A stretch of 64,000 nucleotides of DNA. Origin: a virus. The stretch spans positions 1 to 64,000 of IMG/VR virus record IMGVR_UViG_3300043409_002109, one strand, 5' to 3'. Of this stretch, positions 1 to 64,000 are shown piece after piece; within the stretch, counting starts at the first letter, position 1; the number at the start of each line of letters is the position of its first letter. Position numbers and translations under genes: made by a program. The notes below the pieces were generated by a model that saw nothing but the letters and a program-made list of their open reading frames with translations, did no database searches and was not told the origin of the DNA.

Positions 1-17
1 TACCAACATAGGCCATA

Positions 18-50
18 AAAAGAAAAAGGGTGATGTCCCCTCTTTCTTTT
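18..50 (-). terminator. Hairpin terminator after the first minus-strand gene
   Basis: Read on the minus strand, positions 50-38 (purine-rich) pair with 30-18 (pyrimidine-rich): 13 pairs including one G.U around a 7-base loop. The pyrimidine arm also supplies the T-rich tail. The hairpin begins 43 bases past the stop codon of the minus-strand gene ending at 93. On the plus strand the same fold has an A-C mismatch (26/42), which favours use on the minus strand. Confidence 0.6.
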
Positions 51-92
51 ACATCTCACTCAAGAGTCATGGCTAGTAAGAGCCAGTGCTGA

Positions 93-494
93 TCAGACCA
101 GCAGTACGGGCCGCGCCCGCATCAGCCGCAGCCCACGGCCCCCGCCGTAGCCGATGGGGGTGGTCAGGACGGGACGAGCCCGTTCCTTGGCGGCCAGGAG
201 CCGAAGCTCCATAGGGCCGGGGCGGGAGGAGGAGCGCAGGGGACGCTCCTCCCAGGCGAACGGGGTGAGGCGGGTGTCCACCTCCTCCTCCTCCTCCTCA
301 TCCAGCTCCGAGGGGAGCGTGGTGCGCCCCTCCAGGAAGTCACGGCAGAAGGCCTTGGCCTCCCGCTTGACCCCCCGATCCTCGGCCACCTGGCCCAGGA
401 CCCCGTGGAGCCCCCACAGGAGGCCGATCAGCCCCCCGAGGTAGGCCCAGAGGGTGACACCGATCATCTGCGCGGCCATTTCATATGCAATCAC
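93..494 (-). CDS. Small membrane protein, unknown function
   Basis: A 133-residue protein of no family I recognise. A hydrophobic segment at about residues 7-34 should span the membrane. It is followed by a charged stretch, a run of six glutamates near residue 66, and a basic C-terminal tail, so one membrane helix with a soluble C-terminal part is the likely topology. I chose the GTG start at 494 because GGAG lies six bases upstream; a TTG at 506 would place that GGAG inside the gene, and an in-frame ATG lies at 479. Base composition is very GC-rich (45 of 60 bases at 121-180), quite unlike the plus-strand structural genes. A hairpin terminator follows at 18-50. A plus-strand serine-rich ORF over the same bases is a shadow. 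Confidence 0.6.
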   Translation of the reverse strand: MIAYEMAAQMIGVTLWAYLGGLIGLLWGLHGVLGQVAEDRGVKREAKAFCRDFLEGRTTLPSELDEEEEEEVDTRLTPFAWEERPLRSSSRPGPMELRLLAAKERARPVLTTPIGYGGGRGLRLMRARPVLLV

Positions 495-1387
495 GGTGAT
501 CTCCAATTGCTCTTATGAGCGGTGAAGAGGACGTATCCTCTGGTTTCCCTTTTAGCCTGAGGGTACAGTTGGTACGGACGTACCGGGGATGTGGGCCTCT
601 CACCCACTCGACGCCACACTGAGGTAGTGGTATTGCCCTGTCTCTCTATGAGAGCCCTTTGGATGAGATACGCTCATCCTCGGATGCCCCCGTAGCATCG
701 AATGTCCGGGTAGACCCTGATAGGCTATCGCTTCTCTAGGGGATTGTTGCCGTTTTTGGCTGACCAGCCTCAAGTGCTTCGGCGCACTACACCCATAGGG
801 AACTTCCATCCCCATGTATCCCAGGTGTACTAGTATCCCCGATCAAGGGGCCTATGATACACCCATATGGTTATTCTCCATGCGTATACCCACGTCTCAC
901 GACGTTAGGTGCGCACAGACTACTTAGTGTCAGTACATAGTGTATAGGAGAGGAACCGCTGTCCTCCTCCATCACCCATCCTGACCTAAGTGTACGGTAA
1001 CTGCCTGTACCGTACTTCCCCACCATGGTAGGGGTTAGGAGCCTTACTATCACCCAGGCTACTGGGTAGTGGTTTCCGCCAAACCACCAAAGCGCTAATA
1101 CCTCGACCGACTATGCACACTACTATACAGTTCTAGGGCCTAGGCCACAGCTAACCTACTCCTTCCCTGTGTTGGGGCTAGGTACGTATTGCTGTACTGT
1201 ACGCATTGTGCATCTCTTGTCGAGATACGGGTGTGTTGCGCCTTAGCACAACAGTGACCCTGCGTATGACTTATACACACTGTATTCGATGCAGTATCCT
1301 TAGGTTGGTTAGACCATAGGACTTACATTATACTCATATGTATATGTGCTCAACCAGGTTATTTGTTACGCAGGACATGAAGCGATG
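495..1387. other. Gene-poor, hairpin-rich stretch
   Basis: About 0.9 kb without a convincing gene on either strand. Two minus-strand ORFs of 60-71 codons exist (600-815 and 871-1053), but neither has a Shine-Dalgarno site nor a protein-like composition. Several short perfect inverted repeats are visible: 571-584 (6 bp), 661-679 (7-bp stem, 5-base loop), 992-1015 (8-bp stem) and 1069-1087 (7-bp stem, 5-base loop), plus a GGCCTAGGCC palindrome near 1138. The stretch is rich in GTAC, TATG and GTATAC words. It may carry structured RNA or regulatory DNA; no tRNA or known RNA family was recognised. Confidence 0.4.
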
Positions 1388-1504
1388 TCATACGCACTTG
1401 AGGTCATCCATTACAGAGGACCATAAAAAAGAAAGAACAAGAAGAAGAAAAAAGAGAAAGGGCAGAGGGGCCAAAGCCTCCTTCGTGATGTTTTCGTACA
1501 CCAT
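1388..1504 (-). CDS. Possible 38-residue membrane peptide
   Basis: A short minus-strand ORF with a strong Shine-Dalgarno site (GGAGG, four bases before the ATG at 1504). The peptide has a polar N-terminus, then one strongly hydrophobic stretch of Phe and Leu at about residues 14-28, then a short polar tail, as in single-helix membrane peptides. The hydrophobic stretch is encoded by a pyrimidine-rich tract (plus strand 1424-1460) of the same kind as the tails of the nearby minus-strand terminators, so the ORF could be a coincidence. The ribosome site is the best argument for it. Confidence 0.35.
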   Translation of the reverse strand: MVYENITKEALAPLPFLFFLLLVLSFLWSSVMDDLKCV

Positions 1505-1560
1505 AGTACCTCCATGAGTACGTACTACCCGGTTAGATGGGCGTATGTGTACTCAGTACC

Positions 1561-1618
1561 ATAGAAAGAAAAAAGAAAAGGCTGAAGAAAGAAAGGCCCG
1601 GGGATTTCTCCCCGGGCC
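1561..1618 (-). terminator. GNRA-loop hairpin terminator
   Basis: On the minus strand a perfect 10-bp GC-rich stem (1618-1609 with 1604-1595) closes a GAAA tetraloop and is followed by a T/C-rich tail down to about 1561. The stem starts 12 bases after the stop codon of the minus-strand gene ending at 1631. This is a classic intrinsic terminator, though the tail is interrupted by C residues and a CAGCC. Confidence 0.75.
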
Positions 1619-1630
1619 ACAGCTCGTAGT

Positions 1631-1801
1631 CTAGAACTTCAACCTCCCCCATACGAGGGCCGTGCCCAGAATGGCGCAGGGGAAGGCCCCCGCGATCCAC
1701 GAGAACTGGTGGAGGGGATCCTCCACCAGGAAGCCCTGGAACTCCGGGTGGAGCACGAGGGCGAGGGCCGCAAGCACATGGGCGAGGACGATCTTGGACA
1801 T
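1631..1801 (-). CDS. Small two-helix membrane protein
   Basis: A 56-residue protein beginning MSKIVLAHVLAALALV, unknown family. Two hydrophobic segments (about residues 4-17 and 33-50) separated by a polar loop with acidic residues suggest a small double-spanning or hairpin membrane protein, a size and shape seen in phage holins and other inner-membrane effectors; this functional idea is only inference. The ATG at 1801 is preceded by GGAGA at a good distance, and a strong hairpin terminator follows the stop codon. The gene is GC-rich like the one at 93-494. Confidence 0.6.
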   Translation of the reverse strand: MSKIVLAHVLAALALVLHPEFQGFLVEDPLHQFSWIAGAFPCAILGTALVWGRLKF

Positions 1802-1891
1802 GCAGTCTCCAGAGGCAATGCATATCGTACTAGGCTACATACCTACACTATAGCGACATGCTACAGCACAGGTACATAGTGCTAGTATGCA

Positions 1892-2077
1892 CTACCATAG
1901 AAAAGAAAAGGTATATACCCTATGGTATGGATATGTACATGGTATGCCTATGTATGCGTGCATACCCATGTATTAGGTACCACACACACACACACACGTA
2001 TACGTATGAGGTATACATATACCTATGTACATACCTATGTGTAGTAGGTACATACATGGTGTGTGTGCATGGTGATG
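1892..2077. repeat. Low-complexity CA / TATG-rich stretch
   Basis: A stretch made largely of alternating pyrimidine-purine words (GTATAC, TACGTA, CATATG, ACATACCTATG) with a clean CA dinucleotide run at 1981-1997 and TG-rich words near 2058-2070. An ORF of 74 codons on the plus strand (1858-2082) is the translation of these repeats (His-Thr alternation) and is not a credible gene. The stretch separates two minus-strand genes; alternating sequence of this kind melts or forms cruciforms easily. Confidence 0.55.
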
Positions 2078-2079
2078 CG

Positions 2080-2121
2080 TAAAAGAAAGGGGCCTACACC
2101 TATGGTTAGTAGATGTAGGCC
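2080..2121 (-). terminator. Hairpin terminator after the 55-residue gene
   Basis: On the minus strand an 8-bp stem (2121-2114 with 2098-2091) with a 15-base loop is followed by CC and then a T-rich tail (2088-2080). It starts nine bases after the stop codon of the gene ending at 2131, so it is well placed to end that transcript. Confidence 0.6.
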
Positions 2122-2130
2122 ACGTATTCC

Positions 2131-2298
2131 TCACTGCACGATGTAGTGCATCTCACAGGGCTCAGCCCAATTGTAGGATTGAGCCCAGATGAACACGATG
2201 ATCATGCCCTGTGCTTCCTGCACCTCGATGCAAAGCTGAGCCTCATCGAGGACGAGGCTCACAATCTTCTTCGCCAAGTCAAGCTTAGTGATAGACAT
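2131..2298 (-). CDS. Short hypothetical protein
   Basis: A 55-residue acidic protein of unknown function, beginning MSITKLDLAKKIVS. An amphipathic N-terminal helix rich in Leu, Val, Asp and Glu is followed by a hydrophobic stretch (GMIIVFIWA, about residues 31-39) and an aromatic tail. I chose the ATG at 2298 rather than the longer upstream start at 2349, because the extra residues are basic and unlike the rest; only a weak GGA precedes the ATG. A hairpin terminator follows. It resembles other very small minus-strand genes of this arm in size only. Confidence 0.5.
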   Translation of the reverse strand: MSITKLDLAKKIVSLVLDEAQLCIEVQEAQGMIIVFIWAQSYNWAEPCEMHYIVQ

Positions 2299-2463
2299 AT
2301 CGTTTCCAGGGGTAACACATTGAATCCTCTTACATCGCGATTGATGCATGTAGGATGTGCTCCATAAAAAAGAAAAAGAAAGGTAGGTACGAGCAGGAAT
2401 ATATCCCGGTGGGCTCGGATCTCGAAGGGTAGCGCAAACTACTATCTATATACCTGGTCCAAC
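2299..2463. other. Start of the divergent intergenic region
   Basis: No gene seen. Positions 2362-2384 hold another CCATA-A-rich tract (T/C-rich on the minus strand), the same motif as near 13, 1421, 1559 and 1892. Around 2437-2460 there is a diverged partial copy of the direct repeat described at 2464-2580. Confidence 0.4.
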
Positions 2464-2580
2464 CCTACTATATCTATTTTATAGCTTATTTAGTTCCAAA
2501 AAAATATTACAAAACCAAGGACCTAATTCCTATATTGGCATCCTACTATATCTATTTACCTCCTCATTAGTTCCAAAAAA
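2464..2580. repeat. Two-copy direct repeat, promoter-like
   Basis: A composite element occurs twice: a 16-base block, CCTACTATATCTATTT (2464-2479 and 2542-2557), then 9-10 variable bases, then a 14-base block, TTAGTTCCAAAAAA (2490-2503 and 2567-2580). The copies start 78 bases apart. The blocks are identical but the spacer is not, as expected of a protein-binding or promoter element. It sits in the AT-rich gap between the minus-strand arm and the long plus-strand late region. Confidence 0.6.
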
Positions 2581-2641
2581 CTTTATGGATTTCACTCTCT
2601 CCTTCCCCCCTCTTTTTCTTTAAAAAATTACAGAAAAAATT

Positions 2642-2669
2642 TTGAAAAACTAATATTCGTGCCTAAATA
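2642..2669 (+). promoter_or_regulatory. Candidate sigma70-type promoter, leaderless start
   Basis: TTGAAA (2642-2647), a 16-base spacer and TAAATA (2664-2669) resemble -35 and -10 boxes. The ATG of the next gene follows six bases after the -10 box, so transcription would start at or beside the start codon. That fits the lack of any Shine-Dalgarno site there. The match to consensus is moderate. Confidence 0.35.
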
Positions 2670-2675
2670 GTGTGC

Positions 2676-2930
2676 ATGTACGAACTTAGCACCAAAATTA
2701 ATGCTCTTCATCGGGCACTAGAGAAACTTACTGGTTTTCACTCTTATCGCTATAAGCATTTTGTAGATAGCTCTCCTCATGGAGAGGCCTGTAAATATGC
2801 GATAACGACGAAGAAGTACTATGAGCTAGAGCATGAACGTGAGGGACTTTATCATCTCCTCGTTGGGATGAGAGACAGAATCGATATAATCTTAGAGGAA
2901 CATCTAAATGAAGCTAAAAATAACGAGTGA
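2676..2930 (+). CDS. Hypothetical protein, first gene of the late region
   Basis: An 84-residue mostly helical protein with no family I can name; the central part is rich in Tyr, His and Lys and the C-terminal half in charged heptad-like residues (MRDRIDIILEEHLNEAKNNE). I use the ATG at 2676; a GTG two codons upstream (2670) is also possible. No Shine-Dalgarno site is visible; a promoter-like pair of boxes ends six bases before the ATG, so the message may be leaderless. The gene overlaps the next by 23 bases, which speaks for joint expression. Confidence 0.6.
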   Translation: MYELSTKINALHRALEKLTGFHSYRYKHFVDSSPHGEACKYAITTKKYYELEHEREGLYHLLVGMRDRIDIILEEHLNEAKNNE

Positions 2931-3180
2931 TGGCACTCGGGCGGGCACTTATCTTTCTACCCTAGATGGTGAGCTGATAGAGAACGTATTACTTGTTAGT
3001 TGGAATCTCTCCTTGGAGGATGAGATGTCTATAGCTATGGTAGAACTCTTGGGCGTACCATGTGAGATCATTACTGAATACCGGAATATAGAGATAGCTG
3101 CTATGCCTATGCAGGATCCTAATCTAGTAGTAGAAGATGAAGACTGGATAATTTTAACAAACAAAAAAGGAATAGAATAA
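2908..3180 (+). CDS. Hypothetical acidic protein
   Basis: A 90-residue acidic protein of unknown function. The pattern of short beta-like stretches (KLKITSDG, ENVLLVSWNLS, DWIILTNKKG) suggests a small beta-rich fold. GAGGA lies eight bases before the ATG, inside the end of the previous gene. The stop codon shares a base with the next start (TAATG), so the two are probably translated together. Confidence 0.65.
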   Translation: MKLKITSDGTRAGTYLSTLDGELIENVLLVSWNLSLEDEMSIAMVELLGVPCEIITEYRNIEIAAMPMQDPNLVVEDEDWIILTNKKGIE

Positions 3181-3437
3181 TGCCATTAATAGAATTTCAG
3201 ACTAGCTCTGAAGGCAAGATCAAAGCCAGACTGACTGATCAGGAGTATGTGCCAAGTGAGTTGGATCAAGCTGCAGCCAAGATGGGCGTGATGGAGATAA
3301 AGAACCTGGAGGCACAATGGGATAAGCGGCGCGCGAGGTTCTTCGAGTGGGCTCTAGAGAACCCCAAGGAGCTAGATATGCTCCTAGATGAAGTAGACAG
3401 CGCGGGGATCCTTTATGGGTACGAGTACAATGATTAA
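3180..3437 (+). CDS. Hypothetical protein
   Basis: An 85-residue acidic protein, probably an N-terminal beta hairpin (MPLIEFQTSSEGKIKARLTD) followed by two or three helices with many charged residues. No family recognised. It begins in the stop codon of the previous gene and its end overlaps the next gene. Its position upstream of the holin-like gene gives no functional clue by itself. Confidence 0.6.
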   Translation: MPLIEFQTSSEGKIKARLTDQEYVPSELDQAAAKMGVMEIKNLEAQWDKRRARFFEWALENPKELDMLLDEVDSAGILYGYEYND

Positions 3438-4038
3438 AGAACTTAAGGTCAAGTTTGTCGCCCTACTTGATAAGGTGATAAATGATAGCACTGCGAGATC
3501 ACAGAAGATAAAGGAGCAGGCGTTCACAGAAAAGATTATGTCAGCAATCAGACAGACTGATATTAAGAACGTGAACAATCATGTAGCAAGATCTTCTTAT
3601 GAACTAGGGAAGATGGATCCACTCTCCAAGATGGCGATGACTAAATCTTTTTCTGGAATGGACGTTTCTTTATATTTTTCCGAACACCCAGAGGACTGGC
3701 ACCCCAAGAGGGGAGGTAAAAGATATGGGAAAGCCCAGGCCATCAGCTGGAACCATTATCGGGACTCGGTAACCTCTGACAATCTTCACGGTAGTATTAT
3801 TGATCTTGCTTTAGATCATTTGAATTGCCCAGCAGGAGAATGTTTGACAGTGGTGGCCCTTAATGAGTACGGGTACGGCACTATCCTCATGCAGGTACGA
3901 GACTTCAAGGTAATCAAAACTAGCTTTGGAATTTCTATCGATGATATAGTCGCAGAACAAGTCCACGAATGGACTGGTACCTTTCATTACCAAGGAGCCA
4001 TGCATGGTTATCGAGAAGAAGAAGCCGGGGATAGTTAA
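3415..4038 (+). CDS. Hypothetical protein, 207 residues
   Basis: Unknown protein with a helical, charged N-terminal third (about residues 6-65) and a mixed C-terminal part that looks globular, with the segments ECLTVVALNEYGYGTILMQV and FHYQGAMHGYREEE. The histidine and tryptophan content (EHPEDWHPKRGGKRYGK) might fit an enzyme, but no catalytic motif is recognisable. Two starts are possible: ATG 3415 with a GGGGA upstream, or ATG 3430, which overlaps the previous stop codon. The 3' end overlaps the holin-like gene by 35 bases. Confidence 0.6.
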   Translation: MGTSTMIKELKVKFVALLDKVINDSTARSQKIKEQAFTEKIMSAIRQTDIKNVNNHVARSSYELGKMDPLSKMAMTKSFSGMDVSLYFSEHPEDWHPKRGGKRYGKAQAISWNHYRDSVTSDNLHGSIIDLALDHLNCPAGECLTVVALNEYGYGTILMQVRDFKVIKTSFGISIDDIVAEQVHEWTGTFHYQGAMHGYREEEAGDS

Positions 4039-4243
4039 AGAGAGCCAGAGGAAACTCGTGGCATTTACAGTAGCTAATGTAGCTATAATACTCGTAGCCC
4101 TTGTGGGAGTGCCTTTGCACTTGCCACAAGCAGCAATAGAAAGTACTCAGTGGGCATTAATCGCCTCTCTTGGTATTTTTAGCGGCGCTAACGTGGGTGA
4201 ACATTTTGCAAATAAATCTAAATTACAAAAAGAGGAGCCCTAA
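4004..4243 (+). CDS. Holin-like small membrane protein
   Basis: A 79-residue protein with a basic N-terminus, two hydrophobic segments (about residues 19-40 and 49-66) and a charged lysine/glutamate tail, the usual layout of class II phage holins, which oligomerise in the inner membrane to release the endolysin. The identification rests on size and topology only; no endolysin gene is recognisable next to it, and other small two-helix phage membrane proteins look the same. AAGGAG six bases upstream fixes the ATG at 4004. Confidence 0.45.
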   Translation: MVIEKKKPGIVKESQRKLVAFTVANVAIILVALVGVPLHLPQAAIESTQWALIASLGIFSGANVGEHFANKSKLQKEEP

Positions 4244-4244
4244 T

Positions 4245-4496
4245 ATGGCAGCCAAGAAGAAAGTTAAAGAAACAACTGTTTCAGTACGTGGTGTAGTGAT
4301 TCCAGTAGGAGAGATTATAGCTGCGCTACCAGCGGCTGTTGCCGCCTGTCAGCTTTCAGCCGCCGACAACAAAGAGGCTAGCTCTCCCGGTGGAGAAAAG
4401 GTTACTGCCGCTGAGGTCCTAGAGGATCTCGGTAAGTTCTTTGAGGTTCTCCTTCAGAAGAGTCTGCCCGCTACCCTTAAGGCTAACGGCATATAA
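4245..4496 (+). CDS. Hypothetical small Ala-rich protein
   Basis: An 83-residue protein with a lysine-rich start (MAAKKKVKETTVSV), an alanine-rich hydrophobic middle (IIAALPAAVAACQLSAADN), a flexible Ser-Pro-Gly linker and a C-terminal helix. I start it at the ATG at 4245, which has GAGGAG upstream and begins directly after the previous stop; a longer in-frame extension to 4170 lies wholly inside the holin-like gene and is unlikely. Function unknown. Confidence 0.6.
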   Translation: MAAKKKVKETTVSVRGVVIPVGEIIAALPAAVAACQLSAADNKEASSPGGEKVTAAEVLEDLGKFFEVLLQKSLPATLKANGI

Positions 4497-4497
4497 T

Positions 4498-5286
4498 ATG
4501 AGTAAGTCGCTTCTCAGTAAAAAGGAACTTCAGTCTCTAGAGGAGCGACAGACTCTGGCTTTGCAAGAAATCTCTGAGATCGATCCCGATTACCAGAAAT
4601 ACCTCGAAAAGCTGCCGGCGCGAAGACGGGAGAGGATACATCGACAGGTGGCAAAGACCAGAAATGGTCTTTACACCATCGCCCCCACTACCTGCGTCGG
4701 GCCGTCTAAGTGCCTCTTCATCGAGCAATGCCCGATACCTGATAGAGGGCCCGGCGGCGAAATAGTACTAGGGGATCTTAAAGATTACCCTATGTATCGT
4801 CCGTGCGTATTTGAGATGCTTTATATGCAGCAGAAAGTTATAGACTATATGCAGCATCTTGGAGTAGACCCAGAGAATCCTATAGAGATGGCTCTAGTAA
4901 ATGACTTGGCTGTTATCGACCTATATAAAAATCGCGCGATGCTGATTATGGCTGGCGGAGATAAAGAGGGCGATGGGCGAGATTTTATGAAGAGAGACAT
5001 GATGGAACAGCAGGGTGAACATGGTACTCTTACGAGTACCCAGACTCAGTTACATCCAGCTGCTACCTATCTGGATACTCTGGAGAAGAGGCGTAGCAGA
5101 CTGCTAGAAGGGCTCCAGGAGACCCGTAAAGGCAAGATGGACGTGGCTATCAAGCTAGGGCAGGGGGGTAAGGACAGCGCTCTCCGTGAGGAGCTAATAC
5201 TCATTAAGAAGGCACTAGAGGCCGCCGTCTCGATTCCCCAAGCGGGGGCGAAAGATGAACAGCTATTGCTTATTGATGATGATTAG
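4498..5286 (+). CDS. Cys-rich, putative small terminase subunit-like protein
   Basis: A 262-residue protein in two parts. The N-terminal half carries four spaced cysteines (TCVGPSKC, IEQCPI and, some 28 residues later, RPCVFE) that could bind zinc or an iron-sulphur cluster. The C-terminal half (from about residue 125) has a helical pattern, LVNDLAVIDLYKNRAMLIM, then LHPAATYLDTLEKRRSRLLEG, reminiscent of P27-type small terminase subunits (helix, hPa-like motif, basic helix). Small terminase subunits recognise phage DNA and recruit the large subunit, whose gene lies 5.4 kb downstream. The resemblance is by eye; the separation from the large subunit gene is unusual. Start chosen at ATG 4498, one base after the previous stop. 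Confidence 0.4.
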   Translation: MSKSLLSKKELQSLEERQTLALQEISEIDPDYQKYLEKLPARRRERIHRQVAKTRNGLYTIAPTTCVGPSKCLFIEQCPIPDRGPGGEIVLGDLKDYPMYRPCVFEMLYMQQKVIDYMQHLGVDPENPIEMALVNDLAVIDLYKNRAMLIMAGGDKEGDGRDFMKRDMMEQQGEHGTLTSTQTQLHPAATYLDTLEKRRSRLLEGLQETRKGKMDVAIKLGQGGKDSALREELILIKKALEAAVSIPQAGAKDEQLLLIDDD

Positions 5287-5298
5287 TTATATAGTTCT

Positions 5299-5321
5299 TA
5301 TAGAGGGTTGATCTCTCTATA
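5299..5321 (+). promoter_or_regulatory. Hairpin next to a ribosome binding site
   Basis: TATAGAG at 5299-5305 pairs with CTCTATA at 5315-5321, leaving a nine-base loop. The last base of the stem is the first base of the AGGAGG site (5321-5326) that serves the tiny ORF at 5332. It may influence translation of that ORF or protect the RNA end. Confidence 0.35.
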
Positions 5322-5331
5322 GGAGGCCATG

Positions 5332-5370
5332 ATGGTCAAGAAAAGACAGGGTAAATTCAAAACTCGTTAA
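5332..5370 (+). CDS. Tiny basic peptide, leader-peptide-like
   Basis: A 12-residue ORF, MVKKRQGKFKTR, with six Lys/Arg residues. A perfect AGGAGG stands five bases before the ATG at 5332; another ATG directly upstream (5329) is too close to the site. Its stop is 22 bases before a strong hairpin, and the 1023-codon gene begins 14 bases after that hairpin. This is the layout of a leader peptide with an attenuator, but a simple fortuitous ORF cannot be excluded, and no conservation can be checked here. Confidence 0.35.
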   Translation: MVKKRQGKFKTR

Positions 5371-5392
5371 AACCTAAATAGCTAAGAATAAG

Positions 5393-5423
5393 AAGGTCTG
5401 GTACAGTGTATCAGACCTTTCTT
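5393..5423 (+). terminator. Hairpin terminator / attenuator
   Basis: A 12-pair stem (5393-5404 with 5408-5419, one G.U) with a three-base loop, followed by TCTT. The tail is short, so termination may be partial. Because the hairpin lies only 13 bases before the start codon of the nuclease fusion gene and just before its GGAGAG site, read-through or a hidden promoter is needed for that gene. Confidence 0.6.
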
Positions 5424-5436
5424 ATGTGGAGAGTAA

Positions 5437-8400
5437 ATGGCTAGTGCCTATTCCCTATTGAAGCACGCGCTTATCCTAGATACAGAGACCCTAGGATTAA
5501 AGCGTGGTGTGCCTATTCATGAGATAGCCATATATTCTTTTGACAAGCAAGAAGCTTACGAATACTTGTTGAAGCCTCGCATGGTCGAGGTCGCGGGTAG
5601 TACCGCTCAGGATTTCACCCGGCTAGCGAGCAGCGTGAATGATGAACACTTTGCTAGAGGTTTTCCGAACTGGAGAGAGGCTATCAAGCAGGTAGCGGCT
5701 ATGCATACTGGCCAAGATGTCTCCAAGATGCAAACGGAAGAGGCTGTTAGAGCCGCGCTCAGACAAACGAATGAGTTCCTGTATAACAATTTATTCGGAG
5801 AGAACGCTCAATACGCTCACCTCTGGACGGGAGAAGTCAATCCCGCCCAGCAGGCTTTGAGGTTCCAGGCTCTTGAAAAACTTGGAATTAAGGCGACCTC
5901 AAAGGCCCAGCAGAATATTGAGGATTTATTGAAGCCCGGGGGGCTGCTCAAGGCCAATGTGGGCACTCAGGGCACTACTTTATGGATCGCTAATGCGGGG
6001 TTCGAAGGCAAGCAGCTCGGCGCACAGCTTGGCGCAATGGGGCCTGAAGCAGTCAGAGCCTTCAAATCCCAACTTGAAACAAGCGCTGCTACAGCTGATC
6101 CCCTATACGTTACTGGTGTGGAAGTTAACCAAGCTAGAGCTAAAGCTCAAATGACGGGCGACTGGACTGATGTTTGGAAGGCCTATAATAAATATGGTCC
6201 TAAAAGCGGAGAGATCGCGGTACGAGACATCCAGGACGTAACCCGTGCCATGGTTTCTTACGGTCAGAAGCTTGGCATCATCAAGCCTGGAGATCAGAAC
6301 TATGGGCATACGATTGATCTCCAGTACCGGCTCTTGGGCTCAACAGAGAAAGACCCTAAGCTCGCTTTAGAGATGTTGGGAACCAAGGAGGCCCACAGAG
6401 CCCTAGAGGATGCTAGCATTTCTGAGAAATACGTTCTTGAGCGTGGTGCGTACTTTACTCAGGCGCTACAAGAAGCTCACGAGGGAACCCCCTTGGGCTT
6501 ACAGTACTTAGAGCAAGCGAAGAAGCAGCAAGGGCCTATATTTGAGTTCGGACAATACGCGGTGCGGCGAGATGCAGTAGATCCTACGACAGAGCGTATT
6601 GCTGCGATTCAGCGGCTAGAGAGAGCCGCCATTGATTTCGAAGACGGGGGGATGAGCTGGCAGCATACCGGGTATAAGGGTATTCACCAAATGCCTCAGC
6701 AGACCCCCTCTGGAGAGGAAGTCTTTATTGCTCGGCCGAGACAAGCCAGAACTGGCTATGGTTCTATGGAAGAAGTCATTAGTAGCCTGAAGGCTGAGGG
6801 CTCTTACTCTTCCGTGGATATAGACAAAGAATGGGCTGACATGAGTGCTGCTATCAAAGCTAGGCCGAATGACCCTAGGTTAGCAATGACCGAGCATGTG
6901 TCTGCTGCCAGGGCAACCGCCGATCAATTCTTCCAGACTAATGCCAAGGCCTTGCTCGAAATGTCTCCTGAGAACACCCTGAGAAAGGTTAACAGTGTTT
7001 TCGGGGAGCGTGGGGCGAAAGTTGCAGCAGATGATCTAGTCAAGATTGCACCGAAATTCACCAAAATGATGGGCATAGCAGCCGTTGGCCTTGCCGGAGT
7101 TGGGGCTCTCTGGAGTACAAGCACCCATAGCTCCAGCTCAGACAGAAGAGGTAACTCTCTGCTCACTATGAACTATGATGAGTGGAGCATGAGCAACCCC
7201 CCTGGGCTGGCTAAGCAAGGTATCAGTCATCAGGAGCGTTCGTCCAACACAGACTTCGGCTCCCCATATCAGGGCCCGGCTACTTCTCAGAGTGTATTGA
7301 TGGACCAAGAGCTTCTCCAGGCGAGAGAGAAGTGGATGAGACAGCAGTACAGAATCTCCTCTTTCGATTCTGAAGTTGGGTTGTTCGGCGAATTTGGGGT
7401 AATGAAATATCTAAGAAGAAGCTCTTATACTTCGAACCCTTACGGGAGAGATATAAGAGACGGGGAAATGCCTGGGCTCAAAAACCGAAGGGGAATGAAG
7501 GTAATTGATGCGAACCCTACAGATTGGAAAATCTCCGTAGAGGACGCCGATACCGTGACTCTCCAGAGGAGGGGCGTTCGCTCTGCGGTTGCGAGATTCT
7601 TCGGACTAAACAGCCAAGATTATACGTTCCGACTAGAAGGAATCGACTCCACTGAAACCGCACACGGAAGCGATTCTTATCATGCTCCTCAGCCCTTCGC
7701 TGAGCAGGCTAAGATTGCATTAGAAAATATGTACAAGGGTAAGCGCCTTCAAATAGCTTACGATCCATCAAATATGACCTACGGTCGTAACGTCGGTGTC
7801 GTTTACTCTGAGGGAAAGAACTTGAACTTAGAAGAAGTGAAGAGGGGTATAGCCTCTCACCTTCCCTATGGTAAAAGAGCAGATGCCCACGCGAACTGGG
7901 ATGCATTCAGCTATGCACAGGAAAAGGCAGTAGCTTCTCAGAGAGGCATGTGGGCTACCCCTTGGGCCCAGGTCTACAATTCCTTTACAGAGTCTGCTGG
8001 AACGCAGATCACATTCGATACATTTGCTAAACCGTCGAAGATGGCTGGAAACTATACGACGATGGAACTGCTGACTGCGATGGAGCACTCTCAGGCTTTA
8101 GGGAGCGCCTCTGAAAGTTCGCTGGCTTTAGCTGCTTCGCTTGGGAAGAAATGGGATATGAGGGGAGATAACGTAAGACCTTCGATCACCTTTTCGCGTT
8201 CGCAGGCTCATCACAGTGGATACATGACCCACTTACTTGCTGACACCAACAGGTTCATGACAACCCAGGGCACAAACGAAAACCCTTACAGGACCTCGCA
8301 TACTCGCGGGGTCGGGGACCTTAACGGGTATCTGGCGCTAGACACTACCGGGTCGAATACCAGCCCGTGGGCTAGAAGAACGCTCAACGCATATGATAGA

Positions 8401-8508
8401 TACGGAACTAAAGAGGATTCTTCTCAGCGCAAGGCTAAGATGGCTATGATGCAAAGACAAGTTAATCAGCAATTCGGAGTGTCCCCAATCGGACACCATA
8501 GGATGTAA
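5437..8508 (+). CDS. DEDDh exonuclease - SNase fusion protein
   Basis: A 1023-residue protein with two nuclease domains. The N-terminal part looks like a DnaQ-type 3'-5' exonuclease: LILDTETLGL gives Asp15 and Glu17 (Exo I), NAGFEG around Asn186-Glu190 fits Exo II with Glu in place of Asp, and HRALED gives His320 and Asp325 (Exo III, DEDDh type). A hydrophobic stretch lies at about 544-561. From about 700 to 830 the sequence follows staphylococcal nuclease: FRLEGIDSTE (Arg732, Asp737), PFAEQAK (Glu756) and TYGRNVG (Arg784) match the three catalytic residues and the YGR motif. The last 190 residues are polar and unrecognised. The gene has GGAGAG upstream and sits at the head of the packaging and structural cluster; a role in processing host or phage DNA in the virion or during packaging is inference. 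Confidence 0.75.
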   Translation: MASAYSLLKHALILDTETLGLKRGVPIHEIAIYSFDKQEAYEYLLKPRMVEVAGSTAQDFTRLASSVNDEHFARGFPNWREAIKQVAAMHTGQDVSKMQTEEAVRAALRQTNEFLYNNLFGENAQYAHLWTGEVNPAQQALRFQALEKLGIKATSKAQQNIEDLLKPGGLLKANVGTQGTTLWIANAGFEGKQLGAQLGAMGPEAVRAFKSQLETSAATADPLYVTGVEVNQARAKAQMTGDWTDVWKAYNKYGPKSGEIAVRDIQDVTRAMVSYGQKLGIIKPGDQNYGHTIDLQYRLLGSTEKDPKLALEMLGTKEAHRALEDASISEKYVLERGAYFTQALQEAHEGTPLGLQYLEQAKKQQGPIFEFGQYAVRRDAVDPTTERIAAIQRLERAAIDFEDGGMSWQHTGYKGIHQMPQQTPSGEEVFIARPRQARTGYGSMEEVISSLKAEGSYSSVDIDKEWADMSAAIKARPNDPRLAMTEHVSAARATADQFFQTNAKALLEMSPENTLRKVNSVFGERGAKVAADDLVKIAPKFTKMMGIAAVGLAGVGALWSTSTHSSSSDRRGNSLLTMNYDEWSMSNPPGLAKQGISHQERSSNTDFGSPYQGPATSQSVLMDQELLQAREKWMRQQYRISSFDSEVGLFGEFGVMKYLRRSSYTSNPYGRDIRDGEMPGLKNRRGMKVIDANPTDWKISVEDADTVTLQRRGVRSAVARFFGLNSQDYTFRLEGIDSTETAHGSDSYHAPQPFAEQAKIALENMYKGKRLQIAYDPSNMTYGRNVGVVYSEGKNLNLEEVKRGIASHLPYGKRADAHANWDAFSYAQEKAVASQRGMWATPWAQVYNSFTESAGTQITFDTFAKPSKMAGNYTTMELLTAMEHSQALGSASESSLALAASLGKKWDMRGDNVRPSITFSRSQAHHSGYMTHLLADTNRFMTTQGTNENPYRTSHTRGVGDLNGYLALDTTGSNTSPWARRTLNAYDRYGTKEDSSQRKAKMAMMQRQVNQQFGVSPIGHHRM

Positions 8509-8510
8509 TT

Positions 8511-9479
8511 ATGTTAGACAGCCTTTTACAATACATACACCAAGGTGCACATCACTCAACTGGAGCTTATCCAATTGGGAACACCCTAGATGGACATACT
8601 GTCTATGAGCATTTCGGGTTGCGTTACGACATGAAGGGACGGACAGGGAATACCTGGGGTAAAGCTGGCATGGGAGGGCTAACTGGTGCCTTGATGGGAG
8701 GTGTTGGGGCTGCAGTCATGGGCGGCAGCTGGGGAGATATAGGCACTGCAAGCGCAACTGCAGGTTTCGTCGGCGCCACGATGGGTGGGATAGAAAAACT
8801 AAGACAGGGAGGCAAAATCGGAGGCAACGCCTCCTGGATGGGCGCTTTAGGCGCTGTTCCTGTTGTGGGCATGAGTGGTTATTTTATTTATCAGGGCTAC
8901 AAAGAGAACGGTTTGACTGGAGCCCGAGATGCAGCAGTTTGGGATATCGCAACTAACGCTGCGGTTCGCAAATTCGGCTACAAGCAACTTGCTCATGGTG
9001 AGTTGGCTATTGGCGCTACGAAGAATGCGATAGTTTCGAAAGGGCTCCTTTCTCATGGCGTTAGATTCCTAGGGGCGGGTATTGGAGCCCAGATTGGTCA
9101 ATCTATAGGTGATAGCATCGGCCTTCCAGGCGCAAGTATAGCCGGGGCATTTGCTGGAGCTTTCGTTGGGGCCGCACCTGTGAAGTTCATGGCGAGCCAC
9201 CCCTTCATAGCAGCGGGTGCGATGGCAGTCGGCGGCCTTGCCGCTACTGGATATGGTGCTTATGAGGTATTAAAGATGGGATACGCCCAGAAGCAATCTC
9301 GAAAAGGGATTCAGACAGCTGGAGATTTAGCTGCATTTAATACCATGGGAGCGAATACAATGAGGTCACGAGCTGTACAGGCTATTCAGAAGAGCCATAC
9401 TAATGCGCGCCAAGCGCTCGGTATGGAAGCAAATTTCTTAGCATATCCTTCTCGAAGCTATCATTCTCCATATCGCTAG
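8511..9479 (+). CDS. Gly/Ala-rich membrane-interacting protein
   Basis: A 322-residue protein full of glycine-zipper-like stretches (GGLTGALMGGVGAAVMGG, GAGIGAQIGQSIGDSIG, AGAFAGAFVGAAPVKF) with several possible membrane segments between residues about 55 and 245, and a polar Ser/Tyr/Arg tail. Such proteins in phages are often tape-measure-like, internal virion or ejection proteins that insert into the host membrane, but no family was recognised. It starts two bases after the nuclease fusion gene, without a good Shine-Dalgarno site, so it is probably translated by coupling with that gene. Confidence 0.55.
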   Translation: MLDSLLQYIHQGAHHSTGAYPIGNTLDGHTVYEHFGLRYDMKGRTGNTWGKAGMGGLTGALMGGVGAAVMGGSWGDIGTASATAGFVGATMGGIEKLRQGGKIGGNASWMGALGAVPVVGMSGYFIYQGYKENGLTGARDAAVWDIATNAAVRKFGYKQLAHGELAIGATKNAIVSKGLLSHGVRFLGAGIGAQIGQSIGDSIGLPGASIAGAFAGAFVGAAPVKFMASHPFIAAGAMAVGGLAATGYGAYEVLKMGYAQKQSRKGIQTAGDLAAFNTMGANTMRSRAVQAIQKSHTNARQALGMEANFLAYPSRSYHSPYR

Positions 9480-9512
9480 TGATATGATTCTTTTGCATGA
9501 CTAGGAGTAAGT

Positions 9513-10259
9513 ATGACCAAGAATAAAAAAGTAGAACTTGTGCTTGGGCAAAAGTTTGGGGAGTGGACTGTGGTCTCACAAAGGGAGAGGTCACACTGGC
9601 TATGCCTATGCTCCTGTGGCCGGGAGCAAGAAGTCTACGTGTCCACTCTGACTCAGGGTAGATCGACTCGTTGCGGGCAGTGTCGGTTTGCTCGGCCTTT
9701 TCTGAAGGACCGTACTGGAGAACGGATTGGATCCCTAATCGTACTCAGTTATCATAGTGAGCATTTGAGTCGCCGAGGTTCCCTGGCTCATCATTGGCTC
9801 TGTAAATGTGATTGTGGTGAACATGCTATTGTCCGTGTAGATAACCTAAATGCTAAGGGTCGCGCTATGAAAACTTGTGGTTGCGGTAGGGCTGGTGAAA
9901 ACAGCTATGGCTGGAAAGGTGCGGGTCAATTAACCGGTGAGAAGTGGGGGCAGATACTAAGAGCCGCTAAGAGCCGTAATATTCCGGTTCTAATGTCTAA
10001 AGAAGACGCTTGGGATCTTTTTCAGAAGCAGAAAGGTATTTGCGCTCTGACAGGATGGCCGCTGACTCTTTATTCAAAGAGTCGTTCGGCATCAAGGGAT
10101 GCAGACGCTTCCCTTGATCGAATCGATTCTTCTCTCGGCTATATAGAGGGCAATGTCCAATGGGTTCACAAATGGGCGAATCAAGCCAAGAATGATTTGA
10201 CTATGGAAGAATTTGTTAACATGTGCCGCGCTATCGCCGGAGTAGCGGATGGATTTTAG
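9513..10259 (+). CDS. HNH homing endonuclease with zinc ribbons
   Basis: A 248-residue protein. Two Cys-rich zinc-ribbon-like repeats come first (Cys31, 33, 35, 54, 57, and Cys97, 99, 101, 122, 124), each followed by a beta-rich segment. The C-terminal part is an HNH / His-Me finger nuclease: CALTG at 177-181, then SLDRIDSSLGY (200-210) and GNVQWVHKWANQAKND. This is typical of free-standing phage homing endonucleases that spread by cutting alleles lacking them. It has its own AGGAG site, lies near the terminase gene, a favourite target, and its last 11 bases overlap the next gene. Not expected to be needed for virion assembly. Confidence 0.85.
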   Translation: MTKNKKVELVLGQKFGEWTVVSQRERSHWLCLCSCGREQEVYVSTLTQGRSTRCGQCRFARPFLKDRTGERIGSLIVLSYHSEHLSRRGSLAHHWLCKCDCGEHAIVRVDNLNAKGRAMKTCGCGRAGENSYGWKGAGQLTGEKWGQILRAAKSRNIPVLMSKEDAWDLFQKQKGICALTGWPLTLYSKSRSASRDADASLDRIDSSLGYIEGNVQWVHKWANQAKNDLTMEEFVNMCRAIAGVADGF

Positions 10260-10647
10260 TAAGCGACTGTCATGTTTGAATAAAGTTCTCTCCCTGAGAG
10301 AGAGTGGGCAAAGCGTTGTTGTCTGTGGCACTGGCTTCTTCTATGCAGTCTTTAGGGAATACCTTTTACAGGAAGTCTTAGAGCGACTAGATACCTCAAT
10401 AGAGGAAATTCAGTGGGAGGATGCTACTCAGATAAGCTTTGCCAATGGCGCTAGTCTTATTCTCTTCGATGTGGAGAAAGAGAATGAGCTGGAAGCTTTT
10501 GTTAAGCTGAGTGATAACTGTGATATGGACCTTATGCTCCTATTCGAACCACAATTGGGATTTCTCAAAGAACAATATAATACGAGGCTTCTTCCTATCA
10601 TACTGGAAAAACCAAAATGTAGAATTCAGATAGTGAGAGGCGGCTAA
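10249..10647 (+). CDS. Small protein resembling a degenerate terminase ATPase domain
   Basis: A 132-residue protein ending on the first base of the terminase start. By eye its order of elements copies the terminase ATPase that follows: SVVVCGTGFFYAV where Walker A would be, ISFANGASLILF like MEFSNGAKISGF of the large subunit, MDLMLLFEP where the Walker B LDE would be, and RLLPII like VVLPIM. The Walker A lysine and the Walker B acidic pair are missing, so it would not hydrolyse ATP. It might be a regulatory or structural partner of the terminase, or simply an unrelated alpha/beta protein. The homology is my inference; the ORF itself is well supported by overlaps at both ends. Confidence 0.5.
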   Translation: MDFSKRLSCLNKVLSLRESGQSVVVCGTGFFYAVFREYLLQEVLERLDTSIEEIQWEDATQISFANGASLILFDVEKENELEAFVKLSDNCDMDLMLLFEPQLGFLKEQYNTRLLPIILEKPKCRIQIVRGG

Positions 10648-12908
10648 TGGCAGAGAAGATTGACTTAAAGAGCATTGAGAAGAAGCTCTATACTACGAAT
10701 GAATATAGTGTTAGGTATCAGGACTCTGATGCAAGACTCTCAGAGGAGGAGGTCGCCTATCTTGGTAAGGTTCATAATGTCAGAACAGATGTACACAGAA
10801 CCTGTATCAACTGTCAGGCGCGGCAGGTTATCAAGTATGAGAGGGCTGTAGACAAGGAAGGTAAATCTCAGAAAGATTTCCGAGTGCCTTGCAGCTATAT
10901 TGCCAGAGCATTACCTCCAGGATCTGCGGGGATCATTGATAACCTGATGGCGGATAAAGGTATAAGCCGAGAGCGTGCCACACTTGTTTTACGCGCGACT
11001 CAAGACCCTGTAGCATGGGCTGAGCTTATGTTTGGGTTTGACGATGCGACCAAGGGCACTCAATCAGAATGGTATCTTCGAAATTACCAGAAGGAGCAAT
11101 TGAGGTGTTCTTCAAGGCGCATTGTTATTCGTGAAGGCCGTCGTAGTGGCAAGAGCTTTATCATAGCTTTAAAGCTTATTTATCTGGCCTTTACTCAGAG
11201 GATACTTAGAGGTGCGAGCGATGGAACAGAGCGGTCTACGGGGCCTCAGATACTTATCATCACTCCATATCAGGCTCAGGTTACGAACATCTTTGAGGAG
11301 ATAGAGAGCTTATTAACGCGCTCTCCAGATTTAGCCAAGGAGATAACTTCTGGAACCAACGGCAACCTTTATGTGAAGACACCATTCCTCCGGATGGAGT
11401 TTTCTAATGGTGCAAAGATCAGCGGATTCGTTTCAGGTGTTGGAACCAAGACTGACGGCAGCGCTGGTGGTACTCTGCGAGGTCAGTCGGCTGACATCAT
11501 CTATCTTGATGAAATGGATATGATTCCAGATGAAGTCTTGCAGAAGGTAGTCCTTCCGATCATGGCCACCCGTAGCGGCACCTCAATGATTGCTACTAGT
11601 ACTCCTATAGGTAAAAGAAGTACATTTTACAAATGGTGTTTATCGGATGCGACTTTCAAAGAGGACCACTTACCATCCACTGTTCTTCCTCAATGGAATG
11701 AAATCAAAGACCTCCTTATAGGAGACTCAACTGCTGAATCTTTCGCTGCCGAGTATATGGCCACCTTTATAGAAGGTGGCTTCGGCGTATTCAAGCCCAC
11801 ATTGGTGTGGGAGGCCCGTCAAGACTACTCTTATGACAATACTATTAACCAGGCATATCTTAAAACGAAACTTGGAGTTCAACGCCCCGAATATATGCTC
11901 AAGTGTATAGGTATCGACTGGAACAAAAACGCAGGCTCTGAGTTCTATGTTGTGGGATTCGATATAGATAAGGGCCAATGGATCGGCTTGGAGGCTACTA
12001 ATGTGAGCGCTTCGGAGTTCTCTTCTATTCGATGGAAAGAAGAAGTCATCCGCCTAAACTATAAATGGAAGCCAGACTTTATCTATGCTGACGAGGGATA
12101 TGGGCACACCATCATAGAGGATCTTAAGCTTATGGCCCATAAGGTGAGAGCCGCGCCTAAGCCTACACTACAGCATGTAGAAACCGCTAAATTGGTAGAT
12201 AGACTGGTTTCCTTCAACTTCTCTTCGAAGGTGGAACTGAGATCACCTATAGATGGAACTATTATTACTAAGAGCGGTAAAGATTTCTTGGTTGAGAATG
12301 CTATTCGAGCTTTTGAAGACCAGAAGATATGTTTCCCCGTAGGGGATGAGCAGTTACGCAAGGAGCTGATGAACTACGTGGTCTTACGGCGCACACCCAC
12401 TACCAACAGGCCTATCTATGGGGCAGAGAATGCAAATATAGGGGATCACAGACTCGATGCATTTATGCTAGCTGTAGGTGGGTTGTACTTAGAGCACTCA
12501 GAATATAGTGCTTCTAATATGGCGGCGGGGAAGCCCGGAATGCTCTCTAAAGAAGTTCTTGAAGCCAGAATCCCAGTCACTGAAGCTGGCGGGGTCGAGA
12601 CCATTCATGGGCTGAAGAGGGCGACTAAGGTTGGAAATGCCGCTATGATTATTGAGAGAGAATATGGTGGGGGGGATGGGAGTCCTGGCCTAGGCCCTTC
12701 AAGGCAGAATAGAGTCACTAGGAGAGGGGCAGGCGGGCCAGATACTTCCGTCTTTGATCATTACAAAGAGCTGAAAAGCAATAAGGGCATATCTACTGAT
12801 GAGCAGTACTTGAATGAACCGCTGAGTAAGCCTATGATAGGTGAAAGAAGAAGCCGTCCCTCGGCAAGGTCGTCAGGGGACTCTAGACGCAATTGGGTAA
12901 GGAGATAA
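10647..12908 (+). CDS. terL: Terminase large subunit
   Basis: A 753-residue DNA-packaging motor: ATPase that drives DNA through the portal, plus nuclease that cuts the concatemer. Seen: an N-terminal extension with a Cys-pair motif (CINC and a later Cys, about residues 52-81), Walker A GRRSGKS at 164-170, IIYLDE at 284-289 (Walker B and catalytic Glu289), a coupling motif ATSTPIG at 316-322, and RNase H-like nuclease acids Asp424 (GIDW), Asp482 (ADEG) and Asp600/604 (GDHRLDA). The C-terminal 100 residues are basic and low-complexity. The family is longer than the usual 450-600 residues because of these extensions. It follows the degenerate ATPase-like gene by a one-base overlap. Confidence 0.95.
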   Translation: MAEKIDLKSIEKKLYTTNEYSVRYQDSDARLSEEEVAYLGKVHNVRTDVHRTCINCQARQVIKYERAVDKEGKSQKDFRVPCSYIARALPPGSAGIIDNLMADKGISRERATLVLRATQDPVAWAELMFGFDDATKGTQSEWYLRNYQKEQLRCSSRRIVIREGRRSGKSFIIALKLIYLAFTQRILRGASDGTERSTGPQILIITPYQAQVTNIFEEIESLLTRSPDLAKEITSGTNGNLYVKTPFLRMEFSNGAKISGFVSGVGTKTDGSAGGTLRGQSADIIYLDEMDMIPDEVLQKVVLPIMATRSGTSMIATSTPIGKRSTFYKWCLSDATFKEDHLPSTVLPQWNEIKDLLIGDSTAESFAAEYMATFIEGGFGVFKPTLVWEARQDYSYDNTINQAYLKTKLGVQRPEYMLKCIGIDWNKNAGSEFYVVGFDIDKGQWIGLEATNVSASEFSSIRWKEEVIRLNYKWKPDFIYADEGYGHTIIEDLKLMAHKVRAAPKPTLQHVETAKLVDRLVSFNFSSKVELRSPIDGTIITKSGKDFLVENAIRAFEDQKICFPVGDEQLRKELMNYVVLRRTPTTNRPIYGAENANIGDHRLDAFMLAVGGLYLEHSEYSASNMAAGKPGMLSKEVLEARIPVTEAGGVETIHGLKRATKVGNAAMIIEREYGGGDGSPGLGPSRQNRVTRRGAGGPDTSVFDHYKELKSNKGISTDEQYLNEPLSKPMIGERRSRPSARSSGDSRRNWVRR

Positions 12909-12911
12909 TTT

Positions 12912-13718
12912 ATGCCGAGTTTACTAAATAGGGCCCTCGCTAAACGAGTCATGGGCCGCGGGGAGGGAGCGCTAGAAAGTATTATCTATTCTCGGAGTAA
13001 GGTCTCTCGCGCGCTTTTAGAGGACAATCCTAGTTGGGGGGCAGACATTCTTGGCCTCTCCCATAATAACCGATATCAGACAGCTGGAGGAGGCGGAGGC
13101 TTCACGAGAGGAAATGAGGCATGGGGCGAAGTGGTTTCCTCTCAAAGAGAAGCTGTTAAGACTCCAAAATTCTCTGGAGGCAAGGGGTCCTATAAGAATC
13201 CGACTACTGGTGTACGTTTACCAGGACGCAGCGCGGCCTATGCTTCGCCACCCCCCCCGGCTGCTCCTGTTCCGAAGGTGAGCGCCTCAACGAATCCTAT
13301 AAAAGCTGTCGCCTCTACTGGGAAACCCTTTGGCTGGGCGCCCGCTCTAGGTGGTGGCTTTCTTGCTGGCGGCTTTACATCAACCTTTATGGCTGCCCCT
13401 GAAGATCGCGGAGTTGGAACCTTTGTTAAAGGCGGATTGTTCGGTATGGCCGGAGGAACAAGTATGAATTATTTAATGGGAAGCGGGGTCCTCGGGAAAG
13501 GCACTGCCATGGCTAGGGCCATAGCAGTAAATGGCGGGCATAGCACGGCTTCCTCGTGGGCAGGAAGCGCCCACCAAATGGCCCGGATGGCGCAATCTAA
13601 AGAGTCCCGAGCAATGGCCTTCGGAGCAGGAGCAATGCTTGCTGGCGGCCTGGCCGGTTCGGGTCGCTCTAAGGCTCATGGTATAAATGGTAATCGCGGC
13701 AATAGGTTTGGTGGATAA
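12912..13718 (+). CDS. Gly-rich hydrophobic protein
   Basis: A 268-residue protein of unknown family. A basic N-terminus is followed by a polyglycine run, a proline-rich linker near residue 115 and, from about residue 143, small-residue hydrophobic stretches (LGGGFLAGGFTSTFM, GGLFGMAGGTSMNYLMGSG, FGAGAMLAGGLAGSG), and a Gly/Asn/Arg tail. It resembles the 8511-9479 product in style and may be another internal or membrane-interacting virion protein. AAGGAG precedes the ATG at a good distance, just after the terminase stop. Confidence 0.5.
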   Translation: MPSLLNRALAKRVMGRGEGALESIIYSRSKVSRALLEDNPSWGADILGLSHNNRYQTAGGGGGFTRGNEAWGEVVSSQREAVKTPKFSGGKGSYKNPTTGVRLPGRSAAYASPPPPAAPVPKVSASTNPIKAVASTGKPFGWAPALGGGFLAGGFTSTFMAAPEDRGVGTFVKGGLFGMAGGTSMNYLMGSGVLGKGTAMARAIAVNGGHSTASSWAGSAHQMARMAQSKESRAMAFGAGAMLAGGLAGSGRSKAHGINGNRGNRFGG

Positions 13719-14155
13719 TGGGTTTATCTTTTTATGATGCAAATGAAATACTTTTAGATGGCTCCAACCCCCTGCGCACGTTCCACGACGGCAGGCTTGG
13801 GGGTTCGTTTGAACAGCTTATTTATATTTCCAATGACGATCCAACACTCTATTATACTGGGCTTGAGATACTCTTAGTTAGTGCCGGCGGGTATGACGAG
13901 GAGGGGGAATATGGCTCTTCAGGTTGGAGCTTTAAGTTTCACTACGGAGAACGCCAGCCGACAGAAGCTGAATGGGATACTGTAAGATCAGGGACTACCG
14001 TTGCATTGCCCGATCTTGGCACAACCGATCTCGCTGATACATCTACGTACTTGCCTGTGTGGATAAGAACTTATGTTCCTGGTAGTATAAGTGCGCAATA
14101 CCGCACTGGATACACAATTAAAATTAACGGGTTCCCGACACTCGTAGGCAGCTAA
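13718..14155 (+). CDS. Hypothetical beta-rich protein
   Basis: A 145-residue protein that begins on the last base of the previous stop codon and runs into the next by one base. Alternating hydrophobic and polar residues with many Gly, Tyr, Thr and Ser (TGLEILLVSAGGYDE, YLPVWIRTYVPG) suggest a compact beta-sandwich, as in many small phage capsid or tail decoration proteins. No family recognised; its place between terminase and portal fits a virion component. Confidence 0.6.
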   Translation: MGLSFYDANEILLDGSNPLRTFHDGRLGGSFEQLIYISNDDPTLYYTGLEILLVSAGGYDEEGEYGSSGWSFKFHYGERQPTEAEWDTVRSGTTVALPDLGTTDLADTSTYLPVWIRTYVPGSISAQYRTGYTIKINGFPTLVGS

Positions 14156-14655
14156 TGGCGCAGAAACTTCCAATTGATCTTCTCTCTGGTTTATATAAAC
14201 CAGAGTATGAGCCTACTATTGAAACTCTCAATGAAGCAGAGTTCGATCCTGAGGCTATTGCTGAGGCTCTCGAAAAAGAGATAGCCCAGAAGATCGCAGA
14301 AACATCCGCTTCTATTCGGAGTGGAACTGCAACCCATTCCAAGAAGCTAACAGAATTTGAATCTGAAGCATTAGATGCCTATACAGAGGCGTTAGGGAAT
14401 GAACTTGACCACACGCGCTCGCGGATTAATAAGTTTAAGGACTATATTAACGATCAAGTTCGGGCTAGCAGTGGGGAGCTATCCTTTACTATGAATATTC
14501 AGAGAAAGCCCTTGCTTAAGAGAGCTATCATAAATGTTTTCGGGAAGAAGACGGCCTCGATCACGTACTCGATGTACCTCGAAGCAAGAAAGGCCAAGAA
14601 AGAAATTGAGGAGCGGCAATCTGACGAGTATCTAAAGGCAGACTGGGAGGAATAA
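14155..14655 (+). CDS. Hypothetical helical protein
   Basis: A 166-residue protein, mainly helical and probably coiled coil, with dense Glu, Lys and Ala between residues about 25 and 90 and again at the C-terminus (YLEARKAKKEIEERQS). A short beta-like segment (SGELSFTMNIQRKPLLKRAIINV) lies between. No family recognised. The start overlaps the previous stop by one base and the stop overlaps the next start, so it belongs to the same operon. Confidence 0.6.
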   Translation: MAQKLPIDLLSGLYKPEYEPTIETLNEAEFDPEAIAEALEKEIAQKIAETSASIRSGTATHSKKLTEFESEALDAYTEALGNELDHTRSRINKFKDYINDQVRASSGELSFTMNIQRKPLLKRAIINVFGKKTASITYSMYLEARKAKKEIEERQSDEYLKADWEE

Positions 14656-14957
14656 TGTCAGGGTATCTAGCAGAAAGCGCTCAGGGGAAAGACACTAGTG
14701 CGGGCTCCGCGAAGAGAATGGAGGAGCACTATGAAAGACTCTTCCCTAAGATTGGAAGAGATTTCGTTAGCAAGAGAGACTTCCTAAACATTATGCAAAA
14801 AGTTCTTTGGCTCCTTGAGAAGCCCGAAGCTTTTATGATCGATTTAGAGGAAGATAGTGAGGCCCGAAGTCTTGCAGGCCAATACAAAGAGCTTTTAGAT
14901 AGCGGCAAAGATGGAACAAAGATATATACTGATCTTATCAATTTGGATGATGAATAA
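14655..14957 (+). CDS. Hypothetical small acidic protein
   Basis: A 100-residue acidic, helix-rich protein of unknown function. It begins in the stop codon of the previous gene and its stop codon is followed directly by the next ATG. The segment RDFLNIMQKVLWLLEKPEAF is a strongly predicted amphipathic helix. It may be a small assembly factor, but nothing in the sequence shows this. Confidence 0.6.
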   Translation: MSGYLAESAQGKDTSAGSAKRMEEHYERLFPKIGRDFVSKRDFLNIMQKVLWLLEKPEAFMIDLEEDSEARSLAGQYKELLDSGKDGTKIYTDLINLDDE

Positions 14958-16544
14958 ATGATTATCGCTGATCTGAACGAACAAGAGACTTACCAGAACC
15001 TCTCTCTAATAATCAATGAATTCGAGAAGGCCGCCCTTAAGTCTAGTAAGAGAGAGAGCCTCTTGGCGGTTATGAATGCACCTCTCGACGGTATGGACCA
15101 AGTTCTCCTTGGATCCAAGAAGACTCTTACTAAAGTTCAAGAGGTAAGGGGCGGTGCAAAACGGCAGAGAAAGGCTAGCGCTCCAGCTGAGTCTTATGGG
15201 ACAACGAGCGGAAGTCCCAGCAAGTCCAAGAACATGCGAGGCGTTGATGTTTCTACTGAGCCGTTCGAGGCGACAGTCACCGAGCAAAATCAAGATGGGC
15301 TAATCCCCCTACCCCCTACGCTGAAGCTGTCTGGAGGCGTTCAGCTCGATGCTGATCTTGCTGAGATCTTCGGTGAAAACGGCCAAGACGCTGATGCTAT
15401 CCGAGCCTACATGAAAGATTGTCTCGGTTGTGATTCCCGTATATCCTTTGACTGGCAAGTACCTGCTTATGACCTATTAGGGCCTATCTCTGATATGATA
15501 AGCGAGATCAATCTTGCCATGGATAAGATTGAAAGTCTGACTGATCCAACGAAGCTATTAGAAGGCTTCTGCAAAGCCATGAATGATTTCCAGATCATCT
15601 GTATCCCCGACTGGACCATGATCTTGATGTCATTGAAGATGCTTTTGAATAAATATCTTCAGTTCGGACTTTCTGTAACCCTAGACTGGACTATAGTGCT
15701 TGGGCCACTTCTCAATATCATCGTTGATGGAGTAGCTGCTCTCATCCAGCAAATAGCTGGAGTACTTTTCTCCCCTTTAGACTGCGCGATTTCCGTACTC
15801 GAAAGTTTAGAGAAGTTAGAAGATGCTGCTCGGGGTGCTGTATCTACCGCTGAGGCTCTAAGTAACGGTGCGGCAGACTACGCACAGGCTGCTGCTGCAG
15901 GCCAGTTCTTACCGAATGCTGAAGCCGAGTCCCTGACCCGAGACTTCACTGCTAAATATGCGAAGGATAAGAATACAGGTAAGGACAGTTCGGTGGTGAC
16001 AAGCGTTGGCAGTACTGTACGTAATTCAGATGATCCTCAGAATAAGAACGCCTGGGCTTCGGTTTGGGCAGGCTTAGAAGCGAGTACACAAAGTAAGACT
16101 CTTGTTGAGTCTGATAATGACTCCCTAACAGGGGTGCTAGTCGCTGCTGTGAAAGAAGCTAAGGAGTGGATTGAGCTTCAGGTGTCAAAGATACTTGCAA
16201 CAATTAAAAGCGTAAAAGGATTGGTTGGTGGCGGGCTTACCCTGCAGCTTCAAGGCTTAGGCATAATGACCTTGATCATACAACTTATTCGTGTTGTAAT
16301 GATGATTATCAACCTACTCCGCTCTGGTGTTCAGCCAGCAAACTGGTGTACGTATCTTGAGGAGCACCCAGAGATGTTAGAGGACGCCTTAAAAAAAGCT
16401 GTGGATCCGAATGCTTCTGTCCGCAGGAAGATCATCACTGTGAATGGCCGTTCCACTACGCTAGAGTCTTGCGTTTCTCAGAGAACGGATGTAGATAAAA
16501 CTGTTCTTACTCAATGGATTAACGATCTACAGAAGGGAAGGTAA
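14958..16544 (+). CDS. Large helical protein with hydrophobic segments
   Basis: A 528-residue protein without recognised domains. The N-terminal 100 residues are basic and low in complexity (RGGAKRQRKASAP), then a globular part with several Cys (CLGCDS, about residues 154-160). Hydrophobic helices lie at about 222-275 and 428-455, and an Ala-rich helical region between them. It sits directly upstream of the portal gene and may be a virion or ejection protein; that is inference from position. Start codon follows the previous stop with no gap, so translation is probably coupled. Confidence 0.55.
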   Translation: MIIADLNEQETYQNLSLIINEFEKAALKSSKRESLLAVMNAPLDGMDQVLLGSKKTLTKVQEVRGGAKRQRKASAPAESYGTTSGSPSKSKNMRGVDVSTEPFEATVTEQNQDGLIPLPPTLKLSGGVQLDADLAEIFGENGQDADAIRAYMKDCLGCDSRISFDWQVPAYDLLGPISDMISEINLAMDKIESLTDPTKLLEGFCKAMNDFQIICIPDWTMILMSLKMLLNKYLQFGLSVTLDWTIVLGPLLNIIVDGVAALIQQIAGVLFSPLDCAISVLESLEKLEDAARGAVSTAEALSNGAADYAQAAAAGQFLPNAEAESLTRDFTAKYAKDKNTGKDSSVVTSVGSTVRNSDDPQNKNAWASVWAGLEASTQSKTLVESDNDSLTGVLVAAVKEAKEWIELQVSKILATIKSVKGLVGGGLTLQLQGLGIMTLIIQLIRVVMMIINLLRSGVQPANWCTYLEEHPEMLEDALKKAVDPNASVRRKIITVNGRSTTLESCVSQRTDVDKTVLTQWINDLQKGR

Positions 16545-18271
16545 TGCGCGCACAACTTATAGACATGGCCCTTGATAGACTTTCCACTAGGGACGCGAAG
16601 CCAACTCCTGCCCTTAAAGACCCAGTTTCTGTAAAAAGAGTTAGTGATAAGACTTACTCTTACGTTGAGAGGAATAGAGGGCAGTGGTCATACCCAGAGT
16701 ATGACTTTGATGAAATCCAGATAGCTCAAGATGCCGATGGATACATGAGCCGCTCTATTAACAAGAAGGTTAACAGAGTAATTGTCGCTGGTTGGGATCT
16801 AGTCGGGCAGAATGATGAGACAGTCGCCTACATTGAAAAGCGGTTTAATGAAATGGCTTGGGCGACCAACAGGCCCTTTGGACATTTAATCATTGCCATC
16901 TTCTATGATCTATTCCGTTTCAATAACCATGTATGGATAAAGGCGAGGAAGGAGAATGGAAACTCAGGAAGTGTAAGAGAAGACGCTGACGGCTTTGTGT
17001 GGAAGCCTATTGCTGGTTATTTCCCTGTCGCTTTTGAAACCCTCCAGTTTAAGAGTAAGCCCAACGGGGAGCTGAAGAAGGTGATGCAAAAGATGCCTTC
17101 TGGAGCATACAAGGAGTTCTTCCCCGAAGACATTGTGCATTTTCATACTAATAGAAAGCCGGGGTTCTCTGTTGGTACTCCAGAACTACTCCCCGCCCTA
17201 GATGACATCGCCCTCTTGCGCCGCGTAGAAGAGAACGTGGAGAGCCTTATAGAGGCCAGCCTATTCCCTATTTTCCATTATAAGGTAGGGTCTGATGCAT
17301 ATCCCGAACGCTATACCCCTGATGGAGTTAAAGAAACTGACCTCGTAAAGGCCACTGTAGAGTATATGCCCTCTGGAGGCATATACGTTTCCGATCATCG
17401 CCACGAGGTTAGCGTCATAGGGGCTGAGGGGCAAGCTCTTCGTATCGACTACTATATCCAGCATTTCAAGAGCCGGGTTTTTGCTTCGCTTGGTACCTCT
17501 GCCCTAGATATGGGTGAGGGCGATAGCGCCAACAAAAGTACAGCCAGTACCCTTTCTAAGGGTATGTTGATGGATATAGAGGCCGCGACTATCCAGGTTA
17601 AGCAGTTCTTGGAGTTCTTTGTTATCCAAGAGCTACTTCTCGAAGGCGGCTATGACCCTTTTGATCCGAAGAATCTGGTACGAATCCGATTTGGGGTTAT
17701 AGATAAGGACGAGCGAAGAGCAGATGAGAATCAGCAGATACAGCTATTCTTGAATAACCTGAGGACCATGGATGAGGTGCGTGCGTCTCTTGGAGACAAG
17801 CCATTCACGGATGAGATGCTAGAGCGCACTTGCTATAAGATGTTTACTGAGCCTACGGCCCTTGTTAAAGGTATGGCTGCGGGAAGCGCTGCTGGGGAGA
17901 CCCTAGCCAAGATGCCAGTCTCGAATATTGAGCCTGAGGCGCTAAACAAAGAAAAGGCATTTGCTAAAGCTCAACAAGCCGAAAAGAAAGCGAGTAATCA
18001 GCCAGTAGGGAAGCCCAAGACTAAGACGAATGGCACTACTGCGAACAGGAGTCGCCCTCAGAATCAGCGGGGGACTCGTAGCTCTCCGAAAACAAATCGA
18101 GATATTCAGTTCAAGGACGGCCAAGTAGTTTCAATTACTTGCGATATTAATACCTCTGATGTTAAGCTCGATGACTGGAAGGAGTATGTATACAATAAGT
18201 ATATAAACTCTGATAAAACGATATCTCTTGACACTATAGCTGAAGTCTCCTCTTGGAGACTTAAGGAATAA
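16544..18271 (+). CDS. Portal protein
   Basis: A 575-residue portal, the dodecameric ring at one capsid vertex through which DNA passes and to which terminase and neck bind. The sequence has the general look of the family: an N-terminal wing (DEIQIAQDADGYMSRSINKKVNRV), a segment about VHFHTNRKPGFSVGTPELLPALDDIALLRRVEENVESL (written here only in part by key residues 205-235), the long stem helices, and a charged, low-complexity C-terminal tail after residue 450. Its neighbours terminase, protease-scaffold and capsid agree. The start overlaps the previous stop by one base and the next gene begins right after its stop. Confidence 0.85.
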   Translation: MRAQLIDMALDRLSTRDAKPTPALKDPVSVKRVSDKTYSYVERNRGQWSYPEYDFDEIQIAQDADGYMSRSINKKVNRVIVAGWDLVGQNDETVAYIEKRFNEMAWATNRPFGHLIIAIFYDLFRFNNHVWIKARKENGNSGSVREDADGFVWKPIAGYFPVAFETLQFKSKPNGELKKVMQKMPSGAYKEFFPEDIVHFHTNRKPGFSVGTPELLPALDDIALLRRVEENVESLIEASLFPIFHYKVGSDAYPERYTPDGVKETDLVKATVEYMPSGGIYVSDHRHEVSVIGAEGQALRIDYYIQHFKSRVFASLGTSALDMGEGDSANKSTASTLSKGMLMDIEAATIQVKQFLEFFVIQELLLEGGYDPFDPKNLVRIRFGVIDKDERRADENQQIQLFLNNLRTMDEVRASLGDKPFTDEMLERTCYKMFTEPTALVKGMAAGSAAGETLAKMPVSNIEPEALNKEKAFAKAQQAEKKASNQPVGKPKTKTNGTTANRSRPQNQRGTRSSPKTNRDIQFKDGQVVSITCDINTSDVKLDDWKEYVYNKYINSDKTISLDTIAEVSSWRLKE

Positions 18272-19864
18272 ATGAGCTTACCCCTCTTCCAACTACACGA
18301 TATTATTGAAGTCAGCCCTGTAAAGGCGCTTGTTTCTTTACCTAAGTCTGACAAGTTGCGTTTTATGGATAAGATCTTAGATGCTAAGAGAGCAGACAAG
18401 CGCGGCCTTATTGTTGATTTCAACTTATCCTCTAGCGGCCGACGCATAAACAATCGCATCTATACGCCAGCCGGCCAGAGAGCGGGCTTGGATAGTTGGA
18501 TCAAGCCCTTTCCTAAGCCTATCATAAGAAACCATGACAGAAATGAAGACCCTATGGGCCGATTTGTTGATGTCTCTTATAATGAGATAGATAATCAGGC
18601 CCTGTCCTTCTTTAAGAATGCTAAAGACTTCATGGCACTTAAGGATGCGCTAGAGAGTGACGATCCAAGAAAGATCATTCGCGCTTTCAAGCAGACGAAG
18701 CTTCTTACCAACAAGAAGTGGCCGGGGGTTGGCGAATTACTTGCTAAGGCTCGTATTTCCGATGAGTCAGCTATCGAGAAGTTCCTCGATGGTCGCTATA
18801 TGACATTCTCAGCTGGCTCTAATACAGATCGCTATGTATGCAGCAAGTGCCTTTGTGACTGGGCCGGCGGCGAACATTGTGATCACCGCCCTGGAGAAGT
18901 TACTAGTGATGGCGATCTTGTCTTCTTCGTTACCGGTACGTTCTATGGCGAAGAGGGTTCTGTTTTAACAACCCCAGCCAACGACTACTCTTCTGTCAGA
19001 AGTCTCAACTTCGCTGACAGCTTAAACTACAATACTATACCCCAGTCAGATTGTCTGACTGATATATCTACTATTTACATAACTGATGGTGCTATTGATT
19101 TCTCTGATAAAGAAGATACAAATGACCATCTGGAGAATAAAATGGACCTCGCAAACATTGATGCATTAGTTGATGCTCTCTTACCTAAGCTTCTAGAGAA
19201 GCTTCAAGAAGCCGCAACGAGTGGTCAGGAAGTAAAGACTGCCGATGAAGCAGAAACTACTAACGTCGTCACCGATGCCGCCCCTGCCCTTTCCGTTGAT
19301 TGGACGCTCCTCGATAACGCTGTAGCCGAGCTTAAGGCTTCCCTAACAGATGTTAAGGTCGAAGTTATCAAAGAAGTGATAGTGAAGGACGAAGGAGAGA
19401 GTGAGCTTCTATCTGAAGTGGAAGTTAAGCTCACTGCGGCTCTTGCGGCCAAGGACTCTGCGGAAGCTAGCCTCCTACAGCTCCAGGATTCGGTAAAAGA
19501 TCACGCTGCCGCCCTTGCTCTAATAGATGAGCTTAAGGCTGAAGTTAGTGAATTAACAGAAAAACTTGACACAGCTACAACTTCGTTGCAGAATCGGGAT
19601 GAAGCCGACAAGTTACCACTTGACAAAGAGCGCGGAAGCGTTCAGAATCCTTCAGAGAGTGGTACACCATCTTTACAAGATAGTGGCTCAACTAAGCGCA
19701 ACAAGAACCTTGATGGTTTTGAGCAGAAAGTAGTTGAGAAATTCAAACAAATTCGTGATTCTAATGGAGATCCTGCTGCACAAATGTATGTGAAGAACTT
19801 ACAAGTACGCGGAATTCTTTCTAGAAAATTTAATATAGACTCGTACATTAAGGAGATAAACTAA
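18272..19864 (+). CDS. Prohead protease-scaffold fusion
   Basis: A 530-residue protein. The first 240 residues look like a herpesvirus-fold prohead protease: INNRIYT at the start of the core, RNHD with His88, and MTFSAGS with a likely catalytic Ser180. After that comes a zinc-knuckle-like insert, CSKCLCDW followed by HCDH. The rest, from about residue 285, is an acidic, Ala/Glu/Lys-rich coiled coil (scaffold) with a basic C-terminal segment, the part that would bind the capsid protein and be removed at maturation. Such fusions of protease and scaffold are known in large tailed phages. Directly precedes the capsid genes. The gene starts directly after the portal stop. Confidence 0.8.
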   Translation: MSLPLFQLHDIIEVSPVKALVSLPKSDKLRFMDKILDAKRADKRGLIVDFNLSSSGRRINNRIYTPAGQRAGLDSWIKPFPKPIIRNHDRNEDPMGRFVDVSYNEIDNQALSFFKNAKDFMALKDALESDDPRKIIRAFKQTKLLTNKKWPGVGELLAKARISDESAIEKFLDGRYMTFSAGSNTDRYVCSKCLCDWAGGEHCDHRPGEVTSDGDLVFFVTGTFYGEEGSVLTTPANDYSSVRSLNFADSLNYNTIPQSDCLTDISTIYITDGAIDFSDKEDTNDHLENKMDLANIDALVDALLPKLLEKLQEAATSGQEVKTADEAETTNVVTDAAPALSVDWTLLDNAVAELKASLTDVKVEVIKEVIVKDEGESELLSEVEVKLTAALAAKDSAEASLLQLQDSVKDHAAALALIDELKAEVSELTEKLDTATTSLQNRDEADKLPLDKERGSVQNPSESGTPSLQDSGSTKRNKNLDGFEQKVVEKFKQIRDSNGDPAAQMYVKNLQVRGILSRKFNIDSYIKEIN

Positions 19865-21288
19865 TGGCAGTTTCCCGTTTTTCAGCTAACTTCAGAACTC
19901 GCTCAGATGTTTTTGATAGCATTACCCCCAACGTCATCCGTCAGCGCGACATCAGTGCGCCTAACGGCGAGTGGAAGCCAGCGCCCTGGCTCCCCGTACA
20001 GTGGACATCAAGCAACCTCACCGCAGGTGAAGATGCTTTCGTTATTTCCAAGGGCAAAGTTGTAGCTCTTACACGGCAGGGCCATGTTGTCCCTGCCGGC
20101 TACCTCTTCTTCGCAACCCTAGTGGCTGCGACCTCTGATATCGCTATCACCTACACTGCTGACGACTACGAGTGGGGTGTCATGGACATCACCACTGGTG
20201 CTCGCTACGCAACGAACGGCACCACCACCTACACCGCCAAGGTAGTCGCCGAGGCTCTTCTTGAGCGCGGCCTCGTAACCGAGGATGAGGTAACTCAGGC
20301 TGTCGCTGACTACGGCATCGCTAGCTATAGCACTTCTGATATGCCAACTCGGGCTGGTGTAATGACGATCGCAGAAGTCCAGGGCACCTTTGCTGCCTTC
20401 ATCAGCAAGCCTGTTGGTATCTCCGCTGTAGACGTATACGTTTGGTCGGGCCGTCCAGAGGACGGCGACCAGTTCTACACCAACTATTCTAAGCAGCACC
20501 TCATTCAGTTCCTTACTGAAGCTCAGATGGTAGTTCCTCACCGTGCCGCAGACTCTACTAGCTCTGATGTCTTCACTGGCATCGAGTCTATTGTTCCAGA
20601 GACTGCAGACAACGCTGGCGACTTCCCTCGTGCTGGTGAAATCTGGGAAGCTGCTCAGCTTGCTCTTACCACCCGCTATGGCGCCCTTGGTGTCACTAGC
20701 TCAACTCCTGTTGTAGCTTTCTGCTTAGCAGAAGACAACGTGGCTGCAAACACCGATCGTACTCCCGTTACCTGCGATGTAGACGGCGTTCTCTCCAAAG
20801 AGAAAAGCGCTATCTCTCTTGTAACAAGCGAAGGCGACTGGTACCTCGATGCAGATGTGGGTGTCATAATTGTCCATGAAGACACTTATGCTACTCTCGT
20901 AGCCGCTACCAGCGATCCAACCTTCAGCTATTTCTTCTACGAAGAGGCTAGCGCAGTTACGGATGTCGCCAGTGCTCACCGCTACGTCCACTTCGATGGT
21001 CTTGCAGTTCCTGGTGATAAGCTCGGTGTTGACAAGCACAGTAACTTCGTGAAGTCTAACTCACTTTCCGATGTGCTCAATGGCGGCTCAGTCCTCGGCT
21101 GCGTGCTTTCGATTGAATCTCAGCCTCGCACCCTTCTCAATAAAGTCAAGACTGCTTACAACCTCAGTAACATGAGCGCTTCAGGCAAAATGCCTGGTAC
21201 AGCAACCAAGGGCTTTACTGACATGATCACCCTTTCGCAGGAAGATGTTGCTGATCGCTGTGCGGTCCTTCTCGTTCGTGCTGTCTAA
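19864..21288 (+). CDS. Abundant virion protein, possible head decoration protein
   Basis: A 474-residue protein, beta-rich and not recognised. It starts on the last base of the scaffold stop codon. Codon choice shifts towards C-ending codons (AAC, TTC, TAC, ATC, CTC, GGC), as in the capsid gene that follows, which is typical of very highly expressed genes. It has repeated small motifs (FFATLVAATSDIAITY and TYATLVAATSDPTFSY), suggesting two similar beta domains. A role as a head decoration or accessory capsid protein is inferred from position, codon bias and the repeat. Confidence 0.5.
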   Translation: MAVSRFSANFRTRSDVFDSITPNVIRQRDISAPNGEWKPAPWLPVQWTSSNLTAGEDAFVISKGKVVALTRQGHVVPAGYLFFATLVAATSDIAITYTADDYEWGVMDITTGARYATNGTTTYTAKVVAEALLERGLVTEDEVTQAVADYGIASYSTSDMPTRAGVMTIAEVQGTFAAFISKPVGISAVDVYVWSGRPEDGDQFYTNYSKQHLIQFLTEAQMVVPHRAADSTSSDVFTGIESIVPETADNAGDFPRAGEIWEAAQLALTTRYGALGVTSSTPVVAFCLAEDNVAANTDRTPVTCDVDGVLSKEKSAISLVTSEGDWYLDADVGVIIVHEDTYATLVAATSDPTFSYFFYEEASAVTDVASAHRYVHFDGLAVPGDKLGVDKHSNFVKSNSLSDVLNGGSVLGCVLSIESQPRTLLNKVKTAYNLSNMSASGKMPGTATKGFTDMITLSQEDVADRCAVLLVRAV

Positions 21289-21307
21289 TTCCAAGGAGAC
21301 TTAATAT

Positions 21308-22609
21308 ATGAAACTAAAGCTTCGTGACGGCTCGGACTTCGAGCTTCCAACTAACGAGAAGCAGTCAGCTAGACTTCTAGCTGATGCCTTCCTCTCTAAC
21401 GGTAGAGTGCCCGGCGAGGACTCCCCCCTCGACTATGCAGATGTTATAAAGCATCTTCGCCCTATGAAGGATGCAGTCACCGCCTCTGAGATTCGGCCTC
21501 TTCTTCAGTCAGCAATGCAGATACTCCTCCGTGAGCCTGTTGAGCCCTTGATGATAATCCAGAACCTCTTTACCCGTGTTTCGGCACGCGGCCTAGAAGT
21601 GAATGTTCTCGCAGGTGCTATCGGCGCTGTAACTGCTGGTGATATCCCCGAGCATGGCACCTACCCTGAGGTAATGTTCCAGATCGGTGGCGCACTCCAG
21701 ACTGCTTATATCGGTAAGTCAGGCCTCGCGGCCAGCTTCACTGATGAAGCTCTCCGCTATTCCACCTGGGACATAATGTCCATCAACCTTCGTCTCATGC
21801 GTAACGCTCTTATGCGTCACAAAGAGCAGAAGGCCGTGGCATTCCTTCGCGAACTCGGTACCGAGCTATTCAACAACGCTTCTCCCAGCACCTCACTCTT
21901 CGGCGTGACGACTGGTCGTGGCCTTGATATGGCAGCCAACGGTACTGTAGTGATGGACGACCTTCTCAAAGGTCTAGCCCACATGGCAGAGGAAGGCTTC
22001 CAGCCCGACGTACTCCTAGTCAACCCTGTTCTGTTCCTCCAGTGGGCGCAGGATCCAATCATGTGTAACCTCTTTATGATGGGCGCTGGTCAGGGTTCTA
22101 TGTACTCCGGTTGGCAGGGCCAGCCCGGTCCCCTCGCTCCTTGGTCGAATGGTGCTATGGGCGGCCTCGGCCCAACCCTAGGCAACAGCGTAACCCCTTA
22201 CGGCAACGCCGGTGGCGATACTCCAACTGACCTTTCTGAGCGTGCCTTCGGTATGACCAGTGTGCCAGTAATGCCAGGGTACTTCCCATGGCCTCTACGT
22301 ATAGTGTCATCCCCCCTCGTTCCTTTCGATGAGACAGCCGGCCTTACCGACATGTTCCTTCTCGATAGCGCAAACGTAGGCTTCCTCCTGGTTGACGAAG
22401 AGTTAACCCAGGTTGAGTGGCGTGACGAGAACGTAGACGTAGTTAAAGTCAAACTCCGTGAGCGTTATGGCTTCGGTGTTGCGAACGAAGGTCAGTCTGT
22501 AGGCGTTATCAAGAACGTCAAGCTTGGCCGTAACTACTGGGATGGAACCATCAAGACTGTATCTAACGATGTAGCCGCTGAGATTCCTTCTACCACTGCC
22601 GTAGTCTAG
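21308..22609 (+). CDS. Major capsid protein
   Basis: A 433-residue protein of the HK97-like fold, building the icosahedral head. Visible hints: an N-terminal helix-rich arm (residues 1-80), an E-loop-like stretch (GAIGAVTAGDIPEHGTYPEV), a spine helix with repeated basic residues (LRLMRNALMRHKEQKAVAFLR), a P-domain pattern LLVNPVLFLQWAQDP, and a C-terminal beta segment with RERYGFG. The codon bias is that of a highly expressed gene, and AAGGAG precedes the ATG. A GC-rich hairpin follows. Neighbouring protease-scaffold and portal genes support the call. Confidence 0.85.
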   Translation: MKLKLRDGSDFELPTNEKQSARLLADAFLSNGRVPGEDSPLDYADVIKHLRPMKDAVTASEIRPLLQSAMQILLREPVEPLMIIQNLFTRVSARGLEVNVLAGAIGAVTAGDIPEHGTYPEVMFQIGGALQTAYIGKSGLAASFTDEALRYSTWDIMSINLRLMRNALMRHKEQKAVAFLRELGTELFNNASPSTSLFGVTTGRGLDMAANGTVVMDDLLKGLAHMAEEGFQPDVLLVNPVLFLQWAQDPIMCNLFMMGAGQGSMYSGWQGQPGPLAPWSNGAMGGLGPTLGNSVTPYGNAGGDTPTDLSERAFGMTSVPVMPGYFPWPLRIVSSPLVPFDETAGLTDMFLLDSANVGFLLVDEELTQVEWRDENVDVVKVKLRERYGFGVANEGQSVGVIKNVKLGRNYWDGTIKTVSNDVAAEIPSTTAVV

Positions 22610-22638
22610 AGTAGTAGTCCTCTTGTAGGATAAAGTCT

Positions 22639-22661
22639 GGGGGCCCCCTTGTGGGGCCCCC
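22639..22661 (+). terminator. GC-rich hairpin after the capsid gene
   Basis: A 9-bp GC stem (22639-22647 with 22653-22661) with a five-base loop lies in the 87-base gap downstream of the major capsid gene. There is no T tract after it, so it may be a partial terminator, a processing site or an mRNA stabiliser, which fits very high capsid protein expression with lower expression downstream. Confidence 0.5.
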
Positions 22662-22696
22662 TACTTGTATTGTAGTATAAGAATTGTGGAGAACAA

Positions 22697-23818
22697 ATGG
22701 CAGTACCTACCCTCGTCTCTAATTATCCTTCAGATGGCGATACGGGCATTCCCGTTGGCGCTACTATTCTATGCTACTTCAGCGTAGGGGTCGATTTAGA
22801 ATCTATAAAGAACTCCATAGTTCTATTCGGAAGAGACTTTGACCAGACTTCTGGTCCAGACCAAAGTCTCTGGATTGATAACGATACCGGCAATAATAAG
22901 TATTGGCTTTCTTCTCCAGGATTCAAGGGGACTGTCCCTCTGAACTTTGAGTTAGTCTATTTTGATAATGCAGACCCAGACTTAGCTGTAGATGAGAATG
23001 CGGCGTATACGAGTCAGGCTGATGAGACGACAGATGGCTTTGGACATCTAGTAAGGATCACTCCGCAGACGGGCTCCTTAGCCCCGGAAACGGTATATAC
23101 TCTTTATGTTAATGCCGATACAGAAAGCAACAACCTGATTGGCGTGAGCGCCCGAACCGTATTCGATGTAGCTCCAGATGCGGGCAATACCGGCACTACC
23201 GGAAGTCTAAGTGTGTTTGGGACATGGGCTGGAACATCAGATGATGTTGTTAATGTTAAAATCACAACTGCCGGAGAGATCGGGGTTGCGAAATATAAGT
23301 GGTGGTATACCTCCTTAGGGGAGGGGTCAGCCACTACTGGGCGGCTTACGAGCCGTCGCTTCAGGAAGTTAGAGCATGGCCTTCAGATACGATTTACTGG
23401 GTCTGCTTTTGAAGATGACGACCTCTATACATTCAATGTGTATGCTACTGCTCGGCTAGCTACGAGCAGCTCGCTTAGCTTTACTACTAATGACGGTTCA
23501 TTCGAGACAGCTCCCGCGAGCCCCAGTACCCCTGCAGTAAGCTCTCCTCCTAGTACCGTGCTACCTTCGGTTAGTGACGCAGAAGCTGTTCTGTCCATTC
23601 TCAGCATGACTCCAGAGCATGGATCATACAACAACCCCAATAGCACTCGGGTTATTACTATTGTATTTGATGATGATATTGATGAGGATACCATCACAGA
23701 CGAAACAGTGAAGATATATGCCTACCCTGCGAGCGGGCACTATGGTGATACGACACCTGTTCGTGAACTAAGTAAAGAACTTATTGTCGAAGACGACACT
23801 CTTACCATCCGATTCTAG
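22697..23818 (+). CDS. Ig-like domain virion protein
   Basis: A 373-residue protein. The N-terminus has the pattern of an SbsA-type Ig-like domain (YPSDGDTGIPVGATILCYFS, then a beta-rich repeat), followed by a Ser/Thr/Pro linker around residue 280 and the beginning of a second Ig-like domain (ILSMTPEHGSYNNPN, about residue 302) which ends after about 70 residues, earlier than usual. Such domains decorate heads and necks and may bind carbohydrates. GGAG precedes the ATG. Next gene starts eight bases after the stop. I recognise no other domain. Confidence 0.6.
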   Translation: MAVPTLVSNYPSDGDTGIPVGATILCYFSVGVDLESIKNSIVLFGRDFDQTSGPDQSLWIDNDTGNNKYWLSSPGFKGTVPLNFELVYFDNADPDLAVDENAAYTSQADETTDGFGHLVRITPQTGSLAPETVYTLYVNADTESNNLIGVSARTVFDVAPDAGNTGTTGSLSVFGTWAGTSDDVVNVKITTAGEIGVAKYKWWYTSLGEGSATTGRLTSRRFRKLEHGLQIRFTGSAFEDDDLYTFNVYATARLATSSSLSFTTNDGSFETAPASPSTPAVSSPPSTVLPSVSDAEAVLSILSMTPEHGSYNNPNSTRVITIVFDDDIDEDTITDETVKIYAYPASGHYGDTTPVRELSKELIVEDDTLTIRF

Positions 23819-23826
23819 GAGAATAA

Positions 23827-24894
23827 ATGGCTACTTATACTAGACAGAGTGGAGTTCAGGCTGGAAAGGAAATTATCCTTTACGCGATATTCCTCGATGG
23901 CAGCGGCAACCTTATCGCGCCTGATGCGATCCCGGATGTTTATATCTATGACACGTCAGTAGACACAGAGACGATTCAAGATGAGATTGACTCTACTCTG
24001 TACACTAGCGCCGTAGATGGGCCCCTAACGCCTACCCTCCTATCTACGGGGTATTATAAATTAGAGTATATTCCTGCTGCTGGGAGTGATGCTGGAACCT
24101 GGCACGATGTTTGGGTAGCCGATATTCAGACAGTAGAAGCTACCGACATACTAAGTTTCAATGTGAGTATCACAACGAGTATTAGTGTTCAGCCTATTGG
24201 GAATAATACCATGATAATCATTGAGCTTGATTCTACGATAGCCAATGTCGGAGCTACTGCAACATTGGGTGAAGACACAAAGCTGTTCTTTACAACGACT
24301 TATTCCCCTCTCTACGCCTCTCCAGATCTAGTCAGAATGGAGGTGGGGAGGTGGATCGAGCATATACCAGATGACACCCTCGCTCTTATGATTCACTGGG
24401 CGAGTAAAGAGGCTGACTTTATTAATGGTGCTCAGGCGGCGCGTAGCTCTGATCTGAAGTTTGCTAAGACTAAATTCGTTATCTATGATTCGATTATCAA
24501 GTGCTTAATGATGCCTGGAGGAGGAGTCATTTCAGCTGCTGAGTCTACCAACGCAGGGAAGAAACAACTAGGGGATCTACTTATCCAAGGCGGTTCAGGG
24601 ACCGCCGCTGCAATAGATGAAGCTTCTCTGGCTTGGTTACAGGAGCAGAGGAGAGAGTGGTTCAGAGTAGTTAATGCGGGGGCTCTAATTGTCCCCGGAG
24701 GTTCATTCGCACCCACCTTCGCTATGAAAGGGAGATATGATCCAGACAGGCCTATGCAGGGCAGACTCTGGGAGAATCCTCGTGACGTGAATTACGCTGT
24801 ACCCACTGTTAATGGACGGGATACATCCTGGGCTCCAGATGGCCGTCGGCGCTATCGCGGTAGACTCGGATTCAGGGGGCGCAATGGGGGTTAG
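23827..24894 (+). CDS. Head-tail adaptor-like protein with N-terminal Ig-like domain
   Basis: A 355-residue protein. The first 125 residues form a beta domain resembling an Ig-fold (AGKEIILYAIFLDGSGNLI, GYYKLEYIP); from about residue 165 a helical part with RMEVGRWIEHIPDDTLALMI and MIHWASKEADFI resembles small head-tail adaptor (gp6 or gp15-type) proteins that bind the portal. The C-terminal 60 residues are rich in Arg, Gly and Asp. Position after the capsid gene fits the neck. The start follows a GGAG that overlaps the previous stop codon. The adaptor identity is inferred from shape and order. Confidence 0.5.
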   Translation: MATYTRQSGVQAGKEIILYAIFLDGSGNLIAPDAIPDVYIYDTSVDTETIQDEIDSTLYTSAVDGPLTPTLLSTGYYKLEYIPAAGSDAGTWHDVWVADIQTVEATDILSFNVSITTSISVQPIGNNTMIIIELDSTIANVGATATLGEDTKLFFTTTYSPLYASPDLVRMEVGRWIEHIPDDTLALMIHWASKEADFINGAQAARSSDLKFAKTKFVIYDSIIKCLMMPGGGVISAAESTNAGKKQLGDLLIQGGSGTAAAIDEASLAWLQEQRREWFRVVNAGALIVPGGSFAPTFAMKGRYDPDRPMQGRLWENPRDVNYAVPTVNGRDTSWAPDGRRRYRGRLGFRGRNGG

Positions 24895-25504
24895 GCCTGC
24901 AATGTTCAAGGCCGGGCGCTCACGTCGCCCAGCAACAGTGCCCTCTGCATCTTCTTATATGAACGGAGAGATCGATCTTCGTGAAGAGTTCGATAAGATT
25001 ATGTATGGCCCTGACGGAGACGGAGAGGGCAGGCACGGCCATCCTTGTCTTATTCGCCGGGTAAGGAGAGACAGTAGTGGCTACCCCGTTAAGTGTACTT
25101 GTGCGGTAGCTAGTCCTAATGGGCAGGGAAACCCAGATTGTAACTACTGTTTAGCCGAAGGCTATCTTTGGGACGAGGAATGGGCTATCACCTTCTCTAT
25201 GTACGTTGGCCCAGACGGCGGCAAGGCTAACCGTTATATTCGGATGCAGCCTGGTAGTATAAAGACAGACTATCTACTCTTCTTCCTTAGATACGATCTA
25301 GATATAAAATATAATGATAAAATTATTGAAATAGTGCTGGACGAAGAGGGCGAAGTAGTTTTAAATGCTAATAATACTTTTATTCGAGAGACTATTTATA
25401 AACCTGAAACTATTGTAAAATATCGTTCAGATAATGGTCGCATTGAGTACTTAGCAGTTTACTGTAGAGAAGAAGATTCTATAAGGAATGACAATCCGGT
25501 ATGA
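24884..25504 (+). CDS. Neck protein with a Cys motif
   Basis: A 206-residue protein. I start it at the ATG at 24884, which is preceded by GGGGG and overlaps the previous gene by 11 bases; a longer form reaching 24812 would lie wholly inside that gene. CTCAVASPNGQGNPDCNYC (about residues 70-88) could bind zinc. The C-terminal half is beta-rich with acidic residues. Probably a head-completion or head-tail joining protein, judging from its place between adaptor and sheath genes; no family was recognised. Confidence 0.5.
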   Translation: MGVRPAMFKAGRSRRPATVPSASSYMNGEIDLREEFDKIMYGPDGDGEGRHGHPCLIRRVRRDSSGYPVKCTCAVASPNGQGNPDCNYCLAEGYLWDEEWAITFSMYVGPDGGKANRYIRMQPGSIKTDYLLFFLRYDLDIKYNDKIIEIVLDEEGEVVLNANNTFIRETIYKPETIVKYRSDNGRIEYLAVYCREEDSIRNDNPV

Positions 25505-26271
25505 GCAGCAAAACTACATCTCAGCTATTTGAAACAATAGAGACACGACTCCTAGAAGAAGATAATCTTTTTTCTGTTACTATTGTAGATCCTAGCGGGA
25601 ACGAGCATCTAGTTGGTTCTACCGAGATAGTTAATCCTTTTGAATTTGATTCCAAAAGGTTTATCCCCAATGCCCAGCCTATGGACCTGGATCGTTTCAT
25701 AGAAGTAGCGAATGATGTTATCCAATACGCCCAGGAGAGGGAGGCTGTTCCCGAGAACCTAAGAGTTGAACTCATAGGAGAATATCCTCGGGATGACTTT
25801 TCTGCCTATAGAGGCGGTGCCGAAGTGATCACTTGGAGACTCGTCTCCAGAGAGCCCGCGAAGATGAATGCAAAAGGAACTGGTAGACCGCAAAGAGCGG
25901 CAGGTTTTTCTTACGACTTGCAGAATTCTTCCTATCCGAATAAAGTGATCACTGTACAAACTCGTCCGTTAGACCACATCATTGAATTTGTTGTTTGGTC
26001 GAAGGACGCTGGCAAAGCTAATCGCAGAGCCATGTGGTTAGAAAGACTTTTTATCGCCCACTCCTGGGCATTCAAAATTCAAGGAGCAGACAGATTCTTT
26101 TTTGAGAAACGACTCGCTGACAATTACCGCACAACTGGGGGGCAACCAATCTATGAACGGGCCCTTCGATTTCAAGTTCGCTTGATGGAATTCCAGGTAA
26201 TAGCAGATCCAATGATTCGTCATATCACTTTTGAATTGGGTCTCAAAACTTTTTCAGATGATGACAATTAA
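25501..26271 (+). CDS. Probable tail terminator / neck protein
   Basis: A 256-residue protein overlapping the previous gene by the ATGA junction. The sequence has a helical N-terminus (about residues 1-40) and a mixed middle with HIIEFVVWSKDAGKANRRAMWLE (shown here by position 161-183), a pattern of strand, loop and helix found in tail terminator proteins that cap the tube and sheath and meet the head. It comes just before the sheath gene, the usual place. I rate this as position-based, with modest sequence support. Confidence 0.45.
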   Translation: MSSKTTSQLFETIETRLLEEDNLFSVTIVDPSGNEHLVGSTEIVNPFEFDSKRFIPNAQPMDLDRFIEVANDVIQYAQEREAVPENLRVELIGEYPRDDFSAYRGGAEVITWRLVSREPAKMNAKGTGRPQRAAGFSYDLQNSSYPNKVITVQTRPLDHIIEFVVWSKDAGKANRRAMWLERLFIAHSWAFKIQGADRFFFEKRLADNYRTTGGQPIYERALRFQVRLMEFQVIADPMIRHITFELGLKTFSDDDN

Positions 26272-26294
26272 TTCCTTTTTAGGAGGTTACTAAG

Positions 26295-28631
26295 ATGCCT
26301 TATGAAAGCCTCGGTGGCGTAAAGGGTTCATTCGTAGACGGGACTCTAAAGACTCCTCGCACGACTGACCAGCCTCGCGTTCTTGTAATTGGTCCTGCCA
26401 CCTCTGGCACTACCAATGATCTTTATTTTGTGACTAACAGTGCTGCCGCCGAACGTGAGTTCGGAGCAGAGACTCCAGTGCTTCGGGGCGTGCATGAGCT
26501 TCTTGCTCAGGGTGCTACTAACGTAGCCATTATGCGCTCTGGCGGCAGTGCAGGTAGCTTAGTCCTCGCAGACACGGATGGTAATGAGATTACCTTCACT
26601 CCTGCCTCTTTCGATGACGAGATTCTTTCTCGTTACGCCTTAATTATAGAAAACGATGGCACGACCAATCGGTTCCTAGTCTACGACTTAACTGATGAGA
26701 GCTTCGTATACGATACTTCAGAAATTGAAGTCATCAATAGCGACGTGATGCAGGTCGAGGGTGAAGAGGATATCGTTGATCTCTGGGAGCTAAATGACCG
26801 GACTGATCCTACAGCTGCTATCGATATGGCCACTATCGTCTCTGGCGATATAACTACAGACGGCGATCCTGTAGTCCTCACTCAGACTGAGGGCACTGAC
26901 GGCACTAACCCTTCTCTTGTCGAGCGCTATGCGGCCCTCAACACAACCTACCATGGGTTAGACTACAAGGATGCTGATTTCCTTCTCCCTAAAGATGTCT
27001 TTATCGATGATGCGAACATCGCAGACGATGCAGCTGCAGCTACCTATGGCTACTACTGGGCAGGCGTTCCTGCTGCTGGTAGCTCTAAAGACAAGCTAGG
27101 CTATCTCTGGCAGTATGTGTATAAGGGTCGAATCTTTACCTACTTCACCGACACCGCAACCTACCACTCGGTAGCTACTGCTGCTGCTTCGAAGACCGTG
27201 AATACCAACTTAGTCTTTACTTGCTCTGTTGCAGGTAAGGGCGGAAACGCTAATACTCTTGAGATTGTTCTCCACGCTAGTACCCAGTCCACTGTCATTA
27301 CTGAAAACTCAGATGGTGGCTTAGACATCTTGGTGACAACTGTTTCGGGCACTACGAACGGCACCGCAGTCAGCACACACATCCAAGCAGCTCTAGATGC
27401 ATTTGTCCACAGCACAGGCGCAGTAGGTTCTGACCTCATGACTGTAACTGGCGGTGGTACTGCAATCACTCTAGCAGTAGCCAAGAGCAACTTCACCGGT
27501 GGTACTGGTGGTCATGCACTTACTCACACTCAGCTCACTAGTGAGGCAACTCCTTCTGCGGTCAGTGCGCTCTTTGCTCTCCAGACCACGAATGATTCTG
27601 ATGCTCAGCTCCGTGAGTGTAACTTCGCTCATCAACTAGCAAGCTTCTGCGATCTTGCTAGCACGAATTGGACAGCAGTCCAGGGCGTAATCTCCTTTAA
27701 AGGTCCTAGCGCATATGGCCGTGTACAAGTTGCTGACTGGGTTGGATCACTTCCTGAATTCTCCGATAACGGACAAGAAGAATATATTGATGCTCCTGGC
27801 GATAACGGCTCGGGTCTCTTGGGACAGAAATTACTTGTGGGTAAGTCTGTTTCATCGGCTGGTTATCGAGATGCTCTAGTCTCGGGTGGAAACTCGACCG
27901 ACTCTCTCGCATGGGGTGGTATAATCAAGACCAAGGGTGCTAGCTTACCTAACACCACTCACTTCCCCTATGGCATTGATGATGGCGACGAGGCAGTTGA
28001 CTCTAACCAATCACCAGTTGACATCGGTAAATTTGTGTACGTCACTGGCGACTACGTTATCCACACCAACTCATACAATGGTGGGTCTACTTACCGGGGA
28101 GATATCGCTGGTACTTTCCTTGGAAAGACTGTGACCCTACAGCCAAACGTTGAGCCTATTGGACAGCAAGGCCGCGTAAAGAGAATCCAGCTTGGTCGTC
28201 GTATCCACAGCACTCAGCTTGATTCACTAGCCAAGGCTCGTATTATCGCTCTTCGTAGAGAAGAAGGTGGTACCGAACTTACGTTCACCACAGCCAAGAC
28301 TGTAGCGCACCCTGGCTCTGATTACGCACGGATGAGCACCATGCGCTGCGTCAATAAGCACCTCCAGGATATCCGGCAGATCTGTCGCCCCTACATAGGC
28401 AAGGCATTCAATTCCAAATCCTTAATCTCTATCCAGTCTGCTGTTGATCAGTATCTCCAGCAGTCCCGTGTAGATGGGTTTAACGAAGGAGCCGTGGCCT
28501 CGATTAGCTATACTCGCGCTTCCAAGATCCTTGGACAGCTTACTATAAAACTTAAAATGGTACCTCCTTTCACTATCGATACCATTACCGTTGAAACCAC
28601 TATGGCCGCTGATGAAAGCGAGCTTAGCTAA
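26295..28631 (+). CDS. Tail sheath protein
   Basis: A 778-residue contractile sheath protein. The N-terminal part (VLVIGPATSGTTNDLYFVTN and a helix LRGVHELLAQGATNVAIM) and the C-terminal part (about 620-778: GRVKRIQLGRRIHSTQ, DYARMSTMRCVNKHLQDIR, VASISYTRASKILGQLTIKL) follow the sheath family; the C-terminal strands swap with neighbouring subunits. A threonine- and glycine-rich beta insertion of about 120 residues (290-411) makes it longer than most sheaths and may be a surface domain. The gene has a perfect AGGAGG 10 bases before the ATG, as expected of a highly expressed protein. Confidence 0.9.
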   Translation: MPYESLGGVKGSFVDGTLKTPRTTDQPRVLVIGPATSGTTNDLYFVTNSAAAEREFGAETPVLRGVHELLAQGATNVAIMRSGGSAGSLVLADTDGNEITFTPASFDDEILSRYALIIENDGTTNRFLVYDLTDESFVYDTSEIEVINSDVMQVEGEEDIVDLWELNDRTDPTAAIDMATIVSGDITTDGDPVVLTQTEGTDGTNPSLVERYAALNTTYHGLDYKDADFLLPKDVFIDDANIADDAAAATYGYYWAGVPAAGSSKDKLGYLWQYVYKGRIFTYFTDTATYHSVATAAASKTVNTNLVFTCSVAGKGGNANTLEIVLHASTQSTVITENSDGGLDILVTTVSGTTNGTAVSTHIQAALDAFVHSTGAVGSDLMTVTGGGTAITLAVAKSNFTGGTGGHALTHTQLTSEATPSAVSALFALQTTNDSDAQLRECNFAHQLASFCDLASTNWTAVQGVISFKGPSAYGRVQVADWVGSLPEFSDNGQEEYIDAPGDNGSGLLGQKLLVGKSVSSAGYRDALVSGGNSTDSLAWGGIIKTKGASLPNTTHFPYGIDDGDEAVDSNQSPVDIGKFVYVTGDYVIHTNSYNGGSTYRGDIAGTFLGKTVTLQPNVEPIGQQGRVKRIQLGRRIHSTQLDSLAKARIIALRREEGGTELTFTTAKTVAHPGSDYARMSTMRCVNKHLQDIRQICRPYIGKAFNSKSLISIQSAVDQYLQQSRVDGFNEGAVASISYTRASKILGQLTIKLKMVPPFTIDTITVETTMAADESELS

Positions 28632-28642
28632 GGAGATAACTT

Positions 28643-29299
28643 ATGGCAATTTCATATCCTACTTCATCTTTGGCCCTCAGCCGTCAGTACACCTCCTTTA
28701 GCGGTTGCGATATTCGCGCCGTTGTCGGTGGAAAGTCGATTGGGACACTCCAAGGTATTTCCTATGCCGTTCAGCGAGAGAAGGCTCCAATCTATGTGAT
28801 GGGTAGAGTAGATCCTCTATCCTTCTCAAGAGGGAAGCGCGGTATCGCTGGCACGATTATCACTCTGATGCTTGATTCGCACATCATCAAAGATCCAGAT
28901 TCACCTTTCTCAGACATGGGATTGATTGTGGATAAGGATGAGATCGTTGCTAGTCCAGATGACCTCACCTTGGCAGAAACTTCCGGCGAATTACCCGACC
29001 TAGACTCTGTTGAGAGCGGCTTCGCCTTTGACTCTACTAATCTTGATGACGCTTACACTCTCGCAAGCGCTTGGTATGTAGATCAGCTTCCTCCTTTCGA
29101 TATCGTCATCGTGGCTGCGAATGAGTACGGCAAATCCGCCACCATGCGTATCTACGGCGTAGAGATCTTAAACGAAGGTTCTGGCTTCAGTATCGATGAC
29201 ATCGTTATTGAAAATCAGATGACCTACGTATGTAGAACCATACTTCCCTGGCAGAAAATGGGCGAGTGGGATTCTGGTGGTACCTTTAAGAAGGCCTAA
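28643..29299 (+). CDS. Tail tube protein
   Basis: A 218-residue protein directly after the sheath gene, the usual place of the tube protein. Its pattern, SYAVQREKAPIYVMG then GKRGIAGTIITLML, later PPFDIVIVAANEYGKSATM and GSGFSIDDIVIENQ, recurs in the two genes that follow, so the three are probably paralogues. The tube is the hollow core that carries DNA. GGAGA precedes the ATG; a terminator and a promoter lie after the gene. Confidence 0.8.
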   Translation: MAISYPTSSLALSRQYTSFSGCDIRAVVGGKSIGTLQGISYAVQREKAPIYVMGRVDPLSFSRGKRGIAGTIITLMLDSHIIKDPDSPFSDMGLIVDKDEIVASPDDLTLAETSGELPDLDSVESGFAFDSTNLDDAYTLASAWYVDQLPPFDIVIVAANEYGKSATMRIYGVEILNEGSGFSIDDIVIENQMTYVCRTILPWQKMGEWDSGGTFKKA

Positions 29300-29322
29300 G
29301 TAACACACGGCTAGATAAGTTA

Positions 29323-29354
29323 GAGCCCAAGAGTTTTCTTGGGCTCTTTCTTTT
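29323..29354 (+). terminator. Intrinsic terminator after the tube gene
   Basis: A perfect 10-bp stem (29323-29332 with 29337-29346), four-base loop GTTT and the tail TTTCTTTT. It ends the sheath-tube transcript, at least in part, and stands upstream of a promoter-like sequence for the genes that follow. Confidence 0.85.
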
Positions 29355-29370
29355 GCTTAAAAATTTGCAC

Positions 29371-29399
29371 TTACGCTTATTCTTCCTGCCTGCTATTAT
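29371..29399 (+). promoter_or_regulatory. Candidate extended -10 promoter
   Basis: TTACGC (29371-29376), a 17-base spacer and TATTAT (29394-29399) with TG one base upstream of the -10 box (TGCTATTAT). The -35 match is weak but the extended -10 is good, and the start codon of the next gene, with GAGGTG before it, lies 27 bases downstream. It follows a terminator, so the second tube-like gene can be transcribed separately from the sheath and tube. Confidence 0.6.
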
Positions 29400-29426
29400 A
29401 AGTAACTAACTCATTATGAGGTGTAA

Positions 29427-30224
29427 ATGTCGCAGCTGACTCCATATCGTTACTCTTATTCTGGAGCAGACACTAAAGTTTTTGCCCGGCTCTCAGGCTA
29501 TCCGGAGACACTTCACCAGATAGAAAGTGTCCATACTGTTTCAGCTTCTGTCCATGAGGCGAAAGGTCAAGCCCGTGCCTTAGGCTATAGGGGAATTAAA
29601 GGCATCAGTCGAGGGGTGAGGACTATAGCAGGCAGCATGATATTAACTATTGTAGAGGATCATCCTCTCAGACAGCTTATGATCCATGCGGCTGAGAAAT
29701 TAAACGAATACCGCGGCGGGTGGTCGATGGACCAGAACGACATAGGTACTGGAACCGTTATAGAGAAAGTCAATCATGCGAACAGACTGGCTGAACTCCT
29801 ACCTCCTATAGATATTCTGTTATTTTATGTAGCGGAGGGAGGCGGGTTCTCGGCTTCTACGAAACTTTCTGGAACGACCCTTTACGCGGAGCTGGCTGAA
29901 TTCAGTGGAGCTGGTATGGTTATCGAGGGTATCGATTTCGTAGATTCAGGTATGGTTACCTCTGTCAATGATATTGTTTCTGAGATCACGCTCTCTTTCT
30001 TAGCTAGAGACTTCAAGCCAATTTCATTGAACAAATTCGAAGTGGGGGACCGAGAGCCCGGCTGGGAGGTTATGCAGGCCGGCGAATTGCGCCGCCAACA
30101 CTCAGAACTAGAGAAGGTCCTTTACGGAGATTTTGGAAGGGCTATGACAGACGCGCAGCGTAGAGCGGCAATAGCTAGTGTTGGGGTAGATGGGCTTATC
30201 CGGATCTCAGGAGGACCTATATAA
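29427..30224 (+). CDS. Second tube-like tail protein
   Basis: A 265-residue paralogue of the tube protein: SASVHEAKGQARALGYR, GVRTIAGSMILTIVED, PPIDILLFYVAEGG and SVNDIVSEITLSFLARDFKP match the tube pattern. The last 70 residues (VGDREPGWEVMQAGELRRQ and onward) are an extra, charged helical tail. It may be a tube initiator or baseplate-tube junction protein such as gp48/gp54 of T4, judged by position and similarity only. It is expressed behind its own promoter-like sequence, and ends one base into the start of the third copy. Confidence 0.7.
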   Translation: MSQLTPYRYSYSGADTKVFARLSGYPETLHQIESVHTVSASVHEAKGQARALGYRGIKGISRGVRTIAGSMILTIVEDHPLRQLMIHAAEKLNEYRGGWSMDQNDIGTGTVIEKVNHANRLAELLPPIDILLFYVAEGGGFSASTKLSGTTLYAELAEFSGAGMVIEGIDFVDSGMVTSVNDIVSEITLSFLARDFKPISLNKFEVGDREPGWEVMQAGELRRQHSELEKVLYGDFGRAMTDAQRRAAIASVGVDGLIRISGGPI

Positions 30225-30922
30225 TGATGAATTATCCGTATGAATACTTTTGTGGTGCGAATGTTGTTGTATATCTAAGTGACTTTCCGCTTCTTGAGGC
30301 GAGCGGATTTTCTTACTCGATAAGAGAATCTAAGAGGCCTATATACGGTTATTCTAGTCGGCACTTTGATGCAGTGGCGCGCGGCCAGGTCCTCGTTGAG
30401 GGGACTCTAGTTATCAACTATGTCCATCAGGACTACCTGTTCTATGCTGCTTCCCTAGCTGCTGGGCAAGACCCAGCGACCCTGAAGCAGCCCACTGTAG
30501 AGGGGCCCCTACCAAGCACCTTCACAGACTCTAGCGGAAAGACTGCATCTCAGATCGTGGGAACGAGTGGTGGAATTGTTGATCCCGATACAATAGCGAG
30601 ATTAGAAGATACTGCGGGATGGAATAAGCAGGCATCAGATCTGTCCTCTAGTATATTCAGTGGACTCTCATCAACCAACAACCTCCATGACGGGGGTGGG
30701 TTTGAGATTAGAGTAAGTTTTGGAAACCCAACTGCTTATACTCCCAATGGGCATACTGGACTTGTGCTTAGGCGTGTGCATTTTACTGGTAGAGCTAAGA
30801 CAATTCAGATTGACGCCGAGACTATAGTTGAGGCATACTCTTTCTTAGCTAGAGACGTTACATCTACACTAAATCCACCGCAGCCTTCGCTCCAATTGAG
30901 TAGTGCGGCGGCAGATCAATAA
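30224..30922 (+). CDS. Third tube-like tail protein
   Basis: A 232-residue paralogue of the two preceding proteins, with FSYSIRESKRPIYGYSSRHF, QVLVEGTLVINYVH, GGGFEIRVSFG and VEAYSFLARDV. It has a longer insertion in the middle (about residues 85-150) with many Ser, Asp and Thr. Candidate for the tube tip, tube initiator, or a tail junction protein. It starts on the last base of the preceding stop codon. A short gap with a weak ribosome site separates it from the chaperone-like genes. Confidence 0.7.
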   Translation: MMNYPYEYFCGANVVVYLSDFPLLEASGFSYSIRESKRPIYGYSSRHFDAVARGQVLVEGTLVINYVHQDYLFYAASLAAGQDPATLKQPTVEGPLPSTFTDSSGKTASQIVGTSGGIVDPDTIARLEDTAGWNKQASDLSSSIFSGLSSTNNLHDGGGFEIRVSFGNPTAYTPNGHTGLVLRRVHFTGRAKTIQIDAETIVEAYSFLARDVTSTLNPPQPSLQLSSAAADQ

Positions 30923-30951
30923 AATAAATATACCAGGAATGAAGATAATTT

Positions 30952-31728
30952 ATGGCAAGTTTAACAAAGCGTCAGCGCGAAGCGTTGATGAAGAATTCTC
31001 CTACACCAGAAGATATTTTAGGAAATACTTCTTATGTGAAGGAACTAAATGAAGAGATAGCTGGCTCATATAATCAGAGGCAGGCCGCAGAAGAGGCTGC
31101 TAAGGACCCTACTCTTTTTAATGTAAACCCTTTTGATTTTAAGGAAGACTCTATGAGCGAAGCTCCTGATACCTACGTTGCGCCTGTTGAGACAGACGAT
31201 GAGCTTGATGCTGAATTAATCAAGATGACTAAGCAGCTTGAGAAGGAGCGGCGCATACGTGAAGCTGCAGCAGCGAAGTCAGAGGCTACCACCCCCAAGC
31301 AGGAAGAGAAAACTCAGGAAGAGCTGATTCGTGAGCAGATATTAGAGATGCTTAAGAAGACGAAAGGCGCTCCTAATGAAGCGGGCATTGCTAAACTAAA
31401 GCAGCAGTACGGGGAGAATGGTGTCCACGTTGTAGCTCTGGGTGAGGGCGATGTCTACATCTTCACCCACCTCCGGCGAGGCCAGTGGAAGAAGATCCAG
31501 GAGTTTGTCAGCAAGGCCGCTCAGACAGAGGCGTTTGCTGGTAAAGCCGATGACATGCTCAAAGAGAAAGTCTTGGGCCGCTGCGTCTTATTCCCTCAGG
31601 GTATAGATAGTGAGGTCTTCCTTTACAACTCACGGGCTGGTGTTATCGACACACTCTTCGAGCTTATCATGCTCAATAGCTATTTCTTAACACCTCAGCA
31701 GTCTCTACAGCTTTCAGTTAGTTTATAG
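30952..31728 (+). CDS. Putative tail assembly chaperone, first gene
   Basis: A 258-residue protein with a long charged N-terminal half (coiled-coil, Ala/Glu/Lys-rich, about residues 20-135) and a compact C-terminal part (residues 140-258, VHVVALGEGDVYIFTHLRRG, VLGRCVLFPQGIDSEVFLYN). Tail assembly chaperones that coat the tape measure lie at just this point, between tube and tape-measure genes. The match is by position and by the shape of the C-terminal domain. In many phages two chaperones are made by a frameshift; here the second gene has its own start. Confidence 0.5.
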   Translation: MASLTKRQREALMKNSPTPEDILGNTSYVKELNEEIAGSYNQRQAAEEAAKDPTLFNVNPFDFKEDSMSEAPDTYVAPVETDDELDAELIKMTKQLEKERRIREAAAAKSEATTPKQEEKTQEELIREQILEMLKKTKGAPNEAGIAKLKQQYGENGVHVVALGEGDVYIFTHLRRGQWKKIQEFVSKAAQTEAFAGKADDMLKEKVLGRCVLFPQGIDSEVFLYNSRAGVIDTLFELIMLNSYFLTPQQSLQLSVSL

Positions 31729-31735
31729 GCTTAAG

Positions 31736-32422
31736 ATGATAGATGTAGACGCCCTCCTCGAATCCGAGGGGTTGTACATAACAACCATGCCTGATGGGCG
31801 AAGCTATACCTATCGTTTACTTGGTCTAAAGGAATACCGGATATTCAAGGCCCTCAGGGAGACTGGGGTTCTTTCTAGGTATCACCTCCACGATAAGGTT
31901 TTTGATCGTTGCTATCTTGGCAACCCAGACATGATCGATGGAGACACTCCAGCAGGGTATACCCTGTCTATTGGGGAACTGATTATGTGGCTGAGTGGTG
32001 ATGGCGCCACTCACGGAGATAAAGAGGATTTAGAGAACGCTCGGATGATGTATCAGGGCGATACCGTGTATGAACATATGAGGAGAGTATGTCTTCGGGC
32101 ATTTCCCTCTTACAAAATTGAAGATTTAGATAGGTGGACGAGACCGCTACTTCTACAAAGATTCGTTATAGCCGAACATATGCTTGCGGAGACTGGAGAA
32201 TACCAGCCCATTGAACTTAAGAATATTATGACCGCCGAGCAGAAGGCCAAACACCAGAAGAGACAGGAAGCTCCTGGTGGAGGTATCGACTTTGCTCGTG
32301 AGAATGCGGGGCTAAGTAAGGAGATGGCGGGGGCTGAAGGCCACGATGTATTCGACTTGCCTCCTGATCAATTCCAAAGGAAAATGAGGATCGCGCAGAG
32401 AATGGACAGACAACGTGCTTAG
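31736..32422 (+). CDS. Putative tail assembly chaperone, second gene
   Basis: A 228-residue protein with a helical N-terminus (GLKEYRIFKALRETGVLSRYH), an acidic middle, and a charged C-terminal half (HQKRQEAPGGGIDFARENAG). Its place directly upstream of the tape-measure gene fits a tail assembly chaperone. The ATG follows the stop of the first chaperone-like gene by seven bases, without any slippery sequence that I can see in the overlap. Identification is positional and uncertain. Confidence 0.45.
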   Translation: MIDVDALLESEGLYITTMPDGRSYTYRLLGLKEYRIFKALRETGVLSRYHLHDKVFDRCYLGNPDMIDGDTPAGYTLSIGELIMWLSGDGATHGDKEDLENARMMYQGDTVYEHMRRVCLRAFPSYKIEDLDRWTRPLLLQRFVIAEHMLAETGEYQPIELKNIMTAEQKAKHQKRQEAPGGGIDFARENAGLSKEMAGAEGHDVFDLPPDQFQRKMRIAQRMDRQRA

Positions 32423-32434
32423 AGGAGATAGCAA

Positions 32435-35400
32435 ATGGCATTTGAATCTTATAATGCACAAGACATCTGGAGTTCTGGAGAAGCCCCCGGTAGCAGTAGT
32501 AATCTACTAGCTGCTGGTAAGCTAGGCCTAGCGGCAGGGGCGGGGATAGGCGGGTTCCACTTATTGACTAAGAACCGCCCAGACGGCACTCGTGCTATCG
32601 ATGACGTGTCTGCATTCCTGCGTACTGCTGGAAACCTTTCCCCATTCCAGATCGGGAATACCTTTCGTGTTCCTGAATTCCTATCCCCCTTCACTAGCCC
32701 CTCCTATCAGGGCTTAAAAGGCGGGGAGCATGTATTTGAACAGAGCTTTCTGAAGACTTCTGAGACCACTCAGTACCTTCAGAAGGTCACAGGCAAAAGC
32801 TATGAGGAGCTTCATGCTTTAGGCTTGAGCCAAGAGGCCCTCCTCGGCAGTGACGCTGCCGATAGTCTTGTCTACCGGGCAGGTAAGACTGGCTCTCGGG
32901 GTAGTTTATTCGTAAGACGTAGAGGAGAGGAGTCTCTTCTCTCAGATGCTGTATCTCTCATGAGTAGAGATACAGAGATCGATCCTTTCGTCAGGGGAGC
33001 GAGGGCTGAGAATAAAGCATTTAAGGGCGTCCTTCAAGCCCTTGATATGTGGAAGAATGATAAGTTTGATTCAGAGAGAGTCTTAGCCTCGACAGACAAA
33101 CGATCTGAGGTCGCTTTCATCCCCTCTCTCGACGGACCTATGAAGACGAAGGGGGACTTCCTCCGACGCACTAGCTATGTTCGAGGAGTTGCGGCCTTCG
33201 AAGTCAGCAGATTCAATGACTTGATGGGCAATTATGCTCATCAGATATTTGGAGAAACTGGCGGGAACTTTACAAAGACTGTTCTAGGTATCTCCAACGA
33301 AGTTAGGCCAGGACCAGCAAGTGCCTTACTCGCAAGATATGCAGGTAGGGCGGCCATGCTCGGAGGGGCCGGGCTACTAGTTGCCCAAAGCGACTGGGTA
33401 CGCAGACAAGGGGGACTCCCAGGGCAGGCTGTGGCTGCTGCCGGGACCACTGCAGTGGGTGCATATGCCGCTTGGAAGATGGGGGCGAATAACAAGCTTG
33501 TAATGATGGGAGCCGTAGCAAGCTTCTTCGGGCAGATGACTTTACCCGGATTTGATAAGGGAATCTTCGAAGGAGTGGCTAGTACTGCTGCTGGACTAGA
33601 TGTTTTCAGAGCTAATCCCCTAAACCCATTTGGTTACTATCGTAGAACCTTAGAGGGATTTGCGCCCGGTATCTCTGATTGGAAGACTGGTGCTGTCTTA
33701 GGTCTCGGTGTTATGGCGGCTAGTGGCATGAGAATGCCCGGAACTGGTAAGAGAATTTCTGAACATCTTGTTGAGAAGCTAGGGGCAACAAGGCTCGGGC
33801 TGTCTTCTGGTGCTCTTGGCGTAGCGCCAGATGAACTACTCAGTACAAGAGATATGTTTTGGAGAGAACTAGAGGCTAGCAATAACCCCATAGCACGAAG
33901 CTCTGAAAGATGGCGCACCATGAGCGGGCGCCGGGAGATCTATGGGGAGCTAAAGGGCAGCCGCCCAGAAATACTTTCACAGATGAACAAGCACTGGCGT
34001 TCTGCCGAGGATGCGCATAGAGATATGATGCAGAAATCCTCTGAGCATGGAGCCAATAGGAAGTTGCTAGAAAGTCTCAGCGACATAGCTGATAAGTACA
34101 AGGATGGGAATGGCATTCAGAGGAAGATAATGATGCAAGTCGAAGGCTTTGCCTCTCAGACTTATCATTCTTTCTTCGGTGCTAATGCGAGCTATGACAA
34201 GGCCATGAGGTCTGAAATCCAGAAACTTGGATTTAGCGGAATCACTCCTGTGGGGAAATTCGGACGATTCGCTACACTTGGGCTGGCGGCTTTGGGCATT
34301 CAGCAGCTTGTGACTGGCGGGCTCCTTGGTTCTATGGAGTCTTCTGGAGATCTTAGCGACATCTATGCTGGACGTAAGCTAGTCGAAGTAAAGAAGAGCA
34401 GAGGGTGGGAGTCTGGCTCACAACCTTTTGGAGGTACTGAGACTTCATATTTCCGTCCTCATAGCTTGGCGTTGATGAATGCGCGCACTAGAGAAAGGGG
34501 TATCTGGGGGGAAGACGAGGATGAGATTTCTCCTATCACTAAGTTCTTCAAAAAGAACTTTACCTACGACCTAGAAAGGCAGAACTATTATGACAGGCCT
34601 TATCCTATATCCTCAGCCTTTGGTCAGGATGTCCCTATCATTGGCGGGCTGCTGGCGAGCACTGTTGGGCGAATCATCAAACCAGCTAAGTTAATGCACT
34701 CTGAAGAATGGGCAAGAGAAGGAGAAGGCGGGGCAGAGTTTAAGTCTATCTATAAAGGTAGTCGGCAAGAGCCAGCTTATGCTTTAGGAGCCCAAGGCCC
34801 TGGAACTCCAGTTAGTCCATTCGCTGCGACTGAACAAGCCATGTTTATGTCGGATCAGATGAGACAGCTCTCAGGCTTCCCGGGATTCATAAGAAATACG
34901 CTCCAGAAGATTGTTACTGGGAATCAGAATTTCATGCACAATCAGCCTGTGCTTGCTAGTTCTGGAGAGATGACTAGTCCGAGCAGAATGTTCTGGGAGA
35001 GCGAGCTTGGCGGCGGCTTCTTAACTACTGAGCTTTGGCGACGGCTATTCCCTAGAAATCAGCCGGGTTTACAGAAGGTGAACCCAATCCGAAACAATAT
35101 GCCTTACTGGATGCCAGATAAGTTCCATACTGGAGACCCCTACGCCTCGGTTCAATGGGGCGAAGCGAGACTTCCCGGAGCGGGGTACTCTGCGCTACAC
35201 CCTGAGCTTAATGGTATCGATCCAGAGGAATACCCTCTACTCGCTAGAATGGCGATCTTAGGGGATGTGGCGCCTGCCTCGGTTGAGTATAGGAGAACAC
35301 AAGAACAGGTTTATCTAAAGCGCCAAGAGGGAGGTTACTCCGAGGGCCAAAATAGACTTATTGATCAGATAGATCAACAAGTCGCTCAGCAGATGAACCA

Positions 35401-36472
35401 ATACACCTTTGAAGAACAAGATCCTAGATCTATCAATCTACCTGGAGCCGCTCCTGTTAGAGGGCTGTGGAATGGCGCTTTAACAGGTATCCGCCACCTT
35501 GCCGCGCCGGCTGAATACATGATTCCAATGGGTTTCAGACCTACTCAGAAGTTGATGTCTGACTATAGAGGCCCGATTGAGGCTTACGAACATGAGAGAT
35601 TGTATGGTACCCAAGTAGCTTTCTGGGATAAGCCCATGAGAGACTGGTTCAGACCAGCTGCTTACTCGGCGGCGCATATGATGGGTTATGATGGGAAGCC
35701 CCTTTGGAGAAGGGAAGCTGACGCAGTGGACCAGCGTTTCGATGAAATAGAATTCCATAAGTGGATGACCCTGGCCTTGCAAGCTGAGCAAGCAGGAGAC
35801 TCTGAGGGCAAGAGCCGGTATATGTGGGCAGCGTCAAATACCCGGACCGGTGTGAACCCCCAAGGCTCAGCTTTGAGCATGTACTGGACTCTTCCTGAAT
35901 CTGAAAGAAGTTTCTTCAACTCTTTCTCTGTAGCTCAAGGAGCGGATAGAAGCCGGATTCTAGAAATGGTCCCAGAGGACCAGGCCCATCTTTATCAGGC
36001 TTTATGGTCTAGGTTAGATAGCGGAGATCCCTCCGTTATGGCTGGAGGAGGACAGGGCGTCGATGAAAACTTCTTGCGCACCAAATATTATGGCCAGTCT
36101 AAAGAGGCTATGCCTTCAGAGGACTTCATTGGGTGGCACGAAGAAGTAGACCTCAGTGATATCAAAGTGCGCTATGCAGAACGCTATGCAGCTGATATCT
36201 CTGACTATGGAGTTTGGGAAAGCCAGCTGAAGAAATCAGAGGGACAAGAGTTCCTTGATGGCTCGGAGGGATATATAGGTTCGCCTAATACCATTGCGGC
36301 TCAGCAAATTAAAAGTAAAATATGGAATATGTCGGGCAGTACACAAAATAGACCTGGACTTACTTCGGTCTTTAGTTCTAATATGGGGTCTACAGTTCGT
36401 ATGACTTATAACGATCACAGAGATGGTGATATTTACAGTGTCTTCCAGAAGATGCTAAGCGGCGGCTATTAA
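32435..36472 (+). CDS. Tape-measure-type protein I
   Basis: A 1345-residue protein. Hydrophobic, Gly/Ala-rich segments lie at about residues 24-45, 297-320, 330-372, 420-434 and 608-634; the rest is polar and loosely structured, with many Gly, Arg, Glu and Tyr. Its position right after the chaperone-like genes marks it as a tape measure or a partner of one; the length sets the tail length and the hydrophobic parts may enter the host membrane. Its last 25 residues (NDHR, then SVFQKMLSGGY) share a pattern with the end of the next protein. GGAG precedes the ATG. It ends on the first base of the next gene. Confidence 0.65.
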   Translation: MAFESYNAQDIWSSGEAPGSSSNLLAAGKLGLAAGAGIGGFHLLTKNRPDGTRAIDDVSAFLRTAGNLSPFQIGNTFRVPEFLSPFTSPSYQGLKGGEHVFEQSFLKTSETTQYLQKVTGKSYEELHALGLSQEALLGSDAADSLVYRAGKTGSRGSLFVRRRGEESLLSDAVSLMSRDTEIDPFVRGARAENKAFKGVLQALDMWKNDKFDSERVLASTDKRSEVAFIPSLDGPMKTKGDFLRRTSYVRGVAAFEVSRFNDLMGNYAHQIFGETGGNFTKTVLGISNEVRPGPASALLARYAGRAAMLGGAGLLVAQSDWVRRQGGLPGQAVAAAGTTAVGAYAAWKMGANNKLVMMGAVASFFGQMTLPGFDKGIFEGVASTAAGLDVFRANPLNPFGYYRRTLEGFAPGISDWKTGAVLGLGVMAASGMRMPGTGKRISEHLVEKLGATRLGLSSGALGVAPDELLSTRDMFWRELEASNNPIARSSERWRTMSGRREIYGELKGSRPEILSQMNKHWRSAEDAHRDMMQKSSEHGANRKLLESLSDIADKYKDGNGIQRKIMMQVEGFASQTYHSFFGANASYDKAMRSEIQKLGFSGITPVGKFGRFATLGLAALGIQQLVTGGLLGSMESSGDLSDIYAGRKLVEVKKSRGWESGSQPFGGTETSYFRPHSLALMNARTRERGIWGEDEDEISPITKFFKKNFTYDLERQNYYDRPYPISSAFGQDVPIIGGLLASTVGRIIKPAKLMHSEEWAREGEGGAEFKSIYKGSRQEPAYALGAQGPGTPVSPFAATEQAMFMSDQMRQLSGFPGFIRNTLQKIVTGNQNFMHNQPVLASSGEMTSPSRMFWESELGGGFLTTELWRRLFPRNQPGLQKVNPIRNNMPYWMPDKFHTGDPYASVQWGEARLPGAGYSALHPELNGIDPEEYPLLARMAILGDVAPASVEYRRTQEQVYLKRQEGGYSEGQNRLIDQIDQQVAQQMNQYTFEEQDPRSINLPGAAPVRGLWNGALTGIRHLAAPAEYMIPMGFRPTQKLMSDYRGPIEAYEHERLYGTQVAFWDKPMRDWFRPAAYSAAHMMGYDGKPLWRREADAVDQRFDEIEFHKWMTLALQAEQAGDSEGKSRYMWAASNTRTGVNPQGSALSMYWTLPESERSFFNSFSVAQGADRSRILEMVPEDQAHLYQALWSRLDSGDPSVMAGGGQGVDENFLRTKYYGQSKEAMPSEDFIGWHEEVDLSDIKVRYAERYAADISDYGVWESQLKKSEGQEFLDGSEGYIGSPNTIAAQQIKSKIWNMSGSTQNRPGLTSVFSSNMGSTVRMTYNDHRDGDIYSVFQKMLSGGY

Positions 36473-39400
36473 TGAATTTCTTGAGCAAGCTTAATGAAGA
36501 TAAAGATAAGGTCCCAGGCATTCTAGCTGGTGTTGCGGGTACGCTTCCTATTGCTTTAGCTGTAAATTATTCCTGGCGGAAAATGCAGTCTAATCAGCCT
36601 ATTTCCGCTTCCCAGATATTAGGTAATAGAAGCCCTCTTGGTGACATGGGCAGAGATATAGGGAAGGGCCTTCACGAGAGCTATGCTAAAGACAATAAGG
36701 CTGTAGATAAGATCACTGAGAAGCTCCTGAAAAGTGATGAGCTAGCCAAGATAATGGAGAAGAAGGACCAGCGGGCAGCGATTGTACAATCTATCTTGAC
36801 TACGATAGAAGATCAGAGCACTGGGCTGAATAGTGAAACTTTAGCGAAGACTAAAGAGCAACTAATGAAGATCGTCGCAGATGATGCGGACTCTCCAGAG
36901 GCTAGAGAGATTGTGAAGGCGGCTCTTACTAGTATTCAGGAAAGTGGTAGCGACCTAACACAACAGAGGTTCGCAAACCGTTTTAGAGAATTCAAGAAAC
37001 AGGGAGGTGGCCTTGTCGCTCCAGTAGCTGAGTTCAGAAGCACTCAGGCTCTGAATGTTATTAAACATGCTACGATGAAGGATCGTAGCGCTGTGCTTAA
37101 GCTCGTAGGAGGTGATGCTGGGCGTGCAGATTTCCTTCAAAGTCAGTACACCCGCATCGCTGATAGGGTTGGGAAGAAAGATCTAGAGACTGCTCTTCAG
37201 ATTGTAGAGATGGACAGTGGCATGGGACAACGAACTCTTATGGCTAGGGTCTATTCTGGAAAGAAAAAGCAATTTGCATTTCAAGTGAACCTCCTAGCAA
37301 ATGCTACTGGAGTTGATGCCCCCACTCTATACCCAATGGGAGAGAATGGGGCTACTAGGTATTTCGGCCCCGTAGGTGTTGTTGACGCAGGCGATGTTGA
37401 GAAACTGAATGCCACTCGAAAGAATAAGTGGGGACTAGAGCACCTCAGGGGTCGCTTAAAGAGGGTTGAGGCTCGCGAAATGGATATAGCCCTAAGCCTT
37501 TTAGAGAGTGACCAATTCGGTGTTCGCATGACTCAAGCGGCACGCACTGCATATAATGAGCAGCGGGCCGAGATTTTAGAGCCTGCTAGTCGTGTACTCT
37601 CTCCGGGCATGGAAAGGAGGAACAGGGGCAAGACCGCGGCTGCCTATCGCGAGCACCAGATGAGGCAGGCACGCATTACTCAGAATAAAATTGTTGTGAG
37701 TGGTCTTTTTGGTAAAGACGAAGCGGCAAAGGAAGCCTTGGCTAAAGGTGCCTTCTCTGTTGATCCCAGTGTGCTAGATAAGTTTGAGGCTGGGGAGACG
37801 AGAGTTTCCGCTCCCGTAGACGGCCGGCAGTACTTGAATCTTCAGCTTCAAAAAGACTCTGCCTTCACGGGATTCCGGGCCGGTGCTTCTGCTAATAGAA
37901 TATCTTTGCCTGTTATTGCCCGAATAGAGCAAGCTGTTGGTCGTAACGGTATGTACATATCAAGGGAGAGCGTCCCCCGGAAGATGGGAAGGCTCTCTAG
38001 GTATGACGTAGGGGCTGGCGGTGCGCCCATCGGTTGGCGAGAGCAGCACCAAGGGGGAGTTAACAGATTCGGCCTCTTCGATGCCACTGGCGGGCGCGGA
38101 AGAGGCTTCCTGGCTAAGAGCGAAGGCTCTGGTATGGCTTGGGCTCCCGGAGGTCTGGGAACATTAATGAATGACAGAACTATACCCATTCTAGATGCGA
38201 AAGAACACAACATGCTTACGACCGACTTTATGGCTCATCTTGAAGAAGAGTTTAAAGCTGGTAGAGAAATGAGTACTTATGACGTTATGGACAATGGTAA
38301 GCTAAGACATGCTACCACTGGACAGGAGTGGGATCGATGGTTAGGCCAGGGCTCAAGCGGAAATAGAGCTATCCACCTTGACCCTCAGACGAAGAGGTTC
38401 CAGATTGGCATTGCTGAGAAGAATGAGACTGGAGGCAAGAAGCAGATAAACCTAGCTATTGTGTCGGAAAGAAACATGGAGAGTGGAAAGGTCTTCGCTC
38501 CTGCCCTGAAAGCAACTCATGCTGTACCTGAACAAGGGTTCGAGGGTCGCCTAGCAAGAGACTACAAGTTAGGCACAGAGTTCTTCGCACGTCATGGTAT
38601 AAAGCTGACGGATACGATAGCTGCCTCTGGAGACCAGTACAAGAAGGCTCCTCTGTTTTTGGCAAGCCAACTTACGAGCGCTCTTGGAGCACTCGATAAC
38701 TCTGTTGATCCATTTGATTTTGTCGAAGACAGCGTTAAGGGTTATAAGGGGGACTCTCCTTTCGGAGGAAAAGATGTTGGTAAGGTAGCAGATATTGTGA
38801 TGGGTAGATTAGCCAAGGGGCATCGGGCTGGCCGGATTCATTCTCAGGATGTGGGGGCGGCGCTGGGCTTGCTCTATCAGGGCAGTGGATTAGCGAGACT
38901 GCACGACCCTAAAGGGGAGAATAGTGCCGATCCGTTGTGGCAGAGGGGAGGGAAGGAGAGCTATAAGCTTGATCCCGAGGCCCTAGAGAAGAGAATGATT
39001 CATCATTTTGGTGAAGATGCTTATAGGAATGAGCTTCTCCCACAGATGAAGACAGGACTTGCTATTCAGCCTTTGACTCTGTTTCCCGGTGAAGCCCATG
39101 GCGATTGGGGGCTCGGGAGAGGCTCGATAGAGCCACGTTTCTTGGAGTTAACCTCTGGGAAGCTAAGAGAAGCCGGTATGAATAATGCCGACGTTTCTGA
39201 GTTCATGGTAAGAGTGCTGAAGAGAAAAATTGGAGGAGAAGAGGGATTGAAGCTCGTCGCCCCCTTAGAACGGATGCAAGCTTCAGTTCTCAACAGGACT
39301 ATGCCCGGAGCAACCGGAGGTCCGACCTTTACTCTAGATCAGCTGATTGACGAGATGACAAAGCTAGGGCAGAAGACTAAAGGTAAAGGTAATTTTTCTG

Positions 39401-41688
39401 ATTTCCTCGCGACTCAGAAGGATGGCATTACTTTAGACCTGAGTGACACATCGAATAAAGCTAAAGCCGCGATCTCGCACGCCGCTGGAGAGCAGCTAGA
39501 GGGCCAGAGGTCTATCTACATGGCAGGTGGAGACGCTATGGAATTCATGAGAGGTACTGAGATTAAACAGGCTGCTGGTGAGTCTATTAAGATAGGCTCA
39601 GACTATGACAGGACAGTTAACCATTTTATTGAAGACCTTTTAAAAATGCGTACTAATGATGAGGAAGCGGCTAGATCTGCTTCCAAATCTATGCTTGAGT
39701 ATAGGAAGAATATAACTACTTTATTCTCAACTGCGTTGGTTGGCACCGCTAGAGGTAAAATAAAGGGTGCTTCATTCAGCGTAGCAGAAACATTGTTTGA
39801 TGACTTAGCTTTGACTCCTGAACAGTTCAAGTTAGCTGATCAACTTGATAGTGGTGCTAAAGGCCAAGCAGTCTTTAGAGATACTGCATCCTTCATGTCC
39901 TCCTTATCAGACTGGATGGGGAATGACAAAGGCAAGCTGGCTAGAATGTATTTTACTGGAGCAGAGAGAGCTGCAGCAACCGGCAAGATGAGTACTGGTA
40001 TATGGGGTCTGAGCACCAGAAACCCTCAGCTATTTAGACGTAGCACGAACATCACTCAAGCTTTCAGGGATCCTAGACAAGTGGCAAGAGGTGAGGCAGA
40101 CGTAGCATTCTCAAGAATCAAGAAGTATCTTCCTGGAGCTTTAGAGGAGTTGAGTAGGAAGACACAAACTGAGATAGGCGGATTCAAAGACATTGCTCTC
40201 CTAGACGATAAGGCCCATGGGAACGCTATAAATAGATTCTTCGATACTATCGCTGATCGACAGTCAGACTGGTGGCAGTCTGAGGGCGGTGGTACAGACT
40301 CGTATCTCAGAAGGGAACATGATGTCGTGATTACTGACAGTAAGGGTAATTCGCCAAAAACAATCAGGAAGGTAGACTTTGGTTTCCAAGGTGCAGCATA
40401 TCAGGACAATGACGGTGATCAGCCTCAGAATATGATTCTTGATGAAGAAGATCGAGTCAAACTCAACAAGGCATTTAAAGATAAGGAGCGAGCTGCAAAG
40501 TATTTTGCTACCGATTCACAAGGTATTGCTCAGCAGAAGATTGCTGACCACTACCTTAAGATAGGAATGGGCGGCGAGTCAGTTAGTCTCGACAGTGAGG
40601 CCCCTCCTGAGTTGCGTCAGATGAGTGAAGACTTCTTAAAGGAAAAAGCTCAAGATAGAAGTACTGGTAAGGTCAACAACGCAGTAGATAGGTTGCGTAG
40701 AGCTTTGCTTAATAATGTCGCAGGCAATGAAGATAACATCAACGAGGCAATGGCCTTTATCAACACCCTGCCAGAGCAGACTACTATCAAGTCAAAGCAG
40801 AGAACCAACTACGAAGCTCTAGCTGAAATGCTCTCTCGGGCTATTGGCGCTACGTATGATGGAGATAGCGATGCCTTACCTAATCTTTTCAAAACGACTC
40901 TATATCCTCAAGATAAGATGCCCGAGTTATATGAGGGCGTGAAGTACTCCATTCAAGGACGAAACCTGCCCAACAATGTGCAGGGTGCAGTCGGCGAAGT
41001 GAACCTAACAAGAGTTCTGGATACTATAATGCACTCAGTCCAAAACCATATTGCGATTGGTGGTGGAGAGATGGATACTCTTGGAGGCTTAACTCGGGGC
41101 CTGATGGGATCTCAGGCTGGTGTTAACTTCGATAGATATCTTGAGGGTAAGAGTGGAGTCCAGGCTGGTATTGCGGCCGGTGGAGGAAGAGGTGCCGCTC
41201 AGGATGCGGTGATTGCTGCCGAAGGTGCATTCGCAAGAGTCCGAGCAGCGGCAGGGAAAATAGACGGTAGGATGGCGGGAATAGCCACTCTAGGGCTTGG
41301 GGCAGGAGCAGCTATACTAGGCATGGCCGGGGCAGACGGGTATGACTCAGAGCCCCTAATGGCTCCTGGTGACATGCCAAGTTCTTATGTGCAGAAGGAG
41401 ATTAGCTCCTTTAACCTCCTTGATAATTCCTCTGCACGAGAGCAAGGTTCCCCTATGTCCGACCCCTATGATATGATGAACACACCTATTAATACTGGCA
41501 CCGCCTACATGAATAGACCAAATGGGTATAATATTCGTGGAGAAATTGGTAGTATGGGTGGAGTCGGTCAAGTAGGGGGTTATGTTAATAATCTAACTCG
41601 TGGTTTCGGACGAGGCTCTATTATGGTAAATGATACCAGACGACCGATAACCAGTTCCTACGTAGATCGAATGGCAGGAGAATACTAA
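36472..41688 (+). CDS. Tape-measure-type protein II
   Basis: A 1738-residue protein, one base overlapping the previous one. A membrane-type helix lies at residues about 14-35 and another at about 1601-1621; between them are long helical, charged stretches (for example residues 60-200), as in tape-measure proteins that run inside the tube, and many Gly/Arg-rich turns. The last residues (NDTRRPITSSYVDRMAGEY) resemble those of protein I. Only one of the two may be the tape measure in the strict sense; the other may be an inner tail or ejection protein. No enzymatic motif was recognised. Confidence 0.65.
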   Translation: MNFLSKLNEDKDKVPGILAGVAGTLPIALAVNYSWRKMQSNQPISASQILGNRSPLGDMGRDIGKGLHESYAKDNKAVDKITEKLLKSDELAKIMEKKDQRAAIVQSILTTIEDQSTGLNSETLAKTKEQLMKIVADDADSPEAREIVKAALTSIQESGSDLTQQRFANRFREFKKQGGGLVAPVAEFRSTQALNVIKHATMKDRSAVLKLVGGDAGRADFLQSQYTRIADRVGKKDLETALQIVEMDSGMGQRTLMARVYSGKKKQFAFQVNLLANATGVDAPTLYPMGENGATRYFGPVGVVDAGDVEKLNATRKNKWGLEHLRGRLKRVEAREMDIALSLLESDQFGVRMTQAARTAYNEQRAEILEPASRVLSPGMERRNRGKTAAAYREHQMRQARITQNKIVVSGLFGKDEAAKEALAKGAFSVDPSVLDKFEAGETRVSAPVDGRQYLNLQLQKDSAFTGFRAGASANRISLPVIARIEQAVGRNGMYISRESVPRKMGRLSRYDVGAGGAPIGWREQHQGGVNRFGLFDATGGRGRGFLAKSEGSGMAWAPGGLGTLMNDRTIPILDAKEHNMLTTDFMAHLEEEFKAGREMSTYDVMDNGKLRHATTGQEWDRWLGQGSSGNRAIHLDPQTKRFQIGIAEKNETGGKKQINLAIVSERNMESGKVFAPALKATHAVPEQGFEGRLARDYKLGTEFFARHGIKLTDTIAASGDQYKKAPLFLASQLTSALGALDNSVDPFDFVEDSVKGYKGDSPFGGKDVGKVADIVMGRLAKGHRAGRIHSQDVGAALGLLYQGSGLARLHDPKGENSADPLWQRGGKESYKLDPEALEKRMIHHFGEDAYRNELLPQMKTGLAIQPLTLFPGEAHGDWGLGRGSIEPRFLELTSGKLREAGMNNADVSEFMVRVLKRKIGGEEGLKLVAPLERMQASVLNRTMPGATGGPTFTLDQLIDEMTKLGQKTKGKGNFSDFLATQKDGITLDLSDTSNKAKAAISHAAGEQLEGQRSIYMAGGDAMEFMRGTEIKQAAGESIKIGSDYDRTVNHFIEDLLKMRTNDEEAARSASKSMLEYRKNITTLFSTALVGTARGKIKGASFSVAETLFDDLALTPEQFKLADQLDSGAKGQAVFRDTASFMSSLSDWMGNDKGKLARMYFTGAERAAATGKMSTGIWGLSTRNPQLFRRSTNITQAFRDPRQVARGEADVAFSRIKKYLPGALEELSRKTQTEIGGFKDIALLDDKAHGNAINRFFDTIADRQSDWWQSEGGGTDSYLRREHDVVITDSKGNSPKTIRKVDFGFQGAAYQDNDGDQPQNMILDEEDRVKLNKAFKDKERAAKYFATDSQGIAQQKIADHYLKIGMGGESVSLDSEAPPELRQMSEDFLKEKAQDRSTGKVNNAVDRLRRALLNNVAGNEDNINEAMAFINTLPEQTTIKSKQRTNYEALAEMLSRAIGATYDGDSDALPNLFKTTLYPQDKMPELYEGVKYSIQGRNLPNNVQGAVGEVNLTRVLDTIMHSVQNHIAIGGGEMDTLGGLTRGLMGSQAGVNFDRYLEGKSGVQAGIAAGGGRGAAQDAVIAAEGAFARVRAAAGKIDGRMAGIATLGLGAGAAILGMAGADGYDSEPLMAPGDMPSSYVQKEISSFNLLDNSSAREQGSPMSDPYDMMNTPINTGTAYMNRPNGYNIRGEIGSMGGVGQVGGYVNNLTRGFGRGSIMVNDTRRPITSSYVDRMAGEY

Positions 41689-41689
41689 A

Positions 41690-44600
41690 TTGATTTCTGA
41701 TCTTGCGAGCCCCCTTACCGCACCTGACATTGATCTCGTTCAAAGAAAAGAGATCTTTGTTATAAATGATATTGCCTTAGTGGTTCCTCCCACTTCTATC
41801 TCTGTGCAGAAGGAGGATATGACTTACACCTGGCGCACGCTGCGTACCAGAACAAGTACGAAGGTTCCTACCGGGCATGGTAATATAAATGTCGGGCTTT
41901 CTTTGGTCTTCTTAGAAGATCGTATGTTCGACCTTCATCGTTTAATCGTCCAGTTACGCTCAAGCCCTTTCTGTTATGTTGAGAATCGTTATCTACGGGA
42001 AACTATTATCCCTGAGTTTAACCTCTATCAGGCTATGGCCTTCTGTGTAGATGCTATCCAGATATCTCCTTTACCGGGAACCTCTGATGCTTGGTTGTGT
42101 CAGCTCTCTTTGAGTTGGTTCAACTATCTCCCCTATACTGCTAACTTTATGTTCAGAGAAGATTGGGAAACAGAGTGGCTTGATAGCGGGGGCACTGGCG
42201 GAGGCCAGGCTATTAAGCAGAGCATAGGCTGGAAGTGGAATAAAGAAACTGGTAAGCGAGAGTTCACTCCATCAACTACCTCTCGACGCGAAGCTGAAGG
42301 AACGAATGTAAAGGAGTGGAACCTTCAGCAAGAGGGGTATGCGGATAAGGCCAATCGCACTCTGTTCGACATGGAAGCCTTGCACCTGGGGCAAGAGTTT
42401 GACATGCTTCCCTTGCCGGGAAATATGGCTCCCTCTCAGATAGCTTTAGACCCTCGTAATAGCAGAATCTATGTGCGCTATATTAACTTACTCCAGAGGG
42501 ATGCTCTTTGGGATAATTTTGAGATAGATATTGAGCGCTTGCTGACCGATGCGCAGATACCACTAGAAGGATTCTTCGGAGTTCACGAAGAGCCTGATGG
42601 GAGTAAGCAGACTTGGGGTCTGCATTCGGGACCTACCTCCTCGAATGAGGAGCACCGAAAGGCATGGTATGGAGTGATGAGAAAGGTTACAAGAGACATG
42701 CTTTCTTACAATGGCAAGATCTCTTTAGTCTTTCAGACCTACCAGACACTCGACATGCCTAATGAATGGAGCAAGGCTTTAGGTCGGCTCTCTGCTGTTG
42801 TCAGGAAGGAGTTTAACCCAGGCGCTAGCGAGACGAACCCGCTCTATCAAGGTGATTGGGTCACAATTCATAAGTATAGTAATAATATGACGCAGGCTAT
42901 CAGGAAGCATCCTAAGAGGACGGGACTTACCAATCCTAATGGCTTCAGATCTCCTCTTGGGGCGCCAGATAGAAGATTCAGTATTAATGAACTACGGAAC
43001 GGAGTCTCTTCACGGATATGTGAGAGAAGCCCCGAGAAAGATGTAGAGCTTGGGTACCCCCCCACGGGGAGGAACGAAGGCAGAGTTCACTGGGGAACGG
43101 ACTTCGGGACCGGTAAACAAGAAGGTTGGAAAGTTTACGCCTGTCGGCCTGGGAGAGTCACTGGTGTGAACTACGGATCCGTGGATGCCAGCAAAGTCGT
43201 GTGGAAATCTTTCCGTGAAACGGATGGGAAAATCTCCCAGATAGAGGGCGGCAAACTGTATGAGGCATGGCTAAGGACCATGACTGACGCCCTCGGAGCT
43301 TCTTCTGTAGCGAAGAGCAAGAAGGTCGTGTCCCTTGCCGGTACTGCTCTCCAGCAGTACCAGAAGTTCGGGACTATAATCCAAGATGTGACTTATCCAG
43401 AGATCTACTATTTCACAGACTTAACGAGTGAAGGTGGAAACTGGATTCGAATAGAGCATAACACTGGAGGCGAGCCAGGTGTCGGGAGTTGTGATGGCGA
43501 CATCTCGGTGTATATGCATCTTCGAGAAATATTCGTAAAGGTCGGAGATATCATAGGTGGCGCGGAGGGGAACCCAGGACATGATATCGATCAACCAATT
43601 GGCATTGTAGGGCAAACTTCTACCCTTAGTCCGAAGTATATAGATTGGTTCGTAAAGAATAAGACTCGTGGCGCCCAAAGGGGTGGGCCGGCCGCCGGCC
43701 GCCACGCAGACTGGGAGAAGGGAAAGTTCCAGCAGCTAAAACCTTTTGAGTATCAAGAGATTGTCTCTGAGTTGCGGCAGTCTGGGATTCCAGATCGTAA
43801 GAATAAAGGCGGATTCACACTCCCTATCCACCTCCACTTTGAGTACTGGGAGAAGGAAGGCAACGGTGCTCCGCTTGATCGATCTGTAGATCCTTATGTG
43901 TTCAAGGATTTCTCGAACACTCCAATGGTCAAGGAAGGCTATGTAATGGTTGACCCAGTTCCTTCCTTCGAGGCCGGGTCTCAGGGTATGGAGGGTAAGG
44001 AGAACTACGTCCTCTGGATAGACAATACAGCCGCTATTGCGAAGATCTCTGCCGCTATCGTAGCCAAGGAGATAAAGAAGGATAACGGAGAGAGCTATGA
44101 GGTAGATACGGCGAAGCTCGAAGATATGATAGAGAAGATGGAGGAGCTATCTAGTCAAGGATGGTACCATTACGAGGGGGCTATGAAGCTCCCTAACGTC
44201 TGGTATAAAACTTGGATTCTCAACTACCGACATGGAAACAAAGACGAGCTTAGAGACCCTAACGTTCTCCAGAACTTTTTTAATAGCACTGATAGTGCCT
44301 ATACAGATCTGAGCACAGTTTTCACTGGGGTAAGTGGCGGGTTTACGAACATTGTTGCGCGCATTCCCATCCTCTCATATGAGTACCCGACTCTTCAGCA
44401 TCTTGGTTCTATAGAGCCTCACTACACTTTTGAGTTTACCCTATTGGATGATCGGTTTGACGAAGAGGGCGGCAAGGGTCTCCACGGTATACCTTCTAGT
44501 GGCCAGCTCTTAGAGGGTATGAGAAGTATACTCCAGAGAAATGCCCGTAAATACAGGGAAGTCAAAGATAGTTGGAGCTTAGCTACAGATACTTTTATGA

Positions 44601-47600
44601 CTAGGTTACTTGGTTCTTTCCGGGTGAGAGATGCCATCTTCAATAACACTACAACAGGTGTTGTCAATCAGGTAACTTTATTGAAGAGAACGATTATAGA
44701 ACGCTCTGACAATGGGACTGTAGAAGGTAGCCCAGGGCTGTCCTATCTATCCTTCGAGATGAGCGAGACGAACCCCTATGATGAAGAAGAATTTGTTAAT
44801 ATCAACCCTGCATTCTTTGACGTAGAGACTGCGAGGAAGGAGGCTCTGCAGGCTCTCTATAAGCTAGATATCGCTGGAGAGTTCAAGGACAGTGTTCTGC
44901 CTATTCTTATCGGGAGTCTGGCGAACAGAAATATTCTAGATCCCAATAACGAGGAGGGGTATGGCCAGTTTAGCGTTGATAGCACTAGTGATTTAGCCTA
45001 TGCCCTAGGAGGGAGCCAGAAAGTTATACTTTATCGGGGTGATGATCCCGAATTTAAAAAGGGTTTAGGCTTTCAGGACAGCTTCGTTATCCAAGATCCA
45101 GGCGGGGTCTACGAGAGGCTGCTGCGTAATGAGTTAGAAGGAGACTTCGATAAAAGTGTTACTATTAGAAATGGCTTGCTTCTCGTAAACGCTAATGAAG
45201 GAGACTACGGGGAGCCAGAGTTTTCGACCCCGTATATCGCTGAAGACTACGGAACTTTTGACGAGGGCGCCGTTTCAAACGAAACGAGGAAGCCTAGAGC
45301 TTCCTTCGATATCTCCCGGATATTAGAGTCTTCATCAGATCTCGCTCAGCTTTCTAAGTTGAACTTGCCTAAAATCGCTGACTATTGGCAGCTTCTAGAT
45401 GCAGTGCTTAAGAGTGCAGAGATATCTCTGGCTGAGGAAAAAACTCTTGTCAGTCCCAGGAGTTCGCTCTCCTACCAGACGGGAGGACTTAGCAAGGAAA
45501 GGGTACAGGCAGAGCTTTATGATCTTCCGGTAACGCCCTCCATGTGGAGACTTTGGCAGTATTACCAGATAGCTGCAGGGGCAAAGTGGATCGTAACCGC
45601 GAACAAAGTTCCTAGTGCTGGCTGGAAAACTGATATTCTCCTAGGTCCCGTTGAAAAAATGTTCTTCGCTTCTGTTACGCAAGAGAATGAATTTGATGCG
45701 ACTGGTGAGGCAGCTTTTACTGTATTGAAGAGTAACGCGGGTTGGCTTACTTGGAGCGAAGTAACGTCGGAGGCTCTTTCTCCTGAATTACTTAAGAAAG
45801 CTACTGATACACATCTTTCTTTTGGTACAGACATCTTAACCTTCGGTGGGATTGGCTTGGATAGCTTGGGCGTTGGTGCGACTCTTATTATCGATCAGGG
45901 TCGTGATGGTTGGGCTCAGGTAACTGGGGCGAAGAAAGCAGAGGATACCAAGTGGATGGGGACCTTTCTCCGAGGCGGCACTTTGGCAGCAGAAGAGAAG
46001 CTCACTGAGATATACCTTCGGCATATGTATCCTAGCAATGCCGTCTGGCTGACTGACCTCGCTAAATATTATGCGAAAGATACTCTTTTCTCTCCTATTG
46101 TTGCATTGATTAATGGGAATGAGGGGCCTCTCGCCTCGGTCCATGCCCAGCTGCAAGAGAACTTGCACAGCTGCGGGTATTGGAGCTTTGGTTTTTCAGA
46201 CAGTGCGATAGGGAAAGCTTTCGGGGCTGGGTACCCCCGCTTTACTGTGCGCAAGGAGGATTTCAAAACAACTGCCGATGGCCTCCTCTACTACGATAAT
46301 ACTTCAGGAGAGAGAACTCCATCAGGAGTTTCGGGCATAAAAGATTATGACTCTAGCTTTATCTGGCCTGTCTCTGAAGATGTTGAAATAAAGAAGCTAA
46401 GAGAATTTAAAAGCGCCCTCGCACGTCTCGCCGATGACATACTCTCTGATCCAAAGATTCTAACTGCTTTAGGTTTACAGAGATATATAAACATATTGGC
46501 GTCTCAAAAGACTATCAAGGGTACAGAGTGTTATCCTGATTTACAACTTCCTGAGCATCCTTATTACGGCGATACGAAGGATGTCTCTCCAGATTTTTAC
46601 TTCTGGAATATGTATGATGACGGACAGGCTTTTGCCCCAGAAGTTATCGAACGTATTCGGACTTCAGCCGATCACATTGTATCCAACTGTTATGAGTCAC
46701 TTCGGGTGATGCAGGGCCGGAATGATAAGGCTAATGAAATGCCTTATACAAATACTAGTATCTCTGATCAACAGATTATTACTCCATTCAGATATAATGC
46801 TGAAGCTACTGACGGTAATAGTCCCAACCCATCCAATGTCGGGCCTACTGATATCCCTTGGTATGAAAATGATGCAGCAGCAGATGCTGTAGCGAAGTTC
46901 AATGGAACTATAAAAACTGCTGGGGAGAAAAGCATTAAGGATGCCAATCAGGTTAGCGCGACTCCTCGGAGAGCGTTAAAGGTGAACAAGGCGGAAATTT
47001 CTGCTATCAACCCACCCTCTGCTTCTATGTCGGTTACCGAGGGGCAGATAGATACTGGAGATAGCAAGAACTTTAAGGGTGGCTTGCATTACCCTATGCG
47101 AGTGACCCCCGAGAAGTACACAGAACTGAGGAACCACCTTCTCTCTTCGCGGCCGATGTTTGGTAACAAAGCAGCTTACTTAGGAAAGCAATTCGAAGAG
47201 AATGCCCCTGCTCCAGAGGTAGCTCAAGTTCGGGGAACAGCGCTCCAGACGCCCCTTCAGTACACGCATTTATTCGATGAATCTTCCCTAAAACAGCTTG
47301 CTTTCGACTCTAGTAGAGATATCGTTTCTCAGAAAGTAACTATGAGGAGAGCATTCCCGACCTTCAAGCTCTTCTTTATTGAAGAAGATGAAATCGAAGA
47401 TCATCTTATCGCATATGATGATTTCCATTCTTATAATGCTGTGAAAGAATTCTCAGTAGTCCAAAGCCGCAAGATTGCGGCCGACGTAGCGATCATCACT
47501 CTACAGAACGTTTCGGGTACGCTAGATGCTACCCGCAGAGATGCTATTGCTGACGTTGACTACTTCACGAAGAAGCCTAAGAGCAAAGATAAGAACCAAA

Positions 47601-50600
47601 GCACCACCAGCGGAGAGGCCGTAGCCGAGGGCACTGATAATGAGCAGCCTTTCCAGGCTGTGCTCCTACGTCCTGGTATGAACATACAGCTTCGTAGCGG
47701 TTATAGTAACGACCCCAGAAATCTTCATGTAATGATTTCTGGTAGAGTAGTGGACATAACTTGGAATAAAGTCGGGGATATGGCCGAGATAATGGTCCAG
47801 GGATTTGGCGTTGAACTCCAGCAAGCCTACAAGGGCACAGAAGGGGATGGAACCATCTACTACACCACCCATCATCTGCTCGGAGCGATGATGCTACAGC
47901 CTGAACTAGTCCATTTTGGGAGGTGGGAACGTGGACAATTATTCCAAGAGGGAGAGTCTCAAGACTCTAGGTTGGACTTCTATGATTATTCTAGAGAAGG
48001 ATTCATGGGAAGATTCTCTATGACGACAGCGATCACTTCTTGGCTAGCGGCGCATCCTATTATTACTATTGTAGGTATGCTCGGTCTCGGTGCTCTGAAC
48101 CTATATACCCCGGGCGCAGGGAAGCTCACTGCTGGAGCAGCAAAACCCGGGTTTCTTTCTAGAGTCTTTAGCTCTTTAGCTAGAGTAGGAGAGAAGCCTA
48201 CGGTCCTTAAGGCGACAGAATATGCCACGACAGGAGCTTTTAGAAAGATTCTTCCTGAAGCGATTGAAGCAGAGCTAAAGACAGCCGGTGGGTGGAAAGG
48301 ACTAAGTGATGCTTCTAAAATCGCTGTGGTCAAACTGATATTGGGAAAGCAAAGAGAAGCCTACCGACTTCTGAAGTCAACTTCGAGCTGGACCCTAGCC
48401 CATAGCAAGGAGGCTACTCGTTTAAGAAAGATAACTCATGAAGCTATCGCAAAAGCAGAGACTATTGAAGATGTTCTGGCAGCAGGAGCCTCCCATGTGA
48501 GAGGCTTGAATTACACTCTCCTAAAGGGAGGTATGTTAGGGAACCCAGCCTACTCGCTACTCACTAGCCCTCTTGGCTTCTTGGGTTGGCACCAGGTGAA
48601 AACCATGAGTTCATTTGGAATAAGGTCTTATTTAGTCGGTACTGGAAAGGTCGCTGGAGGAGCATTACTAACCGGTTTAGTATTGGATGCTCTTGGGGTA
48701 CCTATTCGAGCGGCTTATGACGCAACTGCCGGCAGAATCCAAAGATGGTTCTCGACTGCTCAAGTCTCTCTAATGATCAGCCCTCAAGATGACAACTTAT
48801 TCTGTCCTCACCCTAAAGACTATATGGATATGTCAGAAAAGAGCTATACACAGGTATTTGAAGAGTGGCTTACAGTTAGTGCCGGAGATCTTGTTGCCGG
48901 CACTAACCAAGGTTATAAGTTCTCTAGGTGGCTTCACTTGGAGACGATCTTTGATAAGAGAGTCCTTCCTCAGTCTTGTCAGTATCAAATAGATACTTCT
49001 ACTATCTGGGATATTTTCCATGAGATGTCTTTACGTCATCCTGGCTGGATCTATGGGGTACGGCCCTACGGCCATGCATTCAGGAATACGATGTTCTTCG
49101 GCGTTCCCAGTCAGCGCTATTGGTCAAAGCCTGCAAGTAATGAATTCATCCAGCGTGTTAACACCCTCAGCAGATTTCTTGCGAATGACGAAATAGATGA
49201 AACAGAATATGAATTGTTATACGGTGATAATATAGATGGGAAAACTATAGCCGAGTATAAAGAACAACTCACCTTCTCTGCTAGGCTTAAGCTTCAGACT
49301 CACTCTTCTGAATCCCCGCCAGTAGGGGTCGTCTATGGTCCGCAGACTAAAGCTGAAGCAGAGCTGAATCCCCCACCAGCCTACGACCCTAGAGTAGAGA
49401 AGGAAGTTCAAGCCCAATTAAAGGCGCGACTATCGGCCCCGGCCATCAAGGAGTACCTACGAGGTCTTGAGTTAAGGTTCGTCCCTTTCCGGAATCACCA
49501 TATGGTGAGTAGTACTCGTGATCTCATTTGGAATGGGATAATGAGTAGTGAAAATGCAGCTTATAATGCTGTGTCTGTAACTTATTTTGATGAGACTTCA
49601 GGAGCGAGCAAGTCTTCAGAGACTACGACAGAGATATTCAAGGCTCATTCATTTATACCTGAGCATATGGTTCGAGTTCTACCCCTCCCGGTATATAGGA
49701 ATTGTATTAGCTATCCAATGGCTATTAGATACGCCATGGGAACGCTAATGGATACAATGAAAGATATGTACCGGGGTGAGATTATTGTTACTGGGAACCC
49801 TAGACTGCGGCCCTATGATATCTGCATTCTTACTGATGACTATAACGATATGGTTGGTCCAATAGAAATAGAGCAGGTTGTTCATACTTTCTCTCATGAG
49901 ACTGGGTTCATTACAGAAATTAAGCCTTCAGCAGTTGTCATAGCAAACGAGATTAGTTCGTGGCCTCTGATAGAGGCGGCTAAGCTTTGGACCTTAGCGG
50001 TAAGAGATATAGAAGCTAAGTACGCAATAGGGCCAGGTCAAACTGGCCTGATGGGAGATATTGCCAGTGTGTTGGCTTCGACTCTCAGTGAAGCTGATTC
50101 AAAAACTTTAGAGAAGAAATATCAAACTATGTATGGTGGTGAGATACCATTCATACAAGACCTGGCTGAAGATAAGGCTCTCTCTGAATCGCTAGAAGCT
50201 TGGGATAAAGATATCGCTCTTGCTGTTGCTGGAATGAGAACGGCGAGCGTTGGGATCCTTGGAGGTACTGCCGCTGCTGCGGCGCTGGTAGGAGCCGGAA
50301 TAGCTGCGAGAGTGCCTGGTGGGAGGATCCTAGGTTCAATTGGTCTTCTTGGCGCGGTACCTCTCGCCCTCACTGCCGGAGCTTTACACATTGCCCTGCA
50401 GACTCCTCCGAGCTTGAAGATGCTCATAGGTGGGACTGTACTCTTCGCCCAGATGGCAAGAGAAGAATCTATTATTCTTGTTCCTTTGATGAAGAATGGG
50501 CAGCCCATTGTCTCTGGATTGAATATCCAAGATCCTTCTATGATGTGGACCCACTTCAAGGGGAACTTGAGGCGTATGGTGTCAGACATAACTGAGGGCA

Positions 50601-50734
50601 CAGAAGATCTAATGAGAGTCTGGGATGAGCACAAGACCGGCGCGTGGGATAAGATATGGGAAGCATATGATGACTCTGGTAAGATGGATCCTAAGACAAG
50701 AGTAGTTAACACTAATCTCACAGGAGAGGAATAA
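41690..50734 (+). CDS. Giant tail hub protein with M23 peptidase
   Basis: A 3014-residue protein, TTG start at 41690 set by AGGAG nine bases upstream. N-terminal beta-rich part (to about 400) has a hub-like look. Residues about 440-735 are an M23 (LytM-type) endopeptidase: VHWGTDFG with His467 and Asp471, YMHL, and IHLHFEYW with His714 and His716, the zinc and catalytic set that cuts peptidoglycan cross-bridges. Residues about 1890-2050 resemble a gpD/gp27-like hub domain (LRPGMNIQLRSGYS, HVMISGRVVDITWN). Membrane-like helices follow at about 2114-2139, 2321-2341, 2850-2903 and 2910-2926. It would form the central spike-hub that opens the cell wall during injection. Uncommonly long for such proteins. 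It ends one base into the next gene. Confidence 0.75.
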   Translation: MISDLASPLTAPDIDLVQRKEIFVINDIALVVPPTSISVQKEDMTYTWRTLRTRTSTKVPTGHGNINVGLSLVFLEDRMFDLHRLIVQLRSSPFCYVENRYLRETIIPEFNLYQAMAFCVDAIQISPLPGTSDAWLCQLSLSWFNYLPYTANFMFREDWETEWLDSGGTGGGQAIKQSIGWKWNKETGKREFTPSTTSRREAEGTNVKEWNLQQEGYADKANRTLFDMEALHLGQEFDMLPLPGNMAPSQIALDPRNSRIYVRYINLLQRDALWDNFEIDIERLLTDAQIPLEGFFGVHEEPDGSKQTWGLHSGPTSSNEEHRKAWYGVMRKVTRDMLSYNGKISLVFQTYQTLDMPNEWSKALGRLSAVVRKEFNPGASETNPLYQGDWVTIHKYSNNMTQAIRKHPKRTGLTNPNGFRSPLGAPDRRFSINELRNGVSSRICERSPEKDVELGYPPTGRNEGRVHWGTDFGTGKQEGWKVYACRPGRVTGVNYGSVDASKVVWKSFRETDGKISQIEGGKLYEAWLRTMTDALGASSVAKSKKVVSLAGTALQQYQKFGTIIQDVTYPEIYYFTDLTSEGGNWIRIEHNTGGEPGVGSCDGDISVYMHLREIFVKVGDIIGGAEGNPGHDIDQPIGIVGQTSTLSPKYIDWFVKNKTRGAQRGGPAAGRHADWEKGKFQQLKPFEYQEIVSELRQSGIPDRKNKGGFTLPIHLHFEYWEKEGNGAPLDRSVDPYVFKDFSNTPMVKEGYVMVDPVPSFEAGSQGMEGKENYVLWIDNTAAIAKISAAIVAKEIKKDNGESYEVDTAKLEDMIEKMEELSSQGWYHYEGAMKLPNVWYKTWILNYRHGNKDELRDPNVLQNFFNSTDSAYTDLSTVFTGVSGGFTNIVARIPILSYEYPTLQHLGSIEPHYTFEFTLLDDRFDEEGGKGLHGIPSSGQLLEGMRSILQRNARKYREVKDSWSLATDTFMTRLLGSFRVRDAIFNNTTTGVVNQVTLLKRTIIERSDNGTVEGSPGLSYLSFEMSETNPYDEEEFVNINPAFFDVETARKEALQALYKLDIAGEFKDSVLPILIGSLANRNILDPNNEEGYGQFSVDSTSDLAYALGGSQKVILYRGDDPEFKKGLGFQDSFVIQDPGGVYERLLRNELEGDFDKSVTIRNGLLLVNANEGDYGEPEFSTPYIAEDYGTFDEGAVSNETRKPRASFDISRILESSSDLAQLSKLNLPKIADYWQLLDAVLKSAEISLAEEKTLVSPRSSLSYQTGGLSKERVQAELYDLPVTPSMWRLWQYYQIAAGAKWIVTANKVPSAGWKTDILLGPVEKMFFASVTQENEFDATGEAAFTVLKSNAGWLTWSEVTSEALSPELLKKATDTHLSFGTDILTFGGIGLDSLGVGATLIIDQGRDGWAQVTGAKKAEDTKWMGTFLRGGTLAAEEKLTEIYLRHMYPSNAVWLTDLAKYYAKDTLFSPIVALINGNEGPLASVHAQLQENLHSCGYWSFGFSDSAIGKAFGAGYPRFTVRKEDFKTTADGLLYYDNTSGERTPSGVSGIKDYDSSFIWPVSEDVEIKKLREFKSALARLADDILSDPKILTALGLQRYINILASQKTIKGTECYPDLQLPEHPYYGDTKDVSPDFYFWNMYDDGQAFAPEVIERIRTSADHIVSNCYESLRVMQGRNDKANEMPYTNTSISDQQIITPFRYNAEATDGNSPNPSNVGPTDIPWYENDAAADAVAKFNGTIKTAGEKSIKDANQVSATPRRALKVNKAEISAINPPSASMSVTEGQIDTGDSKNFKGGLHYPMRVTPEKYTELRNHLLSSRPMFGNKAAYLGKQFEENAPAPEVAQVRGTALQTPLQYTHLFDESSLKQLAFDSSRDIVSQKVTMRRAFPTFKLFFIEEDEIEDHLIAYDDFHSYNAVKEFSVVQSRKIAADVAIITLQNVSGTLDATRRDAIADVDYFTKKPKSKDKNQSTTSGEAVAEGTDNEQPFQAVLLRPGMNIQLRSGYSNDPRNLHVMISGRVVDITWNKVGDMAEIMVQGFGVELQQAYKGTEGDGTIYYTTHHLLGAMMLQPELVHFGRWERGQLFQEGESQDSRLDFYDYSREGFMGRFSMTTAITSWLAAHPIITIVGMLGLGALNLYTPGAGKLTAGAAKPGFLSRVFSSLARVGEKPTVLKATEYATTGAFRKILPEAIEAELKTAGGWKGLSDASKIAVVKLILGKQREAYRLLKSTSSWTLAHSKEATRLRKITHEAIAKAETIEDVLAAGASHVRGLNYTLLKGGMLGNPAYSLLTSPLGFLGWHQVKTMSSFGIRSYLVGTGKVAGGALLTGLVLDALGVPIRAAYDATAGRIQRWFSTAQVSLMISPQDDNLFCPHPKDYMDMSEKSYTQVFEEWLTVSAGDLVAGTNQGYKFSRWLHLETIFDKRVLPQSCQYQIDTSTIWDIFHEMSLRHPGWIYGVRPYGHAFRNTMFFGVPSQRYWSKPASNEFIQRVNTLSRFLANDEIDETEYELLYGDNIDGKTIAEYKEQLTFSARLKLQTHSSESPPVGVVYGPQTKAEAELNPPPAYDPRVEKEVQAQLKARLSAPAIKEYLRGLELRFVPFRNHHMVSSTRDLIWNGIMSSENAAYNAVSVTYFDETSGASKSSETTTEIFKAHSFIPEHMVRVLPLPVYRNCISYPMAIRYAMGTLMDTMKDMYRGEIIVTGNPRLRPYDICILTDDYNDMVGPIEIEQVVHTFSHETGFITEIKPSAVVIANEISSWPLIEAAKLWTLAVRDIEAKYAIGPGQTGLMGDIASVLASTLSEADSKTLEKKYQTMYGGEIPFIQDLAEDKALSESLEAWDKDIALAVAGMRTASVGILGGTAAAAALVGAGIAARVPGGRILGSIGLLGAVPLALTAGALHIALQTPPSLKMLIGGTVLFAQMAREESIILVPLMKNGQPIVSGLNIQDPSMMWTHFKGNLRRMVSDITEGTEDLMRVWDEHKTGAWDKIWEAYDDSGKMDPKTRVVNTNLTGEE

Positions 50735-51159
50735 TGCCAGCGCCAGCAAGTAAGCTCCAGAACAGACTTCATCATATTCAGGTAGAGGGGGTTCGAGCAG
50801 ATCCTTTGGCAAGGAATATGGTGCGCGGTCTAATCATGGAAGTCTATGATAGAGCTACCAGAGAGGCTGGGGTGCCAGAGGAGATAGCAGCTACCCTCGT
50901 GCAGACTCCAGGTACCGTTATGGCAAAAGTTCTTTTACTAGGAGGGGGAGAGGTCTACGTGCCCCTTGCCATCTCAGCTGATGAGCGGCATCTGCTATAC
51001 GGTAACAACAAAAACATGATTGGAAGACCAGTAGAAATAGAGTATAAAGGAAAGAAGATCAGTCGCGGACTAGCCCATATCAGAGCAGATGCTCTTAACC
51101 TTGGGGTGCGAGAAGATCAAATCCTAAATCCTTTTGATATCAGTGGAACGATACTATAA
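50734..51159 (+). CDS. Baseplate-region hypothetical protein
   Basis: A 141-residue protein of unknown family, starting on the last base of the hub stop codon and sharing one base with the next start. A helical N-terminal half (LARNMVRGLIMEVYDRATREAG) is followed by beta strands (TVMAKVLLLGGGEVYVPLAI). Its place between hub and gp25-like genes suggests a baseplate or spike-linked protein. A long antisense ORF over the hub's 3' end (50122-50775) is a shadow. Confidence 0.55.
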   Translation: MPAPASKLQNRLHHIQVEGVRADPLARNMVRGLIMEVYDRATREAGVPEEIAATLVQTPGTVMAKVLLLGGGEVYVPLAISADERHLLYGNNKNMIGRPVEIEYKGKKISRGLAHIRADALNLGVREDQILNPFDISGTIL

Positions 51160-51518
51160 TGGTTAGACCTTCAAAGTCTTTAAGACTCAACTATTGGCAG
51201 CTTACACCTGAGTTTGGTGCATGTATCGGCGTACTCGGAGGCCCCAACGAAGTCCTTCTACAGGCTTCTCAAAAGGCTTTCATTAGTGTAAAAGAAGATG
51301 TTGTTAGTATCTCCGGGGGATTCCCGAGTAAGATTAACATTCAGGGTATGTCGGATTCGTTCAGGTACGCGGGGATGCTGCAGGATCTGCCCTTCCCTCT
51401 TACTCTTATCCCTAGCACCCTAGCTACTCCGTTACCAAAGCAACTTTTCGTACCTCCTTTCATGGGGTTGCTACCTCAACTTTCTCAACTAGGCGCAATC
51501 GCTAGTATTATCTTATAG
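51159..51518 (+). CDS. Baseplate-region hypothetical protein
   Basis: A 119-residue protein, no family recognised. It has several short strands and a proline-rich C-terminal half (PLPKQLFVPPFMGLLPQLSQ). The start codon overlaps the stop of the previous gene by one base, and the next gene follows after seven bases. A small baseplate component is the natural guess from position, but nothing in the sequence proves it. Confidence 0.5.
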   Translation: MVRPSKSLRLNYWQLTPEFGACIGVLGGPNEVLLQASQKAFISVKEDVVSISGGFPSKINIQGMSDSFRYAGMLQDLPFPLTLIPSTLATPLPKQLFVPPFMGLLPQLSQLGAIASIIL

Positions 51519-51525
51519 GATATAT

Positions 51526-51948
51526 ATGCCAGTAAAAGATATAGATATATATTGGAGCACGGAAGGAGACTTCGTTCTGGGGAATAAAGGAGATTTCAAG
51601 AGTACGGTCGATGTTCAGTCCAGAACGATGATACAGAAAGTGCTTAAAAGGCTTATGAGTTCGCCTGGAGACTGGGCTGTTGCCCCTGAGATAGGCGTGC
51701 ACTGGGAGCGGATTCTAGGAAAACCAAATAAATCAGAGACTGGTAGGCTACTTGAGATAATGATAAGCTCTGAGCTGACGAGAGGAGGCTTCCTCTCAAG
51801 TTCTGAATTCACTGTAAGAGTTTTCCCTGCGAGTCTTAATCAGTTAGGGGTTTTATTAAACATAACCCCTAGAGATGTTCGGGGTGAAACAACCCTAACT
51901 TTTGTTTATGACATGAGAGATAACAGAATCATCCCTAGGACTGTATAA
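51526..51948 (+). CDS. gp25-like baseplate wedge protein
   Basis: A 140-residue protein of the gp25 (GPW) baseplate family, which starts assembly of the sheath on the baseplate wedge. Seen: an N-terminal DIDIYWSTEGDFVLGNKGDFK strand pattern (by key residues), a helix with SRTMIQKVLKRLMSSPGDW, the typical PEIGVHWERILGK turn and a C-terminal strand (TLTFVYDMRDNRI). Length is normal for the family. The stop codon shares a base with the start of the J-like gene, the usual partner. Confidence 0.8.
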   Translation: MPVKDIDIYWSTEGDFVLGNKGDFKSTVDVQSRTMIQKVLKRLMSSPGDWAVAPEIGVHWERILGKPNKSETGRLLEIMISSELTRGGFLSSSEFTVRVFPASLNQLGVLLNITPRDVRGETTLTFVYDMRDNRIIPRTV

Positions 51949-53180
51949 TGGCCACTGCACCAGAACTTAAAAACCCCTTGGAACTGATTAAAGACTGGCG
52001 CGCTCGCATTGGGTCAAGAACAGGTATAACTAACTTCTCGTCAGATTCTTCGATGAGATCCCTTATGGACGTTCTTGCTAAAGAGGTGTCCTCTCTCAGG
52101 GAGAGCCAGATTAATAGCTTCTATTCTGGGCAACTTTCTAGAGCGCGAGGAGCGGATTTAGACAAAATCGGGCAGGATATGAATCTGCCCAGACTCCAAT
52201 CTACCTTCGCCAGCTCAAATGCCAGGGAGCAGAATGGTGCTTTCTACGTGGATAGCGGTACTTTCGGAGACCTTAATGCTGCAGCGGATATCGTCATCCC
52301 CGCTGGGGCTACGGTTTATTCTGATGAAAGGCAGAACGAGCTTGGGGCTAGAATTGAATACGTTACTACCTCTCAGGTAACCCTACCTGCTGGAGATGCG
52401 GTCGGTTATGTTTCAACTAAAGCTGCAGGGGCTGGTCAGAACTTTAACGTTGGCGCAGGTGTTCTGAGGAACCATGATTTTGCTGACTACGCCTTAGCTA
52501 GTGCTGGCGGCCTCAAGTTCACTAACTTCTTTGCAATTCTAAATGCACGCTCTCAGGAAGACGATACCTCTTATCGATTCCGACTAACGAAATACTACGA
52601 TAAGCTAGTGTCCAGGAACGATACGAAGGTCCTCGTTAATGCACTCCAAATTCCTGGTGTTATCAATTTGAAGATGATCCCAGGGTATTATGGTATAGGT
52701 ACTACAGGGGTCGTTGTTCTAGGGGCCGATTATGAGTCCTCTGATTCCCTAGTCTCCTCTGTACAAACTCAATTGAATAGCTTGTCTATCCCAGGACTAA
52801 ACTTGGTAGCTGTTTCTGCGACCAAGGTTACAGTAGACCTTGAGTTACTAATAGGTACGACTCGAAACCTGACTACCGCCGGACAGAGACAGTTTGAAGT
52901 AGAAATTAGAAGAGTTGTCAAAGAGTTTCTCCGCAACATCCAGATTGGGGGTAGCCTAGATCTGTCAGAATTAGAAGTAGTTTTGAAAGAGAAAACGAAC
53001 TCTGCTATTCGTATCGGAAGAAGAATAGGAGGCGTCCAAAAAGTCTTCAAAAAAGTTTATCTTCGTAGAAGCGCAGCGACATCTCTTTCCAGCGAGAGAG
53101 AGCAATTAATATCCTCAACATTATCTTTGGAAACAAGCGAGTTCCTTGATCTTGGCACCATAGACTTTTCCTACGAGTAA
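51948..53180 (+). CDS. Baseplate J-like protein
   Basis: A 410-residue protein of the baseplate J family (gp6 of T4, gpJ of P2), which forms the wedge ring. Typical elements: N-terminal helix with SDSSMRSLMDVLAKEVSSLRE, the GADLDKIGQDMNLPR segment, a beta part (AGATVYSDERQNELGARIEY, GYVSTKAAGAGQNFNVGAG) and a C-terminal part with VPNVISGKYL-like strands not individually resolved. The gp25-like gene precedes it, as in most contractile phages. It starts on the previous stop's last base. Confidence 0.85.
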   Translation: MATAPELKNPLELIKDWRARIGSRTGITNFSSDSSMRSLMDVLAKEVSSLRESQINSFYSGQLSRARGADLDKIGQDMNLPRLQSTFASSNAREQNGAFYVDSGTFGDLNAAADIVIPAGATVYSDERQNELGARIEYVTTSQVTLPAGDAVGYVSTKAAGAGQNFNVGAGVLRNHDFADYALASAGGLKFTNFFAILNARSQEDDTSYRFRLTKYYDKLVSRNDTKVLVNALQIPGVINLKMIPGYYGIGTTGVVVLGADYESSDSLVSSVQTQLNSLSIPGLNLVAVSATKVTVDLELLIGTTRNLTTAGQRQFEVEIRRVVKEFLRNIQIGGSLDLSELEVVLKEKTNSAIRIGRRIGGVQKVFKKVYLRRSAATSLSSEREQLISSTLSLETSEFLDLGTIDFSYE

Positions 53181-53189
53181 GGACCCACG

Positions 53190-54761
53190 ATGAGCTTTCT
53201 TACTCAACGAATTGCCAATCGATTTCCCCATTGGTCGAAAGTCCGTAGAGACCCATCCTCTCTAGGGCAGCGAAGTGTTTCTACTTTTGCTGAGACCTTT
53301 GAGGCGATGTATGCCAATCAATATCGTTTTGACTGGGAGAACCACCTATGTAAACCTTGGCTAGGCTTGGGCTCTCTGCACGCCATCACCTTAGAGGAGG
53401 AAGACTTCTTTCCCACAACGAGAAGTATCTCGGGTGGTATAACCTACACCTATCCCGATCTTGTGGGCGACGCCATCTCGCTGTCTCAGGTAGACACCTT
53501 AGAAGATATGATCTATGGAATGCCAACGAGAATGGAAGCAGTAGAAGATGTCGAATCAACCTCTTATCTTGTTTGGGATAGTGATTCGCCGACAGTGTTC
53601 AATTCCATTCCAGATGCACAGGCTCTGTATGTGCTGATTACCGATTCTGATGAATGGCTCAAGAAGACTGAGAGCCGGAATCCTCTGTTCGGAGAAGTAG
53701 CTTTTATACGAATAACTGGCGTAGATATTAACGATATCATCCAGTCAGAAGTTCTGTCTCCTAAAGATGATGGCCTTTATCGTGGTAGCTGTTTCTTTAA
53801 AGAAGTGACCGCTGTGGAGACAGAAGGCTGGACAGGTAGGACGAGAGTATACTGGAGCAGCGCCAACCAGAGCACACACACAGACCCCTATAAGGTCGTG
53901 GTCTTTGAGGACTTTGAGGCTCCTCTGAAGTATCAGATGTCACTTAATACGGTAGATGGCACTGAGTATTCTTTCCTGTCTATCATCGGGCAGCGATTTA
54001 ATAATGGGGTTGACTACCGCCGTCCCAATGTCGAAGATATGGAAAGTGAGGAAGAGCTGACAAAGCTTGTTCTTCTCGATGATGCCGGCGCTGAATACTC
54101 CTACGTAGATTTTTGTCTGTCATCATTCAATAGCTTCTTATATGTCTTAGATGATACTGGGAAGGTGCACGTTTATGATGTAAGCCTCCCGAACTTTACT
54201 GTTTCTCAATTAAGCACCTCATTATCTGCAGATCCTTACATGAGGGTAGATCCTTTAAATCCCTACCCTGTCTTTGGTGATACTGAGAAGTTATTCACTT
54301 CTTTATTCCGGCCTAGATGGCCAGTAAACTATGTCATCATCAAAAGAGTAAGCCCTACGGGTGTAACACGGTACCTCCAATCCGATAAGACTTGGGGAGT
54401 AGGATCTGCTCAGCTCACGAGTGGCTTAGTGCAAGACCCTCTGCTCTGGCAAGAGATTACATTCGAATCCGAATATGACGAGATGGGGCAGTGGGAGTAC
54501 TGGGTTACATGCGCGACGGAGCATGATTCTACCGTGAACTATACAGCGGTGATAGCAGGCTCTCTTACCGCTTCTATATCCTTAGCTTCTGGGGTAGCCA
54601 GTCCGCTGTCCCTCTCTATAGACAGGAAGGATCAACTACAGATTGGCGATGGTTCTGATGTCTACAGATTCTCTCTTCACAAAGATTGCTGGATACCAAG
54701 AGACGAAACGAATCAGATAGTTCTCCGCGAAGAATACTCCTCCATAGAGGTAACTTATTAA
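53190..54761 (+). CDS. Distal tail / baseplate structural protein
   Basis: A 523-residue acidic, beta-rich protein of unknown family. Aspartate, serine, tyrosine and tryptophan are common throughout, with no membrane segments. From its order after the J-like gene, it may correspond to a baseplate wedge connector or a tail fibre base. It ends on TAATG, coupling it to the next gene. An ORF in another frame at 53357-53581 is a shadow. Confidence 0.55.
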   Translation: MSFLTQRIANRFPHWSKVRRDPSSLGQRSVSTFAETFEAMYANQYRFDWENHLCKPWLGLGSLHAITLEEEDFFPTTRSISGGITYTYPDLVGDAISLSQVDTLEDMIYGMPTRMEAVEDVESTSYLVWDSDSPTVFNSIPDAQALYVLITDSDEWLKKTESRNPLFGEVAFIRITGVDINDIIQSEVLSPKDDGLYRGSCFFKEVTAVETEGWTGRTRVYWSSANQSTHTDPYKVVVFEDFEAPLKYQMSLNTVDGTEYSFLSIIGQRFNNGVDYRRPNVEDMESEEELTKLVLLDDAGAEYSYVDFCLSSFNSFLYVLDDTGKVHVYDVSLPNFTVSQLSTSLSADPYMRVDPLNPYPVFGDTEKLFTSLFRPRWPVNYVIIKRVSPTGVTRYLQSDKTWGVGSAQLTSGLVQDPLLWQEITFESEYDEMGQWEYWVTCATEHDSTVNYTAVIAGSLTASISLASGVASPLSLSIDRKDQLQIGDGSDVYRFSLHKDCWIPRDETNQIVLREEYSSIEVTY

Positions 54762-55639
54762 TGGCTACCTATACTTCAAGTAAAGTTCTTCTGCCTACGG
54801 GCTTCGATGAGATTGGACTTAAATTATCTCTACAAAGATTCGAGGCTGAGGCTTTAGATGATTACCGCCGTAGACTCTTGCTTGAAACGGCTCAGCCTGC
54901 GGGCAGTTCGTTCAGTCGATTCTCTGCTTCTGTCTCTAGAAAGGTGGGGCTCTTTGATACTCCAGTGATTCGACTTGATATCGTTCTTGATGGCGATGGA
55001 GAACCCCTAGCTGCTGATCCAGTCATTGTCATTACTGCTTCGAAGCTCTATGCCTATCAAGATTACTCCGCTGGTACTGTTGAGATAGAGCTGCTACTTA
55101 CCGACAGGGATGGAGAGTGGTTCATTCAGGATGTTGTTGATGCTTTCAGTGGAAGCACTTATTTTACCTGCACGCTTTTAGACAGCGCCTTTGCCTATAA
55201 GTTGTCCCAGCAGTTAGCTGCTGGTTCTAATATCAAGTTCAAGGAAGTCTATCGTCTATCGCCCCGCGAGGTTCATGACTTTAACGTTCAAAATCTAAGA
55301 GAAGTTCTTTTCTCAGACCCTTTACTTTTCAAAACTGAGGTGGCGACCCCTGGAGACATCGAAGAGTATGGGGATTACTACCTCGATAGGCTTCAAGGAG
55401 CAGTCCAGGCTTATAGCTCCATGGGCGGCGGAGCGGTTGCTGAGTATGTAGAGTTCCCTTTTGAAGTTCGGTACCAGTCTGTTCGAAGCTATGAATTCAA
55501 AGATGAAGATGTAAACCATATTATTTATGATAATCTTTTATCAACTGACGGCTCTGAAAGTAGATTGCTTCTGAACTCTGTCGGGGCGAAAATGGTTAAT
55601 GAGATTCTTGCGGTACATCCGTTAGAGTGGGGAGAATAG
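54761..55639 (+). CDS. Tail structural protein
   Basis: A 292-residue protein. I start it at the ATG at 54761, which overlaps the previous stop codon; the longer reading to 54686 runs inside the upstream gene. An N-terminal amphipathic helix (EAEALDDYRRRLLLETA) and a long strand-rich middle (RLDIVLDGDGEPL, YSAGTVEIELLLTDRDG) are visible. No family recognised; the context is baseplate or distal tail. Confidence 0.55.
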   Translation: MATYTSSKVLLPTGFDEIGLKLSLQRFEAEALDDYRRRLLLETAQPAGSSFSRFSASVSRKVGLFDTPVIRLDIVLDGDGEPLAADPVIVITASKLYAYQDYSAGTVEIELLLTDRDGEWFIQDVVDAFSGSTYFTCTLLDSAFAYKLSQQLAAGSNIKFKEVYRLSPREVHDFNVQNLREVLFSDPLLFKTEVATPGDIEEYGDYYLDRLQGAVQAYSSMGGGAVAEYVEFPFEVRYQSVRSYEFKDEDVNHIIYDNLLSTDGSESRLLLNSVGAKMVNEILAVHPLEWGE

Positions 55640-58111
55640 ATGTCTCTAGTAGAATTACCAGTAGAATGTTTTGTGAAGGAGACAGATAGCTACCAACCTC
55701 TGACTGGGGTTTTTGCTACAGAGGAGTCTATTCCTGGATGGAGATGGGATAGAAGAATCTTGCCCAGCGAGACGAAGGTAGACACAAGATATAATACTTT
55801 TCTCGGTGGCCATTCGGCGGGACTAAGAGACGGAACTAAGCTGAGTGATTGGCAAAGTGGGACTCTGAGCGGTTGTGGATATGAGCAGATTCTTCTGCAG
55901 CAGAAGAACGATAGCCTTCAGTGGGTGCCTCAGGTCTCTACTGGGGAGTACGCCGTCCGGTGGGATAAGCGCCCGCTCTTCTCGGATCAGTCTGTGAGCT
56001 TTAATCTTAGTACAGATGTCACTATGGATGATCGCTATATTGCTCAGCTTCAAAGTGAAGAGTACCAAACAGCTTTAACAGGATCCCTATTTGTAGCTAT
56101 CTGGAGACGCTTAGAAGATTTCTCTATTATGACTGCGATTCCATTCCAGTATGTAGATGAGTTTACTCCACTTCCCGAGTATACAACGACTGTTGATGAT
56201 GATGGGAGCGTAATCTGGGCGCAAGTTTCAGATGTCCACAATGAATATCTTGTAGATGAGGACCGATTAGTTCTTTTTAATAATCTTAAAACTATTGAAG
56301 TTGCAACTGGAGATCGGTATGAAGATTATATCGTTGACAGCTGGGAATCGAAGGGTCCGGGTAGTGCCGATGGTAGAACTCTATTTGCTAATTACTTCCC
56401 CTTTGACTTTAATAGCCTAAGGGTAGCTTCTGTAGATAGCTTTGGGAACCACATTCTATGGGAAGAGGTTTCGAGTTTTAGGAACTCTAGCGCCACAGAC
56501 TATCATTATACGGCAAATTATGATCTTGGGACTATAGAGATGGGAGGCTTCCAGGCTCCTAATCTTAAACTCAAGACAGCTATTAATGCCTTCGCAGATG
56601 AAATTGAAGTGTTCGTGGAGCCAGATATCTTCGACGACTATCTAGACCAAGGGGTTCTTAGAATAGGGAGTGAAAAGATCTTCTACGCAGAGAAGACTTA
56701 TACTGGATTCCGTAATCTAACTCGCGGGTATGACTTTACCTCAGCTGCAGCCCATTTGGTAGGAGCTAACGTCCGAGATACTCAGCATGGTGCCGGTACT
56801 ACAGACGAATTGTATATTTCTTATCGTGCTGTCCCGAGAGTTGACGTAGAGAGTTCTCTCCACACCCGTCGTACTGCGAATAAAACTGGATGGCTGAACA
56901 TAGTTTCTTCTGCAAATGCTGAGACTAATAATATCCTCCAGATATTATCAGCAAACATTAACTTAGCTGAGCTTGTTCTGGAGATTGACCGGCCAATTTT
57001 AGGAGGCAACATTTACGGCCCCGTTTATTATGGGACTGATACCGCTCGTTTGACTGCTCGTGGCCTTGATGCAAATGGGAATCCAGTTGAAGATGTTGAT
57101 ATTACCGTTGAGATTATGAGTGGGGTTGGCTATTTAGATGGCACAAGTGAAGAGGTAACCAAGAGCAGCAACTCTCTCGGTGAGACTTATACAGCTTTTC
57201 ATGCCCCATATTCAGATGCTGAAGTAGCCTACAGAGTATCCTCTGTATCTCATGATGCTGGAGATACCTTAATGAGCGTCTCTGGTTTACCAAGAGGAGT
57301 TTCAGTTGAAGATATCTGGGTCTTCCAAGTTCTGAAGAGAGATCCTTTTAGAGGTACTGTTGGCAAACCAAGTACCGTTCTCTCTAGCGGTGCCAGCAGC
57401 GCACCCAATGGCGATTCATATCTAATTTTGGATGGTCGGATAGATGATAATCTTAGGGGCGGTAAAATATATGTTCTAACTACTACCGGTGTAAAGAGGA
57501 GTCATGTTATCGTTTATTCTGAGGTGTACACTGATCTAGTAACTGGGCATGTCAATACTAAATTGTATGTAGGGGGTCCTCTGGTCCCCGCTTACAATGA
57601 CGGGCAGCCTTGCTGGGTGCTTACTGAGGAGGACATAGAATGGGATCCAATTGCTAAGAGAGGCCAGCGCGTTGTCGTCTATGAGTGGTCTGCTTCTGCT
57701 GCCCATCCTCTTACTGGCGATCCTGGTGCTTATACTCCTGTGCATCCGAACAGTATTAGTGCGGGGGTCTTAAGATTTACTGGAAGAGAATTCCCCTTAC
57801 CCGATGCTAATGATGATGAAGTTGAACTAGGCGCTTATGTTATAATAGCTCCAGGTGAAACAAGAATCAGAGCTGTGGCCCAAGATCCTTTTACAAATCA
57901 AACTGTTACTTCTAATCAATTGAGAGTAAGAATAAGTCTTCCTCAATACCTACTGGGTGTTGATTCTAGTGGTGCTTTACCTGTACCATATGGTTTCAAG
58001 TTCGCGACTGAAGAGTTCAATGTTGGCGCAGGCATAGGCGGAGCAAACTTTCTTACTATCAATCCGAAAGCTTCGGGAATAAATCAATTTAGTATCACAG
58101 GATTAATCTAA
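55640..58111 (+). CDS. Distal tail protein with Ig-like (Big) domain
   Basis: An 823-residue, beta-rich protein. Residues about 312-385 (starting near PNLKLKTAINAFADEIEVFV, with IGSEKIFYAEKTYTGF and NLTRGYDFTSAAAHLVGANV) match a recurrent phage tail pattern of short strands ending in a tRG-x-aaaH motif. Residues about 468-520 (TARGLDANGNPVEDVDITVE) resemble a bacterial Ig-like domain. Likely part of the tail tip or fibre network that touches the host surface. No catalytic motif seen. It starts directly after the previous stop. Confidence 0.6.
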   Translation: MSLVELPVECFVKETDSYQPLTGVFATEESIPGWRWDRRILPSETKVDTRYNTFLGGHSAGLRDGTKLSDWQSGTLSGCGYEQILLQQKNDSLQWVPQVSTGEYAVRWDKRPLFSDQSVSFNLSTDVTMDDRYIAQLQSEEYQTALTGSLFVAIWRRLEDFSIMTAIPFQYVDEFTPLPEYTTTVDDDGSVIWAQVSDVHNEYLVDEDRLVLFNNLKTIEVATGDRYEDYIVDSWESKGPGSADGRTLFANYFPFDFNSLRVASVDSFGNHILWEEVSSFRNSSATDYHYTANYDLGTIEMGGFQAPNLKLKTAINAFADEIEVFVEPDIFDDYLDQGVLRIGSEKIFYAEKTYTGFRNLTRGYDFTSAAAHLVGANVRDTQHGAGTTDELYISYRAVPRVDVESSLHTRRTANKTGWLNIVSSANAETNNILQILSANINLAELVLEIDRPILGGNIYGPVYYGTDTARLTARGLDANGNPVEDVDITVEIMSGVGYLDGTSEEVTKSSNSLGETYTAFHAPYSDAEVAYRVSSVSHDAGDTLMSVSGLPRGVSVEDIWVFQVLKRDPFRGTVGKPSTVLSSGASSAPNGDSYLILDGRIDDNLRGGKIYVLTTTGVKRSHVIVYSEVYTDLVTGHVNTKLYVGGPLVPAYNDGQPCWVLTEEDIEWDPIAKRGQRVVVYEWSASAAHPLTGDPGAYTPVHPNSISAGVLRFTGREFPLPDANDDEVELGAYVIIAPGETRIRAVAQDPFTNQTVTSNQLRVRISLPQYLLGVDSSGALPVPYGFKFATEEFNVGAGIGGANFLTINPKASGINQFSITGLI

Positions 58112-58112
58112 G

Positions 58113-59870
58113 ATGTCAGACTCACTACAGCCTGGAGTTAAAGTAGCTCCGATATTTGTTGATGGAGAAGCTTCCCCGGCGGCTAAGTTCACTGCTATTG
58201 GAGCACAGCTTTCACGAGCCACACGAAAACTAGAGGCAGCCGTTGGGGATATCCATGATGAGTCATATCCTTATAGCTCCCTTAATGATGCTCGACTGTC
58301 TGTAGAGTGGGGCCGGTCCAAGACAACTGATGCTGCACTTACTGGAACAGCTACTCGATCTTTAGATATTGCGAATCTTGCTAGGTTAATTGGCCCATCA
58401 TCCAATTTGAATCCTAAGCTTCCGGCAGGCACTGTAACAGTAACGGAAGATATCCCGGCTGGTGTCCACGAATTCACTTTGCAGTTTCCCCCTTTAGCTC
58501 TCGTGAGTAGCACTGACGCTGCTGTTGTTATTGCTAATAGTCAGGTAGCCCCAACTACAGTCAGCGGCACAGGCGATTTCCATAGAAGCGGAAGCACTAT
58601 CTATACTTTCGATGCCACCGCCGGTGATACCATTACCTATACACTTACCCCAAGTGTTTGGGGTAGTGGACCGAACTATACGGGAGGTACATTCAATGTT
58701 ATCCCTGACCTGAACCAGCTTGAAGCTGGTGGTGATGGCTGTGTGGCAGTGCTTGATGGCGATGGCCGCTATAGCATTACCCTTCCACTCTGCACCCATC
58801 TATCTTCGAATATAGGCGGAACTGTTATTGCATTAACTGCAGCTGATCCCCTCTATAACGAGCAGCTTATTCTTCCTAGAGTTCTAGTAGACAACTATGT
58901 TTCCGATGAAGTGATTCCTGGTGGGTTCTTGTACCTTCGGAACTGGACTACTGGTGAGGTCTATGATGATGCTACTTATTACTATTCGGCTAACGATACT
59001 ATTATCGTTGGGGGTATAGACCTTGATGATGCGATAGCGGACGGTGATCTCTTAGCCATTGTTACAGTAGGGACTGATATCACTACTACCTTAGATGATC
59101 TGCGCCAGAAATTTGCTTACCACAAGCATGACCGTAGCCGTGGGGAAATGGCAATTGAAGCTGAAGATATAGTAGGCTGGACAAAGGAGCCAGGCGCTAG
59201 TGGTATCTTCACAAAGAGTGTGATGCCTGGAAACTATGCCCCGCAGTATCTTCATAGAGATGGTTTCGAATCGAGTGAGGATGGTCTTAACGACAATAAC
59301 ATCATGAGAGGGGACCTCGGACTTGGAGCTGCGTTCTCTGATCCTGGTGATTTTACTGACACAACTAGTGGAAGGGTCTCTCAGTCCCTTCTATTCTTTG
59401 GAGGAACGGGAGGTGACACAGCTAGTATAAGAAGAGGTGCTACAGGGAACTTAGAAATAGAGGCCGGAGCTTCCAAATATATCGAGACTGAATCAACAGT
59501 TTCTTTGAAGGAAGGTCTGCGAGGAGATGATGGAGATTTAACTGCTGGGCTTTATACAGCGAAGCTGTTCGTCTATCCAATAAATAATGTAACATATGCT
59601 TCTGGTATAACTGTAGATCTAGATGCGTTAAATGCTACTTCAGGTCTAAGTTCAATCGCTACGATTTTACATGGCTTGCAAGTAATGATAAAATTGAGCA
59701 CAGAAGATCGCTGGTATGGCGTGATCAACAATTCCCTTGTTGGAGCCCGCGATTGGGGATGGAGTTTTAATCAAGCGAATTGGACTTTATCCATTGTGCT
59801 CGGCGGTGGAGCAGATTGGGGTTCTGGACCAGACATAGATATCCGAATTATGGGCTGGTATGGAGTCTAA
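58113..59870 (+). CDS. Putative tail fibre or adhesion protein
   Basis: A 585-residue, threonine/glycine/aspartate-rich, beta-structured protein. A segment at about 335-350 with HKHDRSRGEMAIEAEDI followed by a hydrophobic joint resembles the link between the base and shaft of phage tail fibres. C-terminal part (about 510-585, GVINNSLVGARDWGWSFN) may be the receptor-binding tip. Function rests on composition and position. Starts one base after the preceding stop; the stop overlaps the next start. Confidence 0.5.
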   Translation: MSDSLQPGVKVAPIFVDGEASPAAKFTAIGAQLSRATRKLEAAVGDIHDESYPYSSLNDARLSVEWGRSKTTDAALTGTATRSLDIANLARLIGPSSNLNPKLPAGTVTVTEDIPAGVHEFTLQFPPLALVSSTDAAVVIANSQVAPTTVSGTGDFHRSGSTIYTFDATAGDTITYTLTPSVWGSGPNYTGGTFNVIPDLNQLEAGGDGCVAVLDGDGRYSITLPLCTHLSSNIGGTVIALTAADPLYNEQLILPRVLVDNYVSDEVIPGGFLYLRNWTTGEVYDDATYYYSANDTIIVGGIDLDDAIADGDLLAIVTVGTDITTTLDDLRQKFAYHKHDRSRGEMAIEAEDIVGWTKEPGASGIFTKSVMPGNYAPQYLHRDGFESSEDGLNDNNIMRGDLGLGAAFSDPGDFTDTTSGRVSQSLLFFGGTGGDTASIRRGATGNLEIEAGASKYIETESTVSLKEGLRGDDGDLTAGLYTAKLFVYPINNVTYASGITVDLDALNATSGLSSIATILHGLQVMIKLSTEDRWYGVINNSLVGARDWGWSFNQANWTLSIVLGGGADWGSGPDIDIRIMGWYGV

Positions 59871-61975
59871 TGTCTAAGATTACTCTAGAGCTATTAGCTA
59901 ACTACGAAAACGGAGGGGATCCCTATGTCTGGGAAATCCCTCTGCATGTTCATGTGCATAATAGGATAGAGCAGTTTGTTTATTTCAATGAGATAAAAGA
60001 CGGCGCAGCCCCTATCGCTTACCTTGAGAATCAAGCTTTAGACAGTCGGCGCAACTTGCATGTAGTTAACAGAAGCTATCAGATTCCTGGCAACGCCATC
60101 AACAAGATCTATCAATTGTCTAGCTGGGATAAGGTCTCATCCTCTTCTTATTCTTCTATGTATAAGAATATTCTTGCTACCCATAAGACTTATGTAGATG
60201 AGAATGGTAAGACTCAACCTCTGTTCTGGAAGCATGTCCTGCCTGCTGATACTACAGTAGCAAAGTTGCAAGTAATTAGTCTTGGCGAGCGACTGCCTGT
60301 TGAGTCGGGTTATTTATTCGAGGTCGCAGATGGGGCAATCTATACTAACTATCAGAACATATTTGATCAGGACACTGGCGCCTATAAGCTGTACTTTGTG
60401 CAGTCGAGCACTTCAGCAGGCGCCACCTCTCATGTTCTTTTAAACCCAGAGCCTACCGTTAGCGAAGGCACTTGGGAAGATATCGATCTAGATACTGGTG
60501 ACTGGATAGAAGGTAAAGTCGTATTCTCTCGGTCTACTGGAACATCAGGGACAACGTTTTATTTTAGCGAAGCTCATACTTATTATATTAAGCCTTTTGA
60601 AACCTCACTTATTCAGCCTCGACTACCTAATGGTAGACTCCCCACTGACCCCTGGTATTTAAGATTCAGTGCCGGCGATTTAACTGCCTATGTAAACTCT
60701 TCGGCAAGAAGATACTCTGTTCCTGAATTCGAGCTGCAGAATTTCGCGCCCTCGAAGCCCTATATCTATTCACCTTATGAGCACATGAGCTACGTGAACG
60801 AGCGGGTGCTTGCGGCAAACAGAGGCTCATTAAAGATAGATCCAACGAATTCCTTACATATGGAACTGTTCATCTATGATGTTGAAGGTGTGCTTATTCG
60901 AGTACTTTCTACTAACACTGGCTTAGAAGCCACTCGTTATTCTACCACTGATGTATTCTATGAGACTGATAAGATTCTTTCTTGGGATGAGTACAGTGGA
61001 AAGGTCTCTCTAGGCATAAAGCTTCTACCGAGCTGGACTATCAAGGCGCGCTACTACTATGAAGCTGACGACTATCAGTATAGTGGTATTGATTTGAATC
61101 CTCTTTCTAATAAGTCTATACGCAACAAGACAGTTGTGTTCTATATCGTCCCGAATGTGGACGATGAGGACCATGCCATTCATCATCTTGTAGTAGACAT
61201 GGCAGGTATGATTGTTGAGTGTAGTCAGGGTGCTGGCTATGTGCATCCCAACCTACAGCTTCTTACTCCAGTCGGCACTTACAACTCGAATACTGTCATA
61301 GGTAAGCCTTACATATCTGAGACAGGTGATGACAGCTTTGTGTCCCTCTATACAGCGGGAGCTGCGAATACCTACGGTTATTCCGTCCTCGCAGAAGTCT
61401 CATTCGTAGAAAAGAATTTCCCCGAGAATCAAATCGTCTATGATGTAAGGCGCCCCGGGGCCGTCATTAGTCCGTCTAGATTCGAAGATGTAATCCAAGC
61501 TAATCCTAAGATCCTACAGAGTCTTCTGGGGTATGGAGAGTTCGGAGAAGAGGTTCCTCGTAATGGCGTTGTTGTCTTGAAGCCGCCCCTGACTCTACTC
61601 TCCGACTACGGAGGGGAGCTAACAGAGGAAGGCGTGAAAGCTCTTATCACTCAACACCTGGACTCTGCTGTTTATCCTATTATTCAGTATCAATATCCTG
61701 TTAGTGAGTTGGACGTAGATTCTACTGTCGTTGAGGAGCTGACATTGACTTGGACCTGGGAAGGTCCGGATCAGACGTATGAGCTTTTGAGAAGAGAGAG
61801 TCCTGCTGGGCAGTGGGAGGTAATTGATACTCAAGTATCCCCCGCAAGAGGGGTTCTGACTTATAACGATGTTGGATTAACCGCTGATGCAGTATACTAT
61901 TACACAGTAAGAATTACTGAGGATGGCATTACATTCCCAAATGGTAACAGCGTAGCAGCTAAGGTGAGAGCATGA
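59870..61975 (+). CDS. Distal tail protein with C-terminal FnIII-like domain
   Basis: A 701-residue protein. The ATG at 59870 overlaps the previous stop codon, which makes it the better start than the one at 59780. The first 600 residues are beta-rich with many Tyr, Ser and Asn and no recognised family; residues about 621-700 form an FnIII-like domain (LTLTWTWEGPDQTYELLRRE, TADAVYYYTVRI). FnIII domains in phages often mediate contacts with carbohydrate or other tail proteins. Ends with an ATGA overlap to the next gene. Confidence 0.55.
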   Translation: MSKITLELLANYENGGDPYVWEIPLHVHVHNRIEQFVYFNEIKDGAAPIAYLENQALDSRRNLHVVNRSYQIPGNAINKIYQLSSWDKVSSSSYSSMYKNILATHKTYVDENGKTQPLFWKHVLPADTTVAKLQVISLGERLPVESGYLFEVADGAIYTNYQNIFDQDTGAYKLYFVQSSTSAGATSHVLLNPEPTVSEGTWEDIDLDTGDWIEGKVVFSRSTGTSGTTFYFSEAHTYYIKPFETSLIQPRLPNGRLPTDPWYLRFSAGDLTAYVNSSARRYSVPEFELQNFAPSKPYIYSPYEHMSYVNERVLAANRGSLKIDPTNSLHMELFIYDVEGVLIRVLSTNTGLEATRYSTTDVFYETDKILSWDEYSGKVSLGIKLLPSWTIKARYYYEADDYQYSGIDLNPLSNKSIRNKTVVFYIVPNVDDEDHAIHHLVVDMAGMIVECSQGAGYVHPNLQLLTPVGTYNSNTVIGKPYISETGDDSFVSLYTAGAANTYGYSVLAEVSFVEKNFPENQIVYDVRRPGAVISPSRFEDVIQANPKILQSLLGYGEFGEEVPRNGVVVLKPPLTLLSDYGGELTEEGVKALITQHLDSAVYPIIQYQYPVSELDVDSTVVEELTLTWTWEGPDQTYELLRRESPAGQWEVIDTQVSPARGVLTYNDVGLTADAVYYYTVRITEDGITFPNGNSVAAKVRA

Positions 61976-62430
61976 GCATTCAGGATTTAGAATTTGAGAT
62001 TGTATCTTCAGGCGATACTATTTATGACCCGCTTACGCTAGTTTCTAGTGTGGTGATGGAACTAAGAGTAACGAATATGGGAGACGAGGACTTAACTGAT
62101 CTTGGCTTCTATCTCGTCCCCTCAACCGATATCGGAGATGTGGATAATCCCTCTGAGGTTCCTGCCGAAACAGATTTCCAGGATGTTCTTTCTTGGGGGC
62201 AGGCGGTCTTTCTTGGAGAGGAAGTCGCTGGTGGAATAAAGATAACCTGTGATCCTGACGGAAGCGGCGATGAAACCACCTACTTCACTCGTGCCGCTGG
62301 TGCCTCAGGCGCAACCAAGATCCCACTTTTAGATTTAGATAGTGGAGATAATGCTCTCTTCTCTCTTGAGTTAGAGACTCCCCCAGGCGTTCCTTCTCGC
62401 AGGCTCTACGTAGACTTAGTTTTGGAGTAA
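61972..62430 (+). CDS. Small beta-rich structural protein
   Basis: A 152-residue acidic protein that looks like a single beta-sandwich (LEFEIVSSGDTIYDPLTLVS, LRVTNMGDEDLTDLGFYLVP, RLYVDLVLE), similar in style to CARDB- or Ig-like modules. Overlaps the previous gene by four bases. Probably a decoration or connector of the distal tail; no sequence motif identifies it. Confidence 0.55.
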   Translation: MSIQDLEFEIVSSGDTIYDPLTLVSSVVMELRVTNMGDEDLTDLGFYLVPSTDIGDVDNPSEVPAETDFQDVLSWGQAVFLGEEVAGGIKITCDPDGSGDETTYFTRAAGASGATKIPLLDLDSGDNALFSLELETPPGVPSRRLYVDLVLE

Positions 62431-62433
62431 AGA

Positions 62434-64000
62434 ATGTCTCTGAAATTAAAAGAAGCAACAGACTTTATTCTGAACGAGAGGAAGGCTGCCCGTAGACGGG
62501 CAGCGGATACCCCACACGTTGAGATAGAAGAGAAGAGGCTAGATAGCCTAGAGCAAAGAACCATTGAGCTGAAGAGCCTCCTAGAGGCTCAGAGATCTAT
62601 TCGTGGCGGGGGGCTAATGACCTCTGCCAGTGAAGTGAACTTTATCAAGAATGCGAAATATCAGGCAGCCCTAATGGCTGACAAGACGAACACTCTGGGA
62701 GAGAGAATCCAGCACAATGTTCACGAAGGCTTTTCTATCATTGAGGGGATAGAGAGATCCCTTGCCTCTCTTGAATCAGATATAAAAGAGAGTGAGCTTG
62801 AGTTTAAGAACGGCTACACAAAGGTTCATTTTAATAGCTTCGTTCGACACATAGACATGGATGAGGATTTTGAAACCACCCCTGTCCGAAGGGATCCTAA
62901 AACAGACATCCCTTACATCTCTAGTAGTATCTGTGAGATTGTTCCTGGAGTAGGCGTTACCCTTCCTTTGCTTCACGAAGAATCTATAGCATTCATTGAT
63001 GCAAGTTTAGTCTCAGAAGGTACGGACCGAGGGGATACAGAGAATCCCCTGATTCAAACAAGCCCAAGGAATGTGCTCTTACCTAATGGCTTGTTTAGAT
63101 ACTACATTGTGAAGAGAGAGTTCGATGAGACTTCGCGTCTATACAAGGCTGGAGATGTGACTTGTACTTTGCAACTTGAACTCTCTGGACTGCAGCTTAT
63201 TAACACACTAGTTATAGAGCCAGTATCTAGTTCAAGTATCTTCCTGACTAATCTTAAATGTGTCTCTGATAATGGAACAGAGATAACTATTGAAATAGAG
63301 CCCCAAGAGTTAATAAAAAAGACCACTCTTCTTTTTGGCGCTATTCGAGCTAGGTATATAATCTTCACCTTTAAGCAGTATGCTCCGGTAGAGCGCACCC
63401 AAATCTCTATGGGTAATAGTTATGCAGAGAAATTCAACGAACTGTTAGAGTCATCTGGGCTCACCCCGACTCTTTCTGAAAGCAAAGAGCTTGTCTATGG
63501 GGCGGCTTATGACTTCTCTTTGAAATCCATTAAAGGCTTTTTCAGAGAATACAACTCCACAGGCGTCTTTACTTCAGGTCCCATTCGCGCGAAGAACCTG
63601 ATTTCATTATCTTTAAATGAGAATACCGAGACTCCTAGCTATGTAGAAGATCAGTACCTGTATGGCAACACTATTGAAACGCCCTCTATAGAGAGATATG
63701 TTCACGCAGATGTGAAGACTCCTACAGGGCAGCTTTGTGTTACTGGGTTAATCCCGCTGAGAGATAGTTCGAACCTGCAGAATGAGTCTTTGCCTTTGTT
63801 CGGAAAGATATCTCGCCTAAAGTTTTTCCCAGATATATATAAGGACCTTTCTAAAGGGCGCTGTACAGCTACTTATAACGGGAGTCTTAATCTCTGGGTT
63901 GTTACTTGTGCAGATGGTATACCTGGATTGAGTTCCAAGACCACAGGAGTCCTTTATACTGACAGTGACCTTAGGTTCATTGGCGCAGATGGATCGGAGC
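62434..64000 (+). CDS. Distal tail protein, cut by the window edge
   Basis: An ORF that begins at the ATG at 62434, three bases after the previous stop, and stays open for 522 codons to the end of the window, so its C-terminus is missing. The N-terminal 125 residues are charged and helical, probably a coiled coil (ERKAARRRAADTPHVEIEEK and following heptads), and the remainder is beta-rich, with a polar surface. This is the form of a fibre or tail-tip protein: coiled-coil stalk followed by beta domains. Antisense ORFs in this stretch are shadows. No family recognised. Confidence 0.65.
   Translation, partial: MSLKLKEATDFILNERKAARRRAADTPHVEIEEKRLDSLEQRTIELKSLLEAQRSIRGGGLMTSASEVNFIKNAKYQAALMADKTNTLGERIQHNVHEGFSIIEGIERSLASLESDIKESELEFKNGYTKVHFNSFVRHIDMDEDFETTPVRRDPKTDIPYISSSICEIVPGVGVTLPLLHEESIAFIDASLVSEGTDRGDTENPLIQTSPRNVLLPNGLFRYYIVKREFDETSRLYKAGDVTCTLQLELSGLQLINTLVIEPVSSSSIFLTNLKCVSDNGTEITIEIEPQELIKKTTLLFGAIRARYIIFTFKQYAPVERTQISMGNSYAEKFNELLESSGLTPTLSESKELVYGAAYDFSLKSIKGFFREYNSTGVFTSGPIRAKNLISLSLNENTETPSYVEDQYLYGNTIETPSIERYVHADVKTPTGQLCVTGLIPLRDSSNLQNESLPLFGKISRLKFFPDIYKDLSKGRCTATYNGSLNLWVVTCADGIPGLSSKTTGVLYTDSDLRFIGADGSE

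What the first reader, a model, noticed from the sequence alone, without database searches (positions are those of the whole stretch)
5437..8508. Exonuclease (DEDDh) and staphylococcal nuclease in one phage protein
The sequence shows the DEDDh-like motifs near residues 15-17, 189-190 and 320-325, and the SNase catalytic set (Arg732, Glu756, Arg784) in the same chain, separated by a hydrophobic segment and long polar regions. Both domain families are established nucleases; having both in one 1023-residue protein at the head of a virion gene cluster is unexpected. It might degrade host DNA on entry, act in packaging, or be a defence against competitors (inference). Exo II has Glu instead of Asp, which could weaken the exonuclease.
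Basis: partly seen in the sequence, partly recalled or inferred. Interest (0 to 1): 0.75.

Follow-up and report, generated by a model that had tools for sequence, protein, structure and literature searches.

The report
Two-nuclease phage protein beside terminase gene
A large, unnamed phage makes one long protein carrying two different DNA/RNA-cutting domains, and related phages keep a protein in exactly this gene position while swapping its enzyme parts (nucleases, kinase-like domains), which suggests an exchangeable toolkit that may be carried in the virus particle.

Summary
ORF 5437-8508 (1023 aa) has an N-terminal DEDDh-type exonuclease domain (1-345) and a C-terminal staphylococcal-nuclease domain (about 690-840), joined by a helical region, one hydrophobic segment (541-563) and a disordered linker. 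One detail is wrong: the SNase catalytic Glu is E740, not E756. Exo II is Glu in 35 of 36 aligned relatives and Asp in one, so it is a family signature rather than decay. All other catalytic residues are invariant. About 40 relatives with the same exo-SNase layout lie in the same place, just upstream of the large terminase gene. More distant phages keep a protein in this slot, marked by a motif (consensus GKDDAYNTIEGLRHGGIAGQLRKKNTDFGSGYQGP), but with other enzyme sets: SNase alone, exo plus PD-(D/E)XK, kinase-like, and mixtures. Isolated phages ME3 and KLEB27-3 carry exo-only and enzyme-free versions. The closest known concept is 'polyvalent proteins' (PMC5512222), predicted to be injected with phage DNA. 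Best reading: an accessory dual-nuclease effector, probably virion-borne; localisation and activity are unproven. New variant of a known kind.

The parts
5437..8508 (+). Dual-nuclease slot protein, 1023 aa
   Evidence: relatives at 24-41% identity in about 18 terminase-linked loci
5428..5433 (+). Shine-Dalgarno-like GGAGAG
   Evidence: sequence
5437..6471 (+). DEDDh-type exonuclease domain, residues 1-345
   Evidence: A2 alignment of 36; model pLDDT 93.4; PDB matches led by RNase T, DexA, RB69 gp43 exo
5479..5487 (+). Exo I D15-x-E17, invariant in 36/36
5992..6006 (+). Exo II NAGFE (186-190); Glu190 in place of Asp, Glu in 35/36, Asp in L028
6394..6411 (+). Exo III H320-x4-D325, invariant in 36/36
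6472..7056 (+). Helical and beta-hairpin middle region, residues 346-540, no known family
   Evidence: overlaps the ME3_11 fold match
7057..7125 (+). Hydrophobic segment 541-563, predicted single membrane-spanning segment
   Evidence: hydropathy; present 20-78 aa before the motif in most family members
7204..7278 (+). Motif GLAKQGISHQERSSNTDFGSPYQGP (590-614), one copy of the slot-protein motif
   Evidence: 33.5 bits; specific to slot proteins among 6509 ORFs at E<0.01
7504..7956 (+). SNase domain, residues about 690-840; D705, R732, D737, E740, R784
8482..8505 (+). Conserved C-terminal tail SPIGHHRM
4498..5286 (+). p262, Cys-rich conserved upstream neighbour
8511..9479 (+). p322, hydrophobic Gly-rich neighbour (4 segments) with conserved C-terminus
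10647..12908 (+). Terminase large subunit
   Evidence: Pfam Terminase_6N 1.9e-10, PHROG_2 3.7e-30

Best explanation
The protein is an accessory two-enzyme effector: a 3'-5' exonuclease-like N-terminal half and a Ca2+-type SNase C-terminal half on one chain, joined by a hydrophobic segment, a disordered linker and a lineage-specific motif. It is made late with the head and packaging proteins. The constant parts (hydrophobic segment, motif, C-terminal tail) probably place it in the particle or at the cell membrane, and the enzyme parts act on nucleic acid in the infected cell, probably host DNA or RNA or competing DNA. Shown by computation: domains, conserved catalytic residues, conserved locus, enzyme swapping in the same slot. 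Inferred: late expression, virion packaging, injection and target.
For: Both active-site sets are conserved in deeply diverged relatives. The gene order p262 - slot protein - p322 - TerL is kept throughout the family and its distant relatives. The slot's enzyme content changes while its motif stays: exo+SNase, SNase, exo+PD-(D/E)XK, kinase-like, mixtures; about 21 changes on a terminase tree. The motif lies between 62 of 67 neighbouring enzyme domains. Published polyvalent proteins near portal/terminase genes are predicted to be packaged and injected (PMC5512222).
Against: No virion proteomics for any member was found, and no enzyme assay exists. A packaged non-specific nuclease must be kept from the phage's own DNA. 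The hydrophobic segment fits a membrane-anchored, non-virion protein as well. The Exo II acidic residue is Glu, not the canonical Asp. Both window domains act on nucleic acid, so the 'disparate activities' hallmark of polyvalent proteins is met by the slot family rather than by this protein itself.
Confidence: 0.5

Rival explanations
1. A nuclease that helps DNA packaging or head completion inside the producing cell, in the manner of T4 gp4, by trimming branched or excess DNA at the portal.
For: Linked to TerL and portal in every locus with readable context. T4 gp4, a virion-associated non-specific DNase, is reported as required for packaging (PMC7824862).
Against: Relatives replace the nucleases by kinase-like domains or have none: L163, L180, L202, KLEB27-3 gp006, and MTATph1 shows no such protein. 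ME3 has a separate gene annotated 'head completion protein' next to its slot gene.
Confidence: 0.17
2. A membrane-anchored superinfection-exclusion nuclease: exonuclease in the cytoplasm and SNase in the periplasm, where Ca2+ is available, destroying DNA of incoming phages.
For: A single hydrophobic segment between the two domains, conserved in most family members; lysines before it and few positive charges directly after (sequence); SNase of this type uses Ca2+ (established for S. aureus nuclease).
Against: Position in the head gene cluster; the slot also carries kinase-like domains that would need ATP; C-terminal enzymes lie after the segment in many architectures; no experimental topology.
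Confidence: 0.17
3. A structural or assembly protein whose enzyme domains are inherited passengers without function.
For: Enzyme-free versions exist in the same slot (KLEB27-3 gp006); the motif and tail recur across the wider group while the enzymes change.
Against: Catalytic sets are retained in 36 exonuclease sequences (with Glu at Exo II in 35) and in 67 of 73 SNase-bearing sequences, which drift would not keep.
Confidence: 0.08

Closest known systems
Polyvalent proteins of phages and conjugative elements (Iyer et al. 2017, PMC5512222; prototypes P1 DarB, T4 Alt, MuF fusions)
   Same: Long multidomain proteins with varying enzyme domains, including kinases, encoded with portal/terminase packaging genes and predicted to be injected.
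   Different: SNase, 'staphylococcal' and DEDD do not occur in the paper's main text. Here a single orthologous locus, a shared IEGL...TDFGSG motif and hydrophobic segments unite the family; injection is not shown.
Acinetobacter phage vB_AbaM_ME3 gene ME3_11 (taken to be BFVD entry A0A172PZZ4)
   Same: Same locus upstream of TerL, exo motifs with Exo II Glu (HRFES), hydrophobic segment, short His-containing tail; structural match E 6e-8.
   Different: 529 aa, no SNase domain; sequence-profile comparison alone is not significant.
Staphylococcal nuclease (thermonuclease, PF00565)
   Same: OB fold (TM-score 0.78 to SNase structures), all catalytic residues.
   Different: A domain of a 1023-aa phage protein instead of a secreted single-domain enzyme.
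DEDDh 3'-5' exonucleases (RNase T, DexA, DnaQ, PolC exo)
   Same: Exo I D-x-E, Exo III H-x4-D, a DT-like strand (D264), best PDB fold matches.
   Different: Exo II Asp replaced by Glu; about 130-residue insertion between Exo I and Exo II; weak E-values (best 0.01).
BtI1 baseplate hub protein with SNase domain (Bacillus thuringiensis, PMC2147016)
   Same: SNase domain in a virion-protein gene of a phage lineage related to 0305phi8-36.
   Different: Tail hub, different locus, no exonuclease described.

Membership tests
SNase (PF00565) | Profile match above the curated cut-off | tested here: met
   55.8 bits against 21; all 18 A1 members match
SNase (PF00565) | Catalytic Arg35/Glu43/Arg87 and Ca2+ ligands Asp21/Asp40 | tested here: met
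   R732, E740, R784, D705, D737; no substitution in A1
SNase (PF00565) | OB-fold structure | tested here: met
   Foldseek probability 1.00, TM 0.78 to SNase chains
SNase (PF00565) | Ca2+-dependent nuclease activity | not testable with these tools
   needs assay
DEDDh exonuclease | Exo I D-x-E and Exo III H-x4-D | tested here: met
   invariant in 36 sequences
DEDDh exonuclease | Exo II Asp | tested here: not met
   Glu190; Glu in 35/36 relatives, Asp in L028. It works like one but is not filed as a canonical DEDDh
DEDDh exonuclease | RNase H-like exonuclease fold | tested here: inconclusive
   confident model (pLDDT 93.4); the leading PDB matches are DEDD exonucleases but E >= 0.01 and low TM; distances in the active site could not be measured
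Polyvalent proteins | Several domains of disparate activity in one chain | tested here: inconclusive
   window protein: two nucleases; slot family: nuclease plus kinase-like domains
Polyvalent proteins | Encoded with portal/terminase packaging genes | tested here: met
Polyvalent proteins | Packaged and injected with DNA | not testable with these tools
   no proteomics found for any member
T4 gp4-type packaging DNase | REase (TnsA-like) fold domain | tested here: not met
   no such domain by Pfam in the window protein; ME3 has a separate gene so annotated

The most novel reading that the evidence does not exclude
A whole lineage of large tailed phages keeps one dedicated gene slot beside the terminase for exchangeable effector chains, in which enzyme modules (exonuclease, SNase, lambda-exonuclease-like nuclease, kinase-like) are joined by a repeated motif (hydrophobic segment plus IEGL...TDFGSG) that serves as a capsid-loading, membrane-docking or processing signal.
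Probability: 0.4. Interest if true: 0.8.

Novelty: new variant of a known kind. Interest (0 to 1): 0.62.

Why it matters
If right, the repeated motif would be a signal that marks effector cargo across a large group of uncultured phages, so unknown effectors could be found by motif and locus alone. It would also make a long-standing question, what large phages carry into the cell besides DNA, testable with mass spectrometry on a cultured relative.

Tried and rejected
Single-sequence searches for full-length relatives in viral and genome collections found none; relatives came through the terminase. tblastn of family proteins against phage isolates found nothing or only SNase-size or weak matches. 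Bacterial genomes gave only SNase-region matches, so no host could be named. E756 as catalytic: rejected. Degenerate exonuclease: rejected. Profile comparison with ME3_11 was not significant by sequence; the link rests on structure and locus. Phage BpSp proteomics (PMC4870245) was consulted but did not bear on the slot. No papers on KLEB27-3 or MTATph1 are held. The full-length model gave only SNase among the listed PDB matches, so the exonuclease was modelled apart. The rest of the genome has no second SNase, and its ORFs showed no further motif match.

Full report
What is there. The ORF at 5437-8508 is intact, has a Shine-Dalgarno-like GGAGAG and ends two bases before the ATG of the next gene. 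The window is the first 64 kb of a 150,205-base IMG/VR virus record. The surrounding genes are those of a contractile-tailed phage: terminase, portal, a protease-like protein, major capsid, tail sheath, baseplate.

SNase half. Pfam gives PF00565 at 7e-15, PDB sequences of S. aureus nuclease match residues 726-830, and the model matches SNase structures at TM 0.78. The functional residues by alignment are D705, R732, D737, E740 and R784; none is substituted in the 18 aligned sequences.

Exonuclease half. One sequence alone gives only weak profile hits. Terminase-linked relatives settle the motifs: D15, E17, H320, D325 and also D264 and D267 are invariant in 36 sequences, 22-48% identical to the window protein. 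Exo II reads NAxFE; Glu in 35, and Asp in L028 (ANVAFDAK), which fixes the register. ME3_11 also has Glu. The model of residues 1-345 has pLDDT 93.4. Its leading PDB matches are RNase T, T4 DexA and the RB69 polymerase exonuclease, but with E of 0.01 and above and low TM because of long insertions. I therefore call it DEDDh-like rather than a canonical member.

Between the halves. Residues 346-540 form a mostly confident helical region with a beta hairpin. 541-563 is hydrophobic. 525-668 is predicted disordered and contains the motif 590-614. The chain ends SPIGHHRM, kept with small changes in most relatives.

Relatives and locus. One search gave 20 viral contigs by terminase; 19 of them hold this protein, mostly full length, just upstream. 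One search gave 69 loci; counting all loci, 43 distinct sequences have exonuclease, motif and SNase in that order, some from the same contig or truncated. The order p262 - nuclease - p322 - TerL - further head genes is kept in the loci examined.

A slot with exchangeable enzymes. Divergent relatives showed several copies of a motif. DNA-pattern scans for it returned further contigs. Wherever context could be read, the motif protein lies between p262 and p322/TerL. Its enzyme content varies: SNase, exonuclease with PD-(D/E)XK (profile best match a lambda-type exonuclease, E 0.004), kinase-like domains (Pfam Pkinase down to 1e-10), and mixtures. 62 of 67 neighbouring domain pairs have the motif between them, and 91 of 107 non-exonuclease domains have a motif within 200 residues upstream. 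The motif is specific: among 6509 ORFs none outside the slot proteins and their fragments matches below E 0.01; the profile was built from slot proteins, so this speaks for specificity, not for independent discovery. On a terminase tree, architecture needs about 21 changes, while the window's own clade of 37 is uniformly exo-SNase apart from one truncated contig. Contig ends and my own domain profiles make 21 an upper figure.

Isolates. Acinetobacter phage ME3 has an exonuclease-only version two genes before TerL. Bacillus phage KLEB27-3 has an enzyme-free 257-aa version ending ...IGHHKMGNSKFQ. Moorella phage MTATph1 keeps p262 and the p322 C-terminus but shows no such protein. The enzymes are therefore accessory.

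Interpretation. Accessory, variable enzymes on a constant carrier next to the packaging genes fit an effector delivered with the genome, as proposed for polyvalent proteins (PMC5512222), better than a packaging enzyme. A membrane-anchored exclusion nuclease cannot be ruled out. Nothing here shows virion localisation, injection or activity.

Noticed in passing
L159:4078-5373 (phage ME3, ME3_9): Annotated as RNA (guanine-N1-)-methyltransferase, but its N- and C-terminal parts match p262, and an intein-like stretch (CLTGDTLI...HNFIANNFIVHN) sits inside the Cys cluster.
   Followed up: partly
window 4498-5286: p262: four invariant Cys (C66, C72, C78, C103), probable metal- or cluster-binding protein of unknown function, next to the slot in the loci read; no match in the PDB.
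   Followed up: partly
window 8511-9479: p322: Gly-rich protein with four hydrophobic segments and a strongly conserved C-terminus (TMRxRAVxA...NARSALGxEA), also in MTATph1 and KLEB27-3 directly before TerL; possible membrane or ejection protein.
   Followed up: partly
window 9513-10259: HNH-endonuclease-like gene between p322 and TerL, absent in most relatives; looks like a homing insertion.
   Followed up: no
L019:7433-10921, L180:5657-8713, L177:7333-10668: Unusually long terminase ORFs (over 1000 aa), perhaps inteins.
   Followed up: no
window 1-2600: Few plausible genes, GC falling from 0.64 to 0.34, and simple repeats such as (CA)n; odd for a phage, possible non-coding end or assembly problem.
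   Followed up: no
MG366115 1255-1864 (Acinetobacter phage PBAB25): A 40-kb phage record holds three pieces like the jumbo phage ME3 slot gene (72% mean identity); possible recombination or mixed assembly.
   Followed up: no
window 41690-50734: 3014-aa ORF in the tail/baseplate region, not examined.
   Followed up: no
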